Shown in pieces: positions 1-64,000 of a stretch of DNA of 64,000 nt. Under the pieces are notes generated by a model. The model worked only from the letters and a program-made list of their open reading frames with translations, made no database searches and had not been told where the DNA came from. Within the stretch, counting starts at the first letter, position 1; every line of letters starts with the position of its first letter. This DNA is from Myxococcus landrumus. GTDB taxonomy: Bacteria > Myxococcota > Myxococcia > Myxococcales > Myxococcaceae. Where the stretch lies: assembly GCF_017301635.1 (NCBI RefSeq), contig NZ_CP071091.1:9044501-9108500 (forward strand). The letters are read 5' to 3'. The position numbers were made by a program, and so were the translations under genes.

Positions 1-1006
1 TGAGCGCGCCGAGCATCGCCACCGCCGCTTCGTAGTGCTTGCCGCCCAGCTTGAAGCCGTTGAACGCGAGCGCGACCCAGGGCGCGAGCACCTCCCGCAG
101 CAGGTCTCCGAAAATCCACAGCACCGCGGCGGTGAAGAACACGAGCCCCACCGTGCGTTCTCCAGGAGAGATGGGGCCCAACTGCGCCAGCTCCTGGGCG
201 ATGACCTCTCCGCCCTGGCCGGGTCCCATCTTGTCGCGGCGGGCCCAGCGCCACAGCACCGCCCACGTCAGCGGCAGGAAGATGAGGACGAAGGGGAGGG
301 CGGCAATCATGTACTCGACGAAGCCCACGTCGCTGCCGAGCCGGCGCGACACCACGCCCGCGAAGACGGAGTTGGTGGGGCTGCCAATCTTGGTGCCGAT
401 GCCGCCGATGTTGGAGCCGTAGGCCACCGAGAGCATGAGCGCCGCGCCGAAGTGATGCAGCGGGCGTCCCTCGGCGGCGCGCAGCTGGGTGAGCAGCGCC
501 ATGCCGATGGGCACCATCATCACCGCCGTCGCCGTGTTGGAAATCCAGAGCGACACGGCCGCCGTGGCCGCGAGCATTCCGAACAGGAGCCGTTCGGGCC
601 CCGTGCCGACGGCGCGCATGATGAGCAGGGCGATTCGGCGGTGCAGCCCCCACTGCTCCATGCCCGCGCCCAGGGCCATGCCTCCCATGAAGAGGAAGAT
701 GTACGGGTCCAGGAAGGGCAGTGTGGCGCGGCCCACGGCGACGGCGGGATTCGTCGTGTCGAACACGCCCAGCAGGGGGAACAGCGCGACGGGGAGCACC
801 GCGGTCCAGGCCATGGGGACGGCCTCGGTGAACCACCAGATGGCCATCCACGCGGCGACCGCGGCGGCGGCGGCGGGGCGGTGGCCCAGGCCCGGCAGGG
901 TGTGGAGTCCGGAGGGAATCCCGTAGATGAGCGCGGCGGCCAGGGGCCCCGCGAAGCGTCCCACCCACTGTCCCGTCGTCGCACGCCGCTCGGGCTGCTC
1001 GCTCAT
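1..1006 (-). CDS. SLC13/DASS-family anion (dicarboxylate/sulfate) symporter, 3' end cut by window
   Basis: The first 335 codons of an inner-membrane transporter are visible and the C-terminus lies outside the window. The translation is very hydrophobic. It has the SLC13 hallmarks: a first Ser-Asn-Thr motif at residues 156-158 (WISNTATAVMM) and a Gly-rich GGIGTKIGSPTN stretch at 201-212, which is typical of the sodium/anion binding region. The family couples sodium to uptake of di- and tricarboxylates, sulfate or phosphate; the substrate cannot be told from the sequence. The second SNT motif would lie in the missing part. The gene is divergent from ftsE across about 120 bases. The ATG start gives a short hydrophilic N-terminus before the first membrane helix. 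Confidence 0.88.
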   Translation of the reverse strand, partial: MSEQPERRATTGQWVGRFAGPLAAALIYGIPSGLHTLPGLGHRPAAAAAVAAWMAIWWFTEAVPMAWTAVLPVALFPLLGVFDTTNPAVAVGRATLPFLDPYIFLFMGGMALGAGMEQWGLHRRIALLIMRAVGTGPERLLFGMLAATAAVSLWISNTATAVMMVPIGMALLTQLRAAEGRPLHHFGAALMLSVAYGSNIGGIGTKIGSPTNSVFAGVVSRRLGSDVGFVEYMIAALPFVLIFLPLTWAVLWRWARRDKMGPGQGGEVIAQELAQLGPISPGERTVGLVFFTAAVLWIFGDLLREVLAPWVALAFNGFKLGGKHYEAAVAMLGAL

Positions 1007-1128
1007 ATGGCGTGGCACCGTCGCACAGGTGATGCCGGGGGTGGGAGGGGAAAGCCCCGCCATCCGCCTGGGGTGCGTGGGGCGCTTCGGCCCGGCCGTG
1101 GTAGGTTGGGCTCCTTCCGCGCCGCGCC

Positions 1129-1821
1129 ATGATTCAATTCTTCCACGTCTACAAGGCGTATCCCGGCGATCCGCCGGTCCTCTCGGACATCAACCTCAGC
1201 GTGGAGAAGGGTGAGTTCGTCTTCCTCACGGGCCCGTCTGGCGCCGGGAAGACGACGCTGCTCAAGCTCATCTTCTGCGCGGAGAAGGCCACCAAGGGGC
1301 AGATTCTGGTGGGCGGCCGCAACATCGCCCGCATCCGCGAGTCCGCCGTGCCGTACCTGCGGCGCAACATCGGGGTGGTGTTCCAGGACTTCAAGCTGCT
1401 GCCGCACCGGACGGTGGAGGACAACGTGTCCTTCACGCTGGACGTGCTGGGGGTGCCTCGCGCGGAGGCTCGCGACAAGGTGCGGCGGATGCTGAAGCTG
1501 GTGGGCCTGGAGCACAAGGCGGACTCGTTCCCGCTGCGGCTCTCGGGTGGAGAGCAGCAGCGCGTGGTGATTGCGCGCGCGCTCGTGAACGACCCGACCA
1601 TCCTGCTCGCGGACGAGCCCACGGGAAACCTGGACCCGGCGCTCACCGTCGAAATCATGGACCTGCTCACCCAGGTGAACATCCGAGGCACCACCGTGAT
1701 TGTGGCCACGCACGACGCCACGCTGCTGGCGCGCTACCAGAAGCGCACGGTGCGGCTGGAGCGCGGGCAAATCGTCTCCGACGAGGACGGCGTCAAGGCG
1801 GCGCGGCGGATGGTGGTATGA
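1129..1821 (+). CDS. ftsE: Cell division ATP-binding protein FtsE
   Basis: ABC-type ATPase of 230 residues, the usual FtsE length. Walker A GPSGAGKT lies at residues 35-42, the Q-loop in VVFQDFKLLPHRTV, the signature LSGGEQQR near 138, and Walker B LLADEPTGNLDP near 160. FtsE pairs with the membrane protein FtsX. In well-studied bacteria the complex uses ATP to switch on peptidoglycan hydrolases at the division site or side wall, rather than to transport a substrate. Its stop overlaps the next start by 4 bases (ATGA). The next two genes are an FtsX and an EnvC-like protein, which fixes the identity against related LolD/MacB ATPases. Confidence 0.95.
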   Translation: MIQFFHVYKAYPGDPPVLSDINLSVEKGEFVFLTGPSGAGKTTLLKLIFCAEKATKGQILVGGRNIARIRESAVPYLRRNIGVVFQDFKLLPHRTVEDNVSFTLDVLGVPRAEARDKVRRMLKLVGLEHKADSFPLRLSGGEQQRVVIARALVNDPTILLADEPTGNLDPALTVEIMDLLTQVNIRGTTVIVATHDATLLARYQKRTVRLERGQIVSDEDGVKAARRMVV

Positions 1822-2720
1822 GCGCGCTGGCGAAGACGCGGTACTTCTGGCGCTCGGCGGCGGTGGGGCTCAAGCACTCGCCCTTCGTGCACTTCATCGC
1901 GGTGACGACCATCGCGATTGCGTTGTTCGCCGCGGGGCTCGCACGAAGCGGCGCCCGCATGCTGGACAACCTGCTCGCGTCCCTGGGCGGCGAGGTGGAG
2001 GTGACGGTGTACCTGGCGCCGGAGCTGGGCCAGGACGAGGCGCACGGCGTGCGCACTCAGGTCGAGACGCTCAGCCGGGGACAGGTGACGCTGGTCCCTC
2101 CGGATGTCGCGCTGGAGCGGCTGCGCGCGGAGCTGGGAGACCTTGGCGAGGCGTTGTCGGAGCTGCCGGAGAACCCGCTGCCCGCGGCGCTGGAGCTGCG
2201 CGTTCCTCCCGAGGAGCGCAACCCCGAGGCCCTCAAGGCCCTGTCCAAGGAACTGCGCGCGCTGCCCGGGGTGTCTGGTGTGGACTACGGAGAGCAGGCC
2301 GTGGAGCGGCTGACGGCGATTGCCCGGGCGCTGCGCTTCGGTGCGCTCGTGGCCTTCATCGTGGTGCTGGGCGCCACCGTCATCATCGTCGCGGCCACGC
2401 TCCAGCTCGCCATCTACGCGCGGCGAGAGGAGATTGAAATCCAGAAGCTGGTGGGTGCCACGGACCGCTTCGTCAAGGCACCCTTCCTGCTCGAGGGACT
2501 GTTGCAGGGGCTCCTGGGCGCGGGTGTGGCGCTCTTGGGGTTGTGGGCCTTTGGCCGGCTGGTGGGGCCCACGCTGGGCTCGCTGTTCGCGTTCCTGCTG
2601 GGGCCAGGTGTGGCGGCGCCGTGGGTGGAGCCTCGGCTGGCGTTGGAGCTGGTGAGCGCGGGCTGTGGCCTGGGCCTGGGCGGCAGCTTCGTCGCGGTGG
2701 GGCGCTTTCTTCGCGTATGA
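1818..2720 (+). CDS. ftsX: Cell division protein FtsX (permease-like)
   Basis: FtsX-type membrane protein of 300 residues. One helix lies near the N-terminus (around residues 20-40). A periplasmic domain of about 130 residues follows. Three helices make up the C-terminal half; the IYARREEIEIQKLVGATDRF loop is the FtsX cytoplasmic signature. The protein passes the ATPase cycle of FtsE to a periplasmic hydrolase activator. It overlaps ftsE upstream by 4 bases and the EnvC-like gene downstream by 4 bases, so the three are probably translated together. The periplasmic loop would be the docking site for the EnvC coiled coil (known for E. coli, inferred here). Confidence 0.93.
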   Translation: MSALAKTRYFWRSAAVGLKHSPFVHFIAVTTIAIALFAAGLARSGARMLDNLLASLGGEVEVTVYLAPELGQDEAHGVRTQVETLSRGQVTLVPPDVALERLRAELGDLGEALSELPENPLPAALELRVPPEERNPEALKALSKELRALPGVSGVDYGEQAVERLTAIARALRFGALVAFIVVLGATVIIVAATLQLAIYARREEIEIQKLVGATDRFVKAPFLLEGLLQGLLGAGVALLGLWAFGRLVGPTLGSLFAFLLGPGVAAPWVEPRLALELVSAGCGLGLGGSFVAVGRFLRV

Positions 2721-3841
2721 GCCGCGCTCTTGCCCTCGCCGTGGCGCTGGTGCTGATGGGGCTTCCGGCGCGCGCGCAGAAATTGGAGGAGGCGGAGCAG
2801 GCCGCCTTGCGCGAGAAGCTCGCCGCGCAGCGCGCGACGCTGGCGCTGGTGGAGTCCAAGAAGCTCAGCGTGCTCGAGGGACTGGAGCTGATGGAGGAGA
2901 TGGTGTCCTTCTCCCGTCGGCGCGTCCGGGCGCTGGAGTCGGACCTGGCGGTGTTCCGCAAGCGCGTCCTCCTGGCCGAGCGCGAAGAGGCGCTCCTGCG
3001 CGAGGCGCTGCGCGTCCAGCTTCGACGGCTGTCTCCTCGCCTGCGCACGCTCTACCGCGTCATGCGCCGCCGCCCGCTGGAGGTGTTGCTGTCAGCGGAG
3101 GACTTCGCCGCGCTGGTGTGGCGCGCCCGTGCGCTGGAGGCGAGCATGTCCGGCGACCTGGAGCTGCTGCGCGGCGTGCAGCGTGTGGCGCATCTTCAGC
3201 GGCAGTCCACCCGGGAGCTGAAGCGGCTGCAGACGTCGCTCGCCACGCGCGTCTCGTTCCTCCAGGAGCAGGAGCGGCTGGCCCGGGCGCAGCGCGAGGC
3301 GCTCGAGGAAGTGGTGGGCTCGCTGGCGGGTGAAGCGGAGCTCGCGCGTCGCGCGGTGAAGGAATTGGAGCATGCCGACGCGGAGCTCACCCAGGTGGTG
3401 CGCGAGCTGAAGGAGGCGCCGGCCACGCATGGCTTCGGCGCGCTTCGCGGCAAGCTGCCGCAGCCCACGCGCGGCATCGTCGAGGTGGGCTTCGGCAAGG
3501 TGGTCAACCCGCGCTTCAACACCGTCACCGTGCAGAAGGGCTTGGACATCCGCGCCGCCTCGGGGGCGCCCGTCACGGCCGTGGCGGATGGCACCGTCGT
3601 CTACTCGGGCTCGCTTCGGGGCTACGGCAACCTGCTCATCCTCGACCACGGCGACGGCTACCACACGCTCATGGCCCACCTGTCCGCCATCACCCCGGGG
3701 CTCGGAGATGCCGTGGCCGCGGGCGAGGTCGTGGGCGAAGTGGGAGACACGGGCTCGCTCAAGGGCTCGTATCTCTACTTCGAGGTCCGCAAGGCTGGGC
3801 AGGCCGTGGACCCCGCACCCTGGCTGGCACCTATTCCCTGA
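2717..3841 (+). CDS. envC: EnvC-like murein hydrolase activator (coiled coil + degenerate LytM)
   Basis: Secreted protein of 374 residues. The ATG overlaps the ftsX stop (ATGA) and opens directly on a signal peptide (MSRALALAVALVLMGLPARA), so this start is preferred over the longer open frame that begins inside ftsX. Residues about 22-230 are rich in Leu, Glu and Arg and predict a long coiled coil. The last 120 residues form a LytM/M23 fold. The zinc ligands are not intact: the first His is replaced in the GLDIRAA segment and the usual HLHFE reads YLYFE. That matches E. coli EnvC, which activates amidases but is not itself an enzyme. Control by FtsEX is the natural inference. Confidence 0.9.
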   Translation: MSRALALAVALVLMGLPARAQKLEEAEQAALREKLAAQRATLALVESKKLSVLEGLELMEEMVSFSRRRVRALESDLAVFRKRVLLAEREEALLREALRVQLRRLSPRLRTLYRVMRRRPLEVLLSAEDFAALVWRARALEASMSGDLELLRGVQRVAHLQRQSTRELKRLQTSLATRVSFLQEQERLARAQREALEEVVGSLAGEAELARRAVKELEHADAELTQVVRELKEAPATHGFGALRGKLPQPTRGIVEVGFGKVVNPRFNTVTVQKGLDIRAASGAPVTAVADGTVVYSGSLRGYGNLLILDHGDGYHTLMAHLSAITPGLGDAVAAGEVVGEVGDTGSLKGSYLYFEVRKAGQAVDPAPWLAPIP

Positions 3842-3916
3842 CGCGTCGCGGCAATCCGGCGCCCGACTTGTTATCCTCCCGGGAGGACTCCCACGACGAG
3901 AGGAGCGGACGAGCGC

Positions 3917-4777
3917 ATGGACCTGATGGGCGGAATGCAGAAGGCGGTGCGGCGGGTGCTGGTGGCTCGCGGTGTCCAGTCGTCGACAGTGGACGTCGGG
4001 GGCCAGTCTGTTCACTTCTACTCACTGAAGGGGCAGGGCAAGGGGCCGCCGGTGGTGCTGGTGCACGGGCTGGGCGGCTCGGCGAACGGCTTCGGCCGGA
4101 CGTTCTTCGGCCTCGCGAAGCGCTTCTCTCGCGTGGTGGCGCCAGACCTTCCGGGCCATGGCTTCTCCACGGAGTACTGCGGCGGGCAGGTCTGCGTGCG
4201 CAACCAGTTCGAGGTGCTGCGCGCCTTCGTGGAGCAGGAGGTGAAGCAGCCCGCCTTCATCGTCGGCAACTCGCTGGGCGGAGCCATGTCCGTGAATCTG
4301 GCGGCGGAGCATCCCCAGTGGGTGCGCGCGCTGGCGTTGGTGGCTCCGGCGGGCGCGGAGCTGCCGGCCGAAGAGAACACGGCGCTGCTCAATGCCTTCA
4401 CGGTGCGCACGCCGGCGGAGGCTCGGGCCTTCACCCGCCGCTTGTTCCACCAGGCCCCGCTGCCCGCGCTGCTGCTCGCGCCCGAGCTGACCCGCTTCTA
4501 CGACACCCCCACCGTGAAGGCGCTCACCGCCGAGGTGATGGCCACTCGGCTCAGCCTGGAGCCACAGGCGGTGCGCAACCTGTCCATGCCGGTGCTGTTC
4601 CTCTGGGGCGGCAGTGAGCGGCTGTTGCCGTCGCGCTCGCTCGACTGGTTCCGGACGAATCTGCCCTCGCATGCGCAGGTGCGCGTGGTGCAGGGATTCG
4701 GGCATGTGCCCCAGATGGAGCGTCCAGACGAGCTCGTGTCGCACCTGGTGCGCTTCGCCGACGCGTCCGAGCTCTGA
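3917..4777 (+). CDS. Alpha/beta-fold hydrolase
   Basis: Hydrolase of 286 residues. It shows the oxyanion-hole strand VVLVHGLGGSANGFG, the nucleophile elbow GNSLGG (Ser in the middle) and a late catalytic His in GFGHVPQMERP. The fold covers esterases, lipases and haloperoxidase-like enzymes, and the substrate is not evident. There is no signal peptide, so it is probably cytoplasmic. A GAGGAG-like ribosome site lies upstream of the ATG. It follows envC after 75 bases and precedes the ctpA-like protease after 55 bases on the same strand, so it may belong to the same transcript, though no overlap proves this. Confidence 0.85.
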   Translation: MDLMGGMQKAVRRVLVARGVQSSTVDVGGQSVHFYSLKGQGKGPPVVLVHGLGGSANGFGRTFFGLAKRFSRVVAPDLPGHGFSTEYCGGQVCVRNQFEVLRAFVEQEVKQPAFIVGNSLGGAMSVNLAAEHPQWVRALALVAPAGAELPAEENTALLNAFTVRTPAEARAFTRRLFHQAPLPALLLAPELTRFYDTPTVKALTAEVMATRLSLEPQAVRNLSMPVLFLWGGSERLLPSRSLDWFRTNLPSHAQVRVVQGFGHVPQMERPDELVSHLVRFADASEL

Positions 4778-4832
4778 GGGCTGGGTATAGACTGGGTCGC
4801 CCTTCGAGCTTCTCGCGAAAGGACGTACCGAC

Positions 4833-6209
4833 GTGACGGGTCTCACTCAGCCGTGGCGCGTGGCGTTGGCCGCGCTCATCCTCGTGTCCGGACCCTCGGC
4901 CGCCGATGAGAAGAAGGACGCGGGGACACCTGCGCCCGCGTCGTCCTCGGAGCGGGCGGAGAAGGGGGACGCCACCTACCGCCAGTTGGAGACCTTCGCC
5001 CGCGTGCTCTCCTACGTGGAGAACAACTACGTGGAGGCGCCGAACCAGGAGCGGCTCATCTACGGCGCCATCCAGGGGATGCTCGACACGTTGGACCCGC
5101 ACACCGTCTTCATGCCTCCGGAGGTCTTCCGCGAGATGAAGATTGATACGTCGGGCGAGTGGGGTGGGCTCGGCATCGAAATCGCGCGCAAGAACGACCG
5201 CATCATTGTCGTGGCCCCCATCGACGACACGCCCGCGGCGCGCGCGGGGCTCAAGGCGGGCGACGAGCTGGTGGGCATCGACGGCGAGAGCACGCGGGGC
5301 ATGGACGTGGGGCGGGCGATGCAGAAGATGCGAGGCCCCGCGGGAGGACGCGTGCTCCTGAGCATCCTGCGCCAGGGCTTCAGCGCGCCGCGCGAAATCG
5401 CCATCATCCGAGACCACATCCGCATCATCTCCGTGGAGGGCGAGCTCTACGGCGGCATCGGCCACGTGAAGGTGAAGAACTTCCAGGAGCGCACGGACCA
5501 GTACCTGCGCAAGGAGCTGGACCGGCTCCGAGGCCTCAACGGTGGCAAGGAGCTGCGTGGCCTGGTGCTGGACCTGCGCAACAACCCCGGTGGCTTGCTG
5601 GACGAGGCCGTGGCGATGAGCGACCGGTTCCTCCCAGGCAACCTGCCCATCGTCTTCACGCGTGGGCGCGATGGCCGCAACTCCACCGAGGAGCGCAGCA
5701 AGGACCGCGATACGGAGAAGAATTATCCGGTGGTGGTGTTGGTGAACGGGGGCAGCGCCTCCGCGTCGGAAATCGTGGCGGGTGCGCTCCAGGACCACGG
5801 CCGGGCCACGCTGATGGGCTCGCCCACCTTCGGCAAGGGCAGCGTCCAGACGGTCATCGAGCTGGAGGATGGCTCGGGCCTGAAGCTGACCATCGCGCGC
5901 TACTACACGCCCAAGGGCCGCAGCATCCAGGAGCGGGGCATCACTCCGGACTACGTCGTGCCGGACGAGCCGGGGGCCAAGCCGGGACGAGAGGCGCCTC
6001 GCGAGAAGGACCTCCAGCGTCACTTCCGCGCGGAGTCTTCCGCTACCAACGAGCCCGCATCGCCCGCCCCTCGTGGCCCGCCGGAGAACCTCCCCAAGTG
6101 GGAGACCACCGCGGCGATGAAGGACTACCCGCTCAAGGTCGCGCTCGAGTATCTCCACGGCCTCTCGGCTGCCCCAGGGCGGCCTCCGGCACGAGCTGAG
6201 GGTCGGTAG
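4833..6209 (+). CDS. ctpA: S41-family C-terminal processing peptidase (CtpA/Prc type)
   Basis: Secreted serine protease of 458 residues starting at a GTG after an AAAGGA site. A signal peptide (about residues 1-24) is followed by an N-terminal helical part, a PDZ domain (about 105-175, with GLGIEIARKN and the AARAGLKAGD loop) and the S41 core. The Ser/Lys dyad is Ser310 in GGSASASEI and Lys335 in TFGKGSVQT, spaced 25 residues as in Prc/CtpA. The family trims or degrades periplasmic proteins from their C-termini and often controls peptidoglycan hydrolases. Being two genes after ftsEX-envC makes a wall-remodelling role plausible (inference). Confidence 0.93.
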   Translation: MTGLTQPWRVALAALILVSGPSAADEKKDAGTPAPASSSERAEKGDATYRQLETFARVLSYVENNYVEAPNQERLIYGAIQGMLDTLDPHTVFMPPEVFREMKIDTSGEWGGLGIEIARKNDRIIVVAPIDDTPAARAGLKAGDELVGIDGESTRGMDVGRAMQKMRGPAGGRVLLSILRQGFSAPREIAIIRDHIRIISVEGELYGGIGHVKVKNFQERTDQYLRKELDRLRGLNGGKELRGLVLDLRNNPGGLLDEAVAMSDRFLPGNLPIVFTRGRDGRNSTEERSKDRDTEKNYPVVVLVNGGSASASEIVAGALQDHGRATLMGSPTFGKGSVQTVIELEDGSGLKLTIARYYTPKGRSIQERGITPDYVVPDEPGAKPGREAPREKDLQRHFRAESSATNEPASPAPRGPPENLPKWETTAAMKDYPLKVALEYLHGLSAAPGRPPARAEGR

Positions 6210-6277
6210 GGACTCCTTCCCCCTTGCTTTTCGCCACGACCTCCGTTTGATGGCGGACGGACAAAGGTGACCGAGTA

Positions 6278-8284
6278 ATGCGACCTTCGAGCAATCGCGC
6301 GATGCACGCGGCTCTCAGCGGATGGTTGGTGGGCATGTTGGCCGTAGGGCCCGCCGCCGCGCAGACGAGCCTCCCCCTTCGACTGACGCCCAGGGCGGTG
6401 CCCACCGCCGCGCCGTCCTCCGTGACGGTGGTGGCCATTCCGCTGGACGCGGCGTCGCGCACGGAGGCCGCGCGGCTGGCGTACTGGGCCGAGCAGTCCG
6501 TGGCGCGTTCCGGCCGACTGGAGCTGGTGCGCCTGTCGGAAGCGCTGGATGCGAAGGGCAAGGCCGCTCGCGAGGCCAAGGCGGCCGAGGGCGCCGAGTC
6601 CATGAAGGAAGGCCAGCGCGCGTACGACGAGCTCGACACGCAGAAGGCGCTCCAGCAGTTCGAGGCGGCGGCTCGCGCGTTCGAGGCGAGCGACATGTCG
6701 CGCAACTTCGGCGAGCTCTCCCGTGCGCGCGTGATGAAGGCGGCCTCGCAGGTGGCCAACGGCGAGAACGCGGCCGCGCAGCTGGAGATTCGCGCGGTGC
6801 TGGCGGTGGACCCCCGGGCGCAGTTCTCCCCCAACTTCTTCCCGCCGGACGAGATGGCCTTCGTGGAGAAGGAGCGCAAGGCCGCGCTCGCGGGCTCTTC
6901 GGGGACGTTGATGGTGCGCACGGAGCCGGTGCCCGCGCAGGTGTACGTCGACGGCCACTTCAAGGGCGTGTCGCCGGTGGAGCTCAAGGGGCTGACGGCC
7001 GCGGACCACTTCGTGACGGTCATGGCGCCGGGCTACGCGATGGAGCAGAGCCGGGCGCGCGAGGGCGACACCGCGCTCACGCTTCCCCCGTCCGAGTCGG
7101 TGCGCAACCTGCAGTCCATCTCCGACCGCGTGACGCGCAAGTCCGAGGAGCTGGAGCGGGATGTGGCGCTGCGTGAGCTGGGCACGCTCGCGGGAGTGTC
7201 CCAGGTGCTGGCCCTGCTGGTTCGCGGAGGTACGGGCACCGCGCCGCTCCAGGTGACGGGCCTGCGGCTCGAGGTCTCCGACGGCCACAACCTGGCCTAC
7301 GCCGTGGGTGCCGTGCCTTCGGGCGAGGCCATGGCCACGGGCTCCGATGCGTTCCTGTCCTCGCTGGTGGGGACCGACACGACGCGGCTGGCGGGCAACA
7401 AGCCAGTGACGCACTTCGCGAGCGAAGGCGGGGCCAACCGCAAGACGATGGGCTACGTGATGATGGCCACGGGCGTGGCGCTGCTGGCGGGTGGCATCTA
7501 CTTCGGCATGGAGGCGTCTTCGAAGGAGGATGACTTCCGCCGCGCGCCCCAGACGAGCGCTCGCGCCAAGGACTTCCGGGACACGGGCAAGACGTACGCG
7601 CTGGTGGCGGATATCGGCCTCGTTACCGGTCTGGTCTCCGCGGGCCTGGGCAGCTACTTCGCCTTCTCGGGTGGCGGTGGGGGAGGGAGCTCCAAGTCCA
7701 CTCCGGCGCCTGCTCCCGCGCCCAGGCGCTCGCGCTCCACGCCTCCTCCGGCCAAGACCGAGTCCCAGAAGGACCCGCTGGCCATGCCGCCCCCGCCCAA
7801 GGGGACGAAGCCGATGAACGACGCGTTGCCCATGCCGCCGCCTCCGCCCGCCTCGAAGACGACGCCGGCCGCCGCGACGCCCGCGCCCGCCTCGAAGACG
7901 ACGCCGGCCGCCACGACGCCCGCGCCCGCTCCCAAGGCCACACCCGCCGCGGCGACGCCCGCGCCCGCCTCGAAGACGCCGCCGGCCGCCGCGACGCCCG
8001 CCCCCGCGCCTGAGCCGGTCGTGGTGCCCGCGAAGGCGGTCGACACGCGCCGCTCCCGTGAGGACGACGCCGCGCAGCGAGAGGAAGAGCTGCGCAAGCG
8101 GCGTGAAGAGGTGGAGCGCCAGCGCCGTGAGCTGGATGAGCGCCGCAAGAAGGAAGAGGCCGAGGCGAACGCCAAGCGCCAGCGCGAGGAGGAAGACAAG
8201 CGCAAGCGCGAGGACGATTCCAAGCGCAAGGATGAAGAGAAGAAGCGGCCGTCCCTCGACGAAGACGATCTCCGGAATTACTAG
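6278..8284 (+). CDS. Secreted/anchored PEGA-domain protein with Pro/Ala repeats and charged C-terminal coiled coil
   Basis: Protein of 668 residues with a signal peptide (about 1-28, ending VGPAAAQ). An N-terminal helical, TPR-like part (about 100-200) precedes a PEGA domain near 208-255 (VYVDGHFKGVSPVEL). Two hydrophobic helices follow at about 389-412 and 446-466. Then come a Pro/Ala/Lys/Thr linker with four 13-residue repeats and a final 60 residues almost wholly Arg, Glu, Lys and Asp that predict a coiled coil. PEGA domains are beta-sandwiches common in myxobacterial surface proteins; their ligand is unknown. The next gene, a small lipoprotein, starts 2 bases after the stop. No enzymatic function is suggested. 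Confidence 0.8.
   Translation: MRPSSNRAMHAALSGWLVGMLAVGPAAAQTSLPLRLTPRAVPTAAPSSVTVVAIPLDAASRTEAARLAYWAEQSVARSGRLELVRLSEALDAKGKAAREAKAAEGAESMKEGQRAYDELDTQKALQQFEAAARAFEASDMSRNFGELSRARVMKAASQVANGENAAAQLEIRAVLAVDPRAQFSPNFFPPDEMAFVEKERKAALAGSSGTLMVRTEPVPAQVYVDGHFKGVSPVELKGLTAADHFVTVMAPGYAMEQSRAREGDTALTLPPSESVRNLQSISDRVTRKSEELERDVALRELGTLAGVSQVLALLVRGGTGTAPLQVTGLRLEVSDGHNLAYAVGAVPSGEAMATGSDAFLSSLVGTDTTRLAGNKPVTHFASEGGANRKTMGYVMMATGVALLAGGIYFGMEASSKEDDFRRAPQTSARAKDFRDTGKTYALVADIGLVTGLVSAGLGSYFAFSGGGGGGSSKSTPAPAPAPRRSRSTPPPAKTESQKDPLAMPPPPKGTKPMNDALPMPPPPPASKTTPAAATPAPASKTTPAATTPAPAPKATPAAATPAPASKTPPAAATPAPAPEPVVVPAKAVDTRRSREDDAAQREEELRKRREEVERQRRELDERRKKEEAEANAKRQREEEDKRKREDDSKRKDEEKKRPSLDEDDLRNY
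7850..8005 (+). repeat. Four tandem 39-bp units encoding a Pro/Ala/Thr linker
   Basis: Four in-frame units of 39 bases, each coding for 13 residues of the form ASKTTPAAATPAP with a few substitutions. Units start at 7850, 7889, 7928 and 7967. The result is a flexible linker in the PEGA-domain protein. Such repeats can change copy number by slippage. Confidence 0.85.
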
Positions 8285-8286
8285 CC

Positions 8287-8568
8287 ATGCGCCGTCCCTT
8301 CCGTTTCCTCATTCCCTTCGCGGCCCTGTCCCTGGGCCTGTCCGCGTGCAGCCTGCTCGTCGACTTCGACGAGGAGGGCCAGCCGTGTGACGACAGCAAC
8401 CAGTGCCTCTCCGGCTACGCCTGCAAGGAGGAGAAGTGCGTCGCCGTCGGCACCGCCGGGGGCTCGGACTCCGGCTCGGATGCCGGGAGCGACGCGGGCT
8501 CCGACGCCGGCAGTGACTCGGGCTCGAACAACGCCACCCGCGATGCGGGCCCGGTGGATGGCGGGTAG
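8287..8568 (+). CDS. Small lipoprotein with Gly-Ser-Asp repeats
   Basis: Protein of 93 residues. A lipoprotein signal peptide ends in the lipobox LSAC, giving a mature N-terminal Cys at about residue 19. The middle holds several Cys residues (CDDSNQCLSGYACKEEKC), like the Cys-rich modules seen in many myxobacterial lipoproteins. The tail is a Gly-Ser-Asp-Ala repeat that looks like an unstructured spacer. It starts 2 bases after the preceding PEGA-domain gene stops, so the two are probably co-transcribed. No function can be assigned; a surface or envelope location is inferred from the lipobox. Confidence 0.75.
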   Translation: MRRPFRFLIPFAALSLGLSACSLLVDFDEEGQPCDDSNQCLSGYACKEEKCVAVGTAGGSDSGSDAGSDAGSDAGSDSGSNNATRDAGPVDGG

Positions 8569-8646
8569 CTGACGCGCGGGCCAGGGGCTGCGCCGCCAAG
8601 GGCGGTCATTCCTACAGCCCCAAGGCTCGCGTGGTCGTCGGGCCGC

Positions 8647-8668
8647 GCCGTGTCCTCGGGGACACGGC
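8647..8668. terminator. Perfect 9-bp hairpin with TCGG tetraloop
   Basis: GCCGTGTCC and GGACACGGC flank a TCGG loop, 79 bases after the small lipoprotein stop and 130 bases before ddl. No T-run follows on the + strand. It could end the upstream transcript or shape the ddl leader. Confidence 0.35.
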
Positions 8669-8799
8669 CGCCTGGCCGCCCGTGGTTGTCGCAAACCCTC
8701 GTTTCCACGAGGTCCGCCACCGCGCACGTTGCGTCACCGCCCCCGCGGCCTGGTTGGCATCCGTCGTGCTCTGTCGCGAGCCCAGGAGGCTTCATCGAC

Positions 8800-9780
8800 A
8801 TGGGCAAGCGCGTCGGAGTGCTGATGGGTGGCTGGGGCGAGGAGCGGGAGATTTCGCTCAAGACCGGAGAGGCCGTGGTGGCGGCGCTGGAGTCTCGCGG
8901 CCACCAGGTCACCCGGGTGTTCGCGGGGCCCGGGCTGGACCGGGCGCTGCGCTCCGCCGAGCTGGACGTGGCCTTCATCGCGCTGCATGGTCGCATGGGC
9001 GAGGACGGCCGCGTGCAGGGGCTCCTGGAGCTCTTGGAGCTGCCCTACACGGGCTCGGGCGTGCTGGCGTCGGCGCTGGCGATGAACAAGCCCGTCGCCA
9101 AGAAGCTCTTCCGGTTGCACAACCTGCCCACGCCCCAGGGCTACCGCGTGGGCCGCGACGAGGCGGCGGATGCGCTCACGCTTCACGGCGACCTGGGCTT
9201 CCCGTGCGTGGTGAAGCCCGCGTGCGGGGGCTCGTCGGTGGGGCTGTCCGTCGTGCGCGAGCCGGAGGCGCTGGTGCCCGCGGTGGCCCAGGCCTGCCGC
9301 TTCGGCGGTGAGGCGCTGGTGGAGCGCTTCGTGTCCGGGCGCGAGGTGACGGTGGGCATCCTCGGCGGGAAGGTGCTGGGGAGCTGCGAAGTGGCCACGC
9401 CTCGCGAGAGCTTCGACTTCGACGCCAAGTACAAGGGGGGCTCGCGCTACTTCCTGCCGCCCCGCCTGTCCGTCACGCGCGTGGCCAACGTGGAGGCCCT
9501 GGCGCTCGCGGCGTACCGCGCGCTGGGATGCCGCGGGTATGCCCGCGTGGACCTGCTCTGCTCGGACACCGACAACGACGTGGTGCTGGAGGTCAACACG
9601 CTGCCGGGCTTCACCCCCACCAGCCTCCTGTCGAAAATTGCCGCCCAGGCCGGGCTGGAGTTCCCGGAGCTCGTCGAGCGCATCCTGTCCCTGGCGACCC
9701 GCGACGAGGCGGGTATCCTGGACGCGCCTGTTGTCGCCCCCACTCCCACTGTCCTGGAGCCCCGTCGCGCGGTGAGCTGA
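8800..9780 (+). CDS. ddl: D-alanine--D-alanine ligase
   Basis: ATP-grasp ligase of 326 residues that joins two D-Ala to make the terminal dipeptide of the peptidoglycan precursor. The N-terminal domain begins GVLMGGWGEEREISL, the standard Ddl opening. The ATP-grasp core has the PCVVKPACGGSSVGLSVV loop, and the C-terminal metal site reads VVLEVNTLPGFTPTSLLSK. The ATG at 8800 follows a perfect AGGAGG (8784-8789) with a 10-base spacer; an in-frame extension to 8650 has no ribosome site or family support. It stands alone between the lipoprotein and the glycosyltransferase, not inside a mur cluster. Confidence 0.95.
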   Translation: MGKRVGVLMGGWGEEREISLKTGEAVVAALESRGHQVTRVFAGPGLDRALRSAELDVAFIALHGRMGEDGRVQGLLELLELPYTGSGVLASALAMNKPVAKKLFRLHNLPTPQGYRVGRDEAADALTLHGDLGFPCVVKPACGGSSVGLSVVREPEALVPAVAQACRFGGEALVERFVSGREVTVGILGGKVLGSCEVATPRESFDFDAKYKGGSRYFLPPRLSVTRVANVEALALAAYRALGCRGYARVDLLCSDTDNDVVLEVNTLPGFTPTSLLSKIAAQAGLEFPELVERILSLATRDEAGILDAPVVAPTPTVLEPRRAVS

Positions 9781-9800
9781 CCTCCCAGGTAGTCCTCCCC

Positions 9801-9825
9801 CGGCGCCGTTTCAGCCCCGGCGCCG
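9801..9825. terminator. Candidate terminator hairpin after ddl
   Basis: Two copies of the self-complementary CGGCGCCG (9801-9808 and 9818-9825) are separated by 9 bases, 20 bases after the ddl stop. The stem is 8 bp of pure G/C; no T-run follows. Confidence 0.45.
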
Positions 9826-9906
9826 TCCCCGCAGTGCCCCTGTACGCCAGGGTGACGCGAGGTGTCATAGAGACCCTGAACGGAACGTTCAAATTCGGGG
9901 AATAAT

Positions 9907-9935
9907 TTGACACACCCTTGACGCCTCCCTATTGT
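9907..9935 (+). promoter_or_regulatory. Sigma70-type promoter for the GT2 gene
   Basis: A consensus -35 box TTGACA (9907-9912), a 17-base spacer and a -10 box TATTGT (9930-9935) lie in an AT-rich patch that stands out in this 70% GC window. The palindrome GAACGTTC (9883-9890) ends 16 bases before the -35 box and could be an operator. The predicted transcript start is near 9942. Confidence 0.7.
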
Positions 9936-10109
9936 CCGGCGCCGATCTGTCCCCGAACGTCAAAGTCGTGTCTTTTCGGGTACATAGGAGACGGGGGCTC
10001 AGCGGACCCATGAGGCGGCGGTTCGGTGTGAGACGGGATTTTCCGCAGCCGCCACGCATGGAAGGACCGCGGGCCACGGGGGCCGTGCGGGAGGGGCTGA
10101 GCGTCACCG

Positions 10110-11633
10110 ATGACCACCGTTGAGATCATCTTCCTGGGCGTCTATTTCAGCGTCCTGTGCGTGCTGGCGGTCTACGGCTCGCACAGGTACCGGATGGCGT
10201 TCCTTTACTACCGGCACAAGTTCAAGCTGCCGACGCCCAAGAGCCCTCTGAAGGAGCTTCCTCGCGTCACCATCCAGCTGCCCATCTTCAATGAGATGTA
10301 CGTGGTGGAGCGGCTGGTGGAGTCGGTGTGCCGCATCGACTATCCGCGCGAGCTTCTGGAAATCCAGGTCCTCGACGATTCGACGGACGAGACGTGCGGC
10401 ATCGCGCGTGCGTGCGTGGAGCGTCACCGTCAGAAGGGCCACGACATCGTCTACATCCACCGCGTCAACCGCGAGGGCTTCAAGGCGGGCGCGCTGGAGA
10501 ACGGCCTGAAGACGGCGCGCGGCGAGTACGTCGCGGTGTTCGACGCGGACTTCGTTCCGAGCCCTGACTTCCTGCTGCGCACGGTGCCGTTCTTCTCCGA
10601 CGCGAAGGTGGGCATGGTGCAGGTGCGCTGGGGCCACCTCAATCGTGAGTTCTCCATCCTCACGCAGGCCCAGAGCATCTTCCTGGACGGCCACTTCATC
10701 ATCGAGCACACGGCGCGCAACCGCTCCGGCTGCTTCTTCAACTTCAACGGCACCGCGGGCATCTGGCGCCGCGACACCATCGCCGACGCGGGTGGCTGGC
10801 AGCACGACACGCTGACCGAGGACCTGGACCTGAGCTACCGCGCCCAGCTCAAGGGCTGGCAGTTCGTGTTCCTCCCGGAGGTCATCTCTCCGGCCGAGGT
10901 GCCGGTGGACATGAACGCCTTCAAGAGCCAGCAGCACCGCTGGGCGAAGGGCTCCATCCAGACGGCGAAGAAGCTCCTGCCCACCATCCTCAAGAGCCAC
11001 CTGCCGCTGGCCGTCAAGCGCGAGGCGTTCTTCCACCTCACCAACAACATGGCGTACCTGTTGATGGTGCTCCTGTCGGTGCTGATGCCCATCAGCATGG
11101 TGGTGCGCTTCCAGCACGGCCTGTACGGCACGCTCTTCCTGGACCTGCCCTTCTTCGTTTCCGCGACGGCCAGCGTGTGCTTCTTCTACGTGGCCGCGCA
11201 GCGGGAGCGGGGCGTGACGGGCTGGGAGCGGGTGAAGTACCTGCCGTTCCTGATGAGCCTGGGCATCGGCCTGGCCATCAACAACGCCAAGGCGGTGGCG
11301 GAGGCGCTGCTCAACCAGCAGTCGGGCTTCGCTCGCACGCCGAAGACGGGCGCCGAGGGCAAGAAGGTCAAGGCGGTGAAGAAGACGTACCGCGGCAGCA
11401 AGACGCTGATGCCGGTGGTGGAGCTGCTCTTCGCGGCGTACTTCACCGGGGCGCTGTGGTTCGCCATCGACGCGCGCATCTACACGTCGGTGCCCTTCAT
11501 CGTCCTGTTCCAGGCGGGCTTCCTCTACGTGGGCATCTCCAGCCTGCTGCAGGGGTTCGCTGGCCGCATGAAGATCTCCGACGCGGGGGCCGCGGTGAAC
11601 CCCGCCGACGAGCAGGCCCGTCGCGCGGCCTGA
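10110..11633 (+). CDS. Membrane GT2 glycosyltransferase (cellulose synthase-like)
   Basis: Processive-type family 2 glycosyltransferase of 507 residues. One membrane helix lies at about 5-25. A cytoplasmic GT-A domain then carries the sugar-nucleotide Asp in VLDDSTDET, the DxD-type motif FDADFVPSPD, the acceptor-site TED in LTEDLDLSYRAQ and QQHRWAKG (QxxRW). Four or more helices follow from about residue 305. The motif set matches enzymes that polymerise and extrude beta-linked polysaccharides, including glucomannan-synthase-like (CslA-type) proteins. Product and donor sugar are unknown. The gene stands alone between its own promoter and a strong terminator. No BcsB, PilZ or export partner is adjacent. 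Confidence 0.88.
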   Translation: MTTVEIIFLGVYFSVLCVLAVYGSHRYRMAFLYYRHKFKLPTPKSPLKELPRVTIQLPIFNEMYVVERLVESVCRIDYPRELLEIQVLDDSTDETCGIARACVERHRQKGHDIVYIHRVNREGFKAGALENGLKTARGEYVAVFDADFVPSPDFLLRTVPFFSDAKVGMVQVRWGHLNREFSILTQAQSIFLDGHFIIEHTARNRSGCFFNFNGTAGIWRRDTIADAGGWQHDTLTEDLDLSYRAQLKGWQFVFLPEVISPAEVPVDMNAFKSQQHRWAKGSIQTAKKLLPTILKSHLPLAVKREAFFHLTNNMAYLLMVLLSVLMPISMVVRFQHGLYGTLFLDLPFFVSATASVCFFYVAAQRERGVTGWERVKYLPFLMSLGIGLAINNAKAVAEALLNQQSGFARTPKTGAEGKKVKAVKKTYRGSKTLMPVVELLFAAYFTGALWFAIDARIYTSVPFIVLFQAGFLYVGISSLLQGFAGRMKISDAGAAVNPADEQARRAA

Positions 11634-11639
11634 AGTCGA

Positions 11640-11701
11640 GCCTCCTCGGCATGCGTCGCGCCCCCTTCGTGGGGCGTGATGCGCGAGGAGGCCGTCGTTT
11701 T
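11640..11701 (+). terminator. Strong intrinsic terminator after the GT2 gene
   Basis: GCCTCCTCG (11640-11648) pairs with CGAGGAGGC (11684-11692). Inside it GCAT pairs with ATGC and CGCCCC with GGGGCG around a CTTCGT loop. A TTTT run follows at 11698-11701. This is one of the few classic rho-independent terminators in the window. The convergent lipoprotein gene ends at 11703. Confidence 0.75.
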
Positions 11702-11702
11702 C

Positions 11703-12233
11703 TCAGGGGCCCGCGTCGGGTGGGTCCCTGAGCAGCACCTGCTTCAGCCTCACCGGTGGAGGTCCGGAGCGGGACGGCTGGCAGCCTTCGTCAATGGACG
11801 TGCTGGCCACCGCGCGCAGCGTGAGGCCCGCGTCCTCGCACGCCACCAGCTCCGTGGGGAAGGTGACGGGGCAGGGCGCTCCGGAGCCGGTGAAGCCCGT
11901 GGCGCGTGTCTCACCCACGAACCCCTCGGGTGTCCGTTGGAGCACGATGGACGAGGCGCTCGATTCGGGAGGCTCGGTGCCCCCGTCTTCCGTTGTGCGG
12001 GCTCGGAGCACCGTGAGCGACAGCGTCCCGCCGTCATCCTCGCCGTGGTAGCGGAAGGCGGGATTGTCCGCGTGGCGATATTCGCCTGCCTGGCTGCTTT
12101 CACAGCCCGGAGGGACACGCACGGGAGGTGGAGGTGGGGCACGCGTCTCCAGGGTGGGTGGCACCTTGGCGTGACACGCCGTGAGCCAGACAACACTGAA
12201 GCCAAGGGCCAACGAGGGCAGGGCACGGTGCAT
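11703..12233 (-). CDS. Hypothetical lipoprotein
   Basis: Protein of 176 residues. The signal peptide ends in the lipobox WLTAC, giving a lipidated Cys at about residue 20. A Pro-rich spacer (RAPPPPPVRVPPG) leads into a compact domain of about 130 residues with four Cys (in PPGCESS, SGAPCPV, VACEDAG and DEGCQPS) that could form two disulfides. I recognise no family. The start at 12233 is set by the signal peptide; the longer frame runs upstream without support. It is convergent with the GT2 gene and divergent from the PEGA gene at 12316. Confidence 0.7.
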   Translation of the reverse strand: MHRALPSLALGFSVVWLTACHAKVPPTLETRAPPPPPVRVPPGCESSQAGEYRHADNPAFRYHGEDDGGTLSLTVLRARTTEDGGTEPPESSASSIVLQRTPEGFVGETRATGFTGSGAPCPVTFPTELVACEDAGLTLRAVASTSIDEGCQPSRSGPPPVRLKQVLLRDPPDAGP

Positions 12234-12315
12234 GGGCGCGGATATTGTCCGAAAGGGCCAGGGAGCGGGACTTCGTTTGATTCCCCTTGAGCGACTCTCT
12301 AACCTTCGGCCCGTC

Positions 12316-13395
12316 ATGAGCATTCGGCGCCTCGTCATGTTTTCCTTGGTGGTCGTTCTGGCGGCTCCGTCCTCCGCGTTCGCGCAGGATGACTTGCTGG
12401 CTCCCCTCACGCCGTCGAAGTCCGCGAAGCCCAAGGCGGGCAAGACGAAGGTGGTGAAGAAGAAGAAAGCCGAGAAGGTGACGAAGAAGCCCTCTCGCAC
12501 CAAGTCGGGAGCCACTGCGAAGGGCACGCGGAAGCAGAACACGCCGCCCCCCGACGACAGCCTGCTCGCGCCGCTGGCGCCCGTGAAGACGGAGCTCGCG
12601 GTGTTCATCGCCGGCAACGTTCGCGGCGCGCGGTGGACGCTGGATGGCCGCGAGATGGGCACGCTGACGTCCGCGCCGGTCCCGCTGACCGTGACGCCGG
12701 GCGAGCACACCGTCGTGGTCCGCAAGGCGGGCTACGCGGAGTACTCGCGGCGGCTCGACGCGAAGGAGGGCTCGCAGGCGGAGGTGAAGGTCTCGCTGGA
12801 TGCCACCATGGGCTTCGCGCGAGTGCTGGCCGACGTGGCGGGCACTGTCGTCGTGGTCGACGGCGTCGAGGTGGGCACGGTGCCGCTGAGCGACCTCATG
12901 CTCCGCCCTGGCTCGCGTGAGATTGAGTTCCGCGCCGAGGGCTACAAGTCGGACGTCCACAACATCAACGTGCTGGCGGGGACGACCTACGAAGTGACGG
13001 GCCGGATGCGGCCGGCGGTGGATACGACGACGGTGGCCAGCGCCACGCCGCGCACGGACACGCCGCGGAGCACGGTGTTGGACCCGTCCAGGACCGCGGT
13101 GGACGAGACGTCGCCCGCGCTGGCGTTCAACGACGAAGGCATCCCGGACGACCCGGAAGTGGAGGGCTCCAGCAATCCTTGGTACGGCCGTTGGTACGTC
13201 TGGGCCGGCGTGGGCGCGGTGCTGGCGGCGGGCGCGGTGGGCGCGGTGATGGCCACGCAGGACCCGACCCTCAAGTCGCCCAACCCCCGTACGCTGTGCA
13301 ACAACGCCGAGTGTGACGCCTACCTGAAGGGCGCGAACAAGGGCGGTGGCGCGGGTGTCTTCCGGACTCCGACCGTGGGTGGCGTGAGCTTCTGA
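12316..13395 (+). CDS. PEGA-domain protein with C-terminal transmembrane helix
   Basis: Protein of 359 residues. A signal peptide (about 1-24, ending SSAFAQ) precedes a Lys-rich basic segment at about 40-75 and two PEGA-like repeats (about 95-165 and 166-235, each ending in a GY or GYKS motif). A disordered stretch follows, then one membrane helix near 295-318 (VWAGVGAVLAAGAVGAVMAT). A short tail contains CNNAECDAYLKG, a possible disulfide. The domain order resembles the C-terminal, non-kinase half of the Ser/Thr kinase at 52099. Function is unknown. It is convergent with the lipoprotein at 13453 over a bidirectional hairpin. Confidence 0.78.
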   Translation: MSIRRLVMFSLVVVLAAPSSAFAQDDLLAPLTPSKSAKPKAGKTKVVKKKKAEKVTKKPSRTKSGATAKGTRKQNTPPPDDSLLAPLAPVKTELAVFIAGNVRGARWTLDGREMGTLTSAPVPLTVTPGEHTVVVRKAGYAEYSRRLDAKEGSQAEVKVSLDATMGFARVLADVAGTVVVVDGVEVGTVPLSDLMLRPGSREIEFRAEGYKSDVHNINVLAGTTYEVTGRMRPAVDTTTVASATPRTDTPRSTVLDPSRTAVDETSPALAFNDEGIPDDPEVEGSSNPWYGRWYVWAGVGAVLAAGAVGAVMATQDPTLKSPNPRTLCNNAECDAYLKGANKGGGAGVFRTPTVGGVSF

Positions 13396-13411
13396 CCCGC
13401 GGGGATTGAGG

Positions 13412-13439
13412 CCGCGCTCGCATCGACTGGCGAGCGCGG
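13412..13439. terminator. Perfect 10-bp bidirectional hairpin
   Basis: CCGCGCTCGC (13412-13421) and GCGAGCGCGG (13430-13439) flank an 8-base loop, exactly between the convergent genes ending at 13395 and 13453. No strong T-run lies on either side. Confidence 0.6.
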
Positions 13440-13452
13440 TACCTCGAGCAGC

Positions 13453-14049
13453 TCAGTTGCCGCGCAGGTCGTCTTCGACGGCGCGCGGCGACTCGGCGGA
13501 GAGCACCAGGTACACATCCGAGACACGGCCCACGCCCCACGAGTCCAGGATGGTGACTCGGATGCGGAAGGGGTCGGATTCGGGGAGCAGCTCGGTGATG
13601 TCGATTTCGCCCGGCTCGAAGCTGAAGGCGCGGCGTCCCACGTTGTCCACCAGTTCCTTGCCCATGTGGACGCTGTCGGTGAAGCCCACGACGGCGCGGC
13701 GCTTCACGGTGTTCTGGGCGTCCAGCACTTCCAGCAGCATGAAATTGTCCACGCTGAAGCCGCGCTTGCCCGTCGCATCGCCGTAGAGCTGGGCGCGCTG
13801 TCCGTCGCGGCGCAGCACGGGCGTCTCGCCGAAGGTGACGACGCGCGGCGTGCGCTCACCCTCCTCGGTGTCCACCTCGATGTCGTCGCGCACCTTGTCG
13901 AAGGTCGCCGTCTCCTGCGGAGGCGTATCCACCACGAGCCGGACGGAGCGGGGGGGCGGGGAGACAGGGGAGGCCGTGGACGCGGGGACGTTCCGCGCAC
14001 ACGCCATCAATCCCAGGGTGGCGGCCAGGAGAATCGTTCGAGGGTGCAT
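13453..14049 (-). CDS. Hypothetical lipoprotein
   Basis: Protein of 198 residues. A type II signal peptide ends in LMAC near residue 17, followed by a Ser/Pro linker and a soluble domain of about 150 residues with alternating beta-type strands (TPRVVTFGETPVLRRDG, FMLLEVLDAQNTVKRRAVVG). I recognise no family. The ATG at 14049 opens on the signal peptide. It is divergent from the M1-type peptidase, only 52 bases away, so the two may share regulatory DNA. An outer-membrane or periplasmic location is inferred from the lipobox. Confidence 0.7.
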   Translation of the reverse strand: MHPRTILLAATLGLMACARNVPASTASPVSPPPRSVRLVVDTPPQETATFDKVRDDIEVDTEEGERTPRVVTFGETPVLRRDGQRAQLYGDATGKRGFSVDNFMLLEVLDAQNTVKRRAVVGFTDSVHMGKELVDNVGRRAFSFEPGEIDITELLPESDPFRIRVTILDSWGVGRVSDVYLVLSAESPRAVEDDLRGN

Positions 14050-14101
14050 GTCCCCGCAGGCTAGACGAGCCCTGGTGCTCCGGGTCAATTAGCATGCGCG
14101 C

Positions 14102-15874
14102 ATGCGGACGCTCCTGCCTTGCCTGGTGTCGTGGTGCGTGCTCGTCGGGCTGGATGCCCGCGGCGAGGTTCTCCCCGAGGTGCAGTTGAGTCTTCAGCAC
14201 CTCAAGCCCGCGGAGCGGGAGCGGGCCGCGAAGGCCTTGGGTCCGCTGGACGAGCTGCCTCGCTACCGGGTGCAACTGGACGTGGACCCCGTCGCGCGCG
14301 AGGCCAAGGGTCGCGTCCAGATAGAGGTGCTGGCCAAGGACAAGCCGCTCACGGAGCTGTACCTGCGGCTCACGCCCAATGCGCGGAACAGCAGGCGGGT
14401 GGTGCTGTCCGACGCGCGGCTGGGGCGCGAGCCCATCGTCCTGGAGCAACTGGAGCCCTCGCTCTATCGGCACCGCCTCACGGAGCCGGTGCCGCCGGGC
14501 GCGGCGGCGGTGCTCGACGTCGCCGTGCGCGCGGTGGTGCCCAAGGGAGAGAAGTCGGGAGGGATGCTCCTGGGCGGAGGTGGGAAGGGGGCTGGCGGGG
14601 ACCACGGCGCCTTCTCGGCCACGGAGGACTTCGTCAGCCTGGTGGGCGTCATCCCGCAGGTGCCTCCGCTGGATGACAAGGGGCGGCCCTGGGCGGGCCC
14701 GCAGGGCATTGGCGACCTGGCGTTGTATGCGCCCTCACATGTGCTGGCCTCCATCCTCGTGCCCTCGGGCTGGGTGGTGCACACCACGGGCGCGGCGATG
14801 GGCGAGGTTCCCGAGCGCGATGGCCGCGTGCGCTTCTCGTTCGCCGCGGGAGCGGTGCGCGACTTCCCCATCCTCGTCTCGAAGGGCTACGAGGTGGCCA
14901 CGGCCACGGTGAATGGCGTCACGGTGGAGAGCCACTTCGCGGCGGGGGACCGCGAGGTGGGCGAGCGCGTGTTGAAGTACGCCACGTCCGCGCTGGCGGA
15001 GTTCGAGAGGCGACTCGGGCCGCTGCCGTACACGCACTTCCGCGTGGTGGAGGCGCCGCTGACGGGTGGGGCGGGGGGCATGGAGTTCCCTGGACTCATC
15101 ACCGTGGCGAGCTCGCTGTATCGCGGCGTGGAGGACCCGTTCAGCCTGGTGGGCGACCAGGTGAATGTGGCGCAGTTGAAGGAGGTGCTCGAGGCGCTCG
15201 GGCCCGCGGGCAACGCGCCCTTCGCGCAGCTCACCAAGACGCTGGAGCGCGCGCTGGAGTTCACCGTCGCGCACGAGGTGGCGCACCAGTACTTCGCGGG
15301 CCTCGTGGGCTCGGACCCGATTCAATCGCCCGTGGTGGACGAGTCGCTGGCCCAGTACGCGGCGCTGCTCTACATCGAGTGGAAGCACGGCAAGGCCGTG
15401 GCCGAGTCGGTGCGGCGCGACGTCCTGGTCTCGACGTACCACATGTACCGGATGTCGGGCGGCGAGGACGGCCGCGCGGACCGGCCCGTGGGGGACTTCG
15501 ACGGAGAGACGGAATACGGCGCGCTCGTCTACTCCAAGGCGCCGCTGCTGCATCACGCCTCACGCAAGCTGGTGGGCGACACCGCCTTCTTCCAGGGGCT
15601 GCGCTCCTACGTCGACACATACCGCTTCAAGTGGACGTGCAAGGAGTGCTTCACGCAGGAGCTGGCAAAGGCGAGTCCCTCGAATGCGAAGGCCCTGGCG
15701 CGCCTGCGCGTGCGCTGGTGGCAGGAGGCCCATGGAGATGATGACCTGGGCCTGCCTGACCTGGACTCGGTGATGGGCACGCTGGGCGCGGGCAGTGGCT
15801 TGGGGGTGGACGGGTTGGACCCGCAAGCCAAGGAGCTGCTGGAGACGCTGCTGCCCTCGCTGTTGGGACAGTGA
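14102..15874 (+). CDS. Secreted M1-type (gluzincin) metallopeptidase
   Basis: Protein of 590 residues with a short signal peptide. The zinc motif is His391-Glu392-x-x-His395 (HEVAHQYF), and the third ligand Glu414 lies exactly 18 residues later, as in the M1 aminopeptidase clan. The segment GGMEFPG near residue 325 corresponds to the GxMEN exopeptidase loop with the Asn changed to Phe, so true aminopeptidase activity is uncertain. The N-terminal 200 residues look like the M1 beta-rich domain. It is shorter than classical PepN (about 870). The periplasmic or secreted location is inferred from the signal sequence. Confidence 0.82.
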   Translation: MRTLLPCLVSWCVLVGLDARGEVLPEVQLSLQHLKPAERERAAKALGPLDELPRYRVQLDVDPVAREAKGRVQIEVLAKDKPLTELYLRLTPNARNSRRVVLSDARLGREPIVLEQLEPSLYRHRLTEPVPPGAAAVLDVAVRAVVPKGEKSGGMLLGGGGKGAGGDHGAFSATEDFVSLVGVIPQVPPLDDKGRPWAGPQGIGDLALYAPSHVLASILVPSGWVVHTTGAAMGEVPERDGRVRFSFAAGAVRDFPILVSKGYEVATATVNGVTVESHFAAGDREVGERVLKYATSALAEFERRLGPLPYTHFRVVEAPLTGGAGGMEFPGLITVASSLYRGVEDPFSLVGDQVNVAQLKEVLEALGPAGNAPFAQLTKTLERALEFTVAHEVAHQYFAGLVGSDPIQSPVVDESLAQYAALLYIEWKHGKAVAESVRRDVLVSTYHMYRMSGGEDGRADRPVGDFDGETEYGALVYSKAPLLHHASRKLVGDTAFFQGLRSYVDTYRFKWTCKECFTQELAKASPSNAKALARLRVRWWQEAHGDDDLGLPDLDSVMGTLGAGSGLGVDGLDPQAKELLETLLPSLLGQ

Positions 15875-15889
15875 GGGCAGGGGAGCGCG

Positions 15890-17455
15890 TTACTCGAAGA
15901 GGGCCTCGACGAACTCGCGCGGCTCGAAGCGGCGCAGGTCCGCGACCTTCTCGCCCACGCCGACCCAGAGGACGGGGAGCTTCAGCTCGTCGCAGATGCC
16001 GATGATGACGCCGCCCTTGGCGGTGCCGTCCAGCTTCGTCAGCGCGATGGCGGTGACGCCCACGGCCTCGTGGAACTGCTTGGCCTGCTGAATCGCGTTC
16101 TGCCCGTTGGTGGAGTCCAGCACGAGCAACACCTCGTGAGGCGTGCCCGGCATGGCCTTGTCCATGACGCGCTTGACCTTCTTCAGCTCCTCCATGAGCG
16201 GGGCCTTGGTGTGGAGCCGGCCGGCCGTGTCGGCGATGACCACGTCCGCGCCCTCTGCCTGGGCCTTCTTCACCGCATCGAAGATGACGGAGCCAGGGTC
16301 TCCGCCCTCGACGCCCTTCACGAGCTGCGCCTTCGCGCGCTCCGCCCAGACGTCGAGCTGCTCGGTGGCGGCGGCGCGGAAGGTGTCACCCGCGGCCAGC
16401 ACCACCTTCTTCCCCTCGCTGGTGAGCTTCGCGGCCAGCTTGCCGATGGTCGTCGTCTTCCCGGCGCCGTTGACGCCCACCACCATGACGACGTGCGGAG
16501 GACCTCCGCCCTCCAGCGTGCGGGGCACCGGCAGGTCGACGATGCGCGCGACCTCCGTGCGGATGAGGTCCTTGATGCGCTCGGAGTCCTTCAGCTCGCT
16601 GCGCTTGAGCTTCTCTCGCGCCACCTCGACGAGGTTGCTCGCGGTGCGCACGCCGATGTCCGCCGTGAAGAGAATCTCCTCCAGCTCCGCCAGCACGGAC
16701 TCGTCCACCTGGCGCTGCTGGCCGAACAGGCCGTTGAGGCGGGCCATGAAGCCCTGGCTCCGCGTCTTGTCCAGGCCCTGCGACAGCGTGCGTCCGGCTT
16801 CCGCGTCGACCTTGGCGCGAGCCGTGGCCTCCTCCGCGCGGCGAGCCTCCTCGACGGCGGCGGCCTCCTGGGCGCGCTGCTCGTCCATGAGCCGCTGCGC
16901 CTCGGCCTGCTCGCGCTTGCGCCGCTCCCGGGCCTCCTCGTCGGCGGCCTTCTTCGCGCGGTACTCGGCGCGCTTCTCGTCCTCCTCGCGCTCCTTGAGG
17001 GCTCGGGCCTGCTCCTCCAGCCGGGTGCGCTCGCTGGCGTCGGTGCTGGACCGGGCGGCGCGGGCGGCCTCCTCGCGCTGGCGGGCCAGCTCCTGGGCGC
17101 GGGCGTGCGCCTCGTCCACCTCCCGCAGCCGGGCGGCCTCCTTCTCCGAGGGCGGGAGTTCCACGCGCAGCTCGGGGCGCGCGGCGGGAAGCTCGGGCCG
17201 CTGCTCGGGGACGGGGGGGGCGCCCGGCTTCTTGCCGGGCTCGGGGGCGCGCTTGCGGAAGAAGAGCTTGCGGGCCGCGAGCACCATCAGCAGGACGAAG
17301 AGGGCGGCTCCGCCAATGCCCACCGCGTCGGTCGCGGAGAAGCCGTCCGAGGGGGGCGTGCCCGTCCCAGGCTGCGTGGTTTCCCCGCTGGGGGCGGGGG
17401 AGGGGGCGGGCGGCACCTGCGCGGCCAGGGCGTCGAGGGCGTTGGGCGTCTTCAT
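15890..17455 (-). CDS. ftsY: Signal recognition particle receptor FtsY
   Basis: SRP receptor GTPase of 521 residues that docks ribosome-SRP complexes at the inner membrane. It has an N-terminal membrane helix (about 43-62), then a basic/acidic coiled-coil A domain rich in Arg, Glu and Ala to about 210, then the NG domain. G motifs are GVNGAGKTTTIGKLAAK (G1), DTFRAAATEQL (insertion box), DTAGRLHTK (G3), TKLDGTAKGG (G4) and VGVGEKVADLRRF at the end. A true N-terminal helix is seen in only some FtsY proteins; E. coli FtsY uses an amphipathic helix. The start at 17455 sits just before the helix. It is convergent with the peptidase gene 15 bases away. Confidence 0.95.
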   Translation of the reverse strand: MKTPNALDALAAQVPPAPSPAPSGETTQPGTGTPPSDGFSATDAVGIGGAALFVLLMVLAARKLFFRKRAPEPGKKPGAPPVPEQRPELPAARPELRVELPPSEKEAARLREVDEAHARAQELARQREEAARAARSSTDASERTRLEEQARALKEREEDEKRAEYRAKKAADEEARERRKREQAEAQRLMDEQRAQEAAAVEEARRAEEATARAKVDAEAGRTLSQGLDKTRSQGFMARLNGLFGQQRQVDESVLAELEEILFTADIGVRTASNLVEVAREKLKRSELKDSERIKDLIRTEVARIVDLPVPRTLEGGGPPHVVMVVGVNGAGKTTTIGKLAAKLTSEGKKVVLAAGDTFRAAATEQLDVWAERAKAQLVKGVEGGDPGSVIFDAVKKAQAEGADVVIADTAGRLHTKAPLMEELKKVKRVMDKAMPGTPHEVLLVLDSTNGQNAIQQAKQFHEAVGVTAIALTKLDGTAKGGVIIGICDELKLPVLWVGVGEKVADLRRFEPREFVEALFE

Positions 17456-17524
17456 ATGCGCGGCTCCGCATACACCAACACGCCGGTGGATGCAGCGCCC
17501 GTGGCCGAGTAGAACCGGCGGGCC

Positions 17525-18082
17525 ATGCGCTTCAAGCTCTCCACCGTCGTGCTCCCGTCGGTTCTCCTGCTCGGCAGTGCCTGCATCGTCGAGGCCCCCG
17601 GGGGCACGAGCCCCGAGCAGCGGCGCGCCGCCACCGTCACCCAGATTCCCCCGCTGTCCGTGCGCAATGGCGCCAACCTGGGCCGCAAGGTGGAGCTGGT
17701 CGCCGCCACGGTGCAGCCCGGACGACTGACGCCCGGCGAGCGGGCCACCGTCACCGTCTACTTCAAGGTGCTGGAGGCCCTGGAGGAGGACTACCTCATC
17801 TTCGTCCACGTCGAGGACGTGGGTGGGCGCATGGAGCGGATGAACGTGGACCACAAGCCGGCCGGCGGCCTGCTGCCCACGTCGCAGTGGAAGCCCGGGG
17901 AGACGGTGAAGGACGAGTTCTCCATCTACATCCCCTCGAATGAGAGCCCGAAGGCCCTCAACATCTGGCTGGGGCTGTGGGACCCGAGGACGGACTCGCG
18001 TCTGGCGCTGACCAACCCGGACCAGGTCCGCAACGATGGTCGCAACCGTATCCTGCTCGCACAGGTGCCCGTGGCGCAGTGA
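17525..18082 (+). CDS. Hypothetical lipoprotein
   Basis: Protein of 185 residues. The signal peptide ends in the lipobox LGSAC near residue 20. The mature part contains one beta-sandwich-like domain: the run ERATVTVYFKVLEALEEDYL suggests an Ig-like or interaction module of the type that compares forces across a membrane, but I recognise no family. It is divergent from ftsY across 69 bases and convergent with rnpB, whose 3' end lies about 35 bases downstream of its stop. Confidence 0.72.
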   Translation: MRFKLSTVVLPSVLLLGSACIVEAPGGTSPEQRRAATVTQIPPLSVRNGANLGRKVELVAATVQPGRLTPGERATVTVYFKVLEALEEDYLIFVHVEDVGGRMERMNVDHKPAGGLLPTSQWKPGETVKDEFSIYIPSNESPKALNIWLGLWDPRTDSRLALTNPDQVRNDGRNRILLAQVPVAQ

Positions 18083-18116
18083 TGCGCGACGGGCCCGAGT
18101 GGGGGATGCGAGAAAA

Positions 18117-18516
<400 letters not shown>

Positions 18517-18597
18517 CCTGCCCCTTACAACAGGCTCGGGACGTCGGTCCACTCCAGGGGACATCGGAGGCTCGGGAGGGCGGCCGGACGCGTCCGG

Positions 18598-19224
18598 TTA
18601 CATGCGTTCGTCGATGGCGCGATTGCTCATCTCATCCGCCTCGCCGTTCTTCGCGCGGGGGATGTGGTGCAGCCGCACCCGGGCGAAGGTGGCGAGCAGC
18701 TTCCTCGCCTCGTCGAACAGCGGCTTCAGCGTGGCGCTCTTCACCTGGTACTGCCCGCCGAGCTGGCGGATGAGCAGCTCGCTGTCCGCGTAGACGTCCA
18801 CCTCGCGGGCCCCCATCGACTTCGCGTGCCGCAGTCCCAGGAGCAGGCCCTGGTACTCGGCGGTGTTGTTCGTCTGGGTTCCGAGGAAGCGGCCCAACCG
18901 CGCGAGCACCTGGCCGTCGGGGTCCGTCACCACCGCGCCCGCGCCGGCGGGCCCGGGATTGCCCCTGGCTGCGCCGTCCGAATAGACGCGCACCCGACCC
19001 AGGGGCTCCGAGGAGGCGGGGCGCTCCGCCGGGGCGGCGGAAGAGGGCGAGCCAGCCACCGCCCGGTCCTCGGCCTTCGAGGCAGGGTCCAGACGGGTGG
19101 CGGCTTCGTCGAGAAGCTGCCCCAGCCGCTCCCGCGTCAAGCCGCGGAAGGTGCGAACCGTCGACGAAAGGGGCTCCTCGCGCGCGATGTGACGGAGGAT
19201 GTCGACGATGGACGGCGGAGGCAT
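18598..19224 (-). CDS. rnhA: Ribonuclease HI with N-terminal extension
   Basis: Protein of 208 residues. The C-terminal 130 residues form an RNase HI domain with the full catalytic set Asp83 (YSDGAARGNPGPAG), Glu123 (NTAEYQGL), Asp147 (YADSELLIRQL) and Asp197 (NGEADEMSN). It belongs to the ribonuclease-H-like group without the basic protrusion of E. coli RnhA. The first 75 residues are a helical extension plus a linker. The extension (SIVDILRHIAREEPLSSTV) is not a known RNA-binding HBD. The enzyme cleaves RNA in RNA:DNA hybrids. rnpB lies about 80 bases downstream on the same strand. Confidence 0.92.
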   Translation of the reverse strand: MPPPSIVDILRHIAREEPLSSTVRTFRGLTRERLGQLLDEAATRLDPASKAEDRAVAGSPSSAAPAERPASSEPLGRVRVYSDGAARGNPGPAGAGAVVTDPDGQVLARLGRFLGTQTNNTAEYQGLLLGLRHAKSMGAREVDVYADSELLIRQLGGQYQVKSATLKPLFDEARKLLATFARVRLHHIPRAKNGEADEMSNRAIDERM

Positions 19225-19233
19225 CGCGGCGGC

Positions 19234-19965
19234 CTACTTCGCGGCCGCGGGAGTTTCCTGGAGTGCTTCCACCGCGTAGATGATGCGGTTGCAGGACGGG
19301 CAGATGTCGGTGCCAAGCGACGTGCGCAGATTGTTGTAGAGCTGCGGAGGCACGTTCATGTTGCAGCCCTGGCAGGTGCCCGCAACCACGCCGACCAGTG
19401 CGGGAAGCTTCTTCTTCCGCACCACGTCGTAGCGCCGCAGCAGCGTGGCATCCACGCTTGCCGCCACACCCGCGCGACGGCCCTCAAGCGACTTCACCTG
19501 CGCCTCGGCCTCACCCAGCTTCCCGCGCAGCTCACCCATCCGTGCGGACAGGCCCTGCTGCTTCGTCGCGAAGTCGGCTTCCTTCCCCTTGAGGGCTTCG
19601 CGGTCCAGGCCGAGCTGTTTCGTCAGCTCCACCTGTTCCTCGGCCATCGTCAGGTTGGCCTTCTTGGCGATATCGATTTCGCGAGCCAGGGCGGAGTACT
19701 CGCGGGTGGAGCGCTGTTCGCTCAGGCGCGCCTCCCACTTCTTCACCTTGTCCTTCTCGTCGACGATGTTCTGCTCGAGCTGCGTCTTCTGCCGCTCTTT
19801 GTCGGCGACCCGCGCGCGCTCAGCCTCGATGGCGCTGCGAGCCACACCCAGCTCCCGCTCCAGCTCGGCAATCTGACGGGGGTGGACATCCGCGGCCTTC
19901 CGGAGCGATGCGACCTCCAGGTCCACATTCTGAAGCTCCGCCAGCGCCTTCAATTTCTCCCGCAA
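19234..19965 (-). CDS. Coiled-coil C4-type zinc-ribbon protein (CT398/CdsZ-like)
   Basis: Protein of 243 residues from a TTG at 19965, placed 8 bases after a GGGAGG site; an extension to 20046 adds 27 residues with no homology-like character. Residues 1-180 are almost all coiled coil (QNVDLEVASLRKAADVHPRQ onward). The C-terminus is a zinc ribbon with CQGCN and CPSCN pairs. The family is widespread and is thought to use the coiled coil as a platform. In Chlamydia the homologue was linked to type III secretion and sigma54, but that is not evidence for a role here. rnhA follows after 9 bases, so the two genes form an operon. Confidence 0.85.
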   Translation of the reverse strand: MREKLKALAELQNVDLEVASLRKAADVHPRQIAELERELGVARSAIEAERARVADKERQKTQLEQNIVDEKDKVKKWEARLSEQRSTREYSALAREIDIAKKANLTMAEEQVELTKQLGLDREALKGKEADFATKQQGLSARMGELRGKLGEAEAQVKSLEGRRAGVAASVDATLLRRYDVVRKKKLPALVGVVAGTCQGCNMNVPPQLYNNLRTSLGTDICPSCNRIIYAVEALQETPAAAK

Positions 19966-20128
19966 AGTTGCTGCCTCCCACAGAGCCGCACCGTGTACGG
20001 CCGCGCGCTCTTGTACCAACAAGGATGATGGGGGTCCAACGCCCAAATGGACCCGGAGTCATCCCCCGAGCCCTCGGACCGTCATCCGCCATTTGAAAGA
20101 GCTTCACGCACCCGTTAGACGGGAACGC

Positions 20129-20899
20129 GTGCGCCACGCTCCTTTCCTCCGTCCGCTGCTCCTCCTCGCGCTCGTTTCCGCCTGTCGCGAGGCGCCCGCT
20201 CCCCCGGCGACCGCCGTGCCAGCGCCCTCGGCCGCGCGCCCTCCCACCGACGTGAAGTGGGGCACCCTCGAGGGGAAGGTCCGCCTTGCGGGCACCCCCC
20301 CGGCCCCTACCTTGTCTCCCACCACGGGCACGGTCGTCTCCGTGTGTGGCGAGCAGGCCGAGGACCGCACTCTCGTGGTCGGCGCCGAGGGGGCCCTGGC
20401 CCACACCGTGGTTTCCCTCAAGTCCGGCGCGGAGCTCCCAGTCCCTTCGGCCCTTCCCGCCGACCCCGTGCTGGACCAGAAGAAGTGTCTCTACGAGCCC
20501 CCCGTCCTGGCCGCGCGCGCCGGGGCGACGCTGACGCTGCGCAACTCGGACCCCCTGGTCCACAACGTGCGCGCGGCCTCCGGCTCCAATCGTTCCTACT
20601 TCAACGTGGCCATGCCCCTGGATGGGATGACCACGCGCAGGCCGCTGCCCGCACAGCCCGGCACGCTGCCCATCCACTGCGACATCCATCCTTGGATGCG
20701 AGCGGTGGTGCGCACCTTCGACCATGGGTACTTCACCACCACCCGTCCCGACGGAAGCTTCCGGATGGAAGTCCCGGAGGGCACCCATACCCTCGTCTTC
20801 TGGCACGAGCGGCTCCCCCAGGTAGAGCGGACCGTGAATGTCCGCGCCGGGGAGCGCGTCGAGGTGACACAGGATTGGACGGTCTCCGAACTCAAGTAG
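20129..20899 (+). CDS. Lipoprotein with cupredoxin-like and carboxypeptidase-regulatory-like domains
   Basis: Protein of about 256 residues from a GTG that opens on a lipoprotein signal peptide (lipobox LVSAC); a TTG 36 bases upstream is possible. The mature protein begins with a Pro/Ala linker and a beta domain with two single Cys residues (VSVCGEQ and KKCLYEP). A cupredoxin-like segment follows, with the dispersed His/Cys residues expected of a copper site: NSDPLVHNV, then LPIHCDIHPWMRAVV. The last 60 residues resemble a regulatory beta domain (TTRPDGSFRMEVPEGTHTL). It may bind copper; electron transfer or copper storage is inference. Confidence 0.8.
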   Translation: MRHAPFLRPLLLLALVSACREAPAPPATAVPAPSAARPPTDVKWGTLEGKVRLAGTPPAPTLSPTTGTVVSVCGEQAEDRTLVVGAEGALAHTVVSLKSGAELPVPSALPADPVLDQKKCLYEPPVLAARAGATLTLRNSDPLVHNVRAASGSNRSYFNVAMPLDGMTTRRPLPAQPGTLPIHCDIHPWMRAVVRTFDHGYFTTTRPDGSFRMEVPEGTHTLVFWHERLPQVERTVNVRAGERVEVTQDWTVSELK

Positions 20900-20987
20900 C
20901 CCGTCCCTCCAGCCTCCCGAGCCAAATCCCCTCAAAGGATTTGTTCGCTACACGTTCTAGGAGTTGAGACGTGGACGACTGGATTCG

Positions 20988-21007
20988 TTTTCCGCTGCAA
21001 CGGAAAA
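20988..21007. repeat. 7-bp inverted repeat upstream of the small gene at 21051
   Basis: TTTTCCG (20988-20994) and CGGAAAA (21001-21007) flank CTGCAA. It is AT-rich for this window and lies 44 bases before the small gene, which suits an operator or a leader hairpin. No convincing -35/-10 pair was found around it. Confidence 0.5.
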
Positions 21008-21050
21008 ATTGCTACGGTAGTGGTGCGTATCAACAAGAGAGGGGGGCCGA

Positions 21051-21221
21051 ATGATGCAACAGGCCAAGAAGCGGTCAGCTCTGACGAACCCGGCGCACCA
21101 TGGACCCGAGGCGTCTCGCAAGAGCACGCGTCCGGTGGGGATGCAGGAGATGGGACCTGGGCTCTACGAGCAGATCCGCCGCGCGCTGTCGGAGCTGACT
21201 CCGGCGTCGACGGGGACCTGA
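21051..21221 (+). CDS. Small basic protein of 56 residues, function unknown
   Basis: The frame starts at ATGATG after a purine-rich ribosome site (AGAGAGGGGGG) and ends at a TGA at 21221. The product begins MMQQAKKRSALTNPAHHG, carries a net positive charge in its first half, and ends in a short amphipathic helix (LYEQIRRALSEL). It is preceded by an AT-rich inverted repeat and followed by three hairpins in a row, so it looks like an independent, well-bounded transcription unit. I recognise no family. A shadow frame is unlikely, because no other gene overlaps it and the ribosome site is well placed. Confidence 0.6.
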   Translation: MMQQAKKRSALTNPAHHGPEASRKSTRPVGMQEMGPGLYEQIRRALSELTPASTGT

Positions 21222-21250
21222 GCGGAACACACAAGTCGTGAAGGAAGTCT

Positions 21251-21343
21251 GGAGGCGCCCCGGTCGCAGGGGCGCTCCGTCAGTTGGCTTCGTGAGTACA
21301 TCCGAAGCCATGGGACTCCCGGCGATGGCCAGGGAGTCCCCAT
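21251..21343. terminator. Three consecutive hairpins between convergent genes
   Basis: Hairpin 1: GCGCCCC (21255-21261) with GGGGCGC (21269-21275), extended by GGA/TCC. Hairpin 2: GGCTTCG (21286-21292) with CGAAGCC (21303-21309). Hairpin 3: ATGGGACTCCC (21310-21320) with GGGAGTCCCCAT (21332-21343), 11 bp with one bulged C. They fill the space between the small gene (ends 21221) and the FYDLN gene (ends 21359). No T-run is present. Confidence 0.6.
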
Positions 21344-21358
21344 GAACCCCAACAAGAA

Positions 21359-21649
21359 CTAGGTTTCGTCTTCTTCGGTCTCAGCGGCCGCGCTCTCGTC
21401 ATCATCGAACGAGTCGAGGTCTTCCTCCTCCTCGTCGTTGCTGGGCGCTGGCTCCTCAGGCTCGATAGGCTCGATGACCTTGGGAGCGGCCAGACGGCCG
21501 CGACGGCCCTCCGGCTGCGGCTTGAGGGCAGGGCTTTCCCGCTGGTCCGCGCCACACTTGGGGCACAGCGGGTCAGGCTTCTTCATGTCGTAGAACTTCG
21601 TCTGGCACTTGAAGCAGACGAATTTCGATCCGAGGTCCTTCGCCGACAT
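21359..21649 (-). CDS. FYDLN-type zinc-ribbon acidic protein
   Basis: Protein of 96 residues. A C4 zinc ribbon at the N-terminus uses Cys12, Cys15, Cys29 and Cys32. The segment between the pairs, KFYDMKKPDPLCPKCG, matches the FYDLN family (usual motif FYDLN, here FYDMK). The C-terminal half is almost all Glu, Asp, Ser and Ala and must be disordered. The family is conserved in alphaproteobacteria and myxobacteria, with no assigned role. The ATG at 21649 opens directly on the motif. It is divergent from the GltJ-like gene, which also begins with a zinc ribbon, across about 150 bases. Confidence 0.85.
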   Translation of the reverse strand: MSAKDLGSKFVCFKCQTKFYDMKKPDPLCPKCGADQRESPALKPQPEGRRGRLAAPKVIEPIEPEEPAPSNDEEEEDLDSFDDDESAAAETEEDET

Positions 21650-21801
21650 TCGCCACCTTCTGAAATAAGGCGAGAGAAGACAGGGGGAGAGGGCGGCTCC
21701 ATAGTTGGGCCGCACGACGGAGTCAACCGATGGTTTGCGCCGGAGAATTCTAGCGGTAGCATCCCGGACCTCGTCTCCCCTCAGCGAGCCGGACGCTCCC
21801 C

Positions 21802-23532
21802 TTGAACTTCACCTGCGACAATTGCCAGAAGCGGTACTCCATTGCGGACGAAAAAGTCCGCGGCAAAACGGTCAAGGTCCGTTGCAAGAACTGCCAGAAC
21901 GTCATCACCGTCGAAGGACCCGCCGAAGAGGAAAGCACCCGCGTGGTGTCGCTCGCGGACGTGGAACGGCTGAGAGCGCAAGAGCGCTCGTTGGCCGAGC
22001 CCGCCGCGAACGCCGCACCTGCGCCGGTGGCGTCCTCGCCTGCCCTCGACAAGGCCCCTCCCGCGGCGCTCCAGACGCCCTGGGATGACGAGCCGACTCG
22101 TGCGGCACCACTGCGCGCCACGGGCTCACCGTGGTTCGTGATGGTGCGCAACAAGCAGGAGGGCCCGCTCGACGAAGGGGCGCTCCGGGAGCTCGTGGCC
22201 ACGGGCACCATCAGCGGCCGGAGCTTCTTCTGGCAGCAGGGCATGGCGGACTGGAAGCGCGGCGCGGATGTGCCAGAGCTGGCCGGGCTGTTCGCCCCGG
22301 TTCCCGCGCCAGAGCCGCCTCCTCCGCCGCCTCCCGTGGCGGAAGCGCCTCCCGCGCGTGCCGCGAAGAGCGCGCCGGCCCGCCGTGAGCCGGAGCCTCA
22401 GCCGTCCTTCCCGGAGCCCGAGCAGCGCTTCACGCCGGAGCCGGAGCCCGAGCCCCAGTTGCCGCCCGAGGAGGAGCCCGAGGCTCCCGCTCAGCGCCAG
22501 TGGGTGCCCGAGGAGGACCCGGACACGACGTACTTCGGAGAGCCCGATCCTCGGAGCCAGCCGCAGTCCGCGTCGCGGCGAGGTGCAGCGCCCGCGGCGT
22601 CGGCGGCTCCGTTGAACGAGCTGTTCTCCGACCTGGACCTCCCCGAGAAGGGGGACCCGGACGACGGCGTGCCGCAGGAGGACCCACTGGCGGCAGCGCG
22701 TGATGAGGAGGACGAAGCTCCTCCGGCTCGTACGTCCTCGACGCGCAATGCGGCGAAGAGCGGCAAGAGCAAGAAGGTGAGCACGAAGAGTGGCGGAGGC
22801 TCGAAGGGGAAGGTCGTCGCCCTCGTGCTCTTGCTTCTCATCGTCGTCCCCGTGGGGGCCGCGTTCGCGTTGGACGTGACGGGCATCATGCCCCTGCGCG
22901 TGAAGACGTTGGACCCTTCGGGCCAGGTGGTGGAGCGCTCCATCTTCTCGGGCGCGGGGATGGCCGCGCTGAGCGACCAGATTGCTGGGAAGCCGGCGCC
23001 GGTTCCCGCGGCGAAGCCGCCGCCCGCGCCTGCCCCCGACGAGCAGCCCGCCGCGCCGGGCCAGCCCGTTGCCGGAGATGGTGAGGCCGCCGCGCCTTCC
23101 GGGGAGAAGGCCGCGCCCGCCGAGGGTGGCGAGACCGAGAAGCCGGCGCCCGCCGCCGAGGGCACGGAGAAGCAGGCCGCCGCGCCTCAGGCGGGTGAAG
23201 GCACCGAAGCGCCCGCGGGCGAGGACGAAGTGGGTGGGCCTTCGGACGAAGAAGTGGAGCGCGTGGTCAACGAGAAGCAGGCCGCGTTCCGCGACTGTGT
23301 CGCGCAGGAGCTTCGTCGCAATCCCTCGTTCAAGGGGGGCAACGTGACGCTCACCGCGACGGTGGGGACGTCGGGCGCGGTGAAGGCGACCACGTTCAGC
23401 CGCAAGGACCTGAACGCCGCCGCGAACCCCGTGGGCACCTGCATCCGGGACCAGGCGAAGGGCATGGTCTTCTCCAGCTTCAAGGGTGAGGACGTCGACC
23501 TGGAGATTCCCATCGCGCTCTCGGCGCGGTAA
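21802..23532 (+). CDS. GltJ/AgmX-like protein: zinc ribbon, GYF_2, transmembrane helix, TonB/AgmX-type C-terminus
   Basis: Protein of 576 residues from a TTG start; homology begins right at it. An MJ0042-type zinc ribbon uses Cys5, Cys8, Cys28 and Cys31. A GYF_2 domain lies at about 112-165 (WFVMVRNKQEGPLDEGALRE). A Pro/Glu-rich linker leads to one membrane helix (about 335-357), then a periplasmic Pro/Ala spacer and a C-terminal AgmX/TonB-like domain of about 95 residues ending at LEIPIALSAR. This is the architecture of GltJ (AgmX) of the myxobacterial gliding machinery, where the cytoplasmic ribbon and GYF domains contact the polarity GTPase MglA. The gltG/H/I-type neighbours are absent, so this is a paralogue or a free-standing relative, not proven GltJ. 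Confidence 0.8.
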   Translation: MNFTCDNCQKRYSIADEKVRGKTVKVRCKNCQNVITVEGPAEEESTRVVSLADVERLRAQERSLAEPAANAAPAPVASSPALDKAPPAALQTPWDDEPTRAAPLRATGSPWFVMVRNKQEGPLDEGALRELVATGTISGRSFFWQQGMADWKRGADVPELAGLFAPVPAPEPPPPPPPVAEAPPARAAKSAPARREPEPQPSFPEPEQRFTPEPEPEPQLPPEEEPEAPAQRQWVPEEDPDTTYFGEPDPRSQPQSASRRGAAPAASAAPLNELFSDLDLPEKGDPDDGVPQEDPLAAARDEEDEAPPARTSSTRNAAKSGKSKKVSTKSGGGSKGKVVALVLLLLIVVPVGAAFALDVTGIMPLRVKTLDPSGQVVERSIFSGAGMAALSDQIAGKPAPVPAAKPPPAPAPDEQPAAPGQPVAGDGEAAAPSGEKAAPAEGGETEKPAPAAEGTEKQAAAPQAGEGTEAPAGEDEVGGPSDEEVERVVNEKQAAFRDCVAQELRRNPSFKGGNVTLTATVGTSGAVKATTFSRKDLNAAANPVGTCIRDQAKGMVFSSFKGEDVDLEIPIALSAR

Positions 23533-23538
23533 CTCGTG

Positions 23539-23574
23539 GACAGCGCCCCTGGGGTTCATTCTCCGGGGGCTGTC
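23539..23574 (+). terminator. Candidate terminator after the GltJ-like gene
   Basis: GACAGC-G-CCCC (23539-23549) pairs with GGGGCTGTC (23566-23574), a 10-bp stem with one bulge, 7 bases after the stop. No T-run. Confidence 0.45.
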
Positions 23575-23691
23575 TGGGGCTCGAAGTCATCCGTGGGTTG
23601 GTGCGGCCCTCTCCCAGTGAGATGGCCCGTCAGCGGGACATCCGAGGTTCACGCCCCATCGGTTGCCCGAAGCGTGAAGTCTCGGCGTCGC

Positions 23692-23738
23692 GGAGTCCTC
23701 TCGTGTTTCCGTGGGAGGACTCCAACCTGGAGACTTTT
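23692..23738 (+). terminator. Perfect 9-bp hairpin followed by T5
   Basis: GGAGTCCTC (23692-23700) pairs with GAGGACTCC (23715-23723); TTTTT follows at 23734-23738 after ten bases. It sits in the 270-base convergent gap between the GltJ-like gene and the DUF3006-like gene. The T-run favours + strand use. Confidence 0.45.
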
Positions 23739-23802
23739 TGTCGTGCTCGTGGCGAAGGCGCCCGCTGGCAAGCGCCCTCGGCTTTGGCCCAGGGGAGGGT
23801 GC

Positions 23803-24066
23803 CTAGAGGTCGAAGTCTCCCGGTGGCGGAGTCTTCCCTTTCATCGCCCGCTGCCGGGCCGCGCGGACCTGCTCTCGCAGTGCCTCGGTGGCTTCTGGAT
23901 TGAGCGTCAACGTCTCCAGGTCGAGCACGTCGCCCTCGCGCACTCCAGCAGGGAGCGAAGCGAGAGGCCGCGTCACCTCGCGCCCTTCCACGATGAGCAC
24001 CGCGACGTCATCCTCGATGCGGTCGAGCGTGGCCTGCTGTGCCTGGGGCTGGGTGTGTTTCGTCAT
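23803..24066 (-). CDS. DUF3006-like small protein
   Basis: Protein of 87 residues. The core TLDRIEDDVAVLIVEGREVTRPLASLPAGVREGDVLDL matches, as far as I can judge by eye, the DUF3006 pattern (a small beta-rich domain: D-R-I-E-D, then a short strand pair, then L-P-x-G-x-x-E-G-D-V-L). Members are very often encoded beside metallo-beta-lactamase-fold proteins related to ComEC/Rec2. Here its ATG overlaps the stop of such a gene by 4 bases, so it is the last gene of that operon. The molecular role is unknown. Confidence 0.75.
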   Translation of the reverse strand: MTKHTQPQAQQATLDRIEDDVAVLIVEGREVTRPLASLPAGVREGDVLDLETLTLNPEATEALREQVRAARQRAMKGKTPPPGDFDL

Positions 24067-25361
24067 GGATTGCAGTCCTGGGCAGGGCGCCGCTCGCGAG
24101 CGGCCTCTTCGCGCGTCTTGTAGGTGATGAGGTTCTCGGCGTGGATCTTCTTCGCGCCGTCGCAGTCTGGAACGTGGAACAGCGGCCGCTTCCGGCTGGC
24201 GACATAGGGCCCGGTGTACTTCTTCGCGCCGGCCTTCTCCTTGGCCTCCTTGGTCTCCTTGGCCGCGGCGACGGGGGGCGTTGCCTGGGGCGCGGGCGTC
24301 TCGGGAGGCGGCGCGGCCGGTTCCTCAGGTGCCTTCTTGGAGGGCGCGGGCTTCGCGGCCCAGAAGTCCGGCTCCGGCGTGGGGCCCTGGCCCGCGTGCG
24401 TGTAGCGCGTGTCCGTGGGCGTCCCACGAGGCAAGCGCTGGGGTGACACGACCAGCGACTGGCCATCGCTGACCACCTGCACCTCGCCATCCACATCGGT
24501 GCGGAACACCTGGACGTGGGCGGCCTTCATCCGCTCCAGCGTGGCGGGGGCGGGGGCTCCAAAGGCGTTGCCCTTGCCCGCGGAGATGACGGCGGCGCGT
24601 GCCCCCACTCGCGCGAGGAAGGGCGCGGTGGTGGCGCCAGAGAGGCCATGGGCCCCGACCTTGAGCAGCGTGGACTTGAGGGGAACCTCCCGCGCCAGCA
24701 GGTACTCCTCCGTCTGCGCGAGCGCGTCCCCCATGAAGAGCACCGACGTCTCGCCGTAGGACAGGCGGATGACGATGGAGTTGGCCTCGAGCGCCGTCTC
24801 GGGCGCATCCAGCAGGGGCTCGGCGGGGGCGCGGGGCCAGAGGATGGTCAGCGACACACCGTCGCCCAGGTTGATGCGCTGGGGGGCGTTGGGCGTCGAG
24901 GTGGGCGGGGCGGGGGAGACGACCTGAATCTGTCGCGCGCTGATGTCCGTGAGCATCTGGTCATAGGCGGGCGGCGTCCCCGGGACCTGGGGCTCCATGA
25001 GCTGGCGCGCCCCCACCCGGCGGAGGACGGCATCGAGCGCCCCGTGGTGGTCCACGTGCGGGTGCGTGAGGATGACCAGGTCCAGCGGCCGGACGAGCAG
25101 CTCCGGAAGGCGGTTCACCAGATGGGCGGCGGCGCTCTGGGGGCCCGCGTCCACCAGCACCGTGGTTCCCTTGGGGGAGACGATGAGGGCCGCATCGCCT
25201 TGGCCCACGTCGAAGAAGTAGATGTGCAGCTTTCCATCCGGCGCCGTGCCGAACAGGCGCTTGGCCTCGGTGGCCTGCGGCGCGGCCGCTTCCGGCTTGG
25301 AATCCCGGCAGGCCCCCAGGACCCACAAGGTTCCCAACAGGGCGAGAAGGCGCGGGCTCAT
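24063..25361 (-). CDS. Metallo-beta-lactamase-fold lipoprotein (ComEC/Rec2-like), copy 2
   Basis: Protein of 432 residues. A lipobox LGAC at about residue 18 implies lipid anchoring outside the cytoplasm. The MBL domain (about 45-300) has [14 protein letters not shown] and the metal motif LTHPHVDHHG (HxHxDH), as in the C-terminal DNase-like domain of ComEC. A Pro/Ala/Lys linker leads to a C-terminal 55-residue module starting YTGPYVASRKRPLFHVPDC and ending RRPAQDCNP, with Cys/His residues that could bind zinc. It overlaps both neighbours by 4 bases. It is clearly homologous to the upstream gene, so the pair is a tandem duplication. A nuclease or phosphodiesterase activity is inference. Confidence 0.85.
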   Translation of the reverse strand: MSPRLLALLGTLWVLGACRDSKPEAAAPQATEAKRLFGTAPDGKLHIYFFDVGQGDAALIVSPKGTTVLVDAGPQSAAAHLVNRLPELLVRPLDLVILTHPHVDHHGALDAVLRRVGARQLMEPQVPGTPPAYDQMLTDISARQIQVVSPAPPTSTPNAPQRINLGDGVSLTILWPRAPAEPLLDAPETALEANSIVIRLSYGETSVLFMGDALAQTEEYLLAREVPLKSTLLKVGAHGLSGATTAPFLARVGARAAVISAGKGNAFGAPAPATLERMKAAHVQVFRTDVDGEVQVVSDGQSLVVSPQRLPRGTPTDTRYTHAGQGPTPEPDFWAAKPAPSKKAPEEPAAPPPETPAPQATPPVAAAKETKEAKEKAGAKKYTGPYVASRKRPLFHVPDCDGAKKIHAENLITYKTREEAARERRPAQDCNP

Positions 25362-26575
25362 GGGTGACAATCCTCTGCGGGGCGTCGCTCGCGCAGGGCG
25401 GCTTCGCGGTTCGGGTAGAGCGTGCGTTCTGACTTGGAACGCTTCAGCGTGGAGCACGTCTCGCGGTGGAACACCTTGCTGCCCTTGAGCCCCACATACG
25501 GGCCCGTGCCGGAGTCGGCGGGGGCCGCTTTGGGAGAAGCGCCTCCGTTGTCGCCGCGCGGCTGCGGCGGGGCGGCTCCGGGACGTCCCGGGCGGACAGG
25601 GGTGAGGGTGGCGGGGGCTGAAGTCACGGGGCTTGGGTCCACGTTGCCGGTGAGCACCAGCAGCGCCCCCGTGCCACCATGGGTCCGCAGCGTGACGGAC
25701 TGGCCATCGCTGGCGGCGACCACTTCACCCTCCTGGTCCGTGCGCAGCACATGCGCCCCGACGTCGGCCAGTCGCGCGAGGGTCTCCGGTGCGGGGTGCC
25801 CGTAGTCGTTCTTCGCGCCCACGGAGATGACGGCGGCCTGAGGCTTCGCCGCGGCGAGGAACGCGGCGGTGGAGGAGTGCTTGCCACCGTGATGGGCGAC
25901 CTTCAGCACGGTGGTGGTGAGGTTCAGCGAGCGCTGGAGCAGCGCGGCCTCCGTGTCCGGCTCCGCGTCTCCGACGAGCAGGAACGCCGTCTTCCCATAC
26001 GTCAGTCGCGCGACGATGGAGTTGGAGTTCGCGTCCGAGCGTGTCCCCACGAGGAAGGGCTCCTTGGGCATGCGCGGCCAGAACACGGTGAGGGCAACAC
26101 CTTCGCCCAGGCCGATGGTGAGCAGGCCGTGCGCACTCGATGGGCTGGGTTCGGGCGTCATCACCTGGCTCACGGTGTCGCCCATGAACGTGAGCAGGTC
26201 CCGGTAGGCTTCACTGGGATGGTCGAAGCCCGGGTCCATGAACCGCCTGGCCCCCACGGCGCGCACCGCCGAGACGAGTCCGCCCAGATGGTCGAGGTGC
26301 GGATGGGTGAGGATGACCAGGTCCAGGGGGCCCTTCACCAGCTCCTTGAGCCGGGCGGTGAGCCGCTCCCGAGCCTCGGGCGGTCCTCCGTCGATGAGCA
26401 CCGTCTTGCCGGTGGGCGAGATGACAAGGGCCGCGTCACCTTGGCCCACGTCGAAGAAATGCACCGTGAGCGGTTGGCTCAGGGCCGAAGGGGTTGGAGT
26501 GGGAGGGCTCGCGGCGAAGCCTGGCAGCGCGGCAAGCAGAAGGACGAGGAGGCTGTACAGCCGGAGGCGGAACAT
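25358..26575 (-). CDS. Metallo-beta-lactamase-fold protein (ComEC/Rec2-like), copy 1
   Basis: Protein of about 405 residues and first gene of the three-gene overlapping operon. Its signal peptide ([18 protein letters not shown]) lacks a lipobox Cys, so unlike copy 2 it should be released to the periplasm or secreted. The MBL core has [12 protein letters not shown] and [10 protein letters not shown] (HxHxDH). The same C-terminal module recurs ([18 protein letters not shown] ending RRPAEDCHP). A GTG one codon upstream of the chosen ATG is an equally possible start. It is divergent from deoC across 113 bases. Substrate unknown; relatives process DNA or nucleotides. Confidence 0.85.
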
Positions 26576-26688
26576 CACAGGGGGACTCTACAGCCACGGT
26601 CCCACCCTCGGCACCAGTGGTGCGAGCGGGAAACGTACGGGTCGCCCGAGCGCTTCCCGAGGGCCGCGAAGTGGGCTATTGGGCCGCA

Positions 26689-27510
26689 ATGTCCGACTCC
26701 GAGGACCTCTTCAAGTTCGTCGAGGACATCGCCGACCAGGCCCGCCGCCACCTGAATGGGTGGAAGGGTGCCCGGGAGGCGGCCTCCACTCCCCCCGCAC
26801 CGCGTCCCGCGATGGGCCGCGTGGACCCGGCCTCCATCCGCACCGCCGCGGACCTGGCGCCATTCATCGACCACACGCTGCTCAAGCCCGAGGCGCGCGC
26901 CGAGGACGTGGTGAAGCTGGCCGAGGAGGCCCGTCAGCACGGCTTCGCGACGGTGTGCGTGAACAGCTCGCACGTGGCCACCGCGGCCAAGGTGCTGGCG
27001 GGCTCCTCCACCGTGCCCATCGCCGTGGTGGGCTTCCCCCTGGGTGCGGCGTTGTCGTCGGCCAAGGCGTTCGAGGCCCGCGAGGCCATTGCCGCCGGGG
27101 CGCGTGAAATCGACATGGTCGTCAACATCGGCGCGCTCAAGTCGCACGACTACGCGCTGGTGCAGCGGGATATCGCCGCCGTGGTGGAGGCGTGTGGCCC
27201 GGTGCCGGTGAAGGTCATCCTGGAGACGTCGCAGCTCAACGACGAGGAGAAGGTCATCGCCTGCGTGCTGTCGAAGGCCGCGGGCGCCGCGTTCGTGAAG
27301 ACGTCCACGGGCTTCAACGGGGGCGGGGCGACGGCGGAGGACGTGGCGCTGATGCGCAGGGTGGTGGGCGAGGACGTGGGCGTGAAGGCGTCCGGCGGCA
27401 TCCGCTCCGCCGAGGACGCGATGAAGATGGTGCGTGCGGGCGCCAACCGCCTGGGGGCGTCCGCGTCGGTGGCGATCATCACCGGGCAGGTCTCCACCGC
27501 GAAGTACTGA
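26689..27510 (+). CDS. deoC: Deoxyribose-phosphate aldolase
   Basis: Class I aldolase of 273 residues that splits 2-deoxyribose 5-phosphate into glyceraldehyde 3-phosphate and acetaldehyde, the last step of deoxynucleoside catabolism. The Schiff-base Lys is Lys204 in FVKTSTGFN and the second active-site Lys is Lys233 in [18 protein letters not shown] near the start of the barrel is also typical. The first 55 residues are an extra helical extension not present in E. coli DeoC. A ribosome site is not obvious. It lies near genes for a mutase, pyrimidine phosphorylase and nucleoside importer, which together complete the route. Confidence 0.95.
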
Positions 27511-27524
27511 CGGGCTCGGCCGAC

Positions 27525-27917
27525 ATGAACGCCAAACAGCGAGACGAGCTCAAGGGGCTGCTCCTGGCGCTGCATTCCGAGCTGACGGAGAAGGCGCCCG
27601 CGAGAATCGAACCCAACCGCACCGATGACGCGCGCATCGGCGGCGACGAGGACGAGCAACCCCTCAACGAGATGATGCAGGCCATCGCCTCCAACCGGAA
27701 CCGGAACCAGGATGGCGTCCTGGCCCGCGTGCTCAAGGCGCTGGCGAAGCTGCGCGATGACCCGGACTCCTTCGGCGAGTGCGAGGAGTGCGGGGACGAA
27801 GTTCCGCTCGGCCGGCTGCGCGCCATGCCCTACGCGGAGCTGTGCGTGACGTGCCAGGGCGGCAAGGACGCGCCGAAGGGCCGCGCCACGCGCCGCAAGC
27901 TCACGGACTACACCTGA
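27525..27917 (+). CDS. TraR/DksA-type C4 zinc-finger protein
   Basis: Protein of 130 residues. An N-terminal coiled coil (about 1-80) precedes a four-Cys zinc finger with Cys86/Cys89 (CEECG) and Cys107/Cys110 (CVTC). The fold matches DksA/TraR proteins, which enter the RNA polymerase secondary channel to tune initiation. The acidic pair expected at the coiled-coil tip (DxxDxA in DksA) is not clear: RIGGDEDEQPLNEM at about 38-50 is the best candidate. It starts 14 bases after deoC, so the two are probably co-transcribed. It may be a DksA paralogue rather than the housekeeping one. Confidence 0.85.
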   Translation: MNAKQRDELKGLLLALHSELTEKAPARIEPNRTDDARIGGDEDEQPLNEMMQAIASNRNRNQDGVLARVLKALAKLRDDPDSFGECEECGDEVPLGRLRAMPYAELCVTCQGGKDAPKGRATRRKLTDYT

Positions 27918-27975
27918 AAACCACGTGCGCTCGGGCCTCCCGAGCGCCCCAGATTGCACGAGGCTTCGAGGCTCC

Positions 27976-29703
27976 ATGAACGACACCGGACTGAGAGAGC
28001 GAGCGGAGGCGTGGCGCCAGTCGGACCCGGACCCCGCGACCGCCGAGGAGCTGGCGCGGCTGCTGGCCCAGGGCGACATGGCGGAGCTGGCGGACCGCTT
28101 CTCGGGTGACCTGGAGTTCGGCACCGCGGGCCTGCGGGGCGTGCTGGGCGCGGGGCCCAACCGGATGAACCGCGCCGTCGTGCGGCGCACGAGCGCGGGG
28201 CTGGCTCGCTACCTCAAGGAACACGTGCCGGACGCCACCACGCGCGGAGTGGTGGTGGGCCGAGATGCGCGTCGCCTGAGCGCGGAGCTGGCGGAGGACA
28301 CCGCCACGGTGCTCGCCGCCGAGGGCATCCCCGCCCACGTCTTCCCGCTGCCCGTCCCCACGCCGCTCACCGCCTACGCGTGCCTCCACCTGGGCGCCGC
28401 CGCGGCCATCATGGTGACCGCCAGCCACAATCCACCCGAGTACAACGGTTACAAGGTGTACTGGGGCAACGGCGCTCAAATCATCCCGCCGCACGACACG
28501 GGCATCGCTGCCGCCATCGCGACGGTGGAGCCCGCCAACCGCGTGCCGCTCCTGACGGTGGCGCAGGCCCGCGAGAAGGGGCTGTGGCGAGACATCCCCG
28601 ACGCGTTGGGCGAGGACTACCTGCTCGCCATCCTGGGGCTGCGCGTGTACAAGCGGGGCTCCGACACGCTGTCCATCGTCTACACGGCGATGCACGGAGT
28701 GGGCGGCGTCTGGGCGGAGCGAGCCCTGCGCGAGGCGGGCTTCCCGCGCTTCACGCCCGTGGCCGAGCAGCACATGCCGGACGGGCGCTTCCCCACCGTG
28801 CGCTTCCCCAACCCGGAGGAGCCCGGCGCGATGGACCTGTCGCGCGCCACCGCCGAGCGCGTGAAGGCGGACCTGGTGCTGGCCAATGACCCGGACGCGG
28901 ACCGGCTGGCCGTCATGGCGCGCGAGGCGGGTGGCGGCCTTCGCATGCTCACCGGCAACGAGGTGGGCGTGCTCCTGGGCCACTACCTGCTGACCCAGTC
29001 CACGCAGCGCGCGCGGCCGCACGTCGTCACCACCATCGTGTCGTCGACGCAGCTGGGGGACATCGCCCGCTCGCTGGGCGCCGCGTATGACGAGGTGCTC
29101 ACGGGCTTCAAGTGGATCGCCAACCGCGCGCTCGAGCGCGAGCGCACCGAGGGCACCCAGTTCGTCTTCGGCTACGAGGAGGCACTCGGCTACACCGCCG
29201 GCACCGTGACGCGGGACAAGGACGGCGTGGGCGCGGCGCTCGTCATGGCGGACCTGGCCGCGTGGTGCGAGTCGCGTGGCACCACCGTGTTGGGCTACCT
29301 GGAGGAGATTCAGCGCCGCCACGGCCTCTACGTGGGCGCGCAGCGCAACGTCACGTTGCCGGGTTCCGCGGGCGCCCAGGCCATCCGCGGCATCATGGAC
29401 GCCTTCCGCGCCCGTCCGCCCTCACACATCGGCGGCGAGGCGGTGCGGGCCGTGCTGGACTACCAGCGCGGTGTGCAGGGCCTGCCTCCGTCCAACGTGC
29501 TGGCCCTCGAGCTGGAGGGCGGTGGCCGCGTGACGCTGCGCCCGTCCGGCACCGAGCCGAAAATCAAATACTACTTCGAGCGGAAGGAGACGCCCGCTCA
29601 AGGCGAGCCCCTGGCCCGCGCCCGTGAGCGCGCGGAGACCCGGCTGGTGGCCTTCATCGATGCCTTCATCGCGCTCGCTCGTGAGCGCGGACAACCCACC
29701 TGA
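27976..29703 (+). CDS. PGM/PMM-family phosphosugar mutase, PGM2/PgcA-size; possible phosphopentomutase
   Basis: Protein of 575 residues of the alpha-D-phosphohexomutase superfamily. The active-site phosphoserine is Ser150 in TASHNPPEYNGYK, the metal loop Asp305-x-Asp307-x-Asp309 (NDPDADRL), the sugar loop GYEEALGY and the phosphate loop RPSGTEPKIK. The length fits the PGM2/PgcA branch (560-620) rather than ManB/AlgC (about 460). Members include glucose and ribose phosphate mutases. deoC lies just upstream, and pyrimidine-nucleoside phosphorylase is in the same region with no DeoB in the window. This supports conversion of (deoxy)ribose 1-phosphate to 5-phosphate (inference). Start: ATG 27976, no strong ribosome site. 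Confidence 0.85.
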   Translation: MNDTGLRERAEAWRQSDPDPATAEELARLLAQGDMAELADRFSGDLEFGTAGLRGVLGAGPNRMNRAVVRRTSAGLARYLKEHVPDATTRGVVVGRDARRLSAELAEDTATVLAAEGIPAHVFPLPVPTPLTAYACLHLGAAAAIMVTASHNPPEYNGYKVYWGNGAQIIPPHDTGIAAAIATVEPANRVPLLTVAQAREKGLWRDIPDALGEDYLLAILGLRVYKRGSDTLSIVYTAMHGVGGVWAERALREAGFPRFTPVAEQHMPDGRFPTVRFPNPEEPGAMDLSRATAERVKADLVLANDPDADRLAVMAREAGGGLRMLTGNEVGVLLGHYLLTQSTQRARPHVVTTIVSSTQLGDIARSLGAAYDEVLTGFKWIANRALERERTEGTQFVFGYEEALGYTAGTVTRDKDGVGAALVMADLAAWCESRGTTVLGYLEEIQRRHGLYVGAQRNVTLPGSAGAQAIRGIMDAFRARPPSHIGGEAVRAVLDYQRGVQGLPPSNVLALELEGGGRVTLRPSGTEPKIKYYFERKETPAQGEPLARARERAETRLVAFIDAFIALARERGQPT

Positions 29704-29777
29704 GTCCTGATTCACTCTTCAGGAAGTCGTCTGGACCCTGGCCCTGTGTCCACGGGGCCCCCGTCGAAAGGAAACGT

Positions 29778-30416
29778 GTGAAGCGCCTCGTTCCTGGAAT
29801 CCTTCTCGCCTGCTTGCTGGCCGTTCCTGGTTCCGCCCTCGCGCGGGGGCAGGGGTGGTCCATCCTCGCCGCCGACACGCTGGGCAGCGGCAATACCGCC
29901 TTCTCCGGTCAGATTGGCTGGCCGGGCCTCACGCTGGGCGTGCTCCATGGGAGTTCGGAGCGCCTCGATGTGGGCGGCAAGTTCAGCTTCAACTGGGGCC
30001 GCGAGGGCTGGGTTCGCCACACCGCGCCTGGGATCAAGCTGCAGGGCTGGCTGCGGCTGGAGCTGGCGAAGGCGAACAACGTGGCCTTCGCGCTGACCTT
30101 CCAGCCGGGCCCCTTCTTCTACTTCAACGACCATGACACCGACGTGGGCCTGGCGCTGCCAGTCGCCTTCGTGGTGGGCATCCCCGTCACCAGCGCGCTG
30201 ATGGTGAACGTGGGCATCGACATGCCCTTCCACGTCTACTTCGGCGAGGGCATCGGCCCCGTCATCCCCATCCTCGTGGGTGGCGGACTGGAGTACTTCA
30301 TCGACAGCCGCCTGGCCGTGAACTTCAACCTCCGCATGGGACCCGCGCTCATCCCCGACTGGGATGACAGCGAGTTCGCCATGGAGGCCCTCTTCGGCGT
30401 CGCCTACCGCTTCTAG
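29778..30416 (+). CDS. Secreted hypothetical protein, possible small outer-membrane beta-barrel
   Basis: Protein of 212 residues from a GTG 6 bases after AAAGGAA. A signal peptide (about 1-23, LAVPGSALARG) is followed by alternating amphipathic strands rich in Gly, Phe and Trp (KFSFNWGREGWVRH, NNVAFALTFQPGPFFYF, LAVNFNLRMGPALIPDW). The protein ends in an aromatic residue (GVAYRF), a typical barrel C-terminus. I recognise no named family; the barrel call is inferred from pattern alone. Its stop codon abuts the stop of the convergent gene at 30417 with no base between. Confidence 0.72.
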   Translation: MKRLVPGILLACLLAVPGSALARGQGWSILAADTLGSGNTAFSGQIGWPGLTLGVLHGSSERLDVGGKFSFNWGREGWVRHTAPGIKLQGWLRLELAKANNVAFALTFQPGPFFYFNDHDTDVGLALPVAFVVGIPVTSALMVNVGIDMPFHVYFGEGIGPVIPILVGGGLEYFIDSRLAVNFNLRMGPALIPDWDDSEFAMEALFGVAYRF

Positions 30417-31616
30417 CTACCAGGACGACGTCTGCTCGGGCAGCTCCACCGTGAAGGAGCTGCCCAGGTTGACCCGGCTCTGCACCGTCAGCTTGCCGCC
30501 CATGGACTCCACCAGGGCGCGAGCGACGGTGAGGCCCAGTCCGGCGCCCTTCTCCGGCGGCTTCGTCGTGTAGTAGGGCTCGAAGACGGCCTGCAGCTCG
30601 TCCTCGAAGATGCCGATGCCCGTGTCCTTCACGAACAGGCGCGGGCCGAAATCCCCGAACATGTCCGGCATCTCCACGCCCACGTGAATCCGGTGCGGCC
30701 GGTCCATCACGTCCTCCACCGCCTGCGCCGCGTTGGCGAGCAGCTCCACCAGCACCTGCTCCAACTGGCGGCGGTTGAACACCACCGCGATGGGGTCCTC
30801 GGGCAGCACCACCGTCAGCTCGGCGGAGCCCAGCCGGCCGTTGCCGCGCATTCGCTCCACCACGCCCGGCACCAGGTCGCGCAGGTCGAAGCGCTGGATG
30901 TCCTTGGGGTTGGTGGGGCCTAGCGAGAGCAGGTGCTGGCCGTACAGCCGCATCTGCTCCCCGGCCACGCCCAGCTTCTTGAGCTCTTCCGCGTCCGGCG
31001 GCAGGCCCTGCTTGGCGCGCTCGCGCACATGCCCCAGCGCCTGCTGGAGGCCCGCGCTGATGTGGTCCAGGTTCTGGGCGACGTCCGCCGCCAGCGTGCC
31101 CACGCGCGCCAGCCGCTCCATCTCGACCCAGCGGGCACGCGGGTCCAGCAGCTCCTCGGCGCGCTCGCCTCCGCGCTCGCGGTGGGCCTTGAGCTCCAGC
31201 AGCGTGTGCACGCGGACCTTGAGCTCCAGCGGATCAAGCGGCTCGGTGGTCAGCACGTCGTCGACGCCCGCCTCCAGCACCTGGCGCCGCAGCTGACGGT
31301 CCGCCCGGCGGGTGAGCATCAGCACGGGCACCGACGGCACGCCCAGCTCCGCCTGGAGCCTGCGGTATGCCGCCAGCCCATCTGTCCCCGGCTGCTTCAC
31401 GTCCAGCAATACGAGGTCCGCGGCCTGGCGCGCCTCCGCGCCACGCGCGGGCAGCACGTCGTAGCCCGCCGGGGCCAGGATGGAGCACAGCCGCTCCATG
31501 CCCTCGGATTCCACGTCCACCGCCAACACGCGGGGGCGGTACGTCTCGGTCGTTCCCGTCGTCTCCAGCATCACCCACCCCGCCATGTTGACCGGACCGA
31601 CCGGGCCCGGATTCAC
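30417..31616 (-). CDS. Receiver-histidine kinase fusion with degenerate receiver and H-box
   Basis: Protein of about 399 residues from a GTG (an ATG at 31586 is possible). An N-terminal receiver keeps the phosphoacceptor Asp72 (LLDVKQPG) and the acidic site near 34-36. The conserved Lys is replaced by Glu125 (TTEPLDP instead of TKP). The dimerisation segment reads GTLAADVAQNLDHISAGL, where the usual AHEINNP His is Gln181. The HATPase domain looks intact: an N-box in LLANAAQAVED, DTGIGIFEDEL and GAGLGLTVARAL. A dead or divergent phosphotransfer site is visible directly. The protein may act as a sensor or scaffold, or use the nearby His185. Confidence 0.8.
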   Translation of the reverse strand: MNPGPVGPVNMAGWVMLETTGTTETYRPRVLAVDVESEGMERLCSILAPAGYDVLPARGAEARQAADLVLLDVKQPGTDGLAAYRRLQAELGVPSVPVLMLTRRADRQLRRQVLEAGVDDVLTTEPLDPLELKVRVHTLLELKAHRERGGERAEELLDPRARWVEMERLARVGTLAADVAQNLDHISAGLQQALGHVRERAKQGLPPDAEELKKLGVAGEQMRLYGQHLLSLGPTNPKDIQRFDLRDLVPGVVERMRGNGRLGSAELTVVLPEDPIAVVFNRRQLEQVLVELLANAAQAVEDVMDRPHRIHVGVEMPDMFGDFGPRLFVKDTGIGIFEDELQAVFEPYYTTKPPEKGAGLGLTVARALVESMGGKLTVQSRVNLGSSFTVELPEQTSSW

Positions 31617-31917
31617 AAGGAGTCCCTACGGACCATGCGTCAGAATGGCTGAGGCCTCCCCCGCTGGCCTTCTTCCGTTCCGGCGCGGCCCGACGCTTTG
31701 AGCCCATGCGAGGCGCGTGCCGTCGCGGAGTCCAACGCCCTGTGTCTTAATCCTGGAGAAACCCGGAGAACGCCCCAATAACGGCAAGGGGTTGGACTGT
31801 CATCTTTCCCCGGCGCTGGGCCCCAAGGGCGTTGGCCTTTCGACATCTTGGGGTCGCTTGTGACCAGGAATCAATCCATACCCGGGTTCAAAATGACCCA
31901 ATTGGTGGGGGCGGTCC
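31617..31917. other. 301-base intergenic region upstream of the receiver-kinase gene
   Basis: CCCCAAG (31821-31827) and CTTGGGG (31847-31853) form a 7-bp inverted repeat with a 19-base gap, which could end the importer operon read from the minus strand. The rest has no convincing gene, promoter box or repeat. Confidence 0.5.
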
Positions 31918-32847
31918 TCAGCGGGACTCTTGCTCGTATGGCACCCCGAGTGCGGCGGGGGTGCTGTTGCGCTGCCCTTGGAGGGTGAGGACGAGGAGGG
32001 TGAGGACGTAGGGCAGGGCCAGCAAGACGCCCTGGGGGACGAGGTCCAGGAGGGCTGGCGAACTGGAGGCCAGGCCGATTCGCAGCGCGTTGCCGAAGGC
32101 GAAGAAGGCCGCCGCGAGGAAGGCGCCCATGGGCGTCCACCGGCCGAACACCATGGCGGCCAGGGCCATGAAGCCCAGTCCCGCGGGGGTGTGTTGCTCG
32201 AAGCGGTCCAGCACCGTGGTGGAGAGCACCGCGCCGCCCAGGCCCGCGAGCAGTCCGCTGCCCAACACCGCGCCCCACCGCAGGGCGGGGACGGAGAGCC
32301 CGAGGGTGGCCACCGCGTGGGGCTTGTCGCCCACCGCGCGCAGGCGCAGGCCCAGGGGCGTGCGGGTCAGCATGGCTTGCAACAGCAACGGAAGGACAAG
32401 TGCCAGGTAGGTGGGCGCGGCATGGCCGGAGAGCGCGCCGAGCACCGGCACGGAGGACAGGCCCGGCAGCTCCCACGTGCTGAGCTGTTGGATGGGCGGC
32501 GTTCCGTTGGGCCCGAAGTGCGTCTCCAGGAGGAAGGTGCCTCCGGCCAGGGCCACCAGGTTGAGCGCGATGCCGGACACCACCTGGTCCGAGCGCCAGC
32601 GGATGCACAGGAAGCCATGCACCGCGGCCAGCCCGGCGCCCGCGAGCATGCCCATGCCCACCGCGAGGGGCGTGGGCATGACGAGCGCGGCCACCGCGGC
32701 GCAGAAGGCGCCCGTGCGCATCATCCCTTCCATGCCGACGGCCACCACGCCCGCGCGCTCGGAGAGCACCGCGCCCAGGGCGGCGAAGACGAGGGCGGGG
32801 GCTGCGTCCAGCGTGGCGAAGAGGAGCCGGTGGATGATTTCAAGCAT
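31918..32847 (-). CDS. BMP-type nucleoside ABC importer, permease 2
   Basis: Integral membrane protein of 309 residues with about eight to nine hydrophobic segments. The conserved permease loop LSERAGVVAVGMEGMM near residue 30 and the EAA-like RAVGDKPHAVATLGL near residue 195 are typical of the branch that transports nucleosides (NupQ/BmpB-like). Its ATG overlaps the end of the other permease by 8 bases. It is the last gene of the four-gene importer operon on this strand. The start was set at the first hydrophobic segment; the longer frame upstream lies inside the other permease. Confidence 0.88.
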   Translation of the reverse strand: MLEIIHRLLFATLDAAPALVFAALGAVLSERAGVVAVGMEGMMRTGAFCAAVAALVMPTPLAVGMGMLAGAGLAAVHGFLCIRWRSDQVVSGIALNLVALAGGTFLLETHFGPNGTPPIQQLSTWELPGLSSVPVLGALSGHAAPTYLALVLPLLLQAMLTRTPLGLRLRAVGDKPHAVATLGLSVPALRWGAVLGSGLLAGLGGAVLSTTVLDRFEQHTPAGLGFMALAAMVFGRWTPMGAFLAAAFFAFGNALRIGLASSSPALLDLVPQGVLLALPYVLTLLVLTLQGQRNSTPAALGVPYEQESR

Positions 32848-33985
32848 GGGGCACCTGCGCGGCCGGGGCAGGGGGCGCGGCTGGCACGGGGGCGGGCGCG
32901 TTCCTCTTGCGCAGCACCGCCAGCCAGATGAGGCGGCCGGCGACGAAGAGCAGCGCCAGGCCCTGGATGAGCTCGGGGAAGCTCTTGTGCACGTCGAGCA
33001 GCTGCATGCGAGTGCCACCCGCGCGCAGCACGCCGAAGAAGAGGGCCGCGGCGCCCACGCCCAGCGGGTGGTTGTTGCCGATGAGCGCGATGGCGATGCC
33101 GTCGAAGCCGTAGGGCGCGCCCAGCGTGCCCGGGTAGCGTCCCTCGGTGCCCAGCACGAGCACCGCGCCCGCGAGACCCGCGAGCGCACCGGCCAGCGTC
33201 ATGGCGAACCCCGCGCGTCGTGCCACGGGGATGCCGGCGGCGCGAGCGGCCTCGTCACCCAGGCCCACCGCGCGCGTCTCGAAGCCCGAGCGGGTGCGCG
33301 TCAGCCACGCCCAGACCGCGACGGCGGCGAGCACGGCCAGGACGAAGCCCAGGTTGAGGCGCGACACATCACCGAGGAGCCTGGGGAGCTGCGCGGTGGG
33401 GTGGATTTCGGCGGTGCCGGTGATGGAGGCGCCCGCCTCCGCGACACCGCGCAGCGGACCCACGACGAGCCAGTTGTCCACCAGCCGCAGCGCCACCCAG
33501 TTGAGCATGATGGTGGAGATGACCTCGTGCACGCCCCGGTAGAGCCGCAGCGCGGCGGCGATTCCCGCCCACGCGCCACCGGCCAGCGCCGCGCCCAGCA
33601 GCGCCGCCGGGATGTGCAGCGGCGCGGGCAGCGCGACATGCGCGCCCACCACCGCGGCCGCGAGCGCGCCCAGAATCATCTGCCCCTGTGCGCCGATGTT
33701 GAATAGGCCCACCTTGAAGGCCACCGCGACAGACAGTCCGGTGAAGGTGAGCAGCGCGGCCTTCATCGCGGCCTCGCCCAGGGGGCGGGTGAGGACGGTG
33801 GCGGCGGCGCCTTCCAGGTAGCGCGGCCAGTCGCCCACGCCGCCCCAGAGCATCTGGAGATAGGCCGCGGTGGCGGTGGTGAAGCCTTCCGTGTCTCGCG
33901 ACAGGGCGATGAGCAGCCAGCACACCACCAGCGACAACAACACCGACAGCACCGATGGCAGGGCCTGCCTCGTGCGCTCACCCAT
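32840..33985 (-). CDS. BMP-type nucleoside ABC importer, permease 1
   Basis: Integral membrane protein of 381 residues with an N-terminal helix (about 10-30) and roughly nine more. The permease core shows KVGLFNIGAQGQMILGALA and the cytoplasmic-loop type RAVGLGDEAARAAGIP. It is the NupP/BmpC-like partner of the following permease; the two should form a heterodimer. Overlaps: 8 bases with the ATPase gene upstream and 8 bases with permease 2 downstream. The Arg-rich C-terminus ends in a Pro/Ala tail that is probably disordered. Confidence 0.88.
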   Translation of the reverse strand: MGERTRQALPSVLSVLLSLVVCWLLIALSRDTEGFTTATAAYLQMLWGGVGDWPRYLEGAAATVLTRPLGEAAMKAALLTFTGLSVAVAFKVGLFNIGAQGQMILGALAAAVVGAHVALPAPLHIPAALLGAALAGGAWAGIAAALRLYRGVHEVISTIMLNWVALRLVDNWLVVGPLRGVAEAGASITGTAEIHPTAQLPRLLGDVSRLNLGFVLAVLAAVAVWAWLTRTRSGFETRAVGLGDEAARAAGIPVARRAGFAMTLAGALAGLAGAVLVLGTEGRYPGTLGAPYGFDGIAIALIGNNHPLGVGAAALFFGVLRAGGTRMQLLDVHKSFPELIQGLALLFVAGRLIWLAVLRKRNAPAPVPAAPPAPAAQVPHA

Positions 33986-35501
33986 GGCCCTGCTCCGCTC
34001 CCAGCATGCGTCGTCCCAGCTCCCGCTCGTCGTAGTCCGGACGGGTGAACTCGCCCGTCACGCGGCCCTCGAAGAGCACGTAGACCCGGTCCGCCAGGGC
34101 CAGCACTTCTTCCAGGTCCAGTGACACCAGCACCACTCCCGCGCCCTGCGCACGGGCCTCGCGCAGCCTGGCGTGCACCTGCGCCACCGCGCCGATGTCC
34201 AGGCCGCGCGTGGGCTGCACCACCACCAGCAGCCGAGGCTTCGCGTCCAGCTCGCGCGCCACCACGACCTTCTGCTGGTTGCCACCGGACAGGGCCTGCA
34301 GGGCCAACGTCGGCTCCGGCGGGCGCACGTCGTACGCGGCGAGCAGCTCCGTGGCGCGCGCGCGGCGCCCCTTGAAATCAATCCACGGGCCTCGAGCGAA
34401 GGGCGGCTGGTTGTGACGCCCCAGCGCCACGTTCTCCTCGACGCTCAGCGCCTTCACCACCGCGCGGCGCAGACGGTCCTCGGGGACATGGCCCACGCCT
34501 CGCGCGCGAGCCTCCGCGGGAGTGAGTCCCGTCAGCTTGCGGCCCAGCAGCGTTCCCTGGCCCGACGTCAGCGCGCGCAGGCCCGTGAGCACCTCGGCAA
34601 GCTCCCGCTGTCCGTTGCCGTCCACGCCCGCGATGCCGACGATTTCGCCCGCCCGCACCGTGAGGTCCACGCCGCGCAGCGCGGGCTGTCCGTTGTCGCC
34701 CCGGGCCTGGAGTCCCTTGGCATCGAGCAACACCTCGCCCGGAGGACTCGTGGGCGCGGTGGGATGGGCCTCGGTGCTGGAGGCGCGCTGCGTCTCGCCC
34801 ACCATGAGGGCGGCGAGCTGTGACGCGGACGTCTCGGAGGGACGCACCTCCGCGACGTGCCGACCCCGGCGCATCACGGCGATGCGGTCCGCCACGCCCA
34901 GCACTTCCTTGAGCTTGTGGCTGATGAGCACCACGGTGCGCCCCTGCGCGACCAGGCCGCGCATCACCCGCGCCAGCTCGTCGGACTCCTGGGGCGTGAG
35001 CACGGCGGTGGGCTCGTCGAGCACGAGCACCCGGGCTCCCCGGTGCAGCGCCTTGACGATCTCCACCTTCTGCTGCGAGCCCACGGTGAGGGTGTCCACG
35101 CGGGCGCGCACGTCCAGCGCGAAGCCGAACTTGGAGCACGTCTCGGACACCTCGCGGATGGCGCGCTCGCGGTCAAGCATGCCTCGGCGGGTGGGCTCGC
35201 GGCCGAGCACCACGTTCTCCGCCACCGTGAGGGTGGGGACCAGCATGAAGTGCTGGTGCACCATGCCGATGCCTCGGGCAATCGCGTCCCGAGGACTCTT
35301 GAGGCGCACGGGCGCGCCGTCCACGGACACTTCACCCGAGTCCGGTTGGTACAGCCCGTAGAGGACGTTCATCAGGCTGGACTTGCCCGCGCCATTCTCT
35401 CCCACGACCGCGAGCAACTCCCCCTCGCGGATGTCGAGCGACACGTCGTCCAGCGCCGTGACGGCGCCAAATCGCTTCTGGATATGCCGGAGGGAAATCA
35501 G
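33978..35501 (-). CDS. BMP-type nucleoside ABC importer, double ATPase; non-canonical start
   Basis: Two ABC domains in about 507 residues, as in nucleoside and sugar importers. Domain 1 has Walker A GENGAGKSS and Walker B LVLDEPTAVL, with a Gln-rich signature LTVGSQQKVEI. Domain 2 has degenerate Walker A (GVDGNGQREL, no GKS), LSGGNQQKVVVA and VVQPTRGLD, the usual asymmetric pattern of this subfamily. The first canonical start in frame is GTG 35444, but homology (SLRHIQKRFGAVTALDDV, which holds the A-loop aromatic) extends upstream to CTG 35501 or ATT 35498, which overlap the stop of the lipoprotein gene. I place the start at CTG by homology; initiation there is inference. Confidence 0.85.
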   Translation of the reverse strand: MISLRHIQKRFGAVTALDDVSLDIREGELLAVVGENGAGKSSLMNVLYGLYQPDSGEVSVDGAPVRLKSPRDAIARGIGMVHQHFMLVPTLTVAENVVLGREPTRRGMLDRERAIREVSETCSKFGFALDVRARVDTLTVGSQQKVEIVKALHRGARVLVLDEPTAVLTPQESDELARVMRGLVAQGRTVVLISHKLKEVLGVADRIAVMRRGRHVAEVRPSETSASQLAALMVGETQRASSTEAHPTAPTSPPGEVLLDAKGLQARGDNGQPALRGVDLTVRAGEIVGIAGVDGNGQRELAEVLTGLRALTSGQGTLLGRKLTGLTPAEARARGVGHVPEDRLRRAVVKALSVEENVALGRHNQPPFARGPWIDFKGRRARATELLAAYDVRPPEPTLALQALSGGNQQKVVVARELDAKPRLLVVVQPTRGLDIGAVAQVHARLREARAQGAGVVLVSLDLEEVLALADRVYVLFEGRVTGEFTRPDYDERELGRRMLGAEQGHG

Positions 35502-36688
35502 GGGGCGGCGGCCTGGAAAGCGGCGAGGTCCGCCGGGACGGAAGGCACCTGAATCTGACCGGACACGACGCGCTGGCGCAGCGTCTCCACCTTCTGGAGC
35601 GCCTCCGCCTTGCCGGGGAAGTCCACGCGGACCTCCGCCATGGCCACGCCGTTCTCCTTGAGGCCCAGGTTCTGCTCGGTGGCGGTGAACTTGCCGTCCA
35701 CCAGGTCCTTGGCGGCCTGGTACACGGCCAGGTCCGAGTGCTTCATCATGGAGGTGAGGATGGCCTCCGGCGCGACGTGCGACTGGTCGGAGTCCACGCC
35801 AATGGCGTACACGTTCTTGCCCGCCGCGCGCGCCTCCTTCACCGCCTGGATGACGCCGATGCCGTCCGAGCCCGCCGCGTGGAAGATGACGTCCGCGCCC
35901 TTGGCGATGAGGTCCTGCGCCACCTGCTTGCCCGCGGCCATGTCGTTGAAGCTGCCGGTGTAGACGGACATGAGCGTGGCGGCGGCCTCGGGGTTGGTCG
36001 TCTTCACGCCGGCCCGGTAGCCCACCTCGAAGCGCTGGATGAGGGGCACCTCGATGCCGCCCACGAAGCCCACCTTCTTCGACTTCGTCACCAGGCCCGT
36101 GAGCGCGCCCACGAGGAAGCTGCCCTCGTGCTCCTTGAAGAGGACGGTGCGGACATTGGGCAGCCGCAGCACCTTGCCCTGGGAGTCGAGCACCTGGCTG
36201 TCGATGAGCAGGTAGCGCGCCTGGGGATTCTCCTGCGCGGACGTGCGCACGGCGTTGGCCAGCAGGTAGCCGTTGCCGATGGCGAGCTGGGAGCCCCGGT
36301 CCACCAGGAGCTGGAGGTTGGGGATGTAGTCCTCCTGGGCCTTGCTCTGGAGGACCACGGGCTGGATGGGCAGCGCCTGGAGGGTGGTGGCGACGGACGC
36401 CAGGTGGCCGGGCAGGGACTTGCGGACCTCGTCGGCGGAGACGTCCACGTACTTGCCGCCGTCGTAGCGCTTGCCGGCGGCCCAGAGCTCCAGGCCTCGG
36501 AGGGCGGCGTCGTTGAAGGAGTGGTCGCCTCGGCCACCGACGTCGATGACGAGACCCACGGGAATGGGCTTCTTCGCCTGCTGGGCGGAGGCGGAGGCCG
36601 GAGCGCCCGAGGGAGGCGTCTCTTCCTTCTGCTTGGAACAGGCGCAGAGGAGCGCCGTGAGGGCAAGGACCTGAAGGCGAAGCGTCAT
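35498..36688 (-). CDS. BMP-family nucleoside-binding lipoprotein of the ABC importer
   Basis: Lipoprotein of 396 residues with signal peptide and lipobox LLCAC (Cys at about residue 17). The mature protein is a BMP (basic membrane protein/PnrA-like) solute-binding domain: GLVIDVGGRGDHSFNDAALRG at the start, the hinge GYLLANAV and the ligand motif IFHAAGSDGIGVIQAVKEA. Relatives bind purine or pyrimidine nucleosides. It is first gene of the importer operon and divergent from the pyrimidine phosphorylase across 64 bases, so uptake and phosphorolysis could be co-controlled. Confidence 0.9.
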   Translation of the reverse strand: MTLRLQVLALTALLCACSKQKEETPPSGAPASASAQQAKKPIPVGLVIDVGGRGDHSFNDAALRGLELWAAGKRYDGGKYVDVSADEVRKSLPGHLASVATTLQALPIQPVVLQSKAQEDYIPNLQLLVDRGSQLAIGNGYLLANAVRTSAQENPQARYLLIDSQVLDSQGKVLRLPNVRTVLFKEHEGSFLVGALTGLVTKSKKVGFVGGIEVPLIQRFEVGYRAGVKTTNPEAAATLMSVYTGSFNDMAAGKQVAQDLIAKGADVIFHAAGSDGIGVIQAVKEARAAGKNVYAIGVDSDQSHVAPEAILTSMMKHSDLAVYQAAKDLVDGKFTATEQNLGLKENGVAMAEVRVDFPGKAEALQKVETLRQRVVSGQIQVPSVPADLAAFQAAAP

Positions 36689-36752
36689 GGTCGCCTATCT
36701 ACCAGATGCCGAGGCGCTGTTAGCAGAAGTGCTTGCAGCGCGCGTTCCTGGT

Positions 36753-38069
36753 ATGGGCAGACCCGTGCAACCCTACGAGCTCATCAAGACCAAGCGGGAT
36801 GGAGGCCGGCTGGACCCGGCGGACATCCGCGCCTTCATCCAGGCATATACGGCGGGGACAGTCGCGGACTACCAGATGGCGGCCATGTGCATGGCCGTCT
36901 ACTTCCAGGGGATGGATTCCCGGGAGCTGGGGGCCTGGGCACGGGCCATGCTGGAGTCGGGCGAGGTGCTGGACCTGTCCGACACTCCGGCCGTGAAGGT
37001 GGACAAGCATTCGACGGGCGGGGTGGGGGACAAGGTGTCGCTCAGTCTGGCCCCCCTGGCGGCCGCGTGCGGCGTGCCGGTGCCGATGATCTCCGGCCGG
37101 GGCCTGGGCCACACCGGTGGGACGCTGGACAAGCTGGAGTCCATCCCGGGCTTCGACGTGAACCTCTCCACGGAGGAGTACCGTCGGCTGGTGCGCGAGG
37201 TGGGCTGCTGCCTGATTGGCCAGACGGCGCAGGTGGCGCCCGCGGACAAGAAGCTCTACGCGCTGCGCGATGTGACGGCGACGGTGGACTGCATCCCGCT
37301 GATTGCGTCCTCCATCATGAGCAAGAAGCTGGCGGAGGGCATCGACGCGCTGGTGCTGGACGTGAAGGTGGGCAGCGGCGCGTTCATGAAGCGCGACGAG
37401 GATGCCCGCACGCTGGCCAAGACGATGATTGGCCTGGGCGCGGAGATGGGCCGCAAGGTGGTGGCGCTCCTGACGGACATGGACCAGCCGCTGGGCCGCA
37501 AGGTGGGCAACGCGCTGGAGGTGATGGAGGCGGTGGACATGCTCCGCGGCGAGGCGCCGGAGGACTACACCGAAATCACCTACGCGCTGACCGCGGAGAT
37601 GCTGGTGCTGGGCAAGAAGGCCGCCACGGTCGACGAGGCCCGCCAGAAGCTGCGCCGCGCCGTCGAGGACGGAAGCGCCCTGCGCAAGCTGCGCGAAATC
37701 ATCCAGTCGCAGGGCGGTGACCCGCGCTCCGTCGATGACTACTCGCTGCTGCCCCAGGCGCGCTCCACCGTGGACGTGGTGGCGCCCCGGACGGGCTTCG
37801 TGACGGGCATCGACACGGAGGGCGTGGGCCTGGCGGCGGTGGCGCTCGGCGCGGGCCGGCAGCGGGTGGACAGCAAGATTGACCCCGCGGTGGGCTTCAC
37901 CCTCCTGAAGAAGGTGGGCGAGGCGGTGAAGGAGGGCGAGCCCGTGGTGCGCGTGCACTACAACGACGAGGCCCCCGTGAATGGCGTGAAGGCCCGGCTG
38001 CTGGCGGCCTACCGCTTCGGAGACGCCGCCCCCGCTCCTCGCCCCCTGGTGCGCGAGCGCGTGGAGTAG
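36753..38069 (+). CDS. pdp: Pyrimidine-nucleoside (thymidine) phosphorylase
   Basis: Enzyme of 438 residues that converts thymidine, deoxyuridine or uridine and phosphate to base and (deoxy)ribose 1-phosphate. The family signature SGRGLGHTGGTLDKLE is present near residue 115, and the phosphate loop KHSTGGVGDKVS near 85. The start MGRPVQPYELIKTKRDGG at 36753 fits the family; the longer frame to 36687 lacks support and would overlap the divergent promoter. The specificity (pyrimidine-wide or thymidine-only) cannot be read off safely. It is divergent from the nucleoside importer. Confidence 0.92.
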   Translation: MGRPVQPYELIKTKRDGGRLDPADIRAFIQAYTAGTVADYQMAAMCMAVYFQGMDSRELGAWARAMLESGEVLDLSDTPAVKVDKHSTGGVGDKVSLSLAPLAAACGVPVPMISGRGLGHTGGTLDKLESIPGFDVNLSTEEYRRLVREVGCCLIGQTAQVAPADKKLYALRDVTATVDCIPLIASSIMSKKLAEGIDALVLDVKVGSGAFMKRDEDARTLAKTMIGLGAEMGRKVVALLTDMDQPLGRKVGNALEVMEAVDMLRGEAPEDYTEITYALTAEMLVLGKKAATVDEARQKLRRAVEDGSALRKLREIIQSQGGDPRSVDDYSLLPQARSTVDVVAPRTGFVTGIDTEGVGLAAVALGAGRQRVDSKIDPAVGFTLLKKVGEAVKEGEPVVRVHYNDEAPVNGVKARLLAAYRFGDAAPAPRPLVRERVE

Positions 38070-38111
38070 GTCCCTCGATGGGGGCGCGAGTGCTCGCGCC
38101 CCCATGAGAGC

Positions 38112-38861
38112 TCAGGCTCCGTGACCGCCGTCCACGGTGAGCACGGAGCCCGTGATGTACGAGGCCCCCGGTCCGGCCAGGAACACGATGCTGTCCGCGA
38201 CCTCTTCCGGACGGCCGAAGCGGCCCAGGGCGATGGCCGCGTTGATGACGGGCTTCTGGGACTCCATCCCCGCCGACATGTCCGTGTCCGTGAAGCCCGG
38301 CTGCACCACGTTGACGGTGATGCCCTTGGGGCCCAGGTCGCGGGCCGCGCCCTTGCTGTAGCCCACCACCGCGGCCTTCGTGGACGTGTAGTCCGCCATT
38401 CCCGGCCAGCCCACGCGTCCGGTGATGCTCGAGCCCACGGTGATGATGCGCCCGCCCGGGCCCATCACCTGGGCCGCCTCGCGAATGGCCGCGATGACGC
38501 CCGCGACGTTGACGCGGTGCTGCCGGTCCAGCGCGGTGTAGTCATTTCCGGAAGCGTCCACGGGCCCCTGCGCGACGACTCCCGCGTTGTTGACCAGGAT
38601 GTCCAGCCGGCCGAAGTGCTTCGTGGCGGTGTGGATGAGCTTCGCCGCCTCTTCCGGCACCTCCTGGTCCGCCTGGAACGCCGCCGCCCGGACGCCTCGG
38701 GACTCCAATTCCCGGACCAGCGCCTGTGCCTTCTCCGCGGACGCGACGTAGCTGATGGCCACGTCGGCCCCTTCCGCCGCGAGCGCCCGAGCCGCCGCCG
38801 CGCCGATACCCCGTGAGCCACCCGTCACCAGCGCCACCTTGCCTGCGAGCTTCTTCGACAT
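38112..38861 (-). CDS. Short-chain dehydrogenase/reductase
   Basis: SDR of 249 residues, near the classical length. The cofactor loop TGGSRGIGAAAA lies at the N-terminus, LVNNAGVV in the middle, the catalytic Ser in VGSSITGRVG and Tyr-x-x-x-Lys in YTSTKAAVV. The fold is of the 3-oxoacyl-ACP reductase-like type; the substrate is unknown. The ATG follows GGAGAA by 10 bases. It is divergent from a TetR-type gene across 149 bases with three copies of a shared palindrome, so it is very likely the target of that regulator. Confidence 0.9.
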   Translation of the reverse strand: MSKKLAGKVALVTGGSRGIGAAAARALAAEGADVAISYVASAEKAQALVRELESRGVRAAAFQADQEVPEEAAKLIHTATKHFGRLDILVNNAGVVAQGPVDASGNDYTALDRQHRVNVAGVIAAIREAAQVMGPGGRIITVGSSITGRVGWPGMADYTSTKAAVVGYSKGAARDLGPKGITVNVVQPGFTDTDMSAGMESQKPVINAAIALGRFGRPEEVADSIVFLAGPGASYITGSVLTVDGGHGA

Positions 38862-38883
38862 GATTGTTGTTCTCCGAGATTTG

Positions 38884-38895
38884 TACTTATCGGTA
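38884..38895. promoter_or_regulatory. TetR operator copy 1
   Basis: TACTTATCGGTA, an imperfect copy with one strong half (CGGTA), 23 bases upstream of the SDR start codon on the minus strand. It shares the pattern TAyCGnnCGGTA with copies 2 and 3. Confidence 0.6.
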
Positions 38896-38947
38896 TTGAA
38901 TTGGACACACGCGTGCCGCGTCCGCACGGCGGCCCGTGGGTGATTTG

Positions 38948-38959
38948 TACCGAGTGGTA
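38948..38959. promoter_or_regulatory. TetR operator copy 2
   Basis: TACCGAGTGGTA, symmetric TACC-GAGT-GGTA, in the middle of the divergent SDR/TetR promoter region. Confidence 0.65.
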
Positions 38960-38999
38960 TGGATATAGAGCCCTGTCCGTGGTGGCGCAAGGGGATTAG

Positions 39000-39011
39000 T
39001 ATCGAACGGTA
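39000..39011. promoter_or_regulatory. TetR operator copy 3, touching the tetR start codon
   Basis: TATCGAACGGTA; its last base is the A of the regulator's ATG (39011). Binding here should block expression of the regulator itself. Confidence 0.6.
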
Positions 39012-39619
39012 TGAAACCCAAACCAGCAGCCGCTCCCGTCGGGCGACCGCGGGGCTTTGACGCGGACGAGGCGTTGGACCGCGCGCTGCGCCTGTTCTGG
39101 CGCCAGGGGTACGAGGGCACCTCGTTGTCGGACCTGACGGAGGAGCTCGGCATCAACCGCCCCAGCCTCTATGCGGCGTTCGGCAACAAGGAGTCGCTGT
39201 TCCGCAAGGCGTTGGACCGCTACGTGGAGCGGCAGATGGGCCTCTTCCATGAGGCCTTCGCCAAGCCGACGGCCCGGGCCGCCGTCGAGCACTTGTTGCT
39301 GGGCCTGGCGGATGCGCAGACGCTGCCCCGGGAGCCCAAGGGCTGCATCACCGTGCAGGGCGCGCTGGTGAGCGGGGCGGACGCGGCCCCCGTCCAGGGG
39401 GAGCTGGCGGCGAGGCGGGCCGCCGGGGAGAAGGCCCTGCGCGAACGGCTGGAGCAGGGGCAGCGCGACGGGGATGTGCCCGCCGAGGTCGACTGCGCGG
39501 AGCTGGCCCGCTACTTCACCACCGTGACGCAGGGCATGGCGGTCCAGGCCGCCAGCGGCGCCAGCCGGGAGTCGCTGCGGCGCGTGGCCCGGATGGCCAT
39601 GCTGGCCTGGCCGACGTGA
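39011..39619 (+). CDS. TetR/AcrR-family repressor
   Basis: Protein of 202 residues. The N-terminal helix-turn-helix (about 30-55, GTSLSDLTEELGINRPSLYAAF) is typical, followed by an alpha-helical ligand domain with one Cys (PKGCITVQG). It is probably autoregulatory and controls the divergent SDR gene; three near-identical 12-base palindromes lie in the 149-base gap, one touching its start codon. No good ribosome site is present; AAGGGGA lies 15 bases upstream. The inducer is unknown. Confidence 0.9.
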   Translation: MKPKPAAAPVGRPRGFDADEALDRALRLFWRQGYEGTSLSDLTEELGINRPSLYAAFGNKESLFRKALDRYVERQMGLFHEAFAKPTARAAVEHLLLGLADAQTLPREPKGCITVQGALVSGADAAPVQGELAARRAAGEKALRERLEQGQRDGDVPAEVDCAELARYFTTVTQGMAVQAASGASRESLRRVARMAMLAWPT

Positions 39620-39709
39620 GGGAGGTGACGTGGAGGTCCCGGGCTCTTGCTCGGCGCTTCCCGCCGGGCCGGGAACGCGGCATGTTGGCGCCGCCAACGG
39701 CAGGGACGC

Positions 39710-40120
39710 ATGAACACGGGCGAAGCGCTTTACCTCCATCCGGGCGTGAAGGTCCGGCCCTGTGAATGGGGCTACGGTGTCTTCACGGACGAATTCATCA
39801 AGAGCGGCGAACTCATCGAAGAGTGCCGCTACCTCAAGGTGCTGCAGAAGCACACGCGGCACCCTCCACTGGACGACTACGTCTTCCAGATTCGCTGGAG
39901 CGAGCGCGAGCAGCAGCCCGCGGGGGACTGGGTCGCCCTCGTCCTGGGCTACGGCATGCTCTACAACCACGCCAAGGAGCCCAGCGCCGCGTACTACCGC
40001 GCGGTGGACCGGGACCTCTTCACCTTCTACGCCCTGAGGGACATCCACCCCGGCGAGCAGATTTTCATCAGCTACGGCGAGGAGTGGTGGGACTCCCGGG
40101 GCCAGGGCGTGCCTCCCTGA
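39710..40120 (+). CDS. Small SET-domain protein
   Basis: Protein of 136 residues consisting of little more than a SET domain: the start VRPCEWGYGVFTDEFIKSGE, the knot-region YNHAKEPSA (usual NHS) and the catalytic FISYGEEWW, where the Tyr of the second motif is kept. The family methylates lysines; bacterial substrates are mostly unknown. There is no pre- or post-SET cysteine cluster. The start ATG lies after CAGGGAC. It is about 90 bases downstream of the tetR stop on the same strand, but no link to it is evident. Confidence 0.85.
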   Translation: MNTGEALYLHPGVKVRPCEWGYGVFTDEFIKSGELIEECRYLKVLQKHTRHPPLDDYVFQIRWSEREQQPAGDWVALVLGYGMLYNHAKEPSAAYYRAVDRDLFTFYALRDIHPGEQIFISYGEEWWDSRGQGVPP

Positions 40121-40498
40121 AGGACCATGCCCTCGGGGGCGTCACCCTGATGCGGGGTGCAATCCGGCTCACTCCCGGTAGAAGACAATCCTGGGAATAA
40201 CCTGGGAGGTGGACGAAATTCGCCGTCTCCCTGGCGGGGGGGCGAGCGTATGATGGGCCGCCGATGGTGGTTCATGGACACGTGAGCAAGGCGGCGGTGG
40301 CCGTCCGCCGGGGGATTGAATGAGGGAGCCGACGGCGGGCTTCGACCTCCCGAGCGACGTCGCGGAGGCGAACCGGGTGTGGATGCGCAGCTTTCGGAGA
40401 GGGTGTCTCCGGAGGTGGGCCCCTTCCCGGGCGCTTGGGGCGGTGACACGGACATGAGCGGCAAGATTGGAACGGCGATGGCCGAGAGGAACAACTCG
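40121..40498. other. 378-base intergenic region before the PilZ gene
   Basis: No supported gene. It has a close direct repeat of CCTGGGA (near 40190 and 40201). A 19-codon frame from 40264 lacks a ribosome site, and longer in-frame extensions of the PilZ gene lack family character. No convincing promoter or terminator was found. Confidence 0.5.
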
Positions 40499-40843
40499 AT
40501 GAGCGACAAGGCCGAGGACCGGCGCGACTCTCCCCGGATTCCCATGCGCTTGAAGTTGCGCCGGGCGGGGAGCTCGGCGGACTTCGAGGAGCGCGACGGG
40601 GACCTGTCCCTGGGGGGCTGCGCTTGGAATGGCGAGGGGTTGGAGGCCGGGGCCCAGGTGGAGGCCCGCTTCAAGCTCCCCATCCTCCCCGACGAAGTGG
40701 AGGCCAAGGGGGAGGTGCTTCATGTGACGCAAGGGCCCCAGGGGCCCACCGTGCACGTGCGCTTCGCGGACATGCCGGTGGAGGCGGAGCTGGCCATTGC
40801 CCGCCACCTGGACGACATGCGGCTGGCGAGCGAGCAGCACTGA
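40499..40843 (+). CDS. PilZ-domain protein
   Basis: Protein of 114 residues, a single PilZ domain. The RxxxR arginine patch lies in DRRDSPRIPMRLKLR near residue 10 and the D-x-S-x-x-G turn in GDLSLGG near residue 42, the two signatures for cyclic-di-GMP binding. The start at 40499 follows GAGAGGA by 8 bases; the frame could extend to 40316 but without domain content. Cyclic-di-GMP binding is likely from the motifs but not shown. Partner unknown; cytidine deaminase follows after 32 bases. Confidence 0.85.
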   Translation: MSDKAEDRRDSPRIPMRLKLRRAGSSADFEERDGDLSLGGCAWNGEGLEAGAQVEARFKLPILPDEVEAKGEVLHVTQGPQGPTVHVRFADMPVEAELAIARHLDDMRLASEQH

Positions 40844-40875
40844 GGTCCATCCCTACACCTCGAGAGGAAGGCGAC

Positions 40876-41280
40876 ATGGCGGATGAGATTCCCTGGGAGC
40901 GGCTGTTCGACGAAGCCATTGGGGTCGCGCGGCGAGCGCACGTTCCGTACTCCCGTTTCCCGGTGGGCGCGGCCGTCCTCTACGCGGATGGCTCCGTGGT
41001 GTCGGGTTGCAACGTGGAGAACGCCACCTACGGCCTGACGGTCTGCGCCGAGCGCAACGCGCTGGCCGCGGGCGTGGCGCAGGGGCGCTCCCAGCCCGTG
41101 GCGGTGGCGGTGGTCGCGAACACGACGACGCCCGTGCCTCCGTGCGGGATGTGCCGGCAGGTGATGGCCGAGTTCGCGGGGCCGAACCTCCCGGTGCAAA
41201 GCCGCACCCCCAAGGGCGATGTGGCGCGCTACACGTTGGGCGAGCTGCTGCCGCACGCCTTCACCAAGGACTTTCTCTAA
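40876..41280 (+). CDS. cdd: Cytidine deaminase
   Basis: Homotetramer-type enzyme of 134 residues that deaminates cytidine and deoxycytidine to uridine and deoxyuridine. Zinc site: Cys57 and the proton-shuttle Glu59 (VCAERNAL) plus Cys90 and Cys93 (PPCGMC). The motif NVENATYGLT near 48 binds the ribose. The ATG follows GAGAGGAAGG. It complements the importer and phosphorylase 3 kb upstream: deaminated cytidine would be a substrate of the phosphorylase. Confidence 0.94.
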   Translation: MADEIPWERLFDEAIGVARRAHVPYSRFPVGAAVLYADGSVVSGCNVENATYGLTVCAERNALAAGVAQGRSQPVAVAVVANTTTPVPPCGMCRQVMAEFAGPNLPVQSRTPKGDVARYTLGELLPHAFTKDFL

Positions 41281-41297
41281 AGCGAGCTTGAGTACCT

Positions 41298-42638
41298 GTG
41301 GATCTGCTTCTAACCGGCGGTACCGTGGTGACGATGAACCGCGAGCGGGAAGTGCTCGTGGACGCGGATGTGCTCATCCAGGATGGGCGCATCGCGAAGG
41401 TGGGCAGGGGCCTGAAGCCCCGGGGCACGCGGCGCGTGGTGGATGTGACGGGCAAGATGGTGCTGCCCGGCCTCATCCATGGCCACCTGCACGCGTGTCA
41501 GACGTTGTTCCGAGGCCGCGCGGACAGTCGGGAGCTGCTCGACTGGCTGCGTGAGTGCATCTGGCCCTACGAGGCATCGCACGACGCGGCCTCGATGCGC
41601 GCCTCGGCCGACTTGACCTTCGCGGAGTTGATTCGCTCGGGCGCCACGGCGGCGCTCGACATGGGCAGCGTGCATCACTACGACGCTGTCTTCGAGTCCG
41701 CGCGGGACTCCGGCTTCCGGCTGGTGGGCGGCAAGGCGATGATGGACACGGGCATGGGTGTGCCCGCGGGACTGCTCGAGTCCACCGCCGAGTCGCTGGC
41801 CCACAGCCTGGCGCTCCTGGAACGCTGGCACAACACGCACGACGGGCGGCTGCGCTACGCGTTCGCTCCCCGCTTCGTGTTGACGTGTACGCCGGAGCTC
41901 CTGCGGGAGGTGGTGAAGCTCTCGCGCGAGCACGGGGTGCGCATCCACACGCACGCGAGCGAGAACGCCAAGGAGACGGAAGCGGTGCGCCAGTACACGG
42001 GCGGCCGGGACAACGTCGACTACTTCCACACCGTGGGGTTGATGGGGCAGCACGTGACGCTGGCCCACTGCGTGTGGCTGTCCGAGGAGGAGCAGTCGCT
42101 CCTGCGCGAGACGCGCACCGTGGTGTGTCACTGCCCGGGCTCCAACCTCAAGCTCGCGTCGGGCATCGCCAAGGTGCCGGAGCTCCTGGAGGCGGGAGTG
42201 CCGGTGGCGCTGGGCTCGGATGGCGCGCCCTGCAACAACACGCTCGACATCTTCCATGAGATGCGGCTCGCGGCGGTGCTGCACAACCCTCGCGTGGGGC
42301 CGTGCGCCATGACGCCCATGCGCGTGCTGGAGATGGCCACGCTGCACGGCGCCCGCGCGCTGGGGCTCGAGGACGAAGTGGGCTCGCTCGAGGTCGGCAA
42401 GCGCGCCGACATCACCGTGGTGGACGTGAGCGGCCTGCACGCGGGCCCCACGGCGGAGGACCCCCTCTCGCCGCTGGTGCACTCGGCGCGCGCCAGCGAC
42501 GTCACGCACGTCTTCATCGACGGGCAGGCGGTGCTGAAGGACGGCGTGCTCACCACGCTGGACGCGGCATCGGTGATGGCCAACGCGAAGTCCAACGTGG
42601 ACCGCATCCTGGGCCGTCGTCAGCGCGCTCGCGGCTGA
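41298..42638 (+). CDS. Amidohydrolase-superfamily nucleobase/nucleoside deaminase
   Basis: Metal-dependent hydrolase of 446 residues from a GTG start, 17 bases after cdd. It has metal ligands HGHLHACQ (His63 and His65), a later His in HTHASENAKE, HCVWLSEEE and the Asp in GSDGAPCNN. The family spans 8-oxoguanine, S-adenosylhomocysteine/5'-deoxyadenosine and cytosine deaminases. The motifs best fit the 8-oxoguanine or SAH-deaminase-like branch; exact substrate not readable. Linked to cdd by short spacing, so a second deaminase of the salvage set is the best guess. Confidence 0.85.
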   Translation: MDLLLTGGTVVTMNREREVLVDADVLIQDGRIAKVGRGLKPRGTRRVVDVTGKMVLPGLIHGHLHACQTLFRGRADSRELLDWLRECIWPYEASHDAASMRASADLTFAELIRSGATAALDMGSVHHYDAVFESARDSGFRLVGGKAMMDTGMGVPAGLLESTAESLAHSLALLERWHNTHDGRLRYAFAPRFVLTCTPELLREVVKLSREHGVRIHTHASENAKETEAVRQYTGGRDNVDYFHTVGLMGQHVTLAHCVWLSEEEQSLLRETRTVVCHCPGSNLKLASGIAKVPELLEAGVPVALGSDGAPCNNTLDIFHEMRLAAVLHNPRVGPCAMTPMRVLEMATLHGARALGLEDEVGSLEVGKRADITVVDVSGLHAGPTAEDPLSPLVHSARASDVTHVFIDGQAVLKDGVLTTLDAASVMANAKSNVDRILGRRQRARG

Positions 42639-42648
42639 AGAAGCACCC

Positions 42649-42676
42649 GCTGCCCGCGGTGTCTTACGCGGGCAGC
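42649..42676. terminator. Perfect 10-bp hairpin between convergent genes, overlapping a stop codon
   Basis: GCTGCCCGCG (42649-42658) and CGCGGGCAGC (42667-42676) with an 8-base loop. It contains the stop codon of the minus-strand sensor kinase and lies 11 bases after the amidohydrolase stop. No T-run. Confidence 0.6.
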
Positions 42677-44031
42677 CTCACCACGAAGGACGTGGACCAG
42701 CCCGGCGCGTCCTCCACGGAGAGCTGGCCTCCGTGGGCCTCGGCCGCGAGCCGGGAGAAGTACAGCCCCAGGCCGTAGCCTCGGCGGGTGTCCAGCTCCC
42801 GGTCTCCCTGCACGTACTTGTCGAAGATGCGCGGGCGCAGCTCGCGGGGAACGGGCGGGCCGTTGTTGCGCACCGCCAGCCAGACCCCCTGCGCGTCCGT
42901 GCCGCTCTCCAGCCGCACCCGTCCTCCCGTGGGCGCGTAGCGCAGCGCATTGGTGGCCAGGTTCTCCACCACGCGGGTGAGCAGGTCCTCGTCCACGGTC
43001 AGCGTGAGCGCGTCCGGCGTCACCACGTCCAGCGTGATCTTCCGGGCGCGGGCCACGCCTTCCAGCGAGCGCCGCACGTCCTCCAGCAAACGGACGACGT
43101 CCAGCGGCGCCATGCGCGGTGTCATCCGGCCCTGCTCGAGCCGGGGCACATCCATCAGGTCGGCAATCATCCGGTCCAGCCGCGCCGTGACGGTCAGTCC
43201 CGTGCGCGCGGACTCATGCATCGGCCCTGGAGGGAGCTCCTGCTCCATCCACCCGAGCGTCATGGTCAGCGCAGACAGGGGTGAGCGCAGGTCATGGATG
43301 AGGAACTGCGTGAGCAGCTCCTTGTCCCGCTGGAGCGCTCGCAGCTCCTCGTTCTTCGCGTGCTCCTCGTCGAGCATGCGGGAGATGGTGCGCCGCGCCT
43401 CTTCGACCTCCTGGGAGCGCCGCGCCTCCAGGGCCCGGTCCACCTCCGCGCGGGTGAGGGCGCCCGCGAGCAGGCGCAACCTCGCGGTGCTGTACTGCTT
43501 CACCGCGGCCACCAGGAAGAGCGTGACGATGGCGATGACCACCGCGCCCCAGCCCACGCCCGCCTCGCGCATCAACGCGCCCTGCGCCACCGACGCGAGC
43601 GCCGCGGTGCCGTAGACGACCACGGGCCTGAGGGTGAGCCCGCTCAGGTTCACCACCAGGGCGAAGAGCCCCAGGCTGAAGCCCGCGACGCCGGCGGGGA
43701 ACGGGGAGATGGGGAGGGCCAGGTGCTGCAGCCCGTAGACGAGCGCCACGTCCACCGGCGACTGCACCACCCCCAGCCACCGCGCCTCCGGGCGATGGCG
43801 CACGGCGAAGAGCACGCCCGCGACGCCGACGTAGGGGGCGAGCAGGGGCGGGTAGGGCGCCCAGTCCTCACCGCCCGACAGCCACAGCGCCGTCGTCACG
43901 AGCAGGAAGATGGCCGCGCCGACCAGGCGCACGGCCGCGCCCGTGCCCAGCACGCTTCGCCGCTGGGCGTCCACCGCCCGTGCCAGCGACTCATCGAAAG
44001 AGGAGTGAGGCCAACCGAGGACGCTGTCCAC
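42664..44031 (-). CDS. Membrane-bound sensor histidine kinase
   Basis: Protein of 455 residues from a GTG. The N-terminal half holds about six membrane helices (residues 33-175) with almost no periplasmic domain, so it may sense the membrane itself. A coiled coil (about 200-240) leads to the DHp domain with His246 (FLIHDLRSPLSAL), and the HATPase has a G-box GYGLGLYFSRLAAEA. No receiver is attached and no response regulator is adjacent, so this is an orphan kinase, common in myxobacteria. Confidence 0.88.
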   Translation of the reverse strand: MDSVLGWPHSSFDESLARAVDAQRRSVLGTGAAVRLVGAAIFLLVTTALWLSGGEDWAPYPPLLAPYVGVAGVLFAVRHRPEARWLGVVQSPVDVALVYGLQHLALPISPFPAGVAGFSLGLFALVVNLSGLTLRPVVVYGTAALASVAQGALMREAGVGWGAVVIAIVTLFLVAAVKQYSTARLRLLAGALTRAEVDRALEARRSQEVEEARRTISRMLDEEHAKNEELRALQRDKELLTQFLIHDLRSPLSALTMTLGWMEQELPPGPMHESARTGLTVTARLDRMIADLMDVPRLEQGRMTPRMAPLDVVRLLEDVRRSLEGVARARKITLDVVTPDALTLTVDEDLLTRVVENLATNALRYAPTGGRVRLESGTDAQGVWLAVRNNGPPVPRELRPRIFDKYVQGDRELDTRRGYGLGLYFSRLAAEAHGGQLSVEDAPGWSTSFVVRLPA

Positions 44032-44281
44032 GCGAGTGCGATTTCCCGCACTTCATGCCCTCCAGGCAAGTCCCTGCTGGGAATCCTGCCCACCGGGGGA
44101 CGCCCCGTGGGGTCTCCCGAGGGGCGCGAGCAGGGGAGCTCGAAGGCACTTGTGGGTGGCTGGCAATCGCCTTAGGTCAGTTCGCGTAGCACTGATCAGC
44201 GGGGCGGATGTGGCTGCTTGCCCGCCCCGGAGTTCGTGTAAGGTGGCTGGGAGTTGGTCTGGACGGAGGTAGACCGCCGAC

Positions 44282-45019
44282 ATGTGGGACAGACTCAAAA
44301 GGGCATTGCGTAGCTTCGCGGGCTTCTTCGTCTCCTCCATCGAGGATCCGGAGCTCATCCTCGAGCAGAACATTCGTGACCTGAACGACCAGGTCCCGAA
44401 GATGAACGAGTCCATCGCCATGGTTCGGGCGAACGTGACGCTGCTCGAGAAGGAGAACGCCAAGTACAAGGATGACGTCCGCGGGCTGACGGCCAAGGTG
44501 AAGGCCGCCATTCAAGCGGGGCGCGACGACCTGGCGGCGCAGTACGCGACGAAGCTCCAGGTGGAGAAGGACGCGCTCGAGCGCAACGAGGCGCAGCTGT
44601 CCACCGCGCGCCTGGCGTACGAGAAGGCGCTGAACGTCAAGAAGGCGTTCATGCGCGAGAAGGACCGCAAGACGGCGGAGGCCATGACGGCCATTCGCGA
44701 CGCGCGGCGCGCCAAGTGGCAGGCCAAGGTGGCCGACACGATGGAGTCCTTCACCGTCGCCGGCATCGACTCGACGCACGACGAGATGCTCCGCAAGGTG
44801 GAGGAGCGCACCGCCGTGAACGAGGCGCGCATGCAGATGGCGCTCGAGTCGGTGGACCACCAGTCCGCGCAGATTGAGGAAGAGGCCGAGAAGATCCAGG
44901 CCAACGAGCTGGTGAAGCAGTTCAAGATGGAGATGGGGCTGATGGACAGCCCCGCCCCGGTGTCGGATGTCAGCGGACAGACGGGGAAGACCATCGGCAA
45001 GAAGGTCGGAGTCGAGTAG
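44282..45019 (+). CDS. pspA: PspA/IM30-family membrane-stress protein
   Basis: Protein of 245 residues, nearly all helix/coiled coil, as in PspA/Vipp1. It starts [16 protein letters not shown], an amphipathic helix expected to bind membranes. PspA-type proteins form ESCRT-III-like polymers that stabilise damaged inner membrane. No PspBC, PspF or sigma54-type promoter was found. The next two genes on the same strand are a solute-binding-like protein and an unknown membrane protein, at spacings of 39 and 35 bases, so the three may form an operon. Confidence 0.9.
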
Positions 45020-45058
45020 CTCCGGCATGATGAAGGGAAGAGACCCGGGAACTGACGG

Positions 45059-46246
45059 ATGAAGCTCCACCGCGGGCCAGGTCTCTTCCTCTTCTTGTTC
45101 CTCTGCGTGTTGGGCGCGGCGTGGGTGTTCGCGTCCCGCAGCGGATATCTGGACACCCTCCAGGCGCGCTTCTTTCCCGCCGTTCGCGAGGCGGTGCGAC
45201 TGTCCCCCGGAGACTTCCCGGCCGGCGTGTCGGCACCCGTGGCGGACGTGGCGTCAGTGCCGCTCAGGCCCGTGCTGGTGGGCTTCACTCCGCGCGGCTC
45301 GGCGGCGGGTCTGCTCGTGGCGGCGGGAGGGGCGACGACGTTGGACAACCCGGCGCTTCCTCCGGGCGCCGCGCAGGGCCTCTTGAAGACGGCCTATGCG
45401 CTGGATGCGCGGGCGGTGCTCTTCGCGCGCGAGGAGGAGCTGCGGCAGGCCCTGTCCATCGGCGCGGAGAACGGCGGCGTGGACATGGCGATGCTGTCGG
45501 TGGACCGGCTGGCGTCGTGGGCGCCGGGCTTGCGGGACGCCGCGCCTCGCACGGTGATGCTGGCCGGCCGCAGTCGCGGGCAGGAGGCGCTCGCGGCGGT
45601 GGGGGTGACGGACCTCGCGGGCCTGAGGGGCAAGCGCGTGGGCATCTATCCCTTCAGCTCCACGCACTACTTCGCCCTGTGGGTGCTGGCGCGGGCGGGG
45701 CTGCGGACGACGGACGTGCGGTGGGTGGAGCTGCCCTCCACGCTGGACGCGGGCCGGGCGCTGCGCGAGGGCCGGGTGGACGCGGTGGTGGGGCTGTGGG
45801 GCGACGTGGAGCTGGCGGCGCGGGACAGGGGAGGGGCGGTGCTCGCGACGACGGCGGACGCGCCGCACCTGGTGGCCACGGTGCTGGTGGCGCGCGGAGA
45901 CTTCGCGGCGCGCTACCCGGACGCGGTGAGGCGTGTGCTGCGCGGGATGCTGGACGCCGGGCAGAGTGTGCTGAAGGACCCGTCGGCGGGGGCTCGGATG
46001 CTCGGCGAGGTGGCGCCGTACCTGGGCGACCCGACGGAGGCCATCCGGAGCGCGCCGCCCGCCACGCTGGCGGACAATCGAGCGTTCTTCGGTCTTTCCG
46101 GCGAGGCGCCAGTCACCTATGACGAGCTCTACCAGAGCGCCGCCGCGCTTTTTCAGAAGCTCAAGCAGGGCCCGCAGGTGCCCCTCGCGGAGGATACGAG
46201 GGACCTGGGAGCGTTGAAGTACGTGTCGGAGGCGCGCGGTCCCTGA
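45059..46246 (+). CDS. Anchored NitT/TauT-type solute-binding-like protein
   Basis: Protein of 395 residues with a single N-terminal membrane helix (about 8-28) and no lipobox. The rest looks like a periplasmic binding protein of the NitT/TauT/SsuA class: [37 protein letters not shown] and [18 protein letters not shown]. No ABC permease or ATPase is nearby, so it is unlikely to serve a normal importer. Linkage to pspA suggests a sensor or chaperone role at the membrane (inference). Confidence 0.78.
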
Positions 46247-46281
46247 CGCGGTGGGCTGGCGCTGGGAAGGGGAGGTCGGAC

Positions 46282-47088
46282 GTGGCGAAGAAGTCGCCGA
46301 ACTACATCAAGGCCGCATTCCTGATGCCCGCCAACCTGGTGGGGCTGGGCACGGCGGCTGCCTCGGCGGTGTTGACGGGTGAGCCGCTGCCCGCCCTGGT
46401 CGCGTTGGGGCTGGAGGGCCTGTACCTGGGCGTCTTCTCCTCGATGCCGCGCTTCCAGCGCGCGGTGCGTTCGCGGGAGCCGACGGACCCGGAGGTGGCT
46501 CGCAAGGCGGTGGACTCGCTCCTGTCCGACCTGGCCCCCTCGCAGCGCGAGCACTACCAGCAGCTCGTGGGGCTCAAGGAGAAGATTCTCGCCAACTACC
46601 GCAAGCTGCCAGGCGGCAAGGTGTTGGAGACGGAGAGCGAGACGCGGCTGGACGCGATGTTGACGTCGTTCCTGCGGCTCATCTCCACGCTGAACCAGTA
46701 TCGCGCGTACCTCAACAGCCCCGACCGAGGGAACCTCGAGAAGGATGTGCGGGAGCTGCAGGAGGACGTGGAGCGCGAGACGAATCCCCGGCTGAAGGAC
46801 GTGAAGCAGAACCGGGTGGACATCCTGCGCAAGCGTCTGGCGCGCTTCGAGCAAGCCAGCGAGAGCCGCGAGCTGGTGAGCCATCAGCTCGCCAGCATCG
46901 AAGACATGATGCGGCTGACGCACGAGCAGTCGATTGCCATCCGGGACCCGGAGGTCGTCAACCGTCAGCTCACCATGCTGAGCGCGGAGGCCGAGGCCAC
47001 CGAGGAGTCCGTGCGGCAGATGGAGCAGTTCCTGGAGTTCACCGAGGAGACGCGCGGCCCGCTGCCGCATGGCTCGCGGGTGCGGTGA
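46282..47088 (+). CDS. Unknown membrane-associated helical protein
   Basis: Protein of 268 residues from a GTG after GGGGAGG. A pair of hydrophobic helices (about 10-55, NLVGLGTAAASAVLTG and LVALGLEGLYLGVF) precedes a long, charged helical part with several coiled-coil stretches (about 60-255). I recognise no family. It is the third gene of a pspA-led group, and its hairpin-plus-coil layout would suit a membrane-bound partner of the PspA polymer. That is inference. Confidence 0.7.
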   Translation: MAKKSPNYIKAAFLMPANLVGLGTAAASAVLTGEPLPALVALGLEGLYLGVFSSMPRFQRAVRSREPTDPEVARKAVDSLLSDLAPSQREHYQQLVGLKEKILANYRKLPGGKVLETESETRLDAMLTSFLRLISTLNQYRAYLNSPDRGNLEKDVRELQEDVERETNPRLKDVKQNRVDILRKRLARFEQASESRELVSHQLASIEDMMRLTHEQSIAIRDPEVVNRQLTMLSAEAEATEESVRQMEQFLEFTEETRGPLPHGSRVR

Positions 47089-47095
47089 GCAGGGG

Positions 47096-47365
47096 TCAGG
47101 GCCGGGGCGGATTCCGCCCGGGTCCTTCCCGCGTGGGCTTGGGGCGCGAGCGGAACGCGTCGAGGCCCCGGGGGCCTGTCTTCGAGAACAGCGTGCCGAC
47201 GAAGAAGACCGCGGCGGCGAGCAAGGGGCCGACGATGGCGCCCACCGGGATGCCCACCACGAGCCCGACGATGCCCGCGACGGGGTGGATGCGCCAGGCA
47301 AGCACCCCGATGATGACGGAGCCCGCGAGGGTGCAGAGCAGCGAGTAGAGCTCGAAGAGTCGCAT
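47096..47365 (-). CDS. Small membrane protein, unknown function
   Basis: Protein of 89 residues with two to three hydrophobic segments (SLLCTLAGSVIIGVLAW, AGIVGLVVGIPVGAIVG, LLAAAVFFVGTL) and a basic, Pro-rich tail (RSRPKPTREGPGRNPPRP). It is convergent with the preceding gene (8 bases). No family recognised. Confidence 0.62.
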   Translation of the reverse strand: MRLFELYSLLCTLAGSVIIGVLAWRIHPVAGIVGLVVGIPVGAIVGPLLAAAVFFVGTLFSKTGPRGLDAFRSRPKPTREGPGRNPPRP

Positions 47366-47564
47366 GGTGGGACGAGCGAGCGTACCGCCTGTTCGAGCCG
47401 CATGCCGCGACCGGCCCCTGGTTGGGCACCTCGTGCGCTTTGAGGCGGAGGCCAGGACGTGGGACGTTGGCTGTCAGTCACCGGGCCTTCCTGTCCAGGT
47501 GGCGGACGGCCGTCATGCCCAGGAATCCATTGACTCTCTGGCCCAGCCGTCCTGTCCTGGTGCC

Positions 47565-49223
47565 ATGTTCCGCCGAGCCTGGTTGCCGACCCTCCTCCTC
47601 CTGCTCGCCATCGCGGGCTGTTCGCGTTGTGGCAAGGACCAGGGCCCCGTCGCCCCGCAGCAGGACGCGAACATCGCGCGCTACCTGCCCCGCGACGCCC
47701 AGGCCTCCATCGTCATCCAGGACCTGGGGGCGCTCGGCGAGAAGCTGGCGCGCTTCCAGAACCTGAAGGTCGCCTCCTTCGCCGCGCAGCTCCAGAGCTT
47801 CTCCTCCGCGGAGGGCTATGTGAACGCGGTGATGCGGCAGGTGGGCGTCGACCTGCGCAGCCGCCAGGCCCTGGAGGCCGCGGGGCTGGCTCCAGAGCGA
47901 GGCGCTGGCGCGGCCTTCCTCGGTGACAACCGCGCCGTCTCCGTCGTGGGCGTCAAGGACGCGGAGAAGCTCGAGGCCACCTTCGCGGGCTTTGCCCGCA
48001 CGCGGCTGGGCGCGTCCGAGAAGAAGCAGGAGAAGGGCGCTGGCGGAAACCTCGTCACCTTCCACCGTCCCGGAGTGCCCGACGCGGCGCTGGGCCTGCT
48101 CTTCATCGACGGCGGGCGGTATGCCCTTCTCGGCGCGGGGCCCTCTGTCGCCGCGCTGCGCCCCCTGGCCAGTCAGCCCGAGGAGAAGTCGCTCGCGAAG
48201 GAGCCCGTGCTGGCCGCGTCCCTCCAGCGGCTGCCTTCGAAGCGGGACTTCCACGTGTACCTCCCAGGCGGCACGGGGCTCTTGCCCGCGGGCACCGTGC
48301 AGGGACTCACCCTCGCGGGACTCGTCGAGCCGCGCGCCATCACCGTCCACGCGGACGCGCCGTGGCCGGACACCCAGGCGTCGCTGGCCGCGCTGGACGT
48401 CGTGAAGGACGCGCCGGACCTGCGCGGGTGGCTGCCGGCGGACAGCTTCCTCGTGGTGCGCTTCCGGGGCGACCCGTCGCAGCTCGACGGCGTGTGGCCC
48501 TACCTCGCGGGCGACTACCTGACGCGTGCCGTGCAGAAGAGTGGCCTGGAGATGAAGGCGGAGGTGCTCGACAACTTCAAGCCGGGCATGGTGCTGGGCC
48601 TGTCGCTGTCGCCCCAGGTGCAACTGGGCACGGGCATGCCCGTGTTGGACCTGCGCCGCACCAACCCCTTCCGCTTCGTCAACCTCGTCGCCCTGTCGGA
48701 CCTGAAGGACGCGGCGAGGACGAGCGCCCTCCTGGAGAAGTTGCCGGAACTCTCCACCCACTTCGGCGCGAAGGTGGAGGGCGCGGACCTGAAGGGCCAG
48801 CGCATCTACCTCACGTCGTACCGGGCGGGGGAGGGGGCCCACTTCGCGCTGGGGCCCAACGGCAAGCTGCTGGTCGCCTCGCCGCGGTCGCAGCTCGAGG
48901 CCACGCTCACCGCGCTCGCGCAGAAGGCCGCGGAGGGGCCGGTGGCCGCCGACTTGAAGGACGTGGGCCAGGACGCGGCCATCAGCGTGGTGCTGGACCT
49001 GCGCCGGCTGGCGGACGCGGTGAAGAACCTTCCCTCCGAGGCCTGGGGTATTGGAGGCTTCGCCATCAAGGCCACCACCGTGCGCTGGCTGGAGGCGACC
49101 GATGACCTGCGCGCGGTGACCTTGGCGGTGTCTCGCAAGGAGCGAGCCCTCCAGGCCGAGGTGTCCCTGCGTCTGACTCCCGCTGCTTCGACTCCCACCA
49201 CGACCCAGCCGGCCACTCCGTGA
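47565..49223 (+). CDS. Large lipoprotein of unknown function, first gene of an ABC operon
   Basis: Protein of 552 residues with signal peptide and lipobox LAIAGC. The mature N-terminus has CSRCGKD. The body appears to be built of two similar halves with repeated FAGFARTRLGASEK- and LVASPRSQLEATLTAL-type segments, a pattern seen in DUF3352-like proteins; family membership is only tentative. The start at 47565 is fixed by the signal peptide. Its GTGA overlap with the following ATPase gene makes co-translation likely, so it may be the extracytoplasmic partner of that ABC system. Confidence 0.72.
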   Translation: MFRRAWLPTLLLLLAIAGCSRCGKDQGPVAPQQDANIARYLPRDAQASIVIQDLGALGEKLARFQNLKVASFAAQLQSFSSAEGYVNAVMRQVGVDLRSRQALEAAGLAPERGAGAAFLGDNRAVSVVGVKDAEKLEATFAGFARTRLGASEKKQEKGAGGNLVTFHRPGVPDAALGLLFIDGGRYALLGAGPSVAALRPLASQPEEKSLAKEPVLAASLQRLPSKRDFHVYLPGGTGLLPAGTVQGLTLAGLVEPRAITVHADAPWPDTQASLAALDVVKDAPDLRGWLPADSFLVVRFRGDPSQLDGVWPYLAGDYLTRAVQKSGLEMKAEVLDNFKPGMVLGLSLSPQVQLGTGMPVLDLRRTNPFRFVNLVALSDLKDAARTSALLEKLPELSTHFGAKVEGADLKGQRIYLTSYRAGEGAHFALGPNGKLLVASPRSQLEATLTALAQKAAEGPVAADLKDVGQDAAISVVLDLRRLADAVKNLPSEAWGIGGFAIKATTVRWLEATDDLRAVTLAVSRKERALQAEVSLRLTPAASTPTTTQPATP

Positions 49224-49921
49224 TTCACGCCCGAGATATCACCAAGGAATATGTGGATGGAGATGGCACCCGGGTTCGGGTGCTCGACGGAATGTCCCTG
49301 GAGGTCGAGGCAGGGGACTTCGTCGCCGTGGTGGGCCCGTCCGGCAGCGGAAAGTCCACGCTGTTGCATCTGCTGGGCGGCCTGGACATCGACTACCGCG
49401 GCGAGGTGAAGGTGGGTGGCGTGACGCTGGGCGGCCTCAAGGACCAGGCCCTGGCGCGCTTCCGCAACACGCACGTGGGCTTCGTCTTCCAGTCCTTCCA
49501 CCTCATCCCCAACCTGTCCGCGCTGGAGAACGTGCTCCTGCCCTCGTACTTCGGGCCGCGCGACGCGCAGGCCGTCAAGCGCGCGGAGGCGCTGCTGGAG
49601 CGCGTGGGCCTGGGGGCGAAGAAGGACCGTGCGCCGGTGCGCCTGTCCGGAGGTGAGCGTCAGCGCGTGGCCATCGCGCGAGCCCTCTACGGCGGGCCTC
49701 GGCTGCTCTTGTGCGACGAGCCCACGGGCAACCTGGACGCGGCCACGGGCGACGGAGTCATCCAGTTGTTCCGTGAGCTTCACCGTGAAGGGCTCACGGT
49801 GCTGGCCGTCACCCACGAGGAGCGGATGAGCGCGGCGGCGCGGCGGGTGCTGCGGCTCAAGGAGGGCAAGCTCGTGGAGGAGCGCGCCTCGGAGCGGGCC
49901 GTCCAGGGAGGTGCTTCGTGA
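49220..49921 (+). CDS. ABC transporter ATPase, LolD/MacB-like
   Basis: ATPase of 233 residues. Walker A GPSGSGKST, Q-loop FVFQSFHLIPNLSALENV, signature LSGGERQRV and Walker B LLLCDEPTGNLD are all intact. The family includes LolD, MacB and FtsE; the permease next to it is of the MacB/LolC type, so a lipoprotein-release or mechanotransmission role is more likely than import. It begins at a GTG overlapping the stop of the lipoprotein gene and ends overlapping the permease start. Confidence 0.92.
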   Translation: MIHARDITKEYVDGDGTRVRVLDGMSLEVEAGDFVAVVGPSGSGKSTLLHLLGGLDIDYRGEVKVGGVTLGGLKDQALARFRNTHVGFVFQSFHLIPNLSALENVLLPSYFGPRDAQAVKRAEALLERVGLGAKKDRAPVRLSGGERQRVAIARALYGGPRLLLCDEPTGNLDAATGDGVIQLFRELHREGLTVLAVTHEERMSAAARRVLRLKEGKLVEERASERAVQGGAS

Positions 49922-51198
49922 GGTGGGATGCGCTGTCGCGACTGGTGCGGCTGAGCCTCGCGCGCGAGCGTCGGGGCGCGTTCTTCTCCGCCTTCGGCGT
50001 GGCGATGGGCGTGGGCACGCTCGTGTTCTTCATCGGCCTGGGCCTCGGAGTGGGCCAGGTCATCCGCGAAAAGATTTTCCCCACCGACGCGCGGTTGGTG
50101 GACGTGGTGCCCTCGTCGGTGTCGCTGGGCTCGCTCCTGGGTGGCGGACAACTGGACGCGGCGGCCGTGGAGCGGCTGCGTGCACTGCCCGGTGTGGAGG
50201 CGGCCTACCGGAAGATGAACGTGCGCGTGCCGGCGGTGACCCGGTACGACGGCGTCTTCTTCGGCACGAAGCTGCGCATGGGCATGGAGGTGCTGGCGTT
50301 GGGCGTGGAGCCCGAGCTGGTGAAGGGCGACGTGCAGCTCGGCGAATTCAAGGACCCGAGTGAAGGCCAGCCGATTCCCGCCGTCGTCTCCACGCGCCTG
50401 CTGGAGCTGTACAACAAGACGTTTGCTCCGGCGCGCAAGCTGCCGCAGCTCTCCGCGGGCATGATTGTGGGCTTCGGCTTCCCGGTGGAGTTCAACCGCT
50501 CCTATGTGTCCGCGTCCGCCTCGGGCCCCAGTCGCTCGATGCAGACCCAAGTCGTGGGCGCATCCGACCGGGCGATGTTCGCGGGCATCACCATCCCGCT
50601 GGAGACGGCGATTCGCATCAACCGCGAGGCGGGAGTGGACGCGGAGAACTACTCCGGCCTCACGCTCGTCGCCACGGACCCCTCGAAGGTCCCCGAGCTG
50701 GTGGACGCGGTGAAGGCGATGGGGCTGGAGATTGACGACCAGGAGCGGCGCATGGCGGAGAACACGGGCGCGGCGGTGGCGCTCACCACGTCCGCGCTGG
50801 CGCTCCTGTCCATCCTCATCTGCGTCCTCGCGGCGGTGAACATCGCCCACGCGCTGTCCGCCTCGGTGCGCGCGCGGGCGCGAGAGATTGGCGTCATGCA
50901 GGCGGTGGGCGCGTCGCGCTCGGACATCCGGGCCATCGTCCTGGCGGAGGCCTCCGTCGTCGGACTGGCTGGTGGCGCCATCGGCACCGCGGTGGCGCTG
51001 GCCGCATCCTTCGGCGTGGACCGCTTCGCCGCGGGCTACCTGCCCAACTTCCCCTTCAAGCCCGAGAGTTTCTTCTCCTTTCCCTGGCCGGTGGTGCTGG
51101 GTGGAGTGGTGCTGGGGCTCCTGGCCGCATTGGCCGGGGCCTACTTCCCCAGTCGCCGCGCCGCCGCCACCGACCCCGCACGGACGCTCGCCGGATGA
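49918..51198 (+). CDS. ABC transporter permease, MacB/LolC/FtsX-like
   Basis: Permease of 426 residues from a GTG overlapping the ATPase stop by 4 bases. One N-terminal helix (about 22-42), a large extracytoplasmic domain (about 45-270) and three C-terminal helices (from about 282), with the loop ASVRARAREIGVMQAVGASR, which is the FtsX/MacB coupling region. LolC/E-type lipoprotein release, MacB-type export and signal transmission all use this layout. Last four bases overlap the next gene. Confidence 0.88.
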   Translation: MRWDALSRLVRLSLARERRGAFFSAFGVAMGVGTLVFFIGLGLGVGQVIREKIFPTDARLVDVVPSSVSLGSLLGGGQLDAAAVERLRALPGVEAAYRKMNVRVPAVTRYDGVFFGTKLRMGMEVLALGVEPELVKGDVQLGEFKDPSEGQPIPAVVSTRLLELYNKTFAPARKLPQLSAGMIVGFGFPVEFNRSYVSASASGPSRSMQTQVVGASDRAMFAGITIPLETAIRINREAGVDAENYSGLTLVATDPSKVPELVDAVKAMGLEIDDQERRMAENTGAAVALTTSALALLSILICVLAAVNIAHALSASVRARAREIGVMQAVGASRSDIRAIVLAEASVVGLAGGAIGTAVALAASFGVDRFAAGYLPNFPFKPESFFSFPWPVVLGGVVLGLLAALAGAYFPSRRAAATDPARTLAG

Positions 51199-51977
51199 CG
51201 CTTCCTTCCCGTAAGACACTGCTGGGCAATGTGCTCAGCCTGGCCGCCATCGCTTGGATTTACGGAGGAGACCTGTCGGACGCCGTGCGGGCGCGCAGCG
51301 CGGAGGTGTCCGCCCTGGTCGAGCTGCCCTCACCCGTGCGCCCCGCGGTGGTGCTGTCGCTGACCGCGCTGGCCGTCGGCGTGGTGATTCTGGGAGGAAT
51401 CGCGCGGGGCAAGGCCGAGGACTTCAAGGGCTACCGCCTGCTTCCCATCCTGCTGGTGGGCGCGCTCTTCGCGGACCTGGTGCTCGCCGAGAGCCGCATC
51501 CCCATCGACTCCACGGACATGGCCTCCATGTCCCTGCAGCGCTTCCAGAAGCTGGCCCAGGAATTGTCCACCCAGACCACCGTCGCGGAGGACCCCCGCG
51601 TGCTCCAGCCCTTGCTGGAGGAGATGGGCCGTCCCCCCTACCTCGTGCGTGGGGAGCCGATGACGGCCTATACCCTCCAGGTCCGGAAGGACTGCGAGGG
51701 CCCTGTCCGCGATGCCCCAGGTGTGCTCCCTGGCACCGTGCTCTACTGTGTCGCCCCCGAGCGCAAGGCCGCATGGGTGACGATGGTGGGCCTCTCGGCC
51801 GAGACGCGCTTCGGGCCTCCGGAGATGCTCGCGGCCCGGGGAGAGGTGCGCTTCCTCCTGGTCCAGCCCGCGATTCCAGACGAGGCGCCACCCGAGCCGG
51901 GCGACGCGTTCCGAGACGCCACGCCCTCGCAGCTCGACGGGGCGACGGACGGAGGGACTTCGAGTCTCCAACCTTGA
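51195..51977 (+). CDS. Unknown membrane protein, last gene of the ABC operon
   Basis: Protein of 260 residues with three N-terminal hydrophobic segments (about 12-27, 49-68, 84-99) and an extracytoplasmic domain of about 150 residues containing two Cys (KDCEGP and LYCVAP) that could be disulfide-linked. No family recognised. The ATGA overlap with the permease places it in the same operon, so it may be an accessory subunit. It ends in an acidic, Ser/Gly tail. Confidence 0.68.
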   Translation: MTLPSRKTLLGNVLSLAAIAWIYGGDLSDAVRARSAEVSALVELPSPVRPAVVLSLTALAVGVVILGGIARGKAEDFKGYRLLPILLVGALFADLVLAESRIPIDSTDMASMSLQRFQKLAQELSTQTTVAEDPRVLQPLLEEMGRPPYLVRGEPMTAYTLQVRKDCEGPVRDAPGVLPGTVLYCVAPERKAAWVTMVGLSAETRFGPPEMLAARGEVRFLLVQPAIPDEAPPEPGDAFRDATPSQLDGATDGGTSSLQP

Positions 51978-52098
51978 GAAAAACAAGCGTGCTACGTCCC
52001 TGTTGCCTGCCTGTCTGGAGGGCGCGTGAGAGGCTGCCGTGTGGTTGACCCTGTGAATGGGTGATCGCTAGGCTCCCCTCGAACGGACCCTTCCCCAC

Positions 52099-54735
52099 GT
52101 GACGACCTCTCAACCGAAGCGGCAGCCCATTCCATTTGGGAAGTACCTCCTTCTGGACCGCATCAACATTGGCGGCATGGCGGAGGTGTGGCGCGGGAAG
52201 CAGTTCGGCGCGAGCGGCTTCGAGCGTCTCGTCGCCATCAAGCGCATCCTGCCGAACATCGCGGAGGACGAAGAGTTCATCTCGATGTTCATCGATGAGG
52301 CGAAGATCAGCGTCCAGCTGAGCCACGCCAACATCGCGCAGATCTACGAGCTGGGGCAGATCACCAGCAGCTACTTCATCTCGATGGAGTACATCCCCGG
52401 CAAGGACATGCGGGCCATCTTCGACCGCTGTCGGAAGAAGGGGGAGCCTGCTCCGGTGCCGCTGGTGGCCTTCTGCATCTCCAAGATGTGCGAGGGCCTG
52501 GACTACGCCCACCGGAAGAAGGACGGGATGGGGCGGGACATGAACATCGTCCACCGCGACATCTCGCCGCAGAACGTCCTCATCTCCTTCGAGGGCGAGG
52601 TCAAGGTCATCGACTTCGGCATCGCCAAGGCCGCGGGCAAGGCGACCAAGACGCAGGCCGGCATCCTCAAGGGCAAGTTCGGCTACATGAGCCCGGAGCA
52701 GATCCGCGGCCTGCCGCTGGACCGGCGCTCGGACGTGTTCGCCATCGGCGTGTGCCTCTACGAGATGCTCACGGGCGAGCGGCTCTTCGTGGGCGACAGC
52801 GACTTCAGCGTGCTGGAGAAGGTGCGCAAGGCGGAGGTTCCGCCGCCCTCCACGTACAACCGGCGCATTCCGGAGGTGCTGGAGAAGATTGTGATGCGCG
52901 CGCTCGCCAAGGACGTGGACGAGCGCTACCAGTACGCCAGCGAGCTGGGCGACGACCTCCAGCGCTTCCTCATTACCAGCGAGACCATCTTCGGCCGCAA
53001 GGACCTCATGCAGTACATGAAGTCCACCTTCGCGGAGGAAGTGGAGCGCGAGAAGCAGCGCCTGTCCGACTACGCCGACATCCGTCCTCCGGATGGAATG
53101 CTCGCGGCGCTGGAGGCCTCCTCGGGCGTGGGCCCGGGGGGACTGTCCGCGCCGCCGCCCGCGTCGTCCTCGCCTTCGCTCGCGCAGGTTCCCGTGGTGC
53201 AGCCGGTGGCCGCGCCGCCCCGAGCCACCGCGGCCATGGGAGTCGTGTCACCTTCTCCCGTGCGACGCTCGCCCACGCTGGCCGCGCTGCCCAAGCTGAC
53301 CGCCGCCACCGCGGCGCCCACGCCGAAGGAAGACGAGGTCATGGCGACGCAGCTCGTCTCCAGCGACCACGTCTTCGACGACAGCCCGGAGCCCACCACG
53401 GACCCCGGCGCCAGCGTCGGGCGCACCATCACTCCGCTGGAGTCGCGCGCCCCGCAGCTCGACGAGGATGAGGAGAACATCACCGGCAAGACGGCCGTCA
53501 TCGCGCCGATCGCGCCGCCCTCCGCGCCCCGGTTGTCACACGCCAACATCCCCGTGGTGACGGCGTCCGCTCCGCAGTCGTCCCGCCCGTCGGTGACGCT
53601 GCCCACGGTGATTCCCTCGGAGGTCGCGGCCTCCGCGCCCGGCCCTCGAGGCAGCCGTGGGGCGGGAGATGGGCTTCCCCGTATCGCTCGGGACGTGCCC
53701 CCGCCGGATGTGTCGCAGGGCATCTCCCGCGCGGCGCTGCCTCCGGATGTGTCGCAGGGCATCTCCCGCGCGGCGCTGGCGGAAGGACTGCAAGGCGGGC
53801 CTCGTTCCACGGGCTCTCCGCCCATGCTGGGCGCGGGGACTCCGTCGCGTCCGCCTCGTCCCGTCCCGCAGCCTCGGCAGGAGGAAGAGGACTTCGAGGA
53901 GCGGCCCACGGCGTCCGTGCCCGCGCTGAACCAGCGGGGCCTGGACAAGCGGGTGCTGTACGCGGTGGTCGGCGTGCTCGCGCTCGTCGTGCTCTCCGTC
54001 GTCGGATGGGTCGTGACGCGTCCTGGTGTGGGCTACGTCATGCTGGACCTGCAGCGCGTGCCGCAGGAGGTGCGCGGCCGGGTTCAGGTGATGCTGGACA
54101 CCCAGCCCGTCGTGATTGAGGGCGGTGGCCCTACGTTGCTTCGCGAGGTGCAGGCCGGGCCGGTGATGGTGACGGTGAGCGCGGAGGGCTACAAGACCTT
54201 CACGCGGACGCTCCAGGTCAACAGCGGCAAGGAAGTCTCGCCGGTGGAAGTCACGCTGGAGAGCCTGGTGCGCACCGCTTCGCTGGTGCTCGTCACGCAT
54301 CCGTCGGACGCGCAGGTGAAGGTGGACGGCAAGGTGGTGCGGGAGCAGGGCCGCTCGGATGCCTTCATCAAGGGCGTGGTGGTCTCCAGCCAGGAGTGGG
54401 TGGTGGAGGTCAGCGCGCCACAGCACAAGCCCATGTCCAAGCGCGTGCCGGTGTCGGGTGAGGCGCCGGCCGAGGTGAACGTGAAGCTGGAGCCTCTGGT
54501 GACGAAGGTCTCGGTGAAGGTCGAGTCCCGTCCGGAAGGCGCCGTCATCTTCGCGAATGGCGAGGAGCTGGGCGAGGCGCCTCAGACGGTGCTCGTGTCC
54601 TCGAGCGTGCGGCGGCTGACCTTGAAGCTCAAGTGCCACAACGACGCGGAGGTGGAGGTCCCGGCTCCCGCGGCTGGGGAATCCATGGTCACCGTGCCGA
54701 CTGTTTCGCTCAAACGGCAGCCTCGCTGCCGCTAG
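52099..54735 (+). CDS. Transmembrane Ser/Thr protein kinase with PEGA-like C-terminal repeats
   Basis: Protein of 878 residues from a GTG. The eukaryotic-type kinase domain (about 14-285) has Lys48, Glu67, HRDISPQN with Asp154 and Asn159, DFG at 172-174 and GYMSPEQIRG in the activation segment: all catalytic residues are present. A disordered Pro/Ser/Ala region contains a 13-residue tandem repeat. One membrane helix (about 618-640) is followed by extracytoplasmic PEGA-like beta repeats to the C-terminus. Single-pass kinases with outside PEGA domains are common in myxobacteria. The ligand and substrate are unknown. Confidence 0.93.
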   Translation: MTTSQPKRQPIPFGKYLLLDRINIGGMAEVWRGKQFGASGFERLVAIKRILPNIAEDEEFISMFIDEAKISVQLSHANIAQIYELGQITSSYFISMEYIPGKDMRAIFDRCRKKGEPAPVPLVAFCISKMCEGLDYAHRKKDGMGRDMNIVHRDISPQNVLISFEGEVKVIDFGIAKAAGKATKTQAGILKGKFGYMSPEQIRGLPLDRRSDVFAIGVCLYEMLTGERLFVGDSDFSVLEKVRKAEVPPPSTYNRRIPEVLEKIVMRALAKDVDERYQYASELGDDLQRFLITSETIFGRKDLMQYMKSTFAEEVEREKQRLSDYADIRPPDGMLAALEASSGVGPGGLSAPPPASSSPSLAQVPVVQPVAAPPRATAAMGVVSPSPVRRSPTLAALPKLTAATAAPTPKEDEVMATQLVSSDHVFDDSPEPTTDPGASVGRTITPLESRAPQLDEDEENITGKTAVIAPIAPPSAPRLSHANIPVVTASAPQSSRPSVTLPTVIPSEVAASAPGPRGSRGAGDGLPRIARDVPPPDVSQGISRAALPPDVSQGISRAALAEGLQGGPRSTGSPPMLGAGTPSRPPRPVPQPRQEEEDFEERPTASVPALNQRGLDKRVLYAVVGVLALVVLSVVGWVVTRPGVGYVMLDLQRVPQEVRGRVQVMLDTQPVVIEGGGPTLLREVQAGPVMVTVSAEGYKTFTRTLQVNSGKEVSPVEVTLESLVRTASLVLVTHPSDAQVKVDGKVVREQGRSDAFIKGVVVSSQEWVVEVSAPQHKPMSKRVPVSGEAPAEVNVKLEPLVTKVSVKVESRPEGAVIFANGEELGEAPQTVLVSSSVRRLTLKLKCHNDAEVEVPAPAAGESMVTVPTVSLKRQPRCR
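53704..53781 (+). repeat. Two tandem 39-bp units in the Ser/Thr kinase gene
   Basis: Two 39-base in-frame units encoding DVSQGISRAAL plus flanking residues, starting at 53704 and 53743. The first 36 bases of the two copies are identical, pointing to recent duplication in the disordered linker. Confidence 0.85.
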
Positions 54736-54820
54736 TCTTCATGAAATCGAGGCCCGCTTCCTCCGTGGGGAGTGGGTACGCCAGCTCCCCGAGTGGAGGA
54801 GCGAGAGGAGGCGTGTGTCC

Positions 54821-56578
54821 GTGAGCAAGGTACGCAAGGTCCAGAAGGAAGATCCGTTGGCGGACCTCCCCCGCTGGGCGCAGCAGTTGGCCCGGAAGTA
54901 CTACACGAAGACGGTCAACACCTTCCTGCTCTACGGAGCGGTGAGAGACCTGCAGCCGCTCCAGATGGAGGACAACGCGAAGGGCTTCGGCACGCTGAAG
55001 ACCTTCCTCTCCGAGGAGCTGTTCGGCGGCCGGGACCACGTCCTCTTCTATGACCGCTCGTCGGGCATCCGGTCGGCCACGCCGGAGACGCAGAAGGACC
55101 TGGCGCGGGTCATGTCCGGCTACGACGCGATGTACGGCACGGACTACGCGAAGGTGATGCCGAGAGACCCGGGCCGCGCGCTCCAGGTCCTGGAGAACTT
55201 CCTGCGGATGCGGCTGAGCGAGGGACGCTCGCTGGCGCTCATCATCGACTTCGCGGAGACGCTGGTGCCGGGCGGGGAGATTTCCCACCTGTCGTCCGAG
55301 GACCGCTTCGTGCTGGCCACGATGGACAAGTGGGCGCATGACCCGCAGTTCCTCGCGGGCGATGTGTCCATCGTGCTCCTGGCGGAGAACCTCGCGGACA
55401 TCTCTCCGCGCATCTCCCGCAACCCGTACGTGGCGCCCATCGAGCTGCCGCTGCCCACCGAGGAGGAGCGGCTGGAGTACGTGCGCTACAAGCTGGAGGG
55501 CAAGCGGCTCCAGTCGCTGTCCGACGTGCCGCTGGCGGGCCTGGCGAAGATGACGGCGGGCCTGTCCCGCATCAACCTGGACCGCGTGCTGACGGAGGCG
55601 CTCGAGCGCGAGATTCGCATCACCTCCGACCTGCTCAAGGAGAAGAAGAAGGAGATCATCCAGGCGGAGTGCCACGGCCTCCTCGAGTTCATCGAGCCGG
55701 TGCACACGCTGGACGCGGTGGCGGGACACGCCAAGGCCAAGCAGATGTTGCGGCAGGCCGCCTCGGCGCTGAAGAAGGGCCGCCTGGAAGTCATGCCCAT
55801 GGGCTACCTGCTGTCGGGCCCGGTGGGCACGGGCAAGACGTTCATGGTGAGCTGCTTCGCCGGTGAGATTGGCATCCCGGTCGTGAAGTTCCTGAACTTC
55901 CGCAGCCAGTGGCAGGGCGTCACCGAGGCCAACCTCGAGAAGATCTTCAACCTCCTCAAGGCGCTCTGGCCGGTGGCGGTGATGATTGACGAGGCGGACA
56001 CCTTCCTCGGCAACCGCGACTCGGGCGGAGACTCCGGCACGAGCAGCCGCGTCTTCGGCTCCATTGCCTCCTTCATGGGCAACACGCAGTACCGCGGCAA
56101 GATTGTCTGGTTCCTGATGACGGCGCGGCCGGACCTGCTGCCCATCGACCTGAAGCGGCAGGGCCGTGCGGAGGAGCACCTGGCGCTCTTCTATCCGCAG
56201 ACGGACGCGGAGCGGGACGAGCTCTTCCAGGTGATGTCCAAGAAGACGGGCGTGTCGGTGGAAGGCATCGACTCGTTCTCCACGTTGATTCCGCAGGGGA
56301 TTCGCGCCTTCAGCGGCGCGGATATCGAAGCCGTCATGGTGCGCTCGAAGTTCCGCGCGCTGGCGGAAGGGCGAGAGGTCGTGTCGAAGGAGGACCTGGC
56401 GGCGGTGCTCGCGGACTTCGTGCCGCCCAGCTATCCGCTGGAAATCGAGCTCCAGAACCTGGTCGCGGTGCAGGAGTGCACCAGCCGGGAGCTGCTGCCC
56501 GAGGCCTACCGTTCCATCGACCGGGACCTCATCACCCGGCGGGTGCGCGAGCTGAAGGCGCTGCTCGAGGAAGGGTAG
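54821..56578 (+). CDS. AAA ATPase with an N-terminal ATPase-like domain lacking a P-loop
   Basis: Protein of 585 residues from a GTG 9 bases after AGGAGG (another GTG lies two codons upstream). The C-terminal AAA domain has Walker A GPVGTGKT (333-340), Walker B MIDEAD with Asp390/Glu391, sensor-1-like VWFLMTARPD and an Arg-finger candidate in DLKRQGRAEEH. Residues 30-280 have AAA-like strands (LALIIDFAETLVPGG, VSIVLLAENLADISPRI) but no Walker A, so this looks like a dead first domain. No family name can be given. It follows the Ser/Thr kinase and overlaps the convergent L,D-transpeptidase gene by 47 bases. Confidence 0.85.
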   Translation: MSKVRKVQKEDPLADLPRWAQQLARKYYTKTVNTFLLYGAVRDLQPLQMEDNAKGFGTLKTFLSEELFGGRDHVLFYDRSSGIRSATPETQKDLARVMSGYDAMYGTDYAKVMPRDPGRALQVLENFLRMRLSEGRSLALIIDFAETLVPGGEISHLSSEDRFVLATMDKWAHDPQFLAGDVSIVLLAENLADISPRISRNPYVAPIELPLPTEEERLEYVRYKLEGKRLQSLSDVPLAGLAKMTAGLSRINLDRVLTEALEREIRITSDLLKEKKKEIIQAECHGLLEFIEPVHTLDAVAGHAKAKQMLRQAASALKKGRLEVMPMGYLLSGPVGTGKTFMVSCFAGEIGIPVVKFLNFRSQWQGVTEANLEKIFNLLKALWPVAVMIDEADTFLGNRDSGGDSGTSSRVFGSIASFMGNTQYRGKIVWFLMTARPDLLPIDLKRQGRAEEHLALFYPQTDAERDELFQVMSKKTGVSVEGIDSFSTLIPQGIRAFSGADIEAVMVRSKFRALAEGREVVSKEDLAAVLADFVPPSYPLEIELQNLVAVQECTSRELLPEAYRSIDRDLITRRVRELKALLEEG

Positions 56579-57572
56579 TCCCACGCGAGACCGGCGCCTG
56601 GGCTCCCAGGCGTGGGTCGTTCACGTGCTCCACGATGGCCACGCGGTCTCCCACGGAGAGCGCATCGTGGAGCGCGATGATGGCTTCGTTCGAGTGACGG
56701 ATGCAGCCGTGGGACACGTCCCCGCCGAGCAGCGCGGGGGCGTTGGTTCCATGCAGCTCCTCGCCGGAGTGGCGCCCGTCCGCCCAGGACAAATCCAAGA
56801 TACGTGCGCCGAAGACGGACCGGTCATTCCACAGTCGCTCGCCCGCGGCCTCCGCGGCGGCTTGATGGAGCCGGGTTCGGACGACCTTGAGCCCAGGCCG
56901 TGTCGGAGTGGTGGTGGTGCCCGAGGCATTCGGGACGATGTCCACGACGCGCCCCTCGGTGTCGTAGAGGAACGTGCGGTGCTCTCGCAGCGCGACGATG
57001 ACCCTCACGGGCTGGCCGTCGTAGGTCGCGGGAGGAACCCCCTGGGATTGGCCGCGCATGCCGGGCTCGGGCGCGAGGGCATCGAGCGCATGGAGCGTGG
57101 CGGAGTCCAGGAGCCCCGTGGGTTTGACGGTGGGGAAGGTGAGGCCCGCGTGCGTCTGGAAGTTGCGCAGCGCTCGCTGGGTCTGGGCGCCGAAGTGTCC
57201 GTCGGCGCCTCCAGGGAGTGCGAAGCCCATCTTCAAGAGGGCTGTCTGCACCGCGCGCAAGCCATCCCCGCGTGAACCGGGGCCCAGGACGATGTGTCCC
57301 GAGGCCACGTCGGTGAGCTGGGGCTGCTCCGTGAAGCGTGCGTTGGCGAGCGGAGCCGGGCTCGCGGGTTGCGTGGACCCCGTCTCGACGAGAGCGGACG
57401 GTGGTCGCGAAAGCGGGATGGACGCGCGTGCACGCGGCGCTGGTTCCACGAAGTTGTCGTGGAGGCGCGAAGGCACCCGAGCGGGGGGCCAGCGCTCTCC
57501 CACGAGAGTGTCGTTGGCTTCGAGTGGCGAGAGCGGGATGAGTGATTCGATTCGCGAGATGGACGAGGTCAT
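56532..57572 (-). CDS. L,D-transpeptidase-like (YkuD) protein with peptidoglycan-binding domain, no signal peptide
   Basis: Protein of 346 residues. A PG_binding_1 domain (about 95-160, GSRGDGLRAVQTALLKMGF and TQRALRNFQ) precedes a YkuD catalytic domain with HGTNAPALLGG and SHGCIRHSN; Cys290 is the nucleophile and His288 is in place. YkuD enzymes make 3-3 crosslinks or attach lipoproteins to peptidoglycan. The N-terminus (MTSSISRIESLIPLSPL) has no signal peptide, and starting at the upstream GTG does not create one. Export would need another route, or a different start or role. The gene overlaps the convergent AAA gene by 47 bases. Confidence 0.85.
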   Translation of the reverse strand: MTSSISRIESLIPLSPLEANDTLVGERWPPARVPSRLHDNFVEPAPRARASIPLSRPPSALVETGSTQPASPAPLANARFTEQPQLTDVASGHIVLGPGSRGDGLRAVQTALLKMGFALPGGADGHFGAQTQRALRNFQTHAGLTFPTVKPTGLLDSATLHALDALAPEPGMRGQSQGVPPATYDGQPVRVIVALREHRTFLYDTEGRVVDIVPNASGTTTTPTRPGLKVVRTRLHQAAAEAAGERLWNDRSVFGARILDLSWADGRHSGEELHGTNAPALLGGDVSHGCIRHSNEAIIALHDALSVGDRVAIVEHVNDPRLGAQAPVSRGTTLPRAAPSARAPAG

Positions 57573-57607
57573 GACCTCGCCCACTGCAAATCACTCGCCC
57601 ACGCGGC

Positions 57608-59905
57608 TCACGGCGCGCTGAGCGAGAGGACCTTCCCCGTGGGGATGGTGCGGTGGTCCTTGATGTTGTTCCACCGCATGATGTCCTCGACGGTGACGCC
57701 GTAGCGCTGCGCGATGGACCAGAGCGTCTCTCCCTCGGCGAGCGCATGGACCTTGCCGCCGGCCTTCCCCGCGTTCGACGCGACCTGCTTGGCCACCACG
57801 ACGGTGCTCGTGGGAGGAGCCACCTGCGCCGGGCCGTTGGGCCACACGTACACGAGCGAGCCAATCTGGAGCGTCGGGTTTCGCCGCCGCAGGTTGTTCC
57901 ACTTCTTCAGGTCATCGACGCCCACGTTGAACTTCGTGGCGATGATCCACAGGCTGTCGCCGGACTGCACGCCGTACGTGATGCGCGTGCGGCCGTTGAC
58001 GATTTCCGTCTTCACGGGGCCGGCGGCGAGGGGACCCTTGGGCGTGCCAGCAGGCACTTCGTCCTCGGGGCGGTGGACCACCACGCCGCTGCGCCGGGCC
58101 TGGGCGACCTTGTTCGCCAGCGCGCCGCCCTGGGGGCTCGCCTTGCCCGCGGGCACTGGAATCACCAGCTCCGAGTTGAGCTTCAGCGTCTTGGCGCTCT
58201 TGAGCCGGTTCATCTGGAGGATGGCTTCGGATGCCGAGCCGTAGCGCTCCGCGATTTGGGACAACGTGTCTCCGCGCTTCACCTTGTGGACGCGGAAGGT
58301 GAGCCGCTCGGAGGGCGAAATCTTCTGGAAGCCCTCCACGAAGCGAGGGCCCGCACCCATGGGCAGCCGCAGCTTGTAGGGACGCTTGGCCGTGGCGGGT
58401 GGGGTGCACCAGCGCTTCAGCTCTGGATTCAGGTCCTGCACGGACTGGATGGGCACGCCCGCGGCTCGGGCCACCACGTCGAGGTCCGTGGCATCCGCGA
58501 GGTCCACCACGTCGAACTCGAGCGGCTGCTCGTACTCGAACTCCTTCTCGGAGAAGCCGAAGGCCGACGGGTTCTTGGCCACCAGCGCCGCGGCAATCAG
58601 CTTGGGGACGTAGTGCTTGGTCTCCTTCGCGAGGCCCTTCTCCTCGGACAGGGCCCAGAAGTTGCGAGTGCCGTGACGCTCGACCATGCGACGCACGCGG
58701 CCGGAGCCCGTGTTGTAGCCGGCCCAGGCCAGGTACCAGTGACCGAGCTCTCCGTAGAGGTCCTTGAGGTAGGTCGCCGCGGCGTGGGTGGCCTTGATGG
58801 GGTCTCGGCGCTCGTCCACCCAGAAGTCCTGCTTGAGGCCGTACTGCTTGCCCGTGCTGGAGATGAACTGCCAGGGGCCGGCGGCGTGCGCCCACGAGTA
58901 CGCGTGCGCGGAGAAGCCGCTCTCAATCATCGCCAGGTACACGGTGTCGCGAGGCAGGCCATGCTGGTCGAGGATGGGCTGCATCACCGGCAGGTATCGC
59001 GCGGAGCGGGCCATCCACTTGCGGAACCACCGGCGTCCCGGGCCCTGGAAGAACTGGATGTACTGGGCGACCAGCGGCTGCATCTCGACCGGGATGTCGT
59101 AGCGGTCTTGAATCTTGCTGACGTCGAAGTTGGCCAGGTCGGTGATGAGCGGGAGCTGCTCGGGCGTGTCGTCGTCGCGGAAGGTGGGTTCCTCCAGCGC
59201 GTCCAGCATGCGCATGCGCAGTGGGTTCGCCAGACCGAGCCTCCGCAGGGACTGCATCACCTCCGCGCTGGGCCGTGCCGCCGGGTCGAGCGTCGCGCCT
59301 TCCAGCGCGCGCAGTTCCTCGAGCTCGGCGGACTCGGACTCGACCATCTCGCGAGTGGCTTCGGGCTCATCGTCCGGGGCGTTCGCGAAGGCGCGCTTCT
59401 CGTCGGGCTCCGTGGCGTCCGTGTTGCCCGGTGTCGCGAGCTTGGCGCCGTCCGCCGCCGGCTTGTTCGCGCTGGCGCTCGCCGCATCGGGGGGCTGCGA
59501 GTTCACGGAGGGCTGTGCTGGCTTGCTCGTGCTGGTGGCGCTCGCCGCATCGGAGGGCGGCGCCGTCTTGCCCGTGCTGGCGCCCGCCGCATGCCCCGTG
59601 CTCGATGGTTGCTGCCCATCCTTTGCCGGCGCGGTGACCGCGGGCTTCTGGGCCGCGTCGACACCCGAGGGTGCCTGCTCCGTCGCGGTGGAGGCGGGCG
59701 AGGTGCCCGTGTTCGTCACAGACTCGGGCGCGGACTCGGTGCCCACCGCTGCGGGAGAAGACTTCGGCGCTGGGCTTGGGGCTCGAGTCTCATCGGCGGC
59801 GAGCACGCGCATGCCGTCCGGAGGCGGAGGCAGGGGAGGCGTGGGCGCTGCTCCCGACGAGGGAGCCGAGGCCATGGTGAGCACGAGCAGGCAGAGAGGC
59901 AGCAT
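57608..59905 (-). CDS. MltD-like lytic transglycosylase with three LysM domains
   Basis: Protein of 765 residues. After a signal peptide and a long Ser/Ala/Pro-rich region (about 25-200), the SLT domain holds the catalytic Glu328 (AMIESGFSAHAYSWAHAAGP) and the AGYNTGSGRVRR motif. Three LysM modules follow (VKRGDTLSQIAERYG, VQSGDSLWIIATKFN, LAEGETLWSIAQRYG), which bind glycan. It cuts peptidoglycan to give 1,6-anhydro ends. A promoter-like sequence lies 43 bases upstream. It precedes the L,D-transpeptidase-like gene on the same strand, 35 bases apart, so the two could be one operon. Confidence 0.92.
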   Translation of the reverse strand: MLPLCLLVLTMASAPSSGAAPTPPLPPPPDGMRVLAADETRAPSPAPKSSPAAVGTESAPESVTNTGTSPASTATEQAPSGVDAAQKPAVTAPAKDGQQPSSTGHAAGASTGKTAPPSDAASATSTSKPAQPSVNSQPPDAASASANKPAADGAKLATPGNTDATEPDEKRAFANAPDDEPEATREMVESESAELEELRALEGATLDPAARPSAEVMQSLRRLGLANPLRMRMLDALEEPTFRDDDTPEQLPLITDLANFDVSKIQDRYDIPVEMQPLVAQYIQFFQGPGRRWFRKWMARSARYLPVMQPILDQHGLPRDTVYLAMIESGFSAHAYSWAHAAGPWQFISSTGKQYGLKQDFWVDERRDPIKATHAAATYLKDLYGELGHWYLAWAGYNTGSGRVRRMVERHGTRNFWALSEEKGLAKETKHYVPKLIAAALVAKNPSAFGFSEKEFEYEQPLEFDVVDLADATDLDVVARAAGVPIQSVQDLNPELKRWCTPPATAKRPYKLRLPMGAGPRFVEGFQKISPSERLTFRVHKVKRGDTLSQIAERYGSASEAILQMNRLKSAKTLKLNSELVIPVPAGKASPQGGALANKVAQARRSGVVVHRPEDEVPAGTPKGPLAAGPVKTEIVNGRTRITYGVQSGDSLWIIATKFNVGVDDLKKWNNLRRRNPTLQIGSLVYVWPNGPAQVAPPTSTVVVAKQVASNAGKAGGKVHALAEGETLWSIAQRYGVTVEDIMRWNNIKDHRTIPTGKVLSLSAP

Positions 59906-59947
59906 GGGGTCGCAAGAAGAGTGCGCCCAGAAGCAGGCGAGGGGCGA

Positions 59948-59975
59948 AGTATTCGCGACTTTTCTTGACAGTCAA
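59948..59975 (-). promoter_or_regulatory. Candidate promoter of the lytic transglycosylase gene
   Basis: Read on the minus strand: TTGACT (59975-59970), a 16-base spacer, AATACT (59953-59948). The -35 box is part of the palindrome TTGACTGTCAA (to 59965), which could be an operator. The region is AT-rich for this genome. Confidence 0.5.
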
Positions 59976-60047
59976 ACAAGGAGTCGTGCGGTACGACTGT
60001 ACCCAGGACACCCCGTGGGAGCGGCCTTCCTGTCTCGAACGCTGCGA

Positions 60048-61643
60048 TTACGGTTTCGCGGGTTTTTGAGCATCCGCCGGCGAGCCCGAAGGCTTCGCAC
60101 TCACGGGCTCACCGTGACCCGGACCCAGGATTCTCGGCAAATAGGTCAGGAAGTCGAAGTGCGGCGAGTTCTCGGCGTTGTGGCAGGTGACGCACAAGGC
60201 CTCACCTGGCGCGGCCACGATGTTGTCGCTGCTCGGCTCATCCACGTGCGCCGAGCCAGGACCGTGGCAGCTCTCGCAGCCCACGTCTTCGCGGCCCTCG
60301 ACCTTGTCGAGCCTGCACACGCCGCTCGGCTGCTCCCAGCCCGTGACGTGGCAGCCCACGCAGTTGAGGTGGTGCTGCTTGCCCAGGTCCACCAGCGTCT
60401 CCCACGCGTGGTGGTGCTTGGACTTCTCCCACAAGGGGAACGCCTCTTCATGACACGACCGGCACGGCTCGTTGCCGACGAACGCTGACTGTCCCTTCGC
60501 GGGAGGAGGGCAGTCCTGGCCGTGCTCCTTCGCCCACGCGAGGTTCAGCTTGCCCACCTCCGCGTCGTAGCGAGCCACCAGCGCCTGCGCGTCCGGAAGC
60601 GACGGCAGCCCTGACTCCAGCGGCACGAAGCGAACCGTGAAGCCATTGACGTCCGAGGCCGCGGAGGGCGGCGCCGACACCAGGGCCTGCTTGCGAGCCA
60701 CCAGCTCATCACGCTTGGCCTGCTTGAGCGCCTTGAGCTTCGGGTCGATGCCCGGCTGGTTGATGTCCTTGTCCAGGAGCACGGCGCGCTGCTCCAGCGC
60801 GGCCACCTCGCGCTCCATGTCGGCCTGGCCCTTCTGGAGCGTGAAGCGTCCCGGTCGAGGCGCGTAGCTCAGGTCCACGCGCACCAGCGAGCGGCCCTTG
60901 CTCTGCGGCGCGACGACGGGCACCGCCGACTTCACCAGCCGGTTCTGCTCGCCGCTCAGCTCCGTGGCCGAACGCGTGGACACCAGCACATCCACCGCGA
61001 GCCCCGGCAGCTCGGCCGCCTTCTGCGCGTCCTCGAGGGGCGCATCCAGGAGCCCCACCACGAAGTCCGCGCCCTGTGAGCGAGCCTGGGCACTGGCCGC
61101 CACCAACTGCGCCCCCGAGTCCGCCGAGACGATGCCCACCTGTCGCGAGCCCGCGGGGAGCAGCTTCACCGCGCCATCGGCGACCTCGGGCAAGCCCAGT
61201 CCCTGGCGGAAGGCCGCGCCGCGCGTGTCATCCAGCGGTCCGGTGGCGCGCACGGCCAGCCCCATCAACCGCATGGCGTCCGCGAGCGCCTTGGCCTTCA
61301 GCTCCTCCTGGGGAACCTGGCCCGGCTTGAGCGAGGTCTCACCGAACAGGCTGTTGCCTCCGTCCACGTACAGCACGGGAAGGCCGCCCTTGCGCGCCTC
61401 GCTCACCTGGAAGGCCGCGCGGCCGATGCCACCGCGCATGTTCTCGCTGCATCCGCACGGGCCCAGATAGCCGCGGGTGTCAGCGGAGACGAAGAGGATG
61501 GCGCCGGAGGTCTGTGCTGGAGCCGAAGTCCCCGCTTGGGGCGTGGACGCCTGGGGCGCCGGCTCCTTGCGCGTGCACCCCCCCAGGACCGACAGCGAAC
61601 CCAACAGGGCAGCGACCAGGGCGGGGCGCACCATCCGAATCAC
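60048..61643 (-). CDS. Tetraheme c-type cytochrome lipoprotein with metallophosphatase-like N-terminus
   Basis: Protein of 531 residues from a GTG overlapping the upstream response-regulator stop (GTGA). The lipobox LGGC gives an anchored N-terminus. Residues 45-270 recall the UshA/metallophosphatase fold (VSADTRGYLGPCGCSENMRGGIGR, VLYVDGGNSLFGETSL), although the metal-binding His/Asp set looks incomplete. A coiled coil lies near 275-330. Four c-type heme sites follow: CRSCH (394), CVGCH (428), CESCH (456), CVTCH (484). It probably carries electrons on the outer side of the membrane; the partner is unknown. Confidence 0.85.
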   Translation of the reverse strand: MIRMVRPALVAALLGSLSVLGGCTRKEPAPQASTPQAGTSAPAQTSGAILFVSADTRGYLGPCGCSENMRGGIGRAAFQVSEARKGGLPVLYVDGGNSLFGETSLKPGQVPQEELKAKALADAMRLMGLAVRATGPLDDTRGAAFRQGLGLPEVADGAVKLLPAGSRQVGIVSADSGAQLVAASAQARSQGADFVVGLLDAPLEDAQKAAELPGLAVDVLVSTRSATELSGEQNRLVKSAVPVVAPQSKGRSLVRVDLSYAPRPGRFTLQKGQADMEREVAALEQRAVLLDKDINQPGIDPKLKALKQAKRDELVARKQALVSAPPSAASDVNGFTVRFVPLESGLPSLPDAQALVARYDAEVGKLNLAWAKEHGQDCPPPAKGQSAFVGNEPCRSCHEEAFPLWEKSKHHHAWETLVDLGKQHHLNCVGCHVTGWEQPSGVCRLDKVEGREDVGCESCHGPGSAHVDEPSSDNIVAAPGEALCVTCHNAENSPHFDFLTYLPRILGPGHGEPVSAKPSGSPADAQKPAKP

Positions 61644-62023
61644 CAGAGAATGCTCTGCACCAGCTCGTCAATCTTCTCGCCCATCGCCTCCAGCCCGTTC
61701 ATCTTCGACAGGAAGCCATCCGCGCCGACCTGCTCGGCCAGCTTGGACAGTTCATCGTCGGGAAGGCTGGAGAACAGGACGATGGGGATGTCCTGGGTGC
61801 CGTACTCGTTCTTCAGCGTGCGGCAGATGTCGGTGCCCTTGGCCTCGGGCATGTGGATGTCGGTGAGGATGAGGTCCGGCCGCCAGGCCTGGAGTGTCTT
61901 CTCGAACTCCATGAGCGTGGAGGTGGCGACGACTTCATAGCCGCGCGCCTCCAGCACGGCCTTCTCCATGGCGAGCGTGATTTCGCTGTCGTCAATCAGG
62001 AGGATTCTTCGCTTCTCGGACAC
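61640..62023 (-). CDS. Single-domain response regulator
   Basis: Receiver domain of 127 residues from a GTG five bases after AAGGAAGG. Acidic pair in LLIDDSE, phosphoacceptor Asp in LILTDIHMPEAKG, Ser-switch in VLFSSLP, Lys in FLSKMNG. No output domain. It overlaps the start of the tetraheme lipoprotein by 4 bases, an unusual pairing. No kinase is adjacent. Confidence 0.88.
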   Translation of the reverse strand: MSEKRRILLIDDSEITLAMEKAVLEARGYEVVATSTLMEFEKTLQAWRPDLILTDIHMPEAKGTDICRTLKNEYGTQDIPIVLFSSLPDDELSKLAEQVGADGFLSKMNGLEAMGEKIDELVQSILW

Positions 62024-62192
62024 GTCGACCTTCCTTGGCTCCGTTTCTATCCTACCCCTGTCCGGGGCACCAACGCCTTTCCCACCTGCTGAGATGGGCC
62101 GGTGTCCCGTGAGTCCCCCTCCTGGCCGTCCCCCCAGGGGGCAGGCCCGACTTCTTCCAGCAAAGCCGCCGAAAAGGAGTATGCAGGGCGCC

Positions 62193-63851
62193 ATGATGCC
62201 CCGAGTCCGCCATGCCTGGACGGCGCTGCTCCTGGTGGGATGCCTCCTCTGGACGCTCCCCGCCCTGGCACTCAATTCGGGCCTGTCTCAGCCCGCGTCC
62301 CCCATGGACCGCCAGACGCCCCATGCCGCCGCGCAGGGCTTCCTCTCCGCGGCCCACCGAGGGGACTACGAGACGGCCGCGCACTACCTCGACCTGGACT
62401 TCATCCCCCGGGCCCAGCAGCCCGAGCGCGGCGCGCAGCTCGCCCGCCGGCTCAAGTTCGTGCTGGACCGGAAGCTGGCCGTCGACCTGGCCTCGGTGAG
62501 CAAGGCTCCCGAGGGAGACCCGGCCGACGCACGCTTCGACCAGCTGGGCGTCATTCCCCTGGATGGGGCCAATGTCTCCATTCGCCTCCAGCGCGTCACG
62601 CAGGACAGCGCGCTGGTGTGGGTCTTCAGCGAGTCCACGGTGCGCATGGTGGATTCGCTCTTCGAGGCCTACGGGCCTCGCGTGGCGGAGTGGATGCCGC
62701 CGTTCTTCTTCTCGGGGACGGTGCTGGGGCTGGAGCCGTGGCAGTGGCTGGGCCTGCTGGTGACGCTGCTCGCGGCGCTGGGATTGTCGCTGCTCCTGGA
62801 GCGGGTGACGCTGGCCATCGCCCTGCGCGTGGCGCGCTGGACGGATGCGACGCTGGATGACCAGCTCGTGGAGGCGGGGCGCGGGCCGCTGCGGCTGCCC
62901 TTCTTCGCGGCGCTGCTGGTGGTGGGCACGTCCTTCCTCCTCCTGCCGCGTCCCGTGCAGAGCGTGGCCAACCGAGTGAGCTACTCGCTGCTCATCGTCT
63001 CGGTGGCGTGGTTCATCCTGCGCTTCCTGCGGGTGTTCGCCGCCTTCGTGCAGAACCGCGTGTCCTCGGAGACACAGGACGCGGCGCGGGCCCGCTCGCT
63101 GCGCACCCAGTTCGCCGTGCTGCGCGCCGTCTTCGAGGCGGCGACGTACGTGGTGGCCGCCGCGCTGCTCCTCATGCAGTTCGAGGTGGTGCGCAACGTC
63201 GGCGTGTCCCTCCTCGCCTCCGCCGGTATCGCCGGCCTGGTGATTGGTCTTGCGGCGCAGAAGTCCATCTCCACGCTGCTCGCGGGCATCCAGCTCTCCA
63301 TCACCCAGCCCATCCGCATCGGGGACCAGGTGGTGGTGGAGACCGAGTTCGGCACCGTGGAGGAAATCACGCTGACCTATGTGGTGCTGCGCGTCTGGGA
63401 CCAGCGCCGCATGGTCATCCCCATCACCTACTTCCTGGACAAGCCCTTCCAGAACTGGAGCAAGGTCAGCCCCGAGCTCTTGGGCGCCGTCACCCTCCAG
63501 GTGGACTACTCCACGGACGTGGACGCCATGCGCGCGGAGCTCAAGCGCATCCTTTCGGGGGAGGCCCAGCACCTGTGGGATGGGCGGTTCCAGTCGGTGG
63601 TGGTGCTGGAGGCCCAGGACCGGACGCTCACCATCCGGGCCCTCGTGAGCGCGGCCAACCCGGACAAGCTCTTCGACCTGCGTGCCCTTGTCCGGGAGCG
63701 CCTGGTCTCCTTCCTCCGGGCGCACCCTCAGTGGCTGCCCTTCACCCGCACCGAGTCGCGCCAGGCGCCCACGCCCCTCCCGGAGCCCCGGGATGACCCT
63801 CAGCCCGACGCGCCACAGGATGCGCCACCTCCAGGGCCTCGGATGTCCTGA
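62193..63851 (+). CDS. MscS-family mechanosensitive channel with N-terminal extracytoplasmic domain
   Basis: Protein of about 552 residues. A signal peptide (about 1-26, ending LPALA) is followed by an extracytoplasmic domain to about 190 and then membrane helices. The pore helix and MscS cytoplasmic start are clear: SAGIAGLVIGLAAQKSIST, RIGDQVVVETEFGTVEEI and RVWDQRRMVIPITYFLDKPF. The C-terminus is Pro/Asp-rich and disordered. The start is uncertain: ATGs at 62181, 62193 and 62196 lie behind an AAGGAG. The channel opens on membrane tension to save cells from osmotic shock. Confidence 0.9.
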   Translation: MMPRVRHAWTALLLVGCLLWTLPALALNSGLSQPASPMDRQTPHAAAQGFLSAAHRGDYETAAHYLDLDFIPRAQQPERGAQLARRLKFVLDRKLAVDLASVSKAPEGDPADARFDQLGVIPLDGANVSIRLQRVTQDSALVWVFSESTVRMVDSLFEAYGPRVAEWMPPFFFSGTVLGLEPWQWLGLLVTLLAALGLSLLLERVTLAIALRVARWTDATLDDQLVEAGRGPLRLPFFAALLVVGTSFLLLPRPVQSVANRVSYSLLIVSVAWFILRFLRVFAAFVQNRVSSETQDAARARSLRTQFAVLRAVFEAATYVVAAALLLMQFEVVRNVGVSLLASAGIAGLVIGLAAQKSISTLLAGIQLSITQPIRIGDQVVVETEFGTVEEITLTYVVLRVWDQRRMVIPITYFLDKPFQNWSKVSPELLGAVTLQVDYSTDVDAMRAELKRILSGEAQHLWDGRFQSVVVLEAQDRTLTIRALVSAANPDKLFDLRALVRERLVSFLRAHPQWLPFTRTESRQAPTPLPEPRDDPQPDAPQDAPPPGPRMS

Positions 63852-63967
63852 CGGAATTTCGACAAGGGAAGTGCACTTGTCCGTTACTCAGGTGTTTTGA
63901 ATATTGGCGGTGCCGGGCCGTCGATGTGTCGGAAAATCGCACCTACCTCATGTGGGGAGTCTTCGAG

Positions 63968-64000
63968 ATGAAGCGTCATTCCAGGTTGTGCGGCGCCCTT
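63968..64000 (+). CDS. Start of a further gene, cut by window end
   Basis: An ATG 8 bases after GGGGAG begins MKRHSRLCGAL, which could be the start of a signal peptide. Too little is visible to say more. The sequence ahead (63855-63950) is AT-rich for this window, as expected of a promoter region. Confidence 0.4.
   Translation, partial: MKRHSRLCGAL

Follow-up and report, generated by a model that had tools for sequence, protein, structure and literature searches.

A conserved PspA operon of myxobacteria with a membrane-anchored solute-binding protein and a helical hairpin protein, possibly a reduced variant of PspA-transporter operons

We analyzed a 64,000-nt stretch of Myxococcus landrumus DNA (the window), taken from a single-contig genome of 10.37 Mb, in which a PspA/IM30 gene is followed by genes for a solute-binding protein (SBP) and for a helical protein that we call p3 (Table 1). 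An earlier interpretation made from the nucleotide sequence alone (the sequence-only reading) had placed these three ORFs on the plus strand with 39 nt between pspA and the SBP gene and 35 nt between the SBP gene and p3, and both the coordinates and the gaps were borne out exactly. Upstream of pspA, a divergent gene (42664-44031, minus strand) encodes a membrane histidine kinase (HATPase_c, E 2.6e-22). Downstream of p3 lies a second set of co-directional genes, left out of the sequence-only reading and encoding the lipoprotein lipoR, a LolD-like ATPase, an FtsX-domain permease and a membrane protein, each of which overlaps the next by 4 nt.

Table 1. Genes and candidate control elements of the pspA locus, in window coordinates
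Feature	Coordinates	Strand	Evidence or remark
PspA/IM30 family protein, 245 aa	44282..45019	+	PF04012, E 2.6e-20
NMT1/SsuA-like solute-binding protein (SBP), inner-membrane-anchored, 395 aa, without OmpA domain	45059..46246	+	PF09084, E 2.2e-10
p3, helical hairpin (about residues 16-54) plus helical domain (56-257), 268 aa	46282..47088	+	AF2 model
lipoR, lipoprotein, motif AGCSRC, distantly DUF3352-like	47565..49223	+	
LolD/YbbA-like ABC ATPase	49220..49921	+	ABC_tran, E 4.6e-32
FtsX-domain (type VII ABC) permease	49918..51198	+	PF02687, E 6.1e-18
Membrane protein without Pfam family, after the FtsX gene	51195..51977	+	4-nt overlap with the FtsX gene
Candidate ECF-type promoter for the pspA operon, bipartite (GGCAAT-N17-CGTAG)	44162..44189	+	
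TCGTGTAAGGT block, candidate -10 region of a second promoter	44234..44244	+	48 nt 5′ of the pspA start

The proposal that the three genes form one conserved unit was examined by comparing the coordinates of PspA, SBP and p3 matches across 145 genomes of the order. Ninety genomes carry all three; in 88 of these the genes share a strand in the order PspA-SBP-p3 and are separated by less than 400 nt, almost always by less than 140 nt; the exceptions are a looser cluster (G139) and a genome with p3 located 13 kb away (G137). Since 88 of 90 genomes keep this tight, co-directional order, we rejected chance adjacency, and the proposed unit is supported. The SBP was found in 94 of the 145 genomes, representing 25 of 46 genera, and p3 in 112 of the 145 by a single-sequence search. 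A family profile search across 195 genomes of the phylum detected p3 in 130. The trio accordingly extends beyond close relatives to many genera of the order, and p3 is distributed phylum-wide. Named records matching the window SBP come from Myxococcus, which are the most similar, and from Pyxidicoccus, Corallococcus, Citreicoccus, Hyalangium and Archangium, the last being the genus to which the AKJ accession series presumably belongs; one further record is labelled Comamonas.

The window PspA matches PF04012 over residues 2-207 of its 245, above the cut-off of the model, and it is the sole match to its own sequence in the genome at E≤1e-3. PspA is the core protein shared with the classical Psp response of E. 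coli (pspF-pspABC), whereas PspB, PspC and a sigma-54 signature are missing from the window locus. No PspB or PspC was detected by Pfam among the flanking genes scanned, and the 18 aligned pspA upstream regions contain no sigma-54-like site, in line with what the sequence-only reading had stated for the locus; control of the operon by sigma-54 was rejected on the latter ground. The single PspC match of the genome is found at 8256199, about 0.83 Mb from the trio (9088782). It belongs to a short protein (8256199-8256369) with an N-terminal CxxC zinc-ribbon-like stretch.

We found no sigma-70 consensus in 43900-52100. A bipartite element, GGCAAT-N17-CGTAG, which the sequence-only reading had likewise missed, is located about 120 nt upstream of the pspA start, and its spacer sequence varies freely. 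It occurs in 30 of 59 distinct pspA upstream regions, the reversed control pattern in 0, and three exact copies exist in the 10.4 Mb genome. No regulon emerged clearly from the other two copies: for one of them, no gene start is called a short distance downstream on the same strand, and the remaining one precedes a short ORF after a DnaK-like gene. The M. xanthus group has no exact copy of the element. A further block, TCGTGTAAGGT, is conserved in the alignment of the 18 upstream regions and is a candidate for the -10 region of a second promoter. The form of the bipartite element resembles the promoters of ECF sigma factors, and the pspA operon may accordingly be under ECF-type control. A parallel is found in Bacillus subtilis, whose pspA-ydjGHI operon depends on the ECF factor sigma-W (PMC3498285), but the partner genes of pspA differ between the two operons.

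The SBP matches NMT1 (Table 1) and NMT1_2 (PF13379, E 1.8e-07) above the Pfam cut-offs and SsuA_fam of NCBIfam (1.6e-18) under the cut-off of that model, and the family profile matches the structure 6ssy (E 1.9e-17). The only domain matches of the protein are of the NMT1 kind. Its N-terminus carries one hydrophobic segment (residues 8-26) preceded by basic residues, and no lipobox was recognized by eye, so the description of the protein as membrane-anchored was right. Neither a permease nor an ATPase of the NitT/TauT type is encoded between or adjoining the trio genes, which supports the view of a binding fold without its own transporter. The broader statement that there is no ABC transporter holds for the NitT/TauT type only, because the trio is usually linked to the downstream module, in which a LolD-like ATPase and an FtsX-domain permease are encoded 2.1 kb downstream on the same strand. 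Compared with SBPs of the TauA/SsuA type, to which it is homologous in sequence across the binding domain, the window protein differs in its permanent N-terminal membrane anchor, the lack of a cognate transporter and altered conserved residues.

No Pfam or NCBIfam match was obtained for the window p3. Its AlphaFold model (pLDDT 87, pTM 0.70) has two parts, a short helical hairpin and, after it, a helical domain, and a nearly invariant Glu45 is located in helix 2. The sequence-only reading had seen two helices and a long coiled coil as a possible anchor. The architecture stands, as a probable membrane hairpin plus cytosolic helices, and anchoring stays at the level of a possible function because the two helices of the window protein have only moderate hydrophobicity, with no hydropathy mean above 1.6 over 19 residues. 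Several assignments of p3 were tried and gained no support from sequence. XpaC/TelA was dropped since Pfam gave no such match, and homology to PspA received a probability of 0.7% in a profile-profile comparison. A relationship to Snf7 is unsupported by sequence: PF03357 matched 1 of 26 family members (E 0.0098), and a phylum-wide Snf7 search returned nothing over the cut-off and no match at the p3 coordinates compared. By fold, the first Foldseek row for the p3 model is the archaeal ESCRT-III protein CdvB2, albeit at E 0.54. The VIA listing reaches Z of 11.6 to mixed helical bundles including BAR-like ones; as such values are common among helical bundles, we make no BAR claim.

Relatives of p3 are also encoded in a second kind of operon (L040 and others), together with an SBP-OmpA fusion, a TauC-like permease and a TauB-like ATPase. 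The window p3 and the transporter-operon proteins form one profile family (E 8.9e-50 in G149 and 2.5e-49 in G192). The OmpA domain of the L040 SBP paralogue (E 6.1e-17) should tie this type of binding protein to peptidoglycan. This paralogous operon (L040:3077-7821; also L052-L058 and L070) opens with a gene for a 160 aa coiled coil before NMT1-OmpA. The trio and the transporter-linked operon can coexist in one genome, as in G134 (L039 and L040). In more distant families, PspA/IM30 stands first in the transporter operon and the gene order runs on to an AAA+ ATPase, which follows p3 in L098, L107 and L108; no AAA+ ATPase was present among the genes scanned beside the window trio. The L098 locus (2213-10215) encodes PspA, NMT1-OmpA, permease, ATPase, p3, AAA+ ATPase, TerB and a coiled coil, and links PspA to a TerB-type protein.

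We compared the conserved residues of SBPs with and without a linked transporter. Eight aligned transporter-linked SBPs are invariant at N77, W79, A80, G81, W145, D170, W171 and W246 (window numbering). Ten trio SBPs instead have invariant P78-R79-G80 and R171, alanine or another residue at position 145, and usually leucine at 246. The N-lobe loop N-x-W-A-G of the transporter-linked proteins corresponds to P-R-G in the trio proteins and the segment D-W-S-x-G to x-R-S-x-G, and both W145 and W246 are lost. The mean identity among trio SBPs is 64%, which argues that the protein is constrained rather than decaying. The two new invariant arginines suggest a different ligand, perhaps an anionic one; the putative cleft residues were placed by alignment to TauA/SsuA only. 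TauA contacts its ligand through Gln30 in the first lobe and Thr132 (PMC6906117). By our own placing, Thr132 falls in the segment STTHY, which aligns with SSTHY of the window SBP and is not retained in distant trio members.

These residues also bear on the idea that the SBP still serves transport by passing its ligand to a NitT/TauT permease from another locus, its adjacency to PspA reflecting shared regulation. Two other loci of the genome, near 2.785 and 6.888 Mb, contain TauC-like permease matches and NMT1 proteins and could in principle supply such a permease, but each has its own NMT1 match close by. The trio SBP stands beside a TauC-like permease at none of the loci looked at, and the residues conserved in transporter-linked SBPs are changed in it, which leaves a transport role very unlikely.

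An operon of the transporter-linked kind has been described, comprising PspA, 'Snf7 homologs with a TM segment', an AAA+ ATPase, an ABC ATPase, a permease and PBPB-OmpA, with OGG56892.1 as an example, and the occurrence of the PspA-transporter operon outside the phylum is taken from the same account (Ravi et al., 2024; PMC11237479). That study also lists a PspA with a 'Snf7' neighbour in Deltaproteobacteria (AKJ06548.1), whose neighbourhood probably corresponds to the myxobacterial locus studied here or to one closely similar, and p3 would correspond to the 'Snf7 with TM' of that study. The published transporter operon and the window operon have in common that PspA is encoded together with a binding protein and a coiled-coil protein bound to the membrane. 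The window operon, by contrast, lacks the NitT/TauT permease and ATPase, the OmpA domain and the AAA+ gene; its SBP has changed conserved residues, and the ABC machine downstream of it is of another kind. By the terms searched, the main text of Ravi et al., 2024 mentions neither NMT1, myxobacteria, the PspA-FtsX module nor a mechanism. The sequence-only reading did not know the trio as a described system, which is true in part: the trio is not wholly undescribed because the wider association of PspA with a TM coiled coil, an ABC transporter and PBP-OmpA had been reported in that study. The operon is real, conserved and previously only partly described, and is a variant of the reported PspA-transporter operons.

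The relationship between the two operon kinds was addressed by phylogeny. In a midpoint-rooted tree of p3, the transporter-linked proteins fall into two deep groups and nearly all of the PspA-SBP-p3 type into a third. A tree of the SBP with an outgroup had long branches and no reliable root and was left unused. Given this grouping and the wide occurrence of the transporter type, we favour a history in which the window lineage lost the transporter; the window trio would then be a reduced derivative of a phylum-wide PspA-transporter operon; this derivation by loss draws mainly on the breadth of distribution, the p3 tree being rooted by midpoint. Between the window PspA and the PspA proteins of the transporter operons, however, identity is only 19-23%. 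Assembly, as opposed to reduction in place, is therefore also a possible origin of the operon, and copies of the SBP and p3 genes may have come to lie beside a different PspA gene.

The downstream module usually accompanies the trio. In the window, p3 and lipoR are separated by 476 nt, and this interval holds a small opposite-strand ORF (47096-47365, minus strand) for a strongly hydrophobic protein of 89 aa. The ORF looks inserted or lineage-specific, because p3 and lipoR are only about 110-180 nt apart in M. xanthus-type genomes. Of 100 genomes compared, 63 have lipoR no more than 300 nt from p3 and 95 have it within 5 kb; the distance is 1-5 kb in several genera and >5 kb in G084. Six genomes (G087, G122, G123 and G125-G127) have the SBP and p3 without a detectable lipoR, so this ABC partner is not obligatory. 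DUF3352 matches 2 of 18 lipoR family members (best E 3e-08) and not the window copy, whose fold resembles that of TP0453, a lipoprotein of Treponema (Foldseek E 9.3e-05; target-based TM-score 0.46). The ATPase scored 228 of 308 bits against LolD, 209 of 966 against MacB and 207 of 336 against YbbA, all under the cut-off. Homologues of the last membrane protein are encoded beside FtsX in L037, L043, L049, L050, L059, L071 and L095. A LolD-like ATPase, an FtsX-domain permease and a lipoprotein are likewise found in type VII ABC systems (LolCDE, MacB, YbbAP); the window module differs from these in its one permease gene, its DUF3352-like lipoprotein, its linkage to PspA and its sub-equivalog scores.

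Shortened forms of the locus indicate which part of p3 is retained. In one family of the order (f2; L066 and L111-L113), the SBP is absent and p3 is reduced to the hairpin between PspA and lipoR-LolD-FtsX; the hairpin-only protein of L066 has 66 aa and directly follows PspA. This arrangement suggests that the hairpin is the segment connected with PspA, the ABC machine or both. In L095, which belongs to a different family of the class, PspA-p3-lipoR-LolD-FtsX is found without the SBP. A distinct p3 clade is encoded directly 5′ of lipoR-LolD with no adjoining PspA in L059 (6002-10394), where FtsX is present too, and in L063 (5766-9097).

We interpret the window locus as a myxobacterial PspA envelope-maintenance operon of reduced form, in which the SBP would be a receptor, p3 a dock and the adjacent ABC machine a partner, and we hold this interpretation at slightly less than even confidence. 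The ancestral operon would have paired PspA with a NitT/TauT-type ABC importer. The importer permease and ATPase, the OmpA domain of the SBP and the AAA+ ATPase would have been lost in the window lineage. The retained SBP, tethered to the membrane, would most likely serve in the periplasm as the receptor of a small ligand whose import has ceased, and might signal through its membrane helix and the p3 hairpin to the cytosolic helices of p3. Through a presumed p3-PspA contact, these helices would dock PspA at the inner membrane and adjust how it assembles, and the lipoprotein/LolD/FtsX machine would probably be the envelope-side partner, handling lipids or lipoproteins. The stricter version, a ligand-gated Psp system in which the SBP without a transporter is a dedicated receptor coupling a periplasmic ligand to assembly of PspA, an ESCRT-III-type membrane-remodelling protein, via the p3 hairpin as adaptor, is tentative and somewhat unlikely. 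For the receptor-and-dock interpretation, the strongest structural hint is the reduction of p3 to its hairpin between the PspA and ABC genes.

The same arrangement is open to the main rival of PspA docking, namely that the p3 hairpin serves the ABC machine rather than PspA. The SBP and p3 would then be mainly subunits or substrate-capture factors of the LolD/FtsX machine, PspA would only stabilize the membrane there, and no signal would pass from a ligand to PspA. The proximity of p3 to lipoR in most genomes speaks for this, as do the persistence of PspA-hairpin-lipoR-LolD-FtsX without the SBP and the p3 clade that directly precedes lipoR-LolD away from PspA. However, lipoR is undetectable in some trio genomes and remote from p3 in others, and p3 is found with a NitT/TauT-type ABC transporter as well; we consider this alternative unlikely.

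PspA, the SBP and p3 might also be independently acting envelope proteins that share a promoter, their order being kept by operon inertia. Shared regulation alone can hold operon genes together, and some relatives retain PspA and p3 although no SBP was detected in them. On the other hand, the three recur jointly in two operon types across families of the phylum, and p3 shrinks to a hairpin yet stays beside PspA. Because two operon types share these proteins and the hairpin-only p3 keeps its adjacency to PspA, contact among them is suggested, and independent action appears decidedly unlikely.

The operon bears on the question of how PspA senses the state of the envelope outside enterobacteria. 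Should the SBP prove to be a receptor, its ligand would provide a PspA system with a defined chemical input, for which we know of no precedent. The regulation of PspA homologues without an associated AAA ATPase was described as unknown by Ravi et al., 2024 (PMC11237479). A natural comparison is offered by the same gene family with a transporter and an AAA+ ATPase, with neither, and with the membrane hairpin only, and it is available in organisms whose genetics is established, Myxococcus xanthus among them.

Two further observations were made elsewhere in the window. A second pair of LolD-like ATPase and FtsX-like permease is encoded at 1129-2717 on the plus strand; against the profiles made for the downstream module, the two gave E 6e-71 and 1.1e-05. 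The ORF at 39710-40120, also on the plus strand, encodes a bacterial SET-domain-like protein as judged by eye (GYGVF..., NH..., GEQIFISYG).
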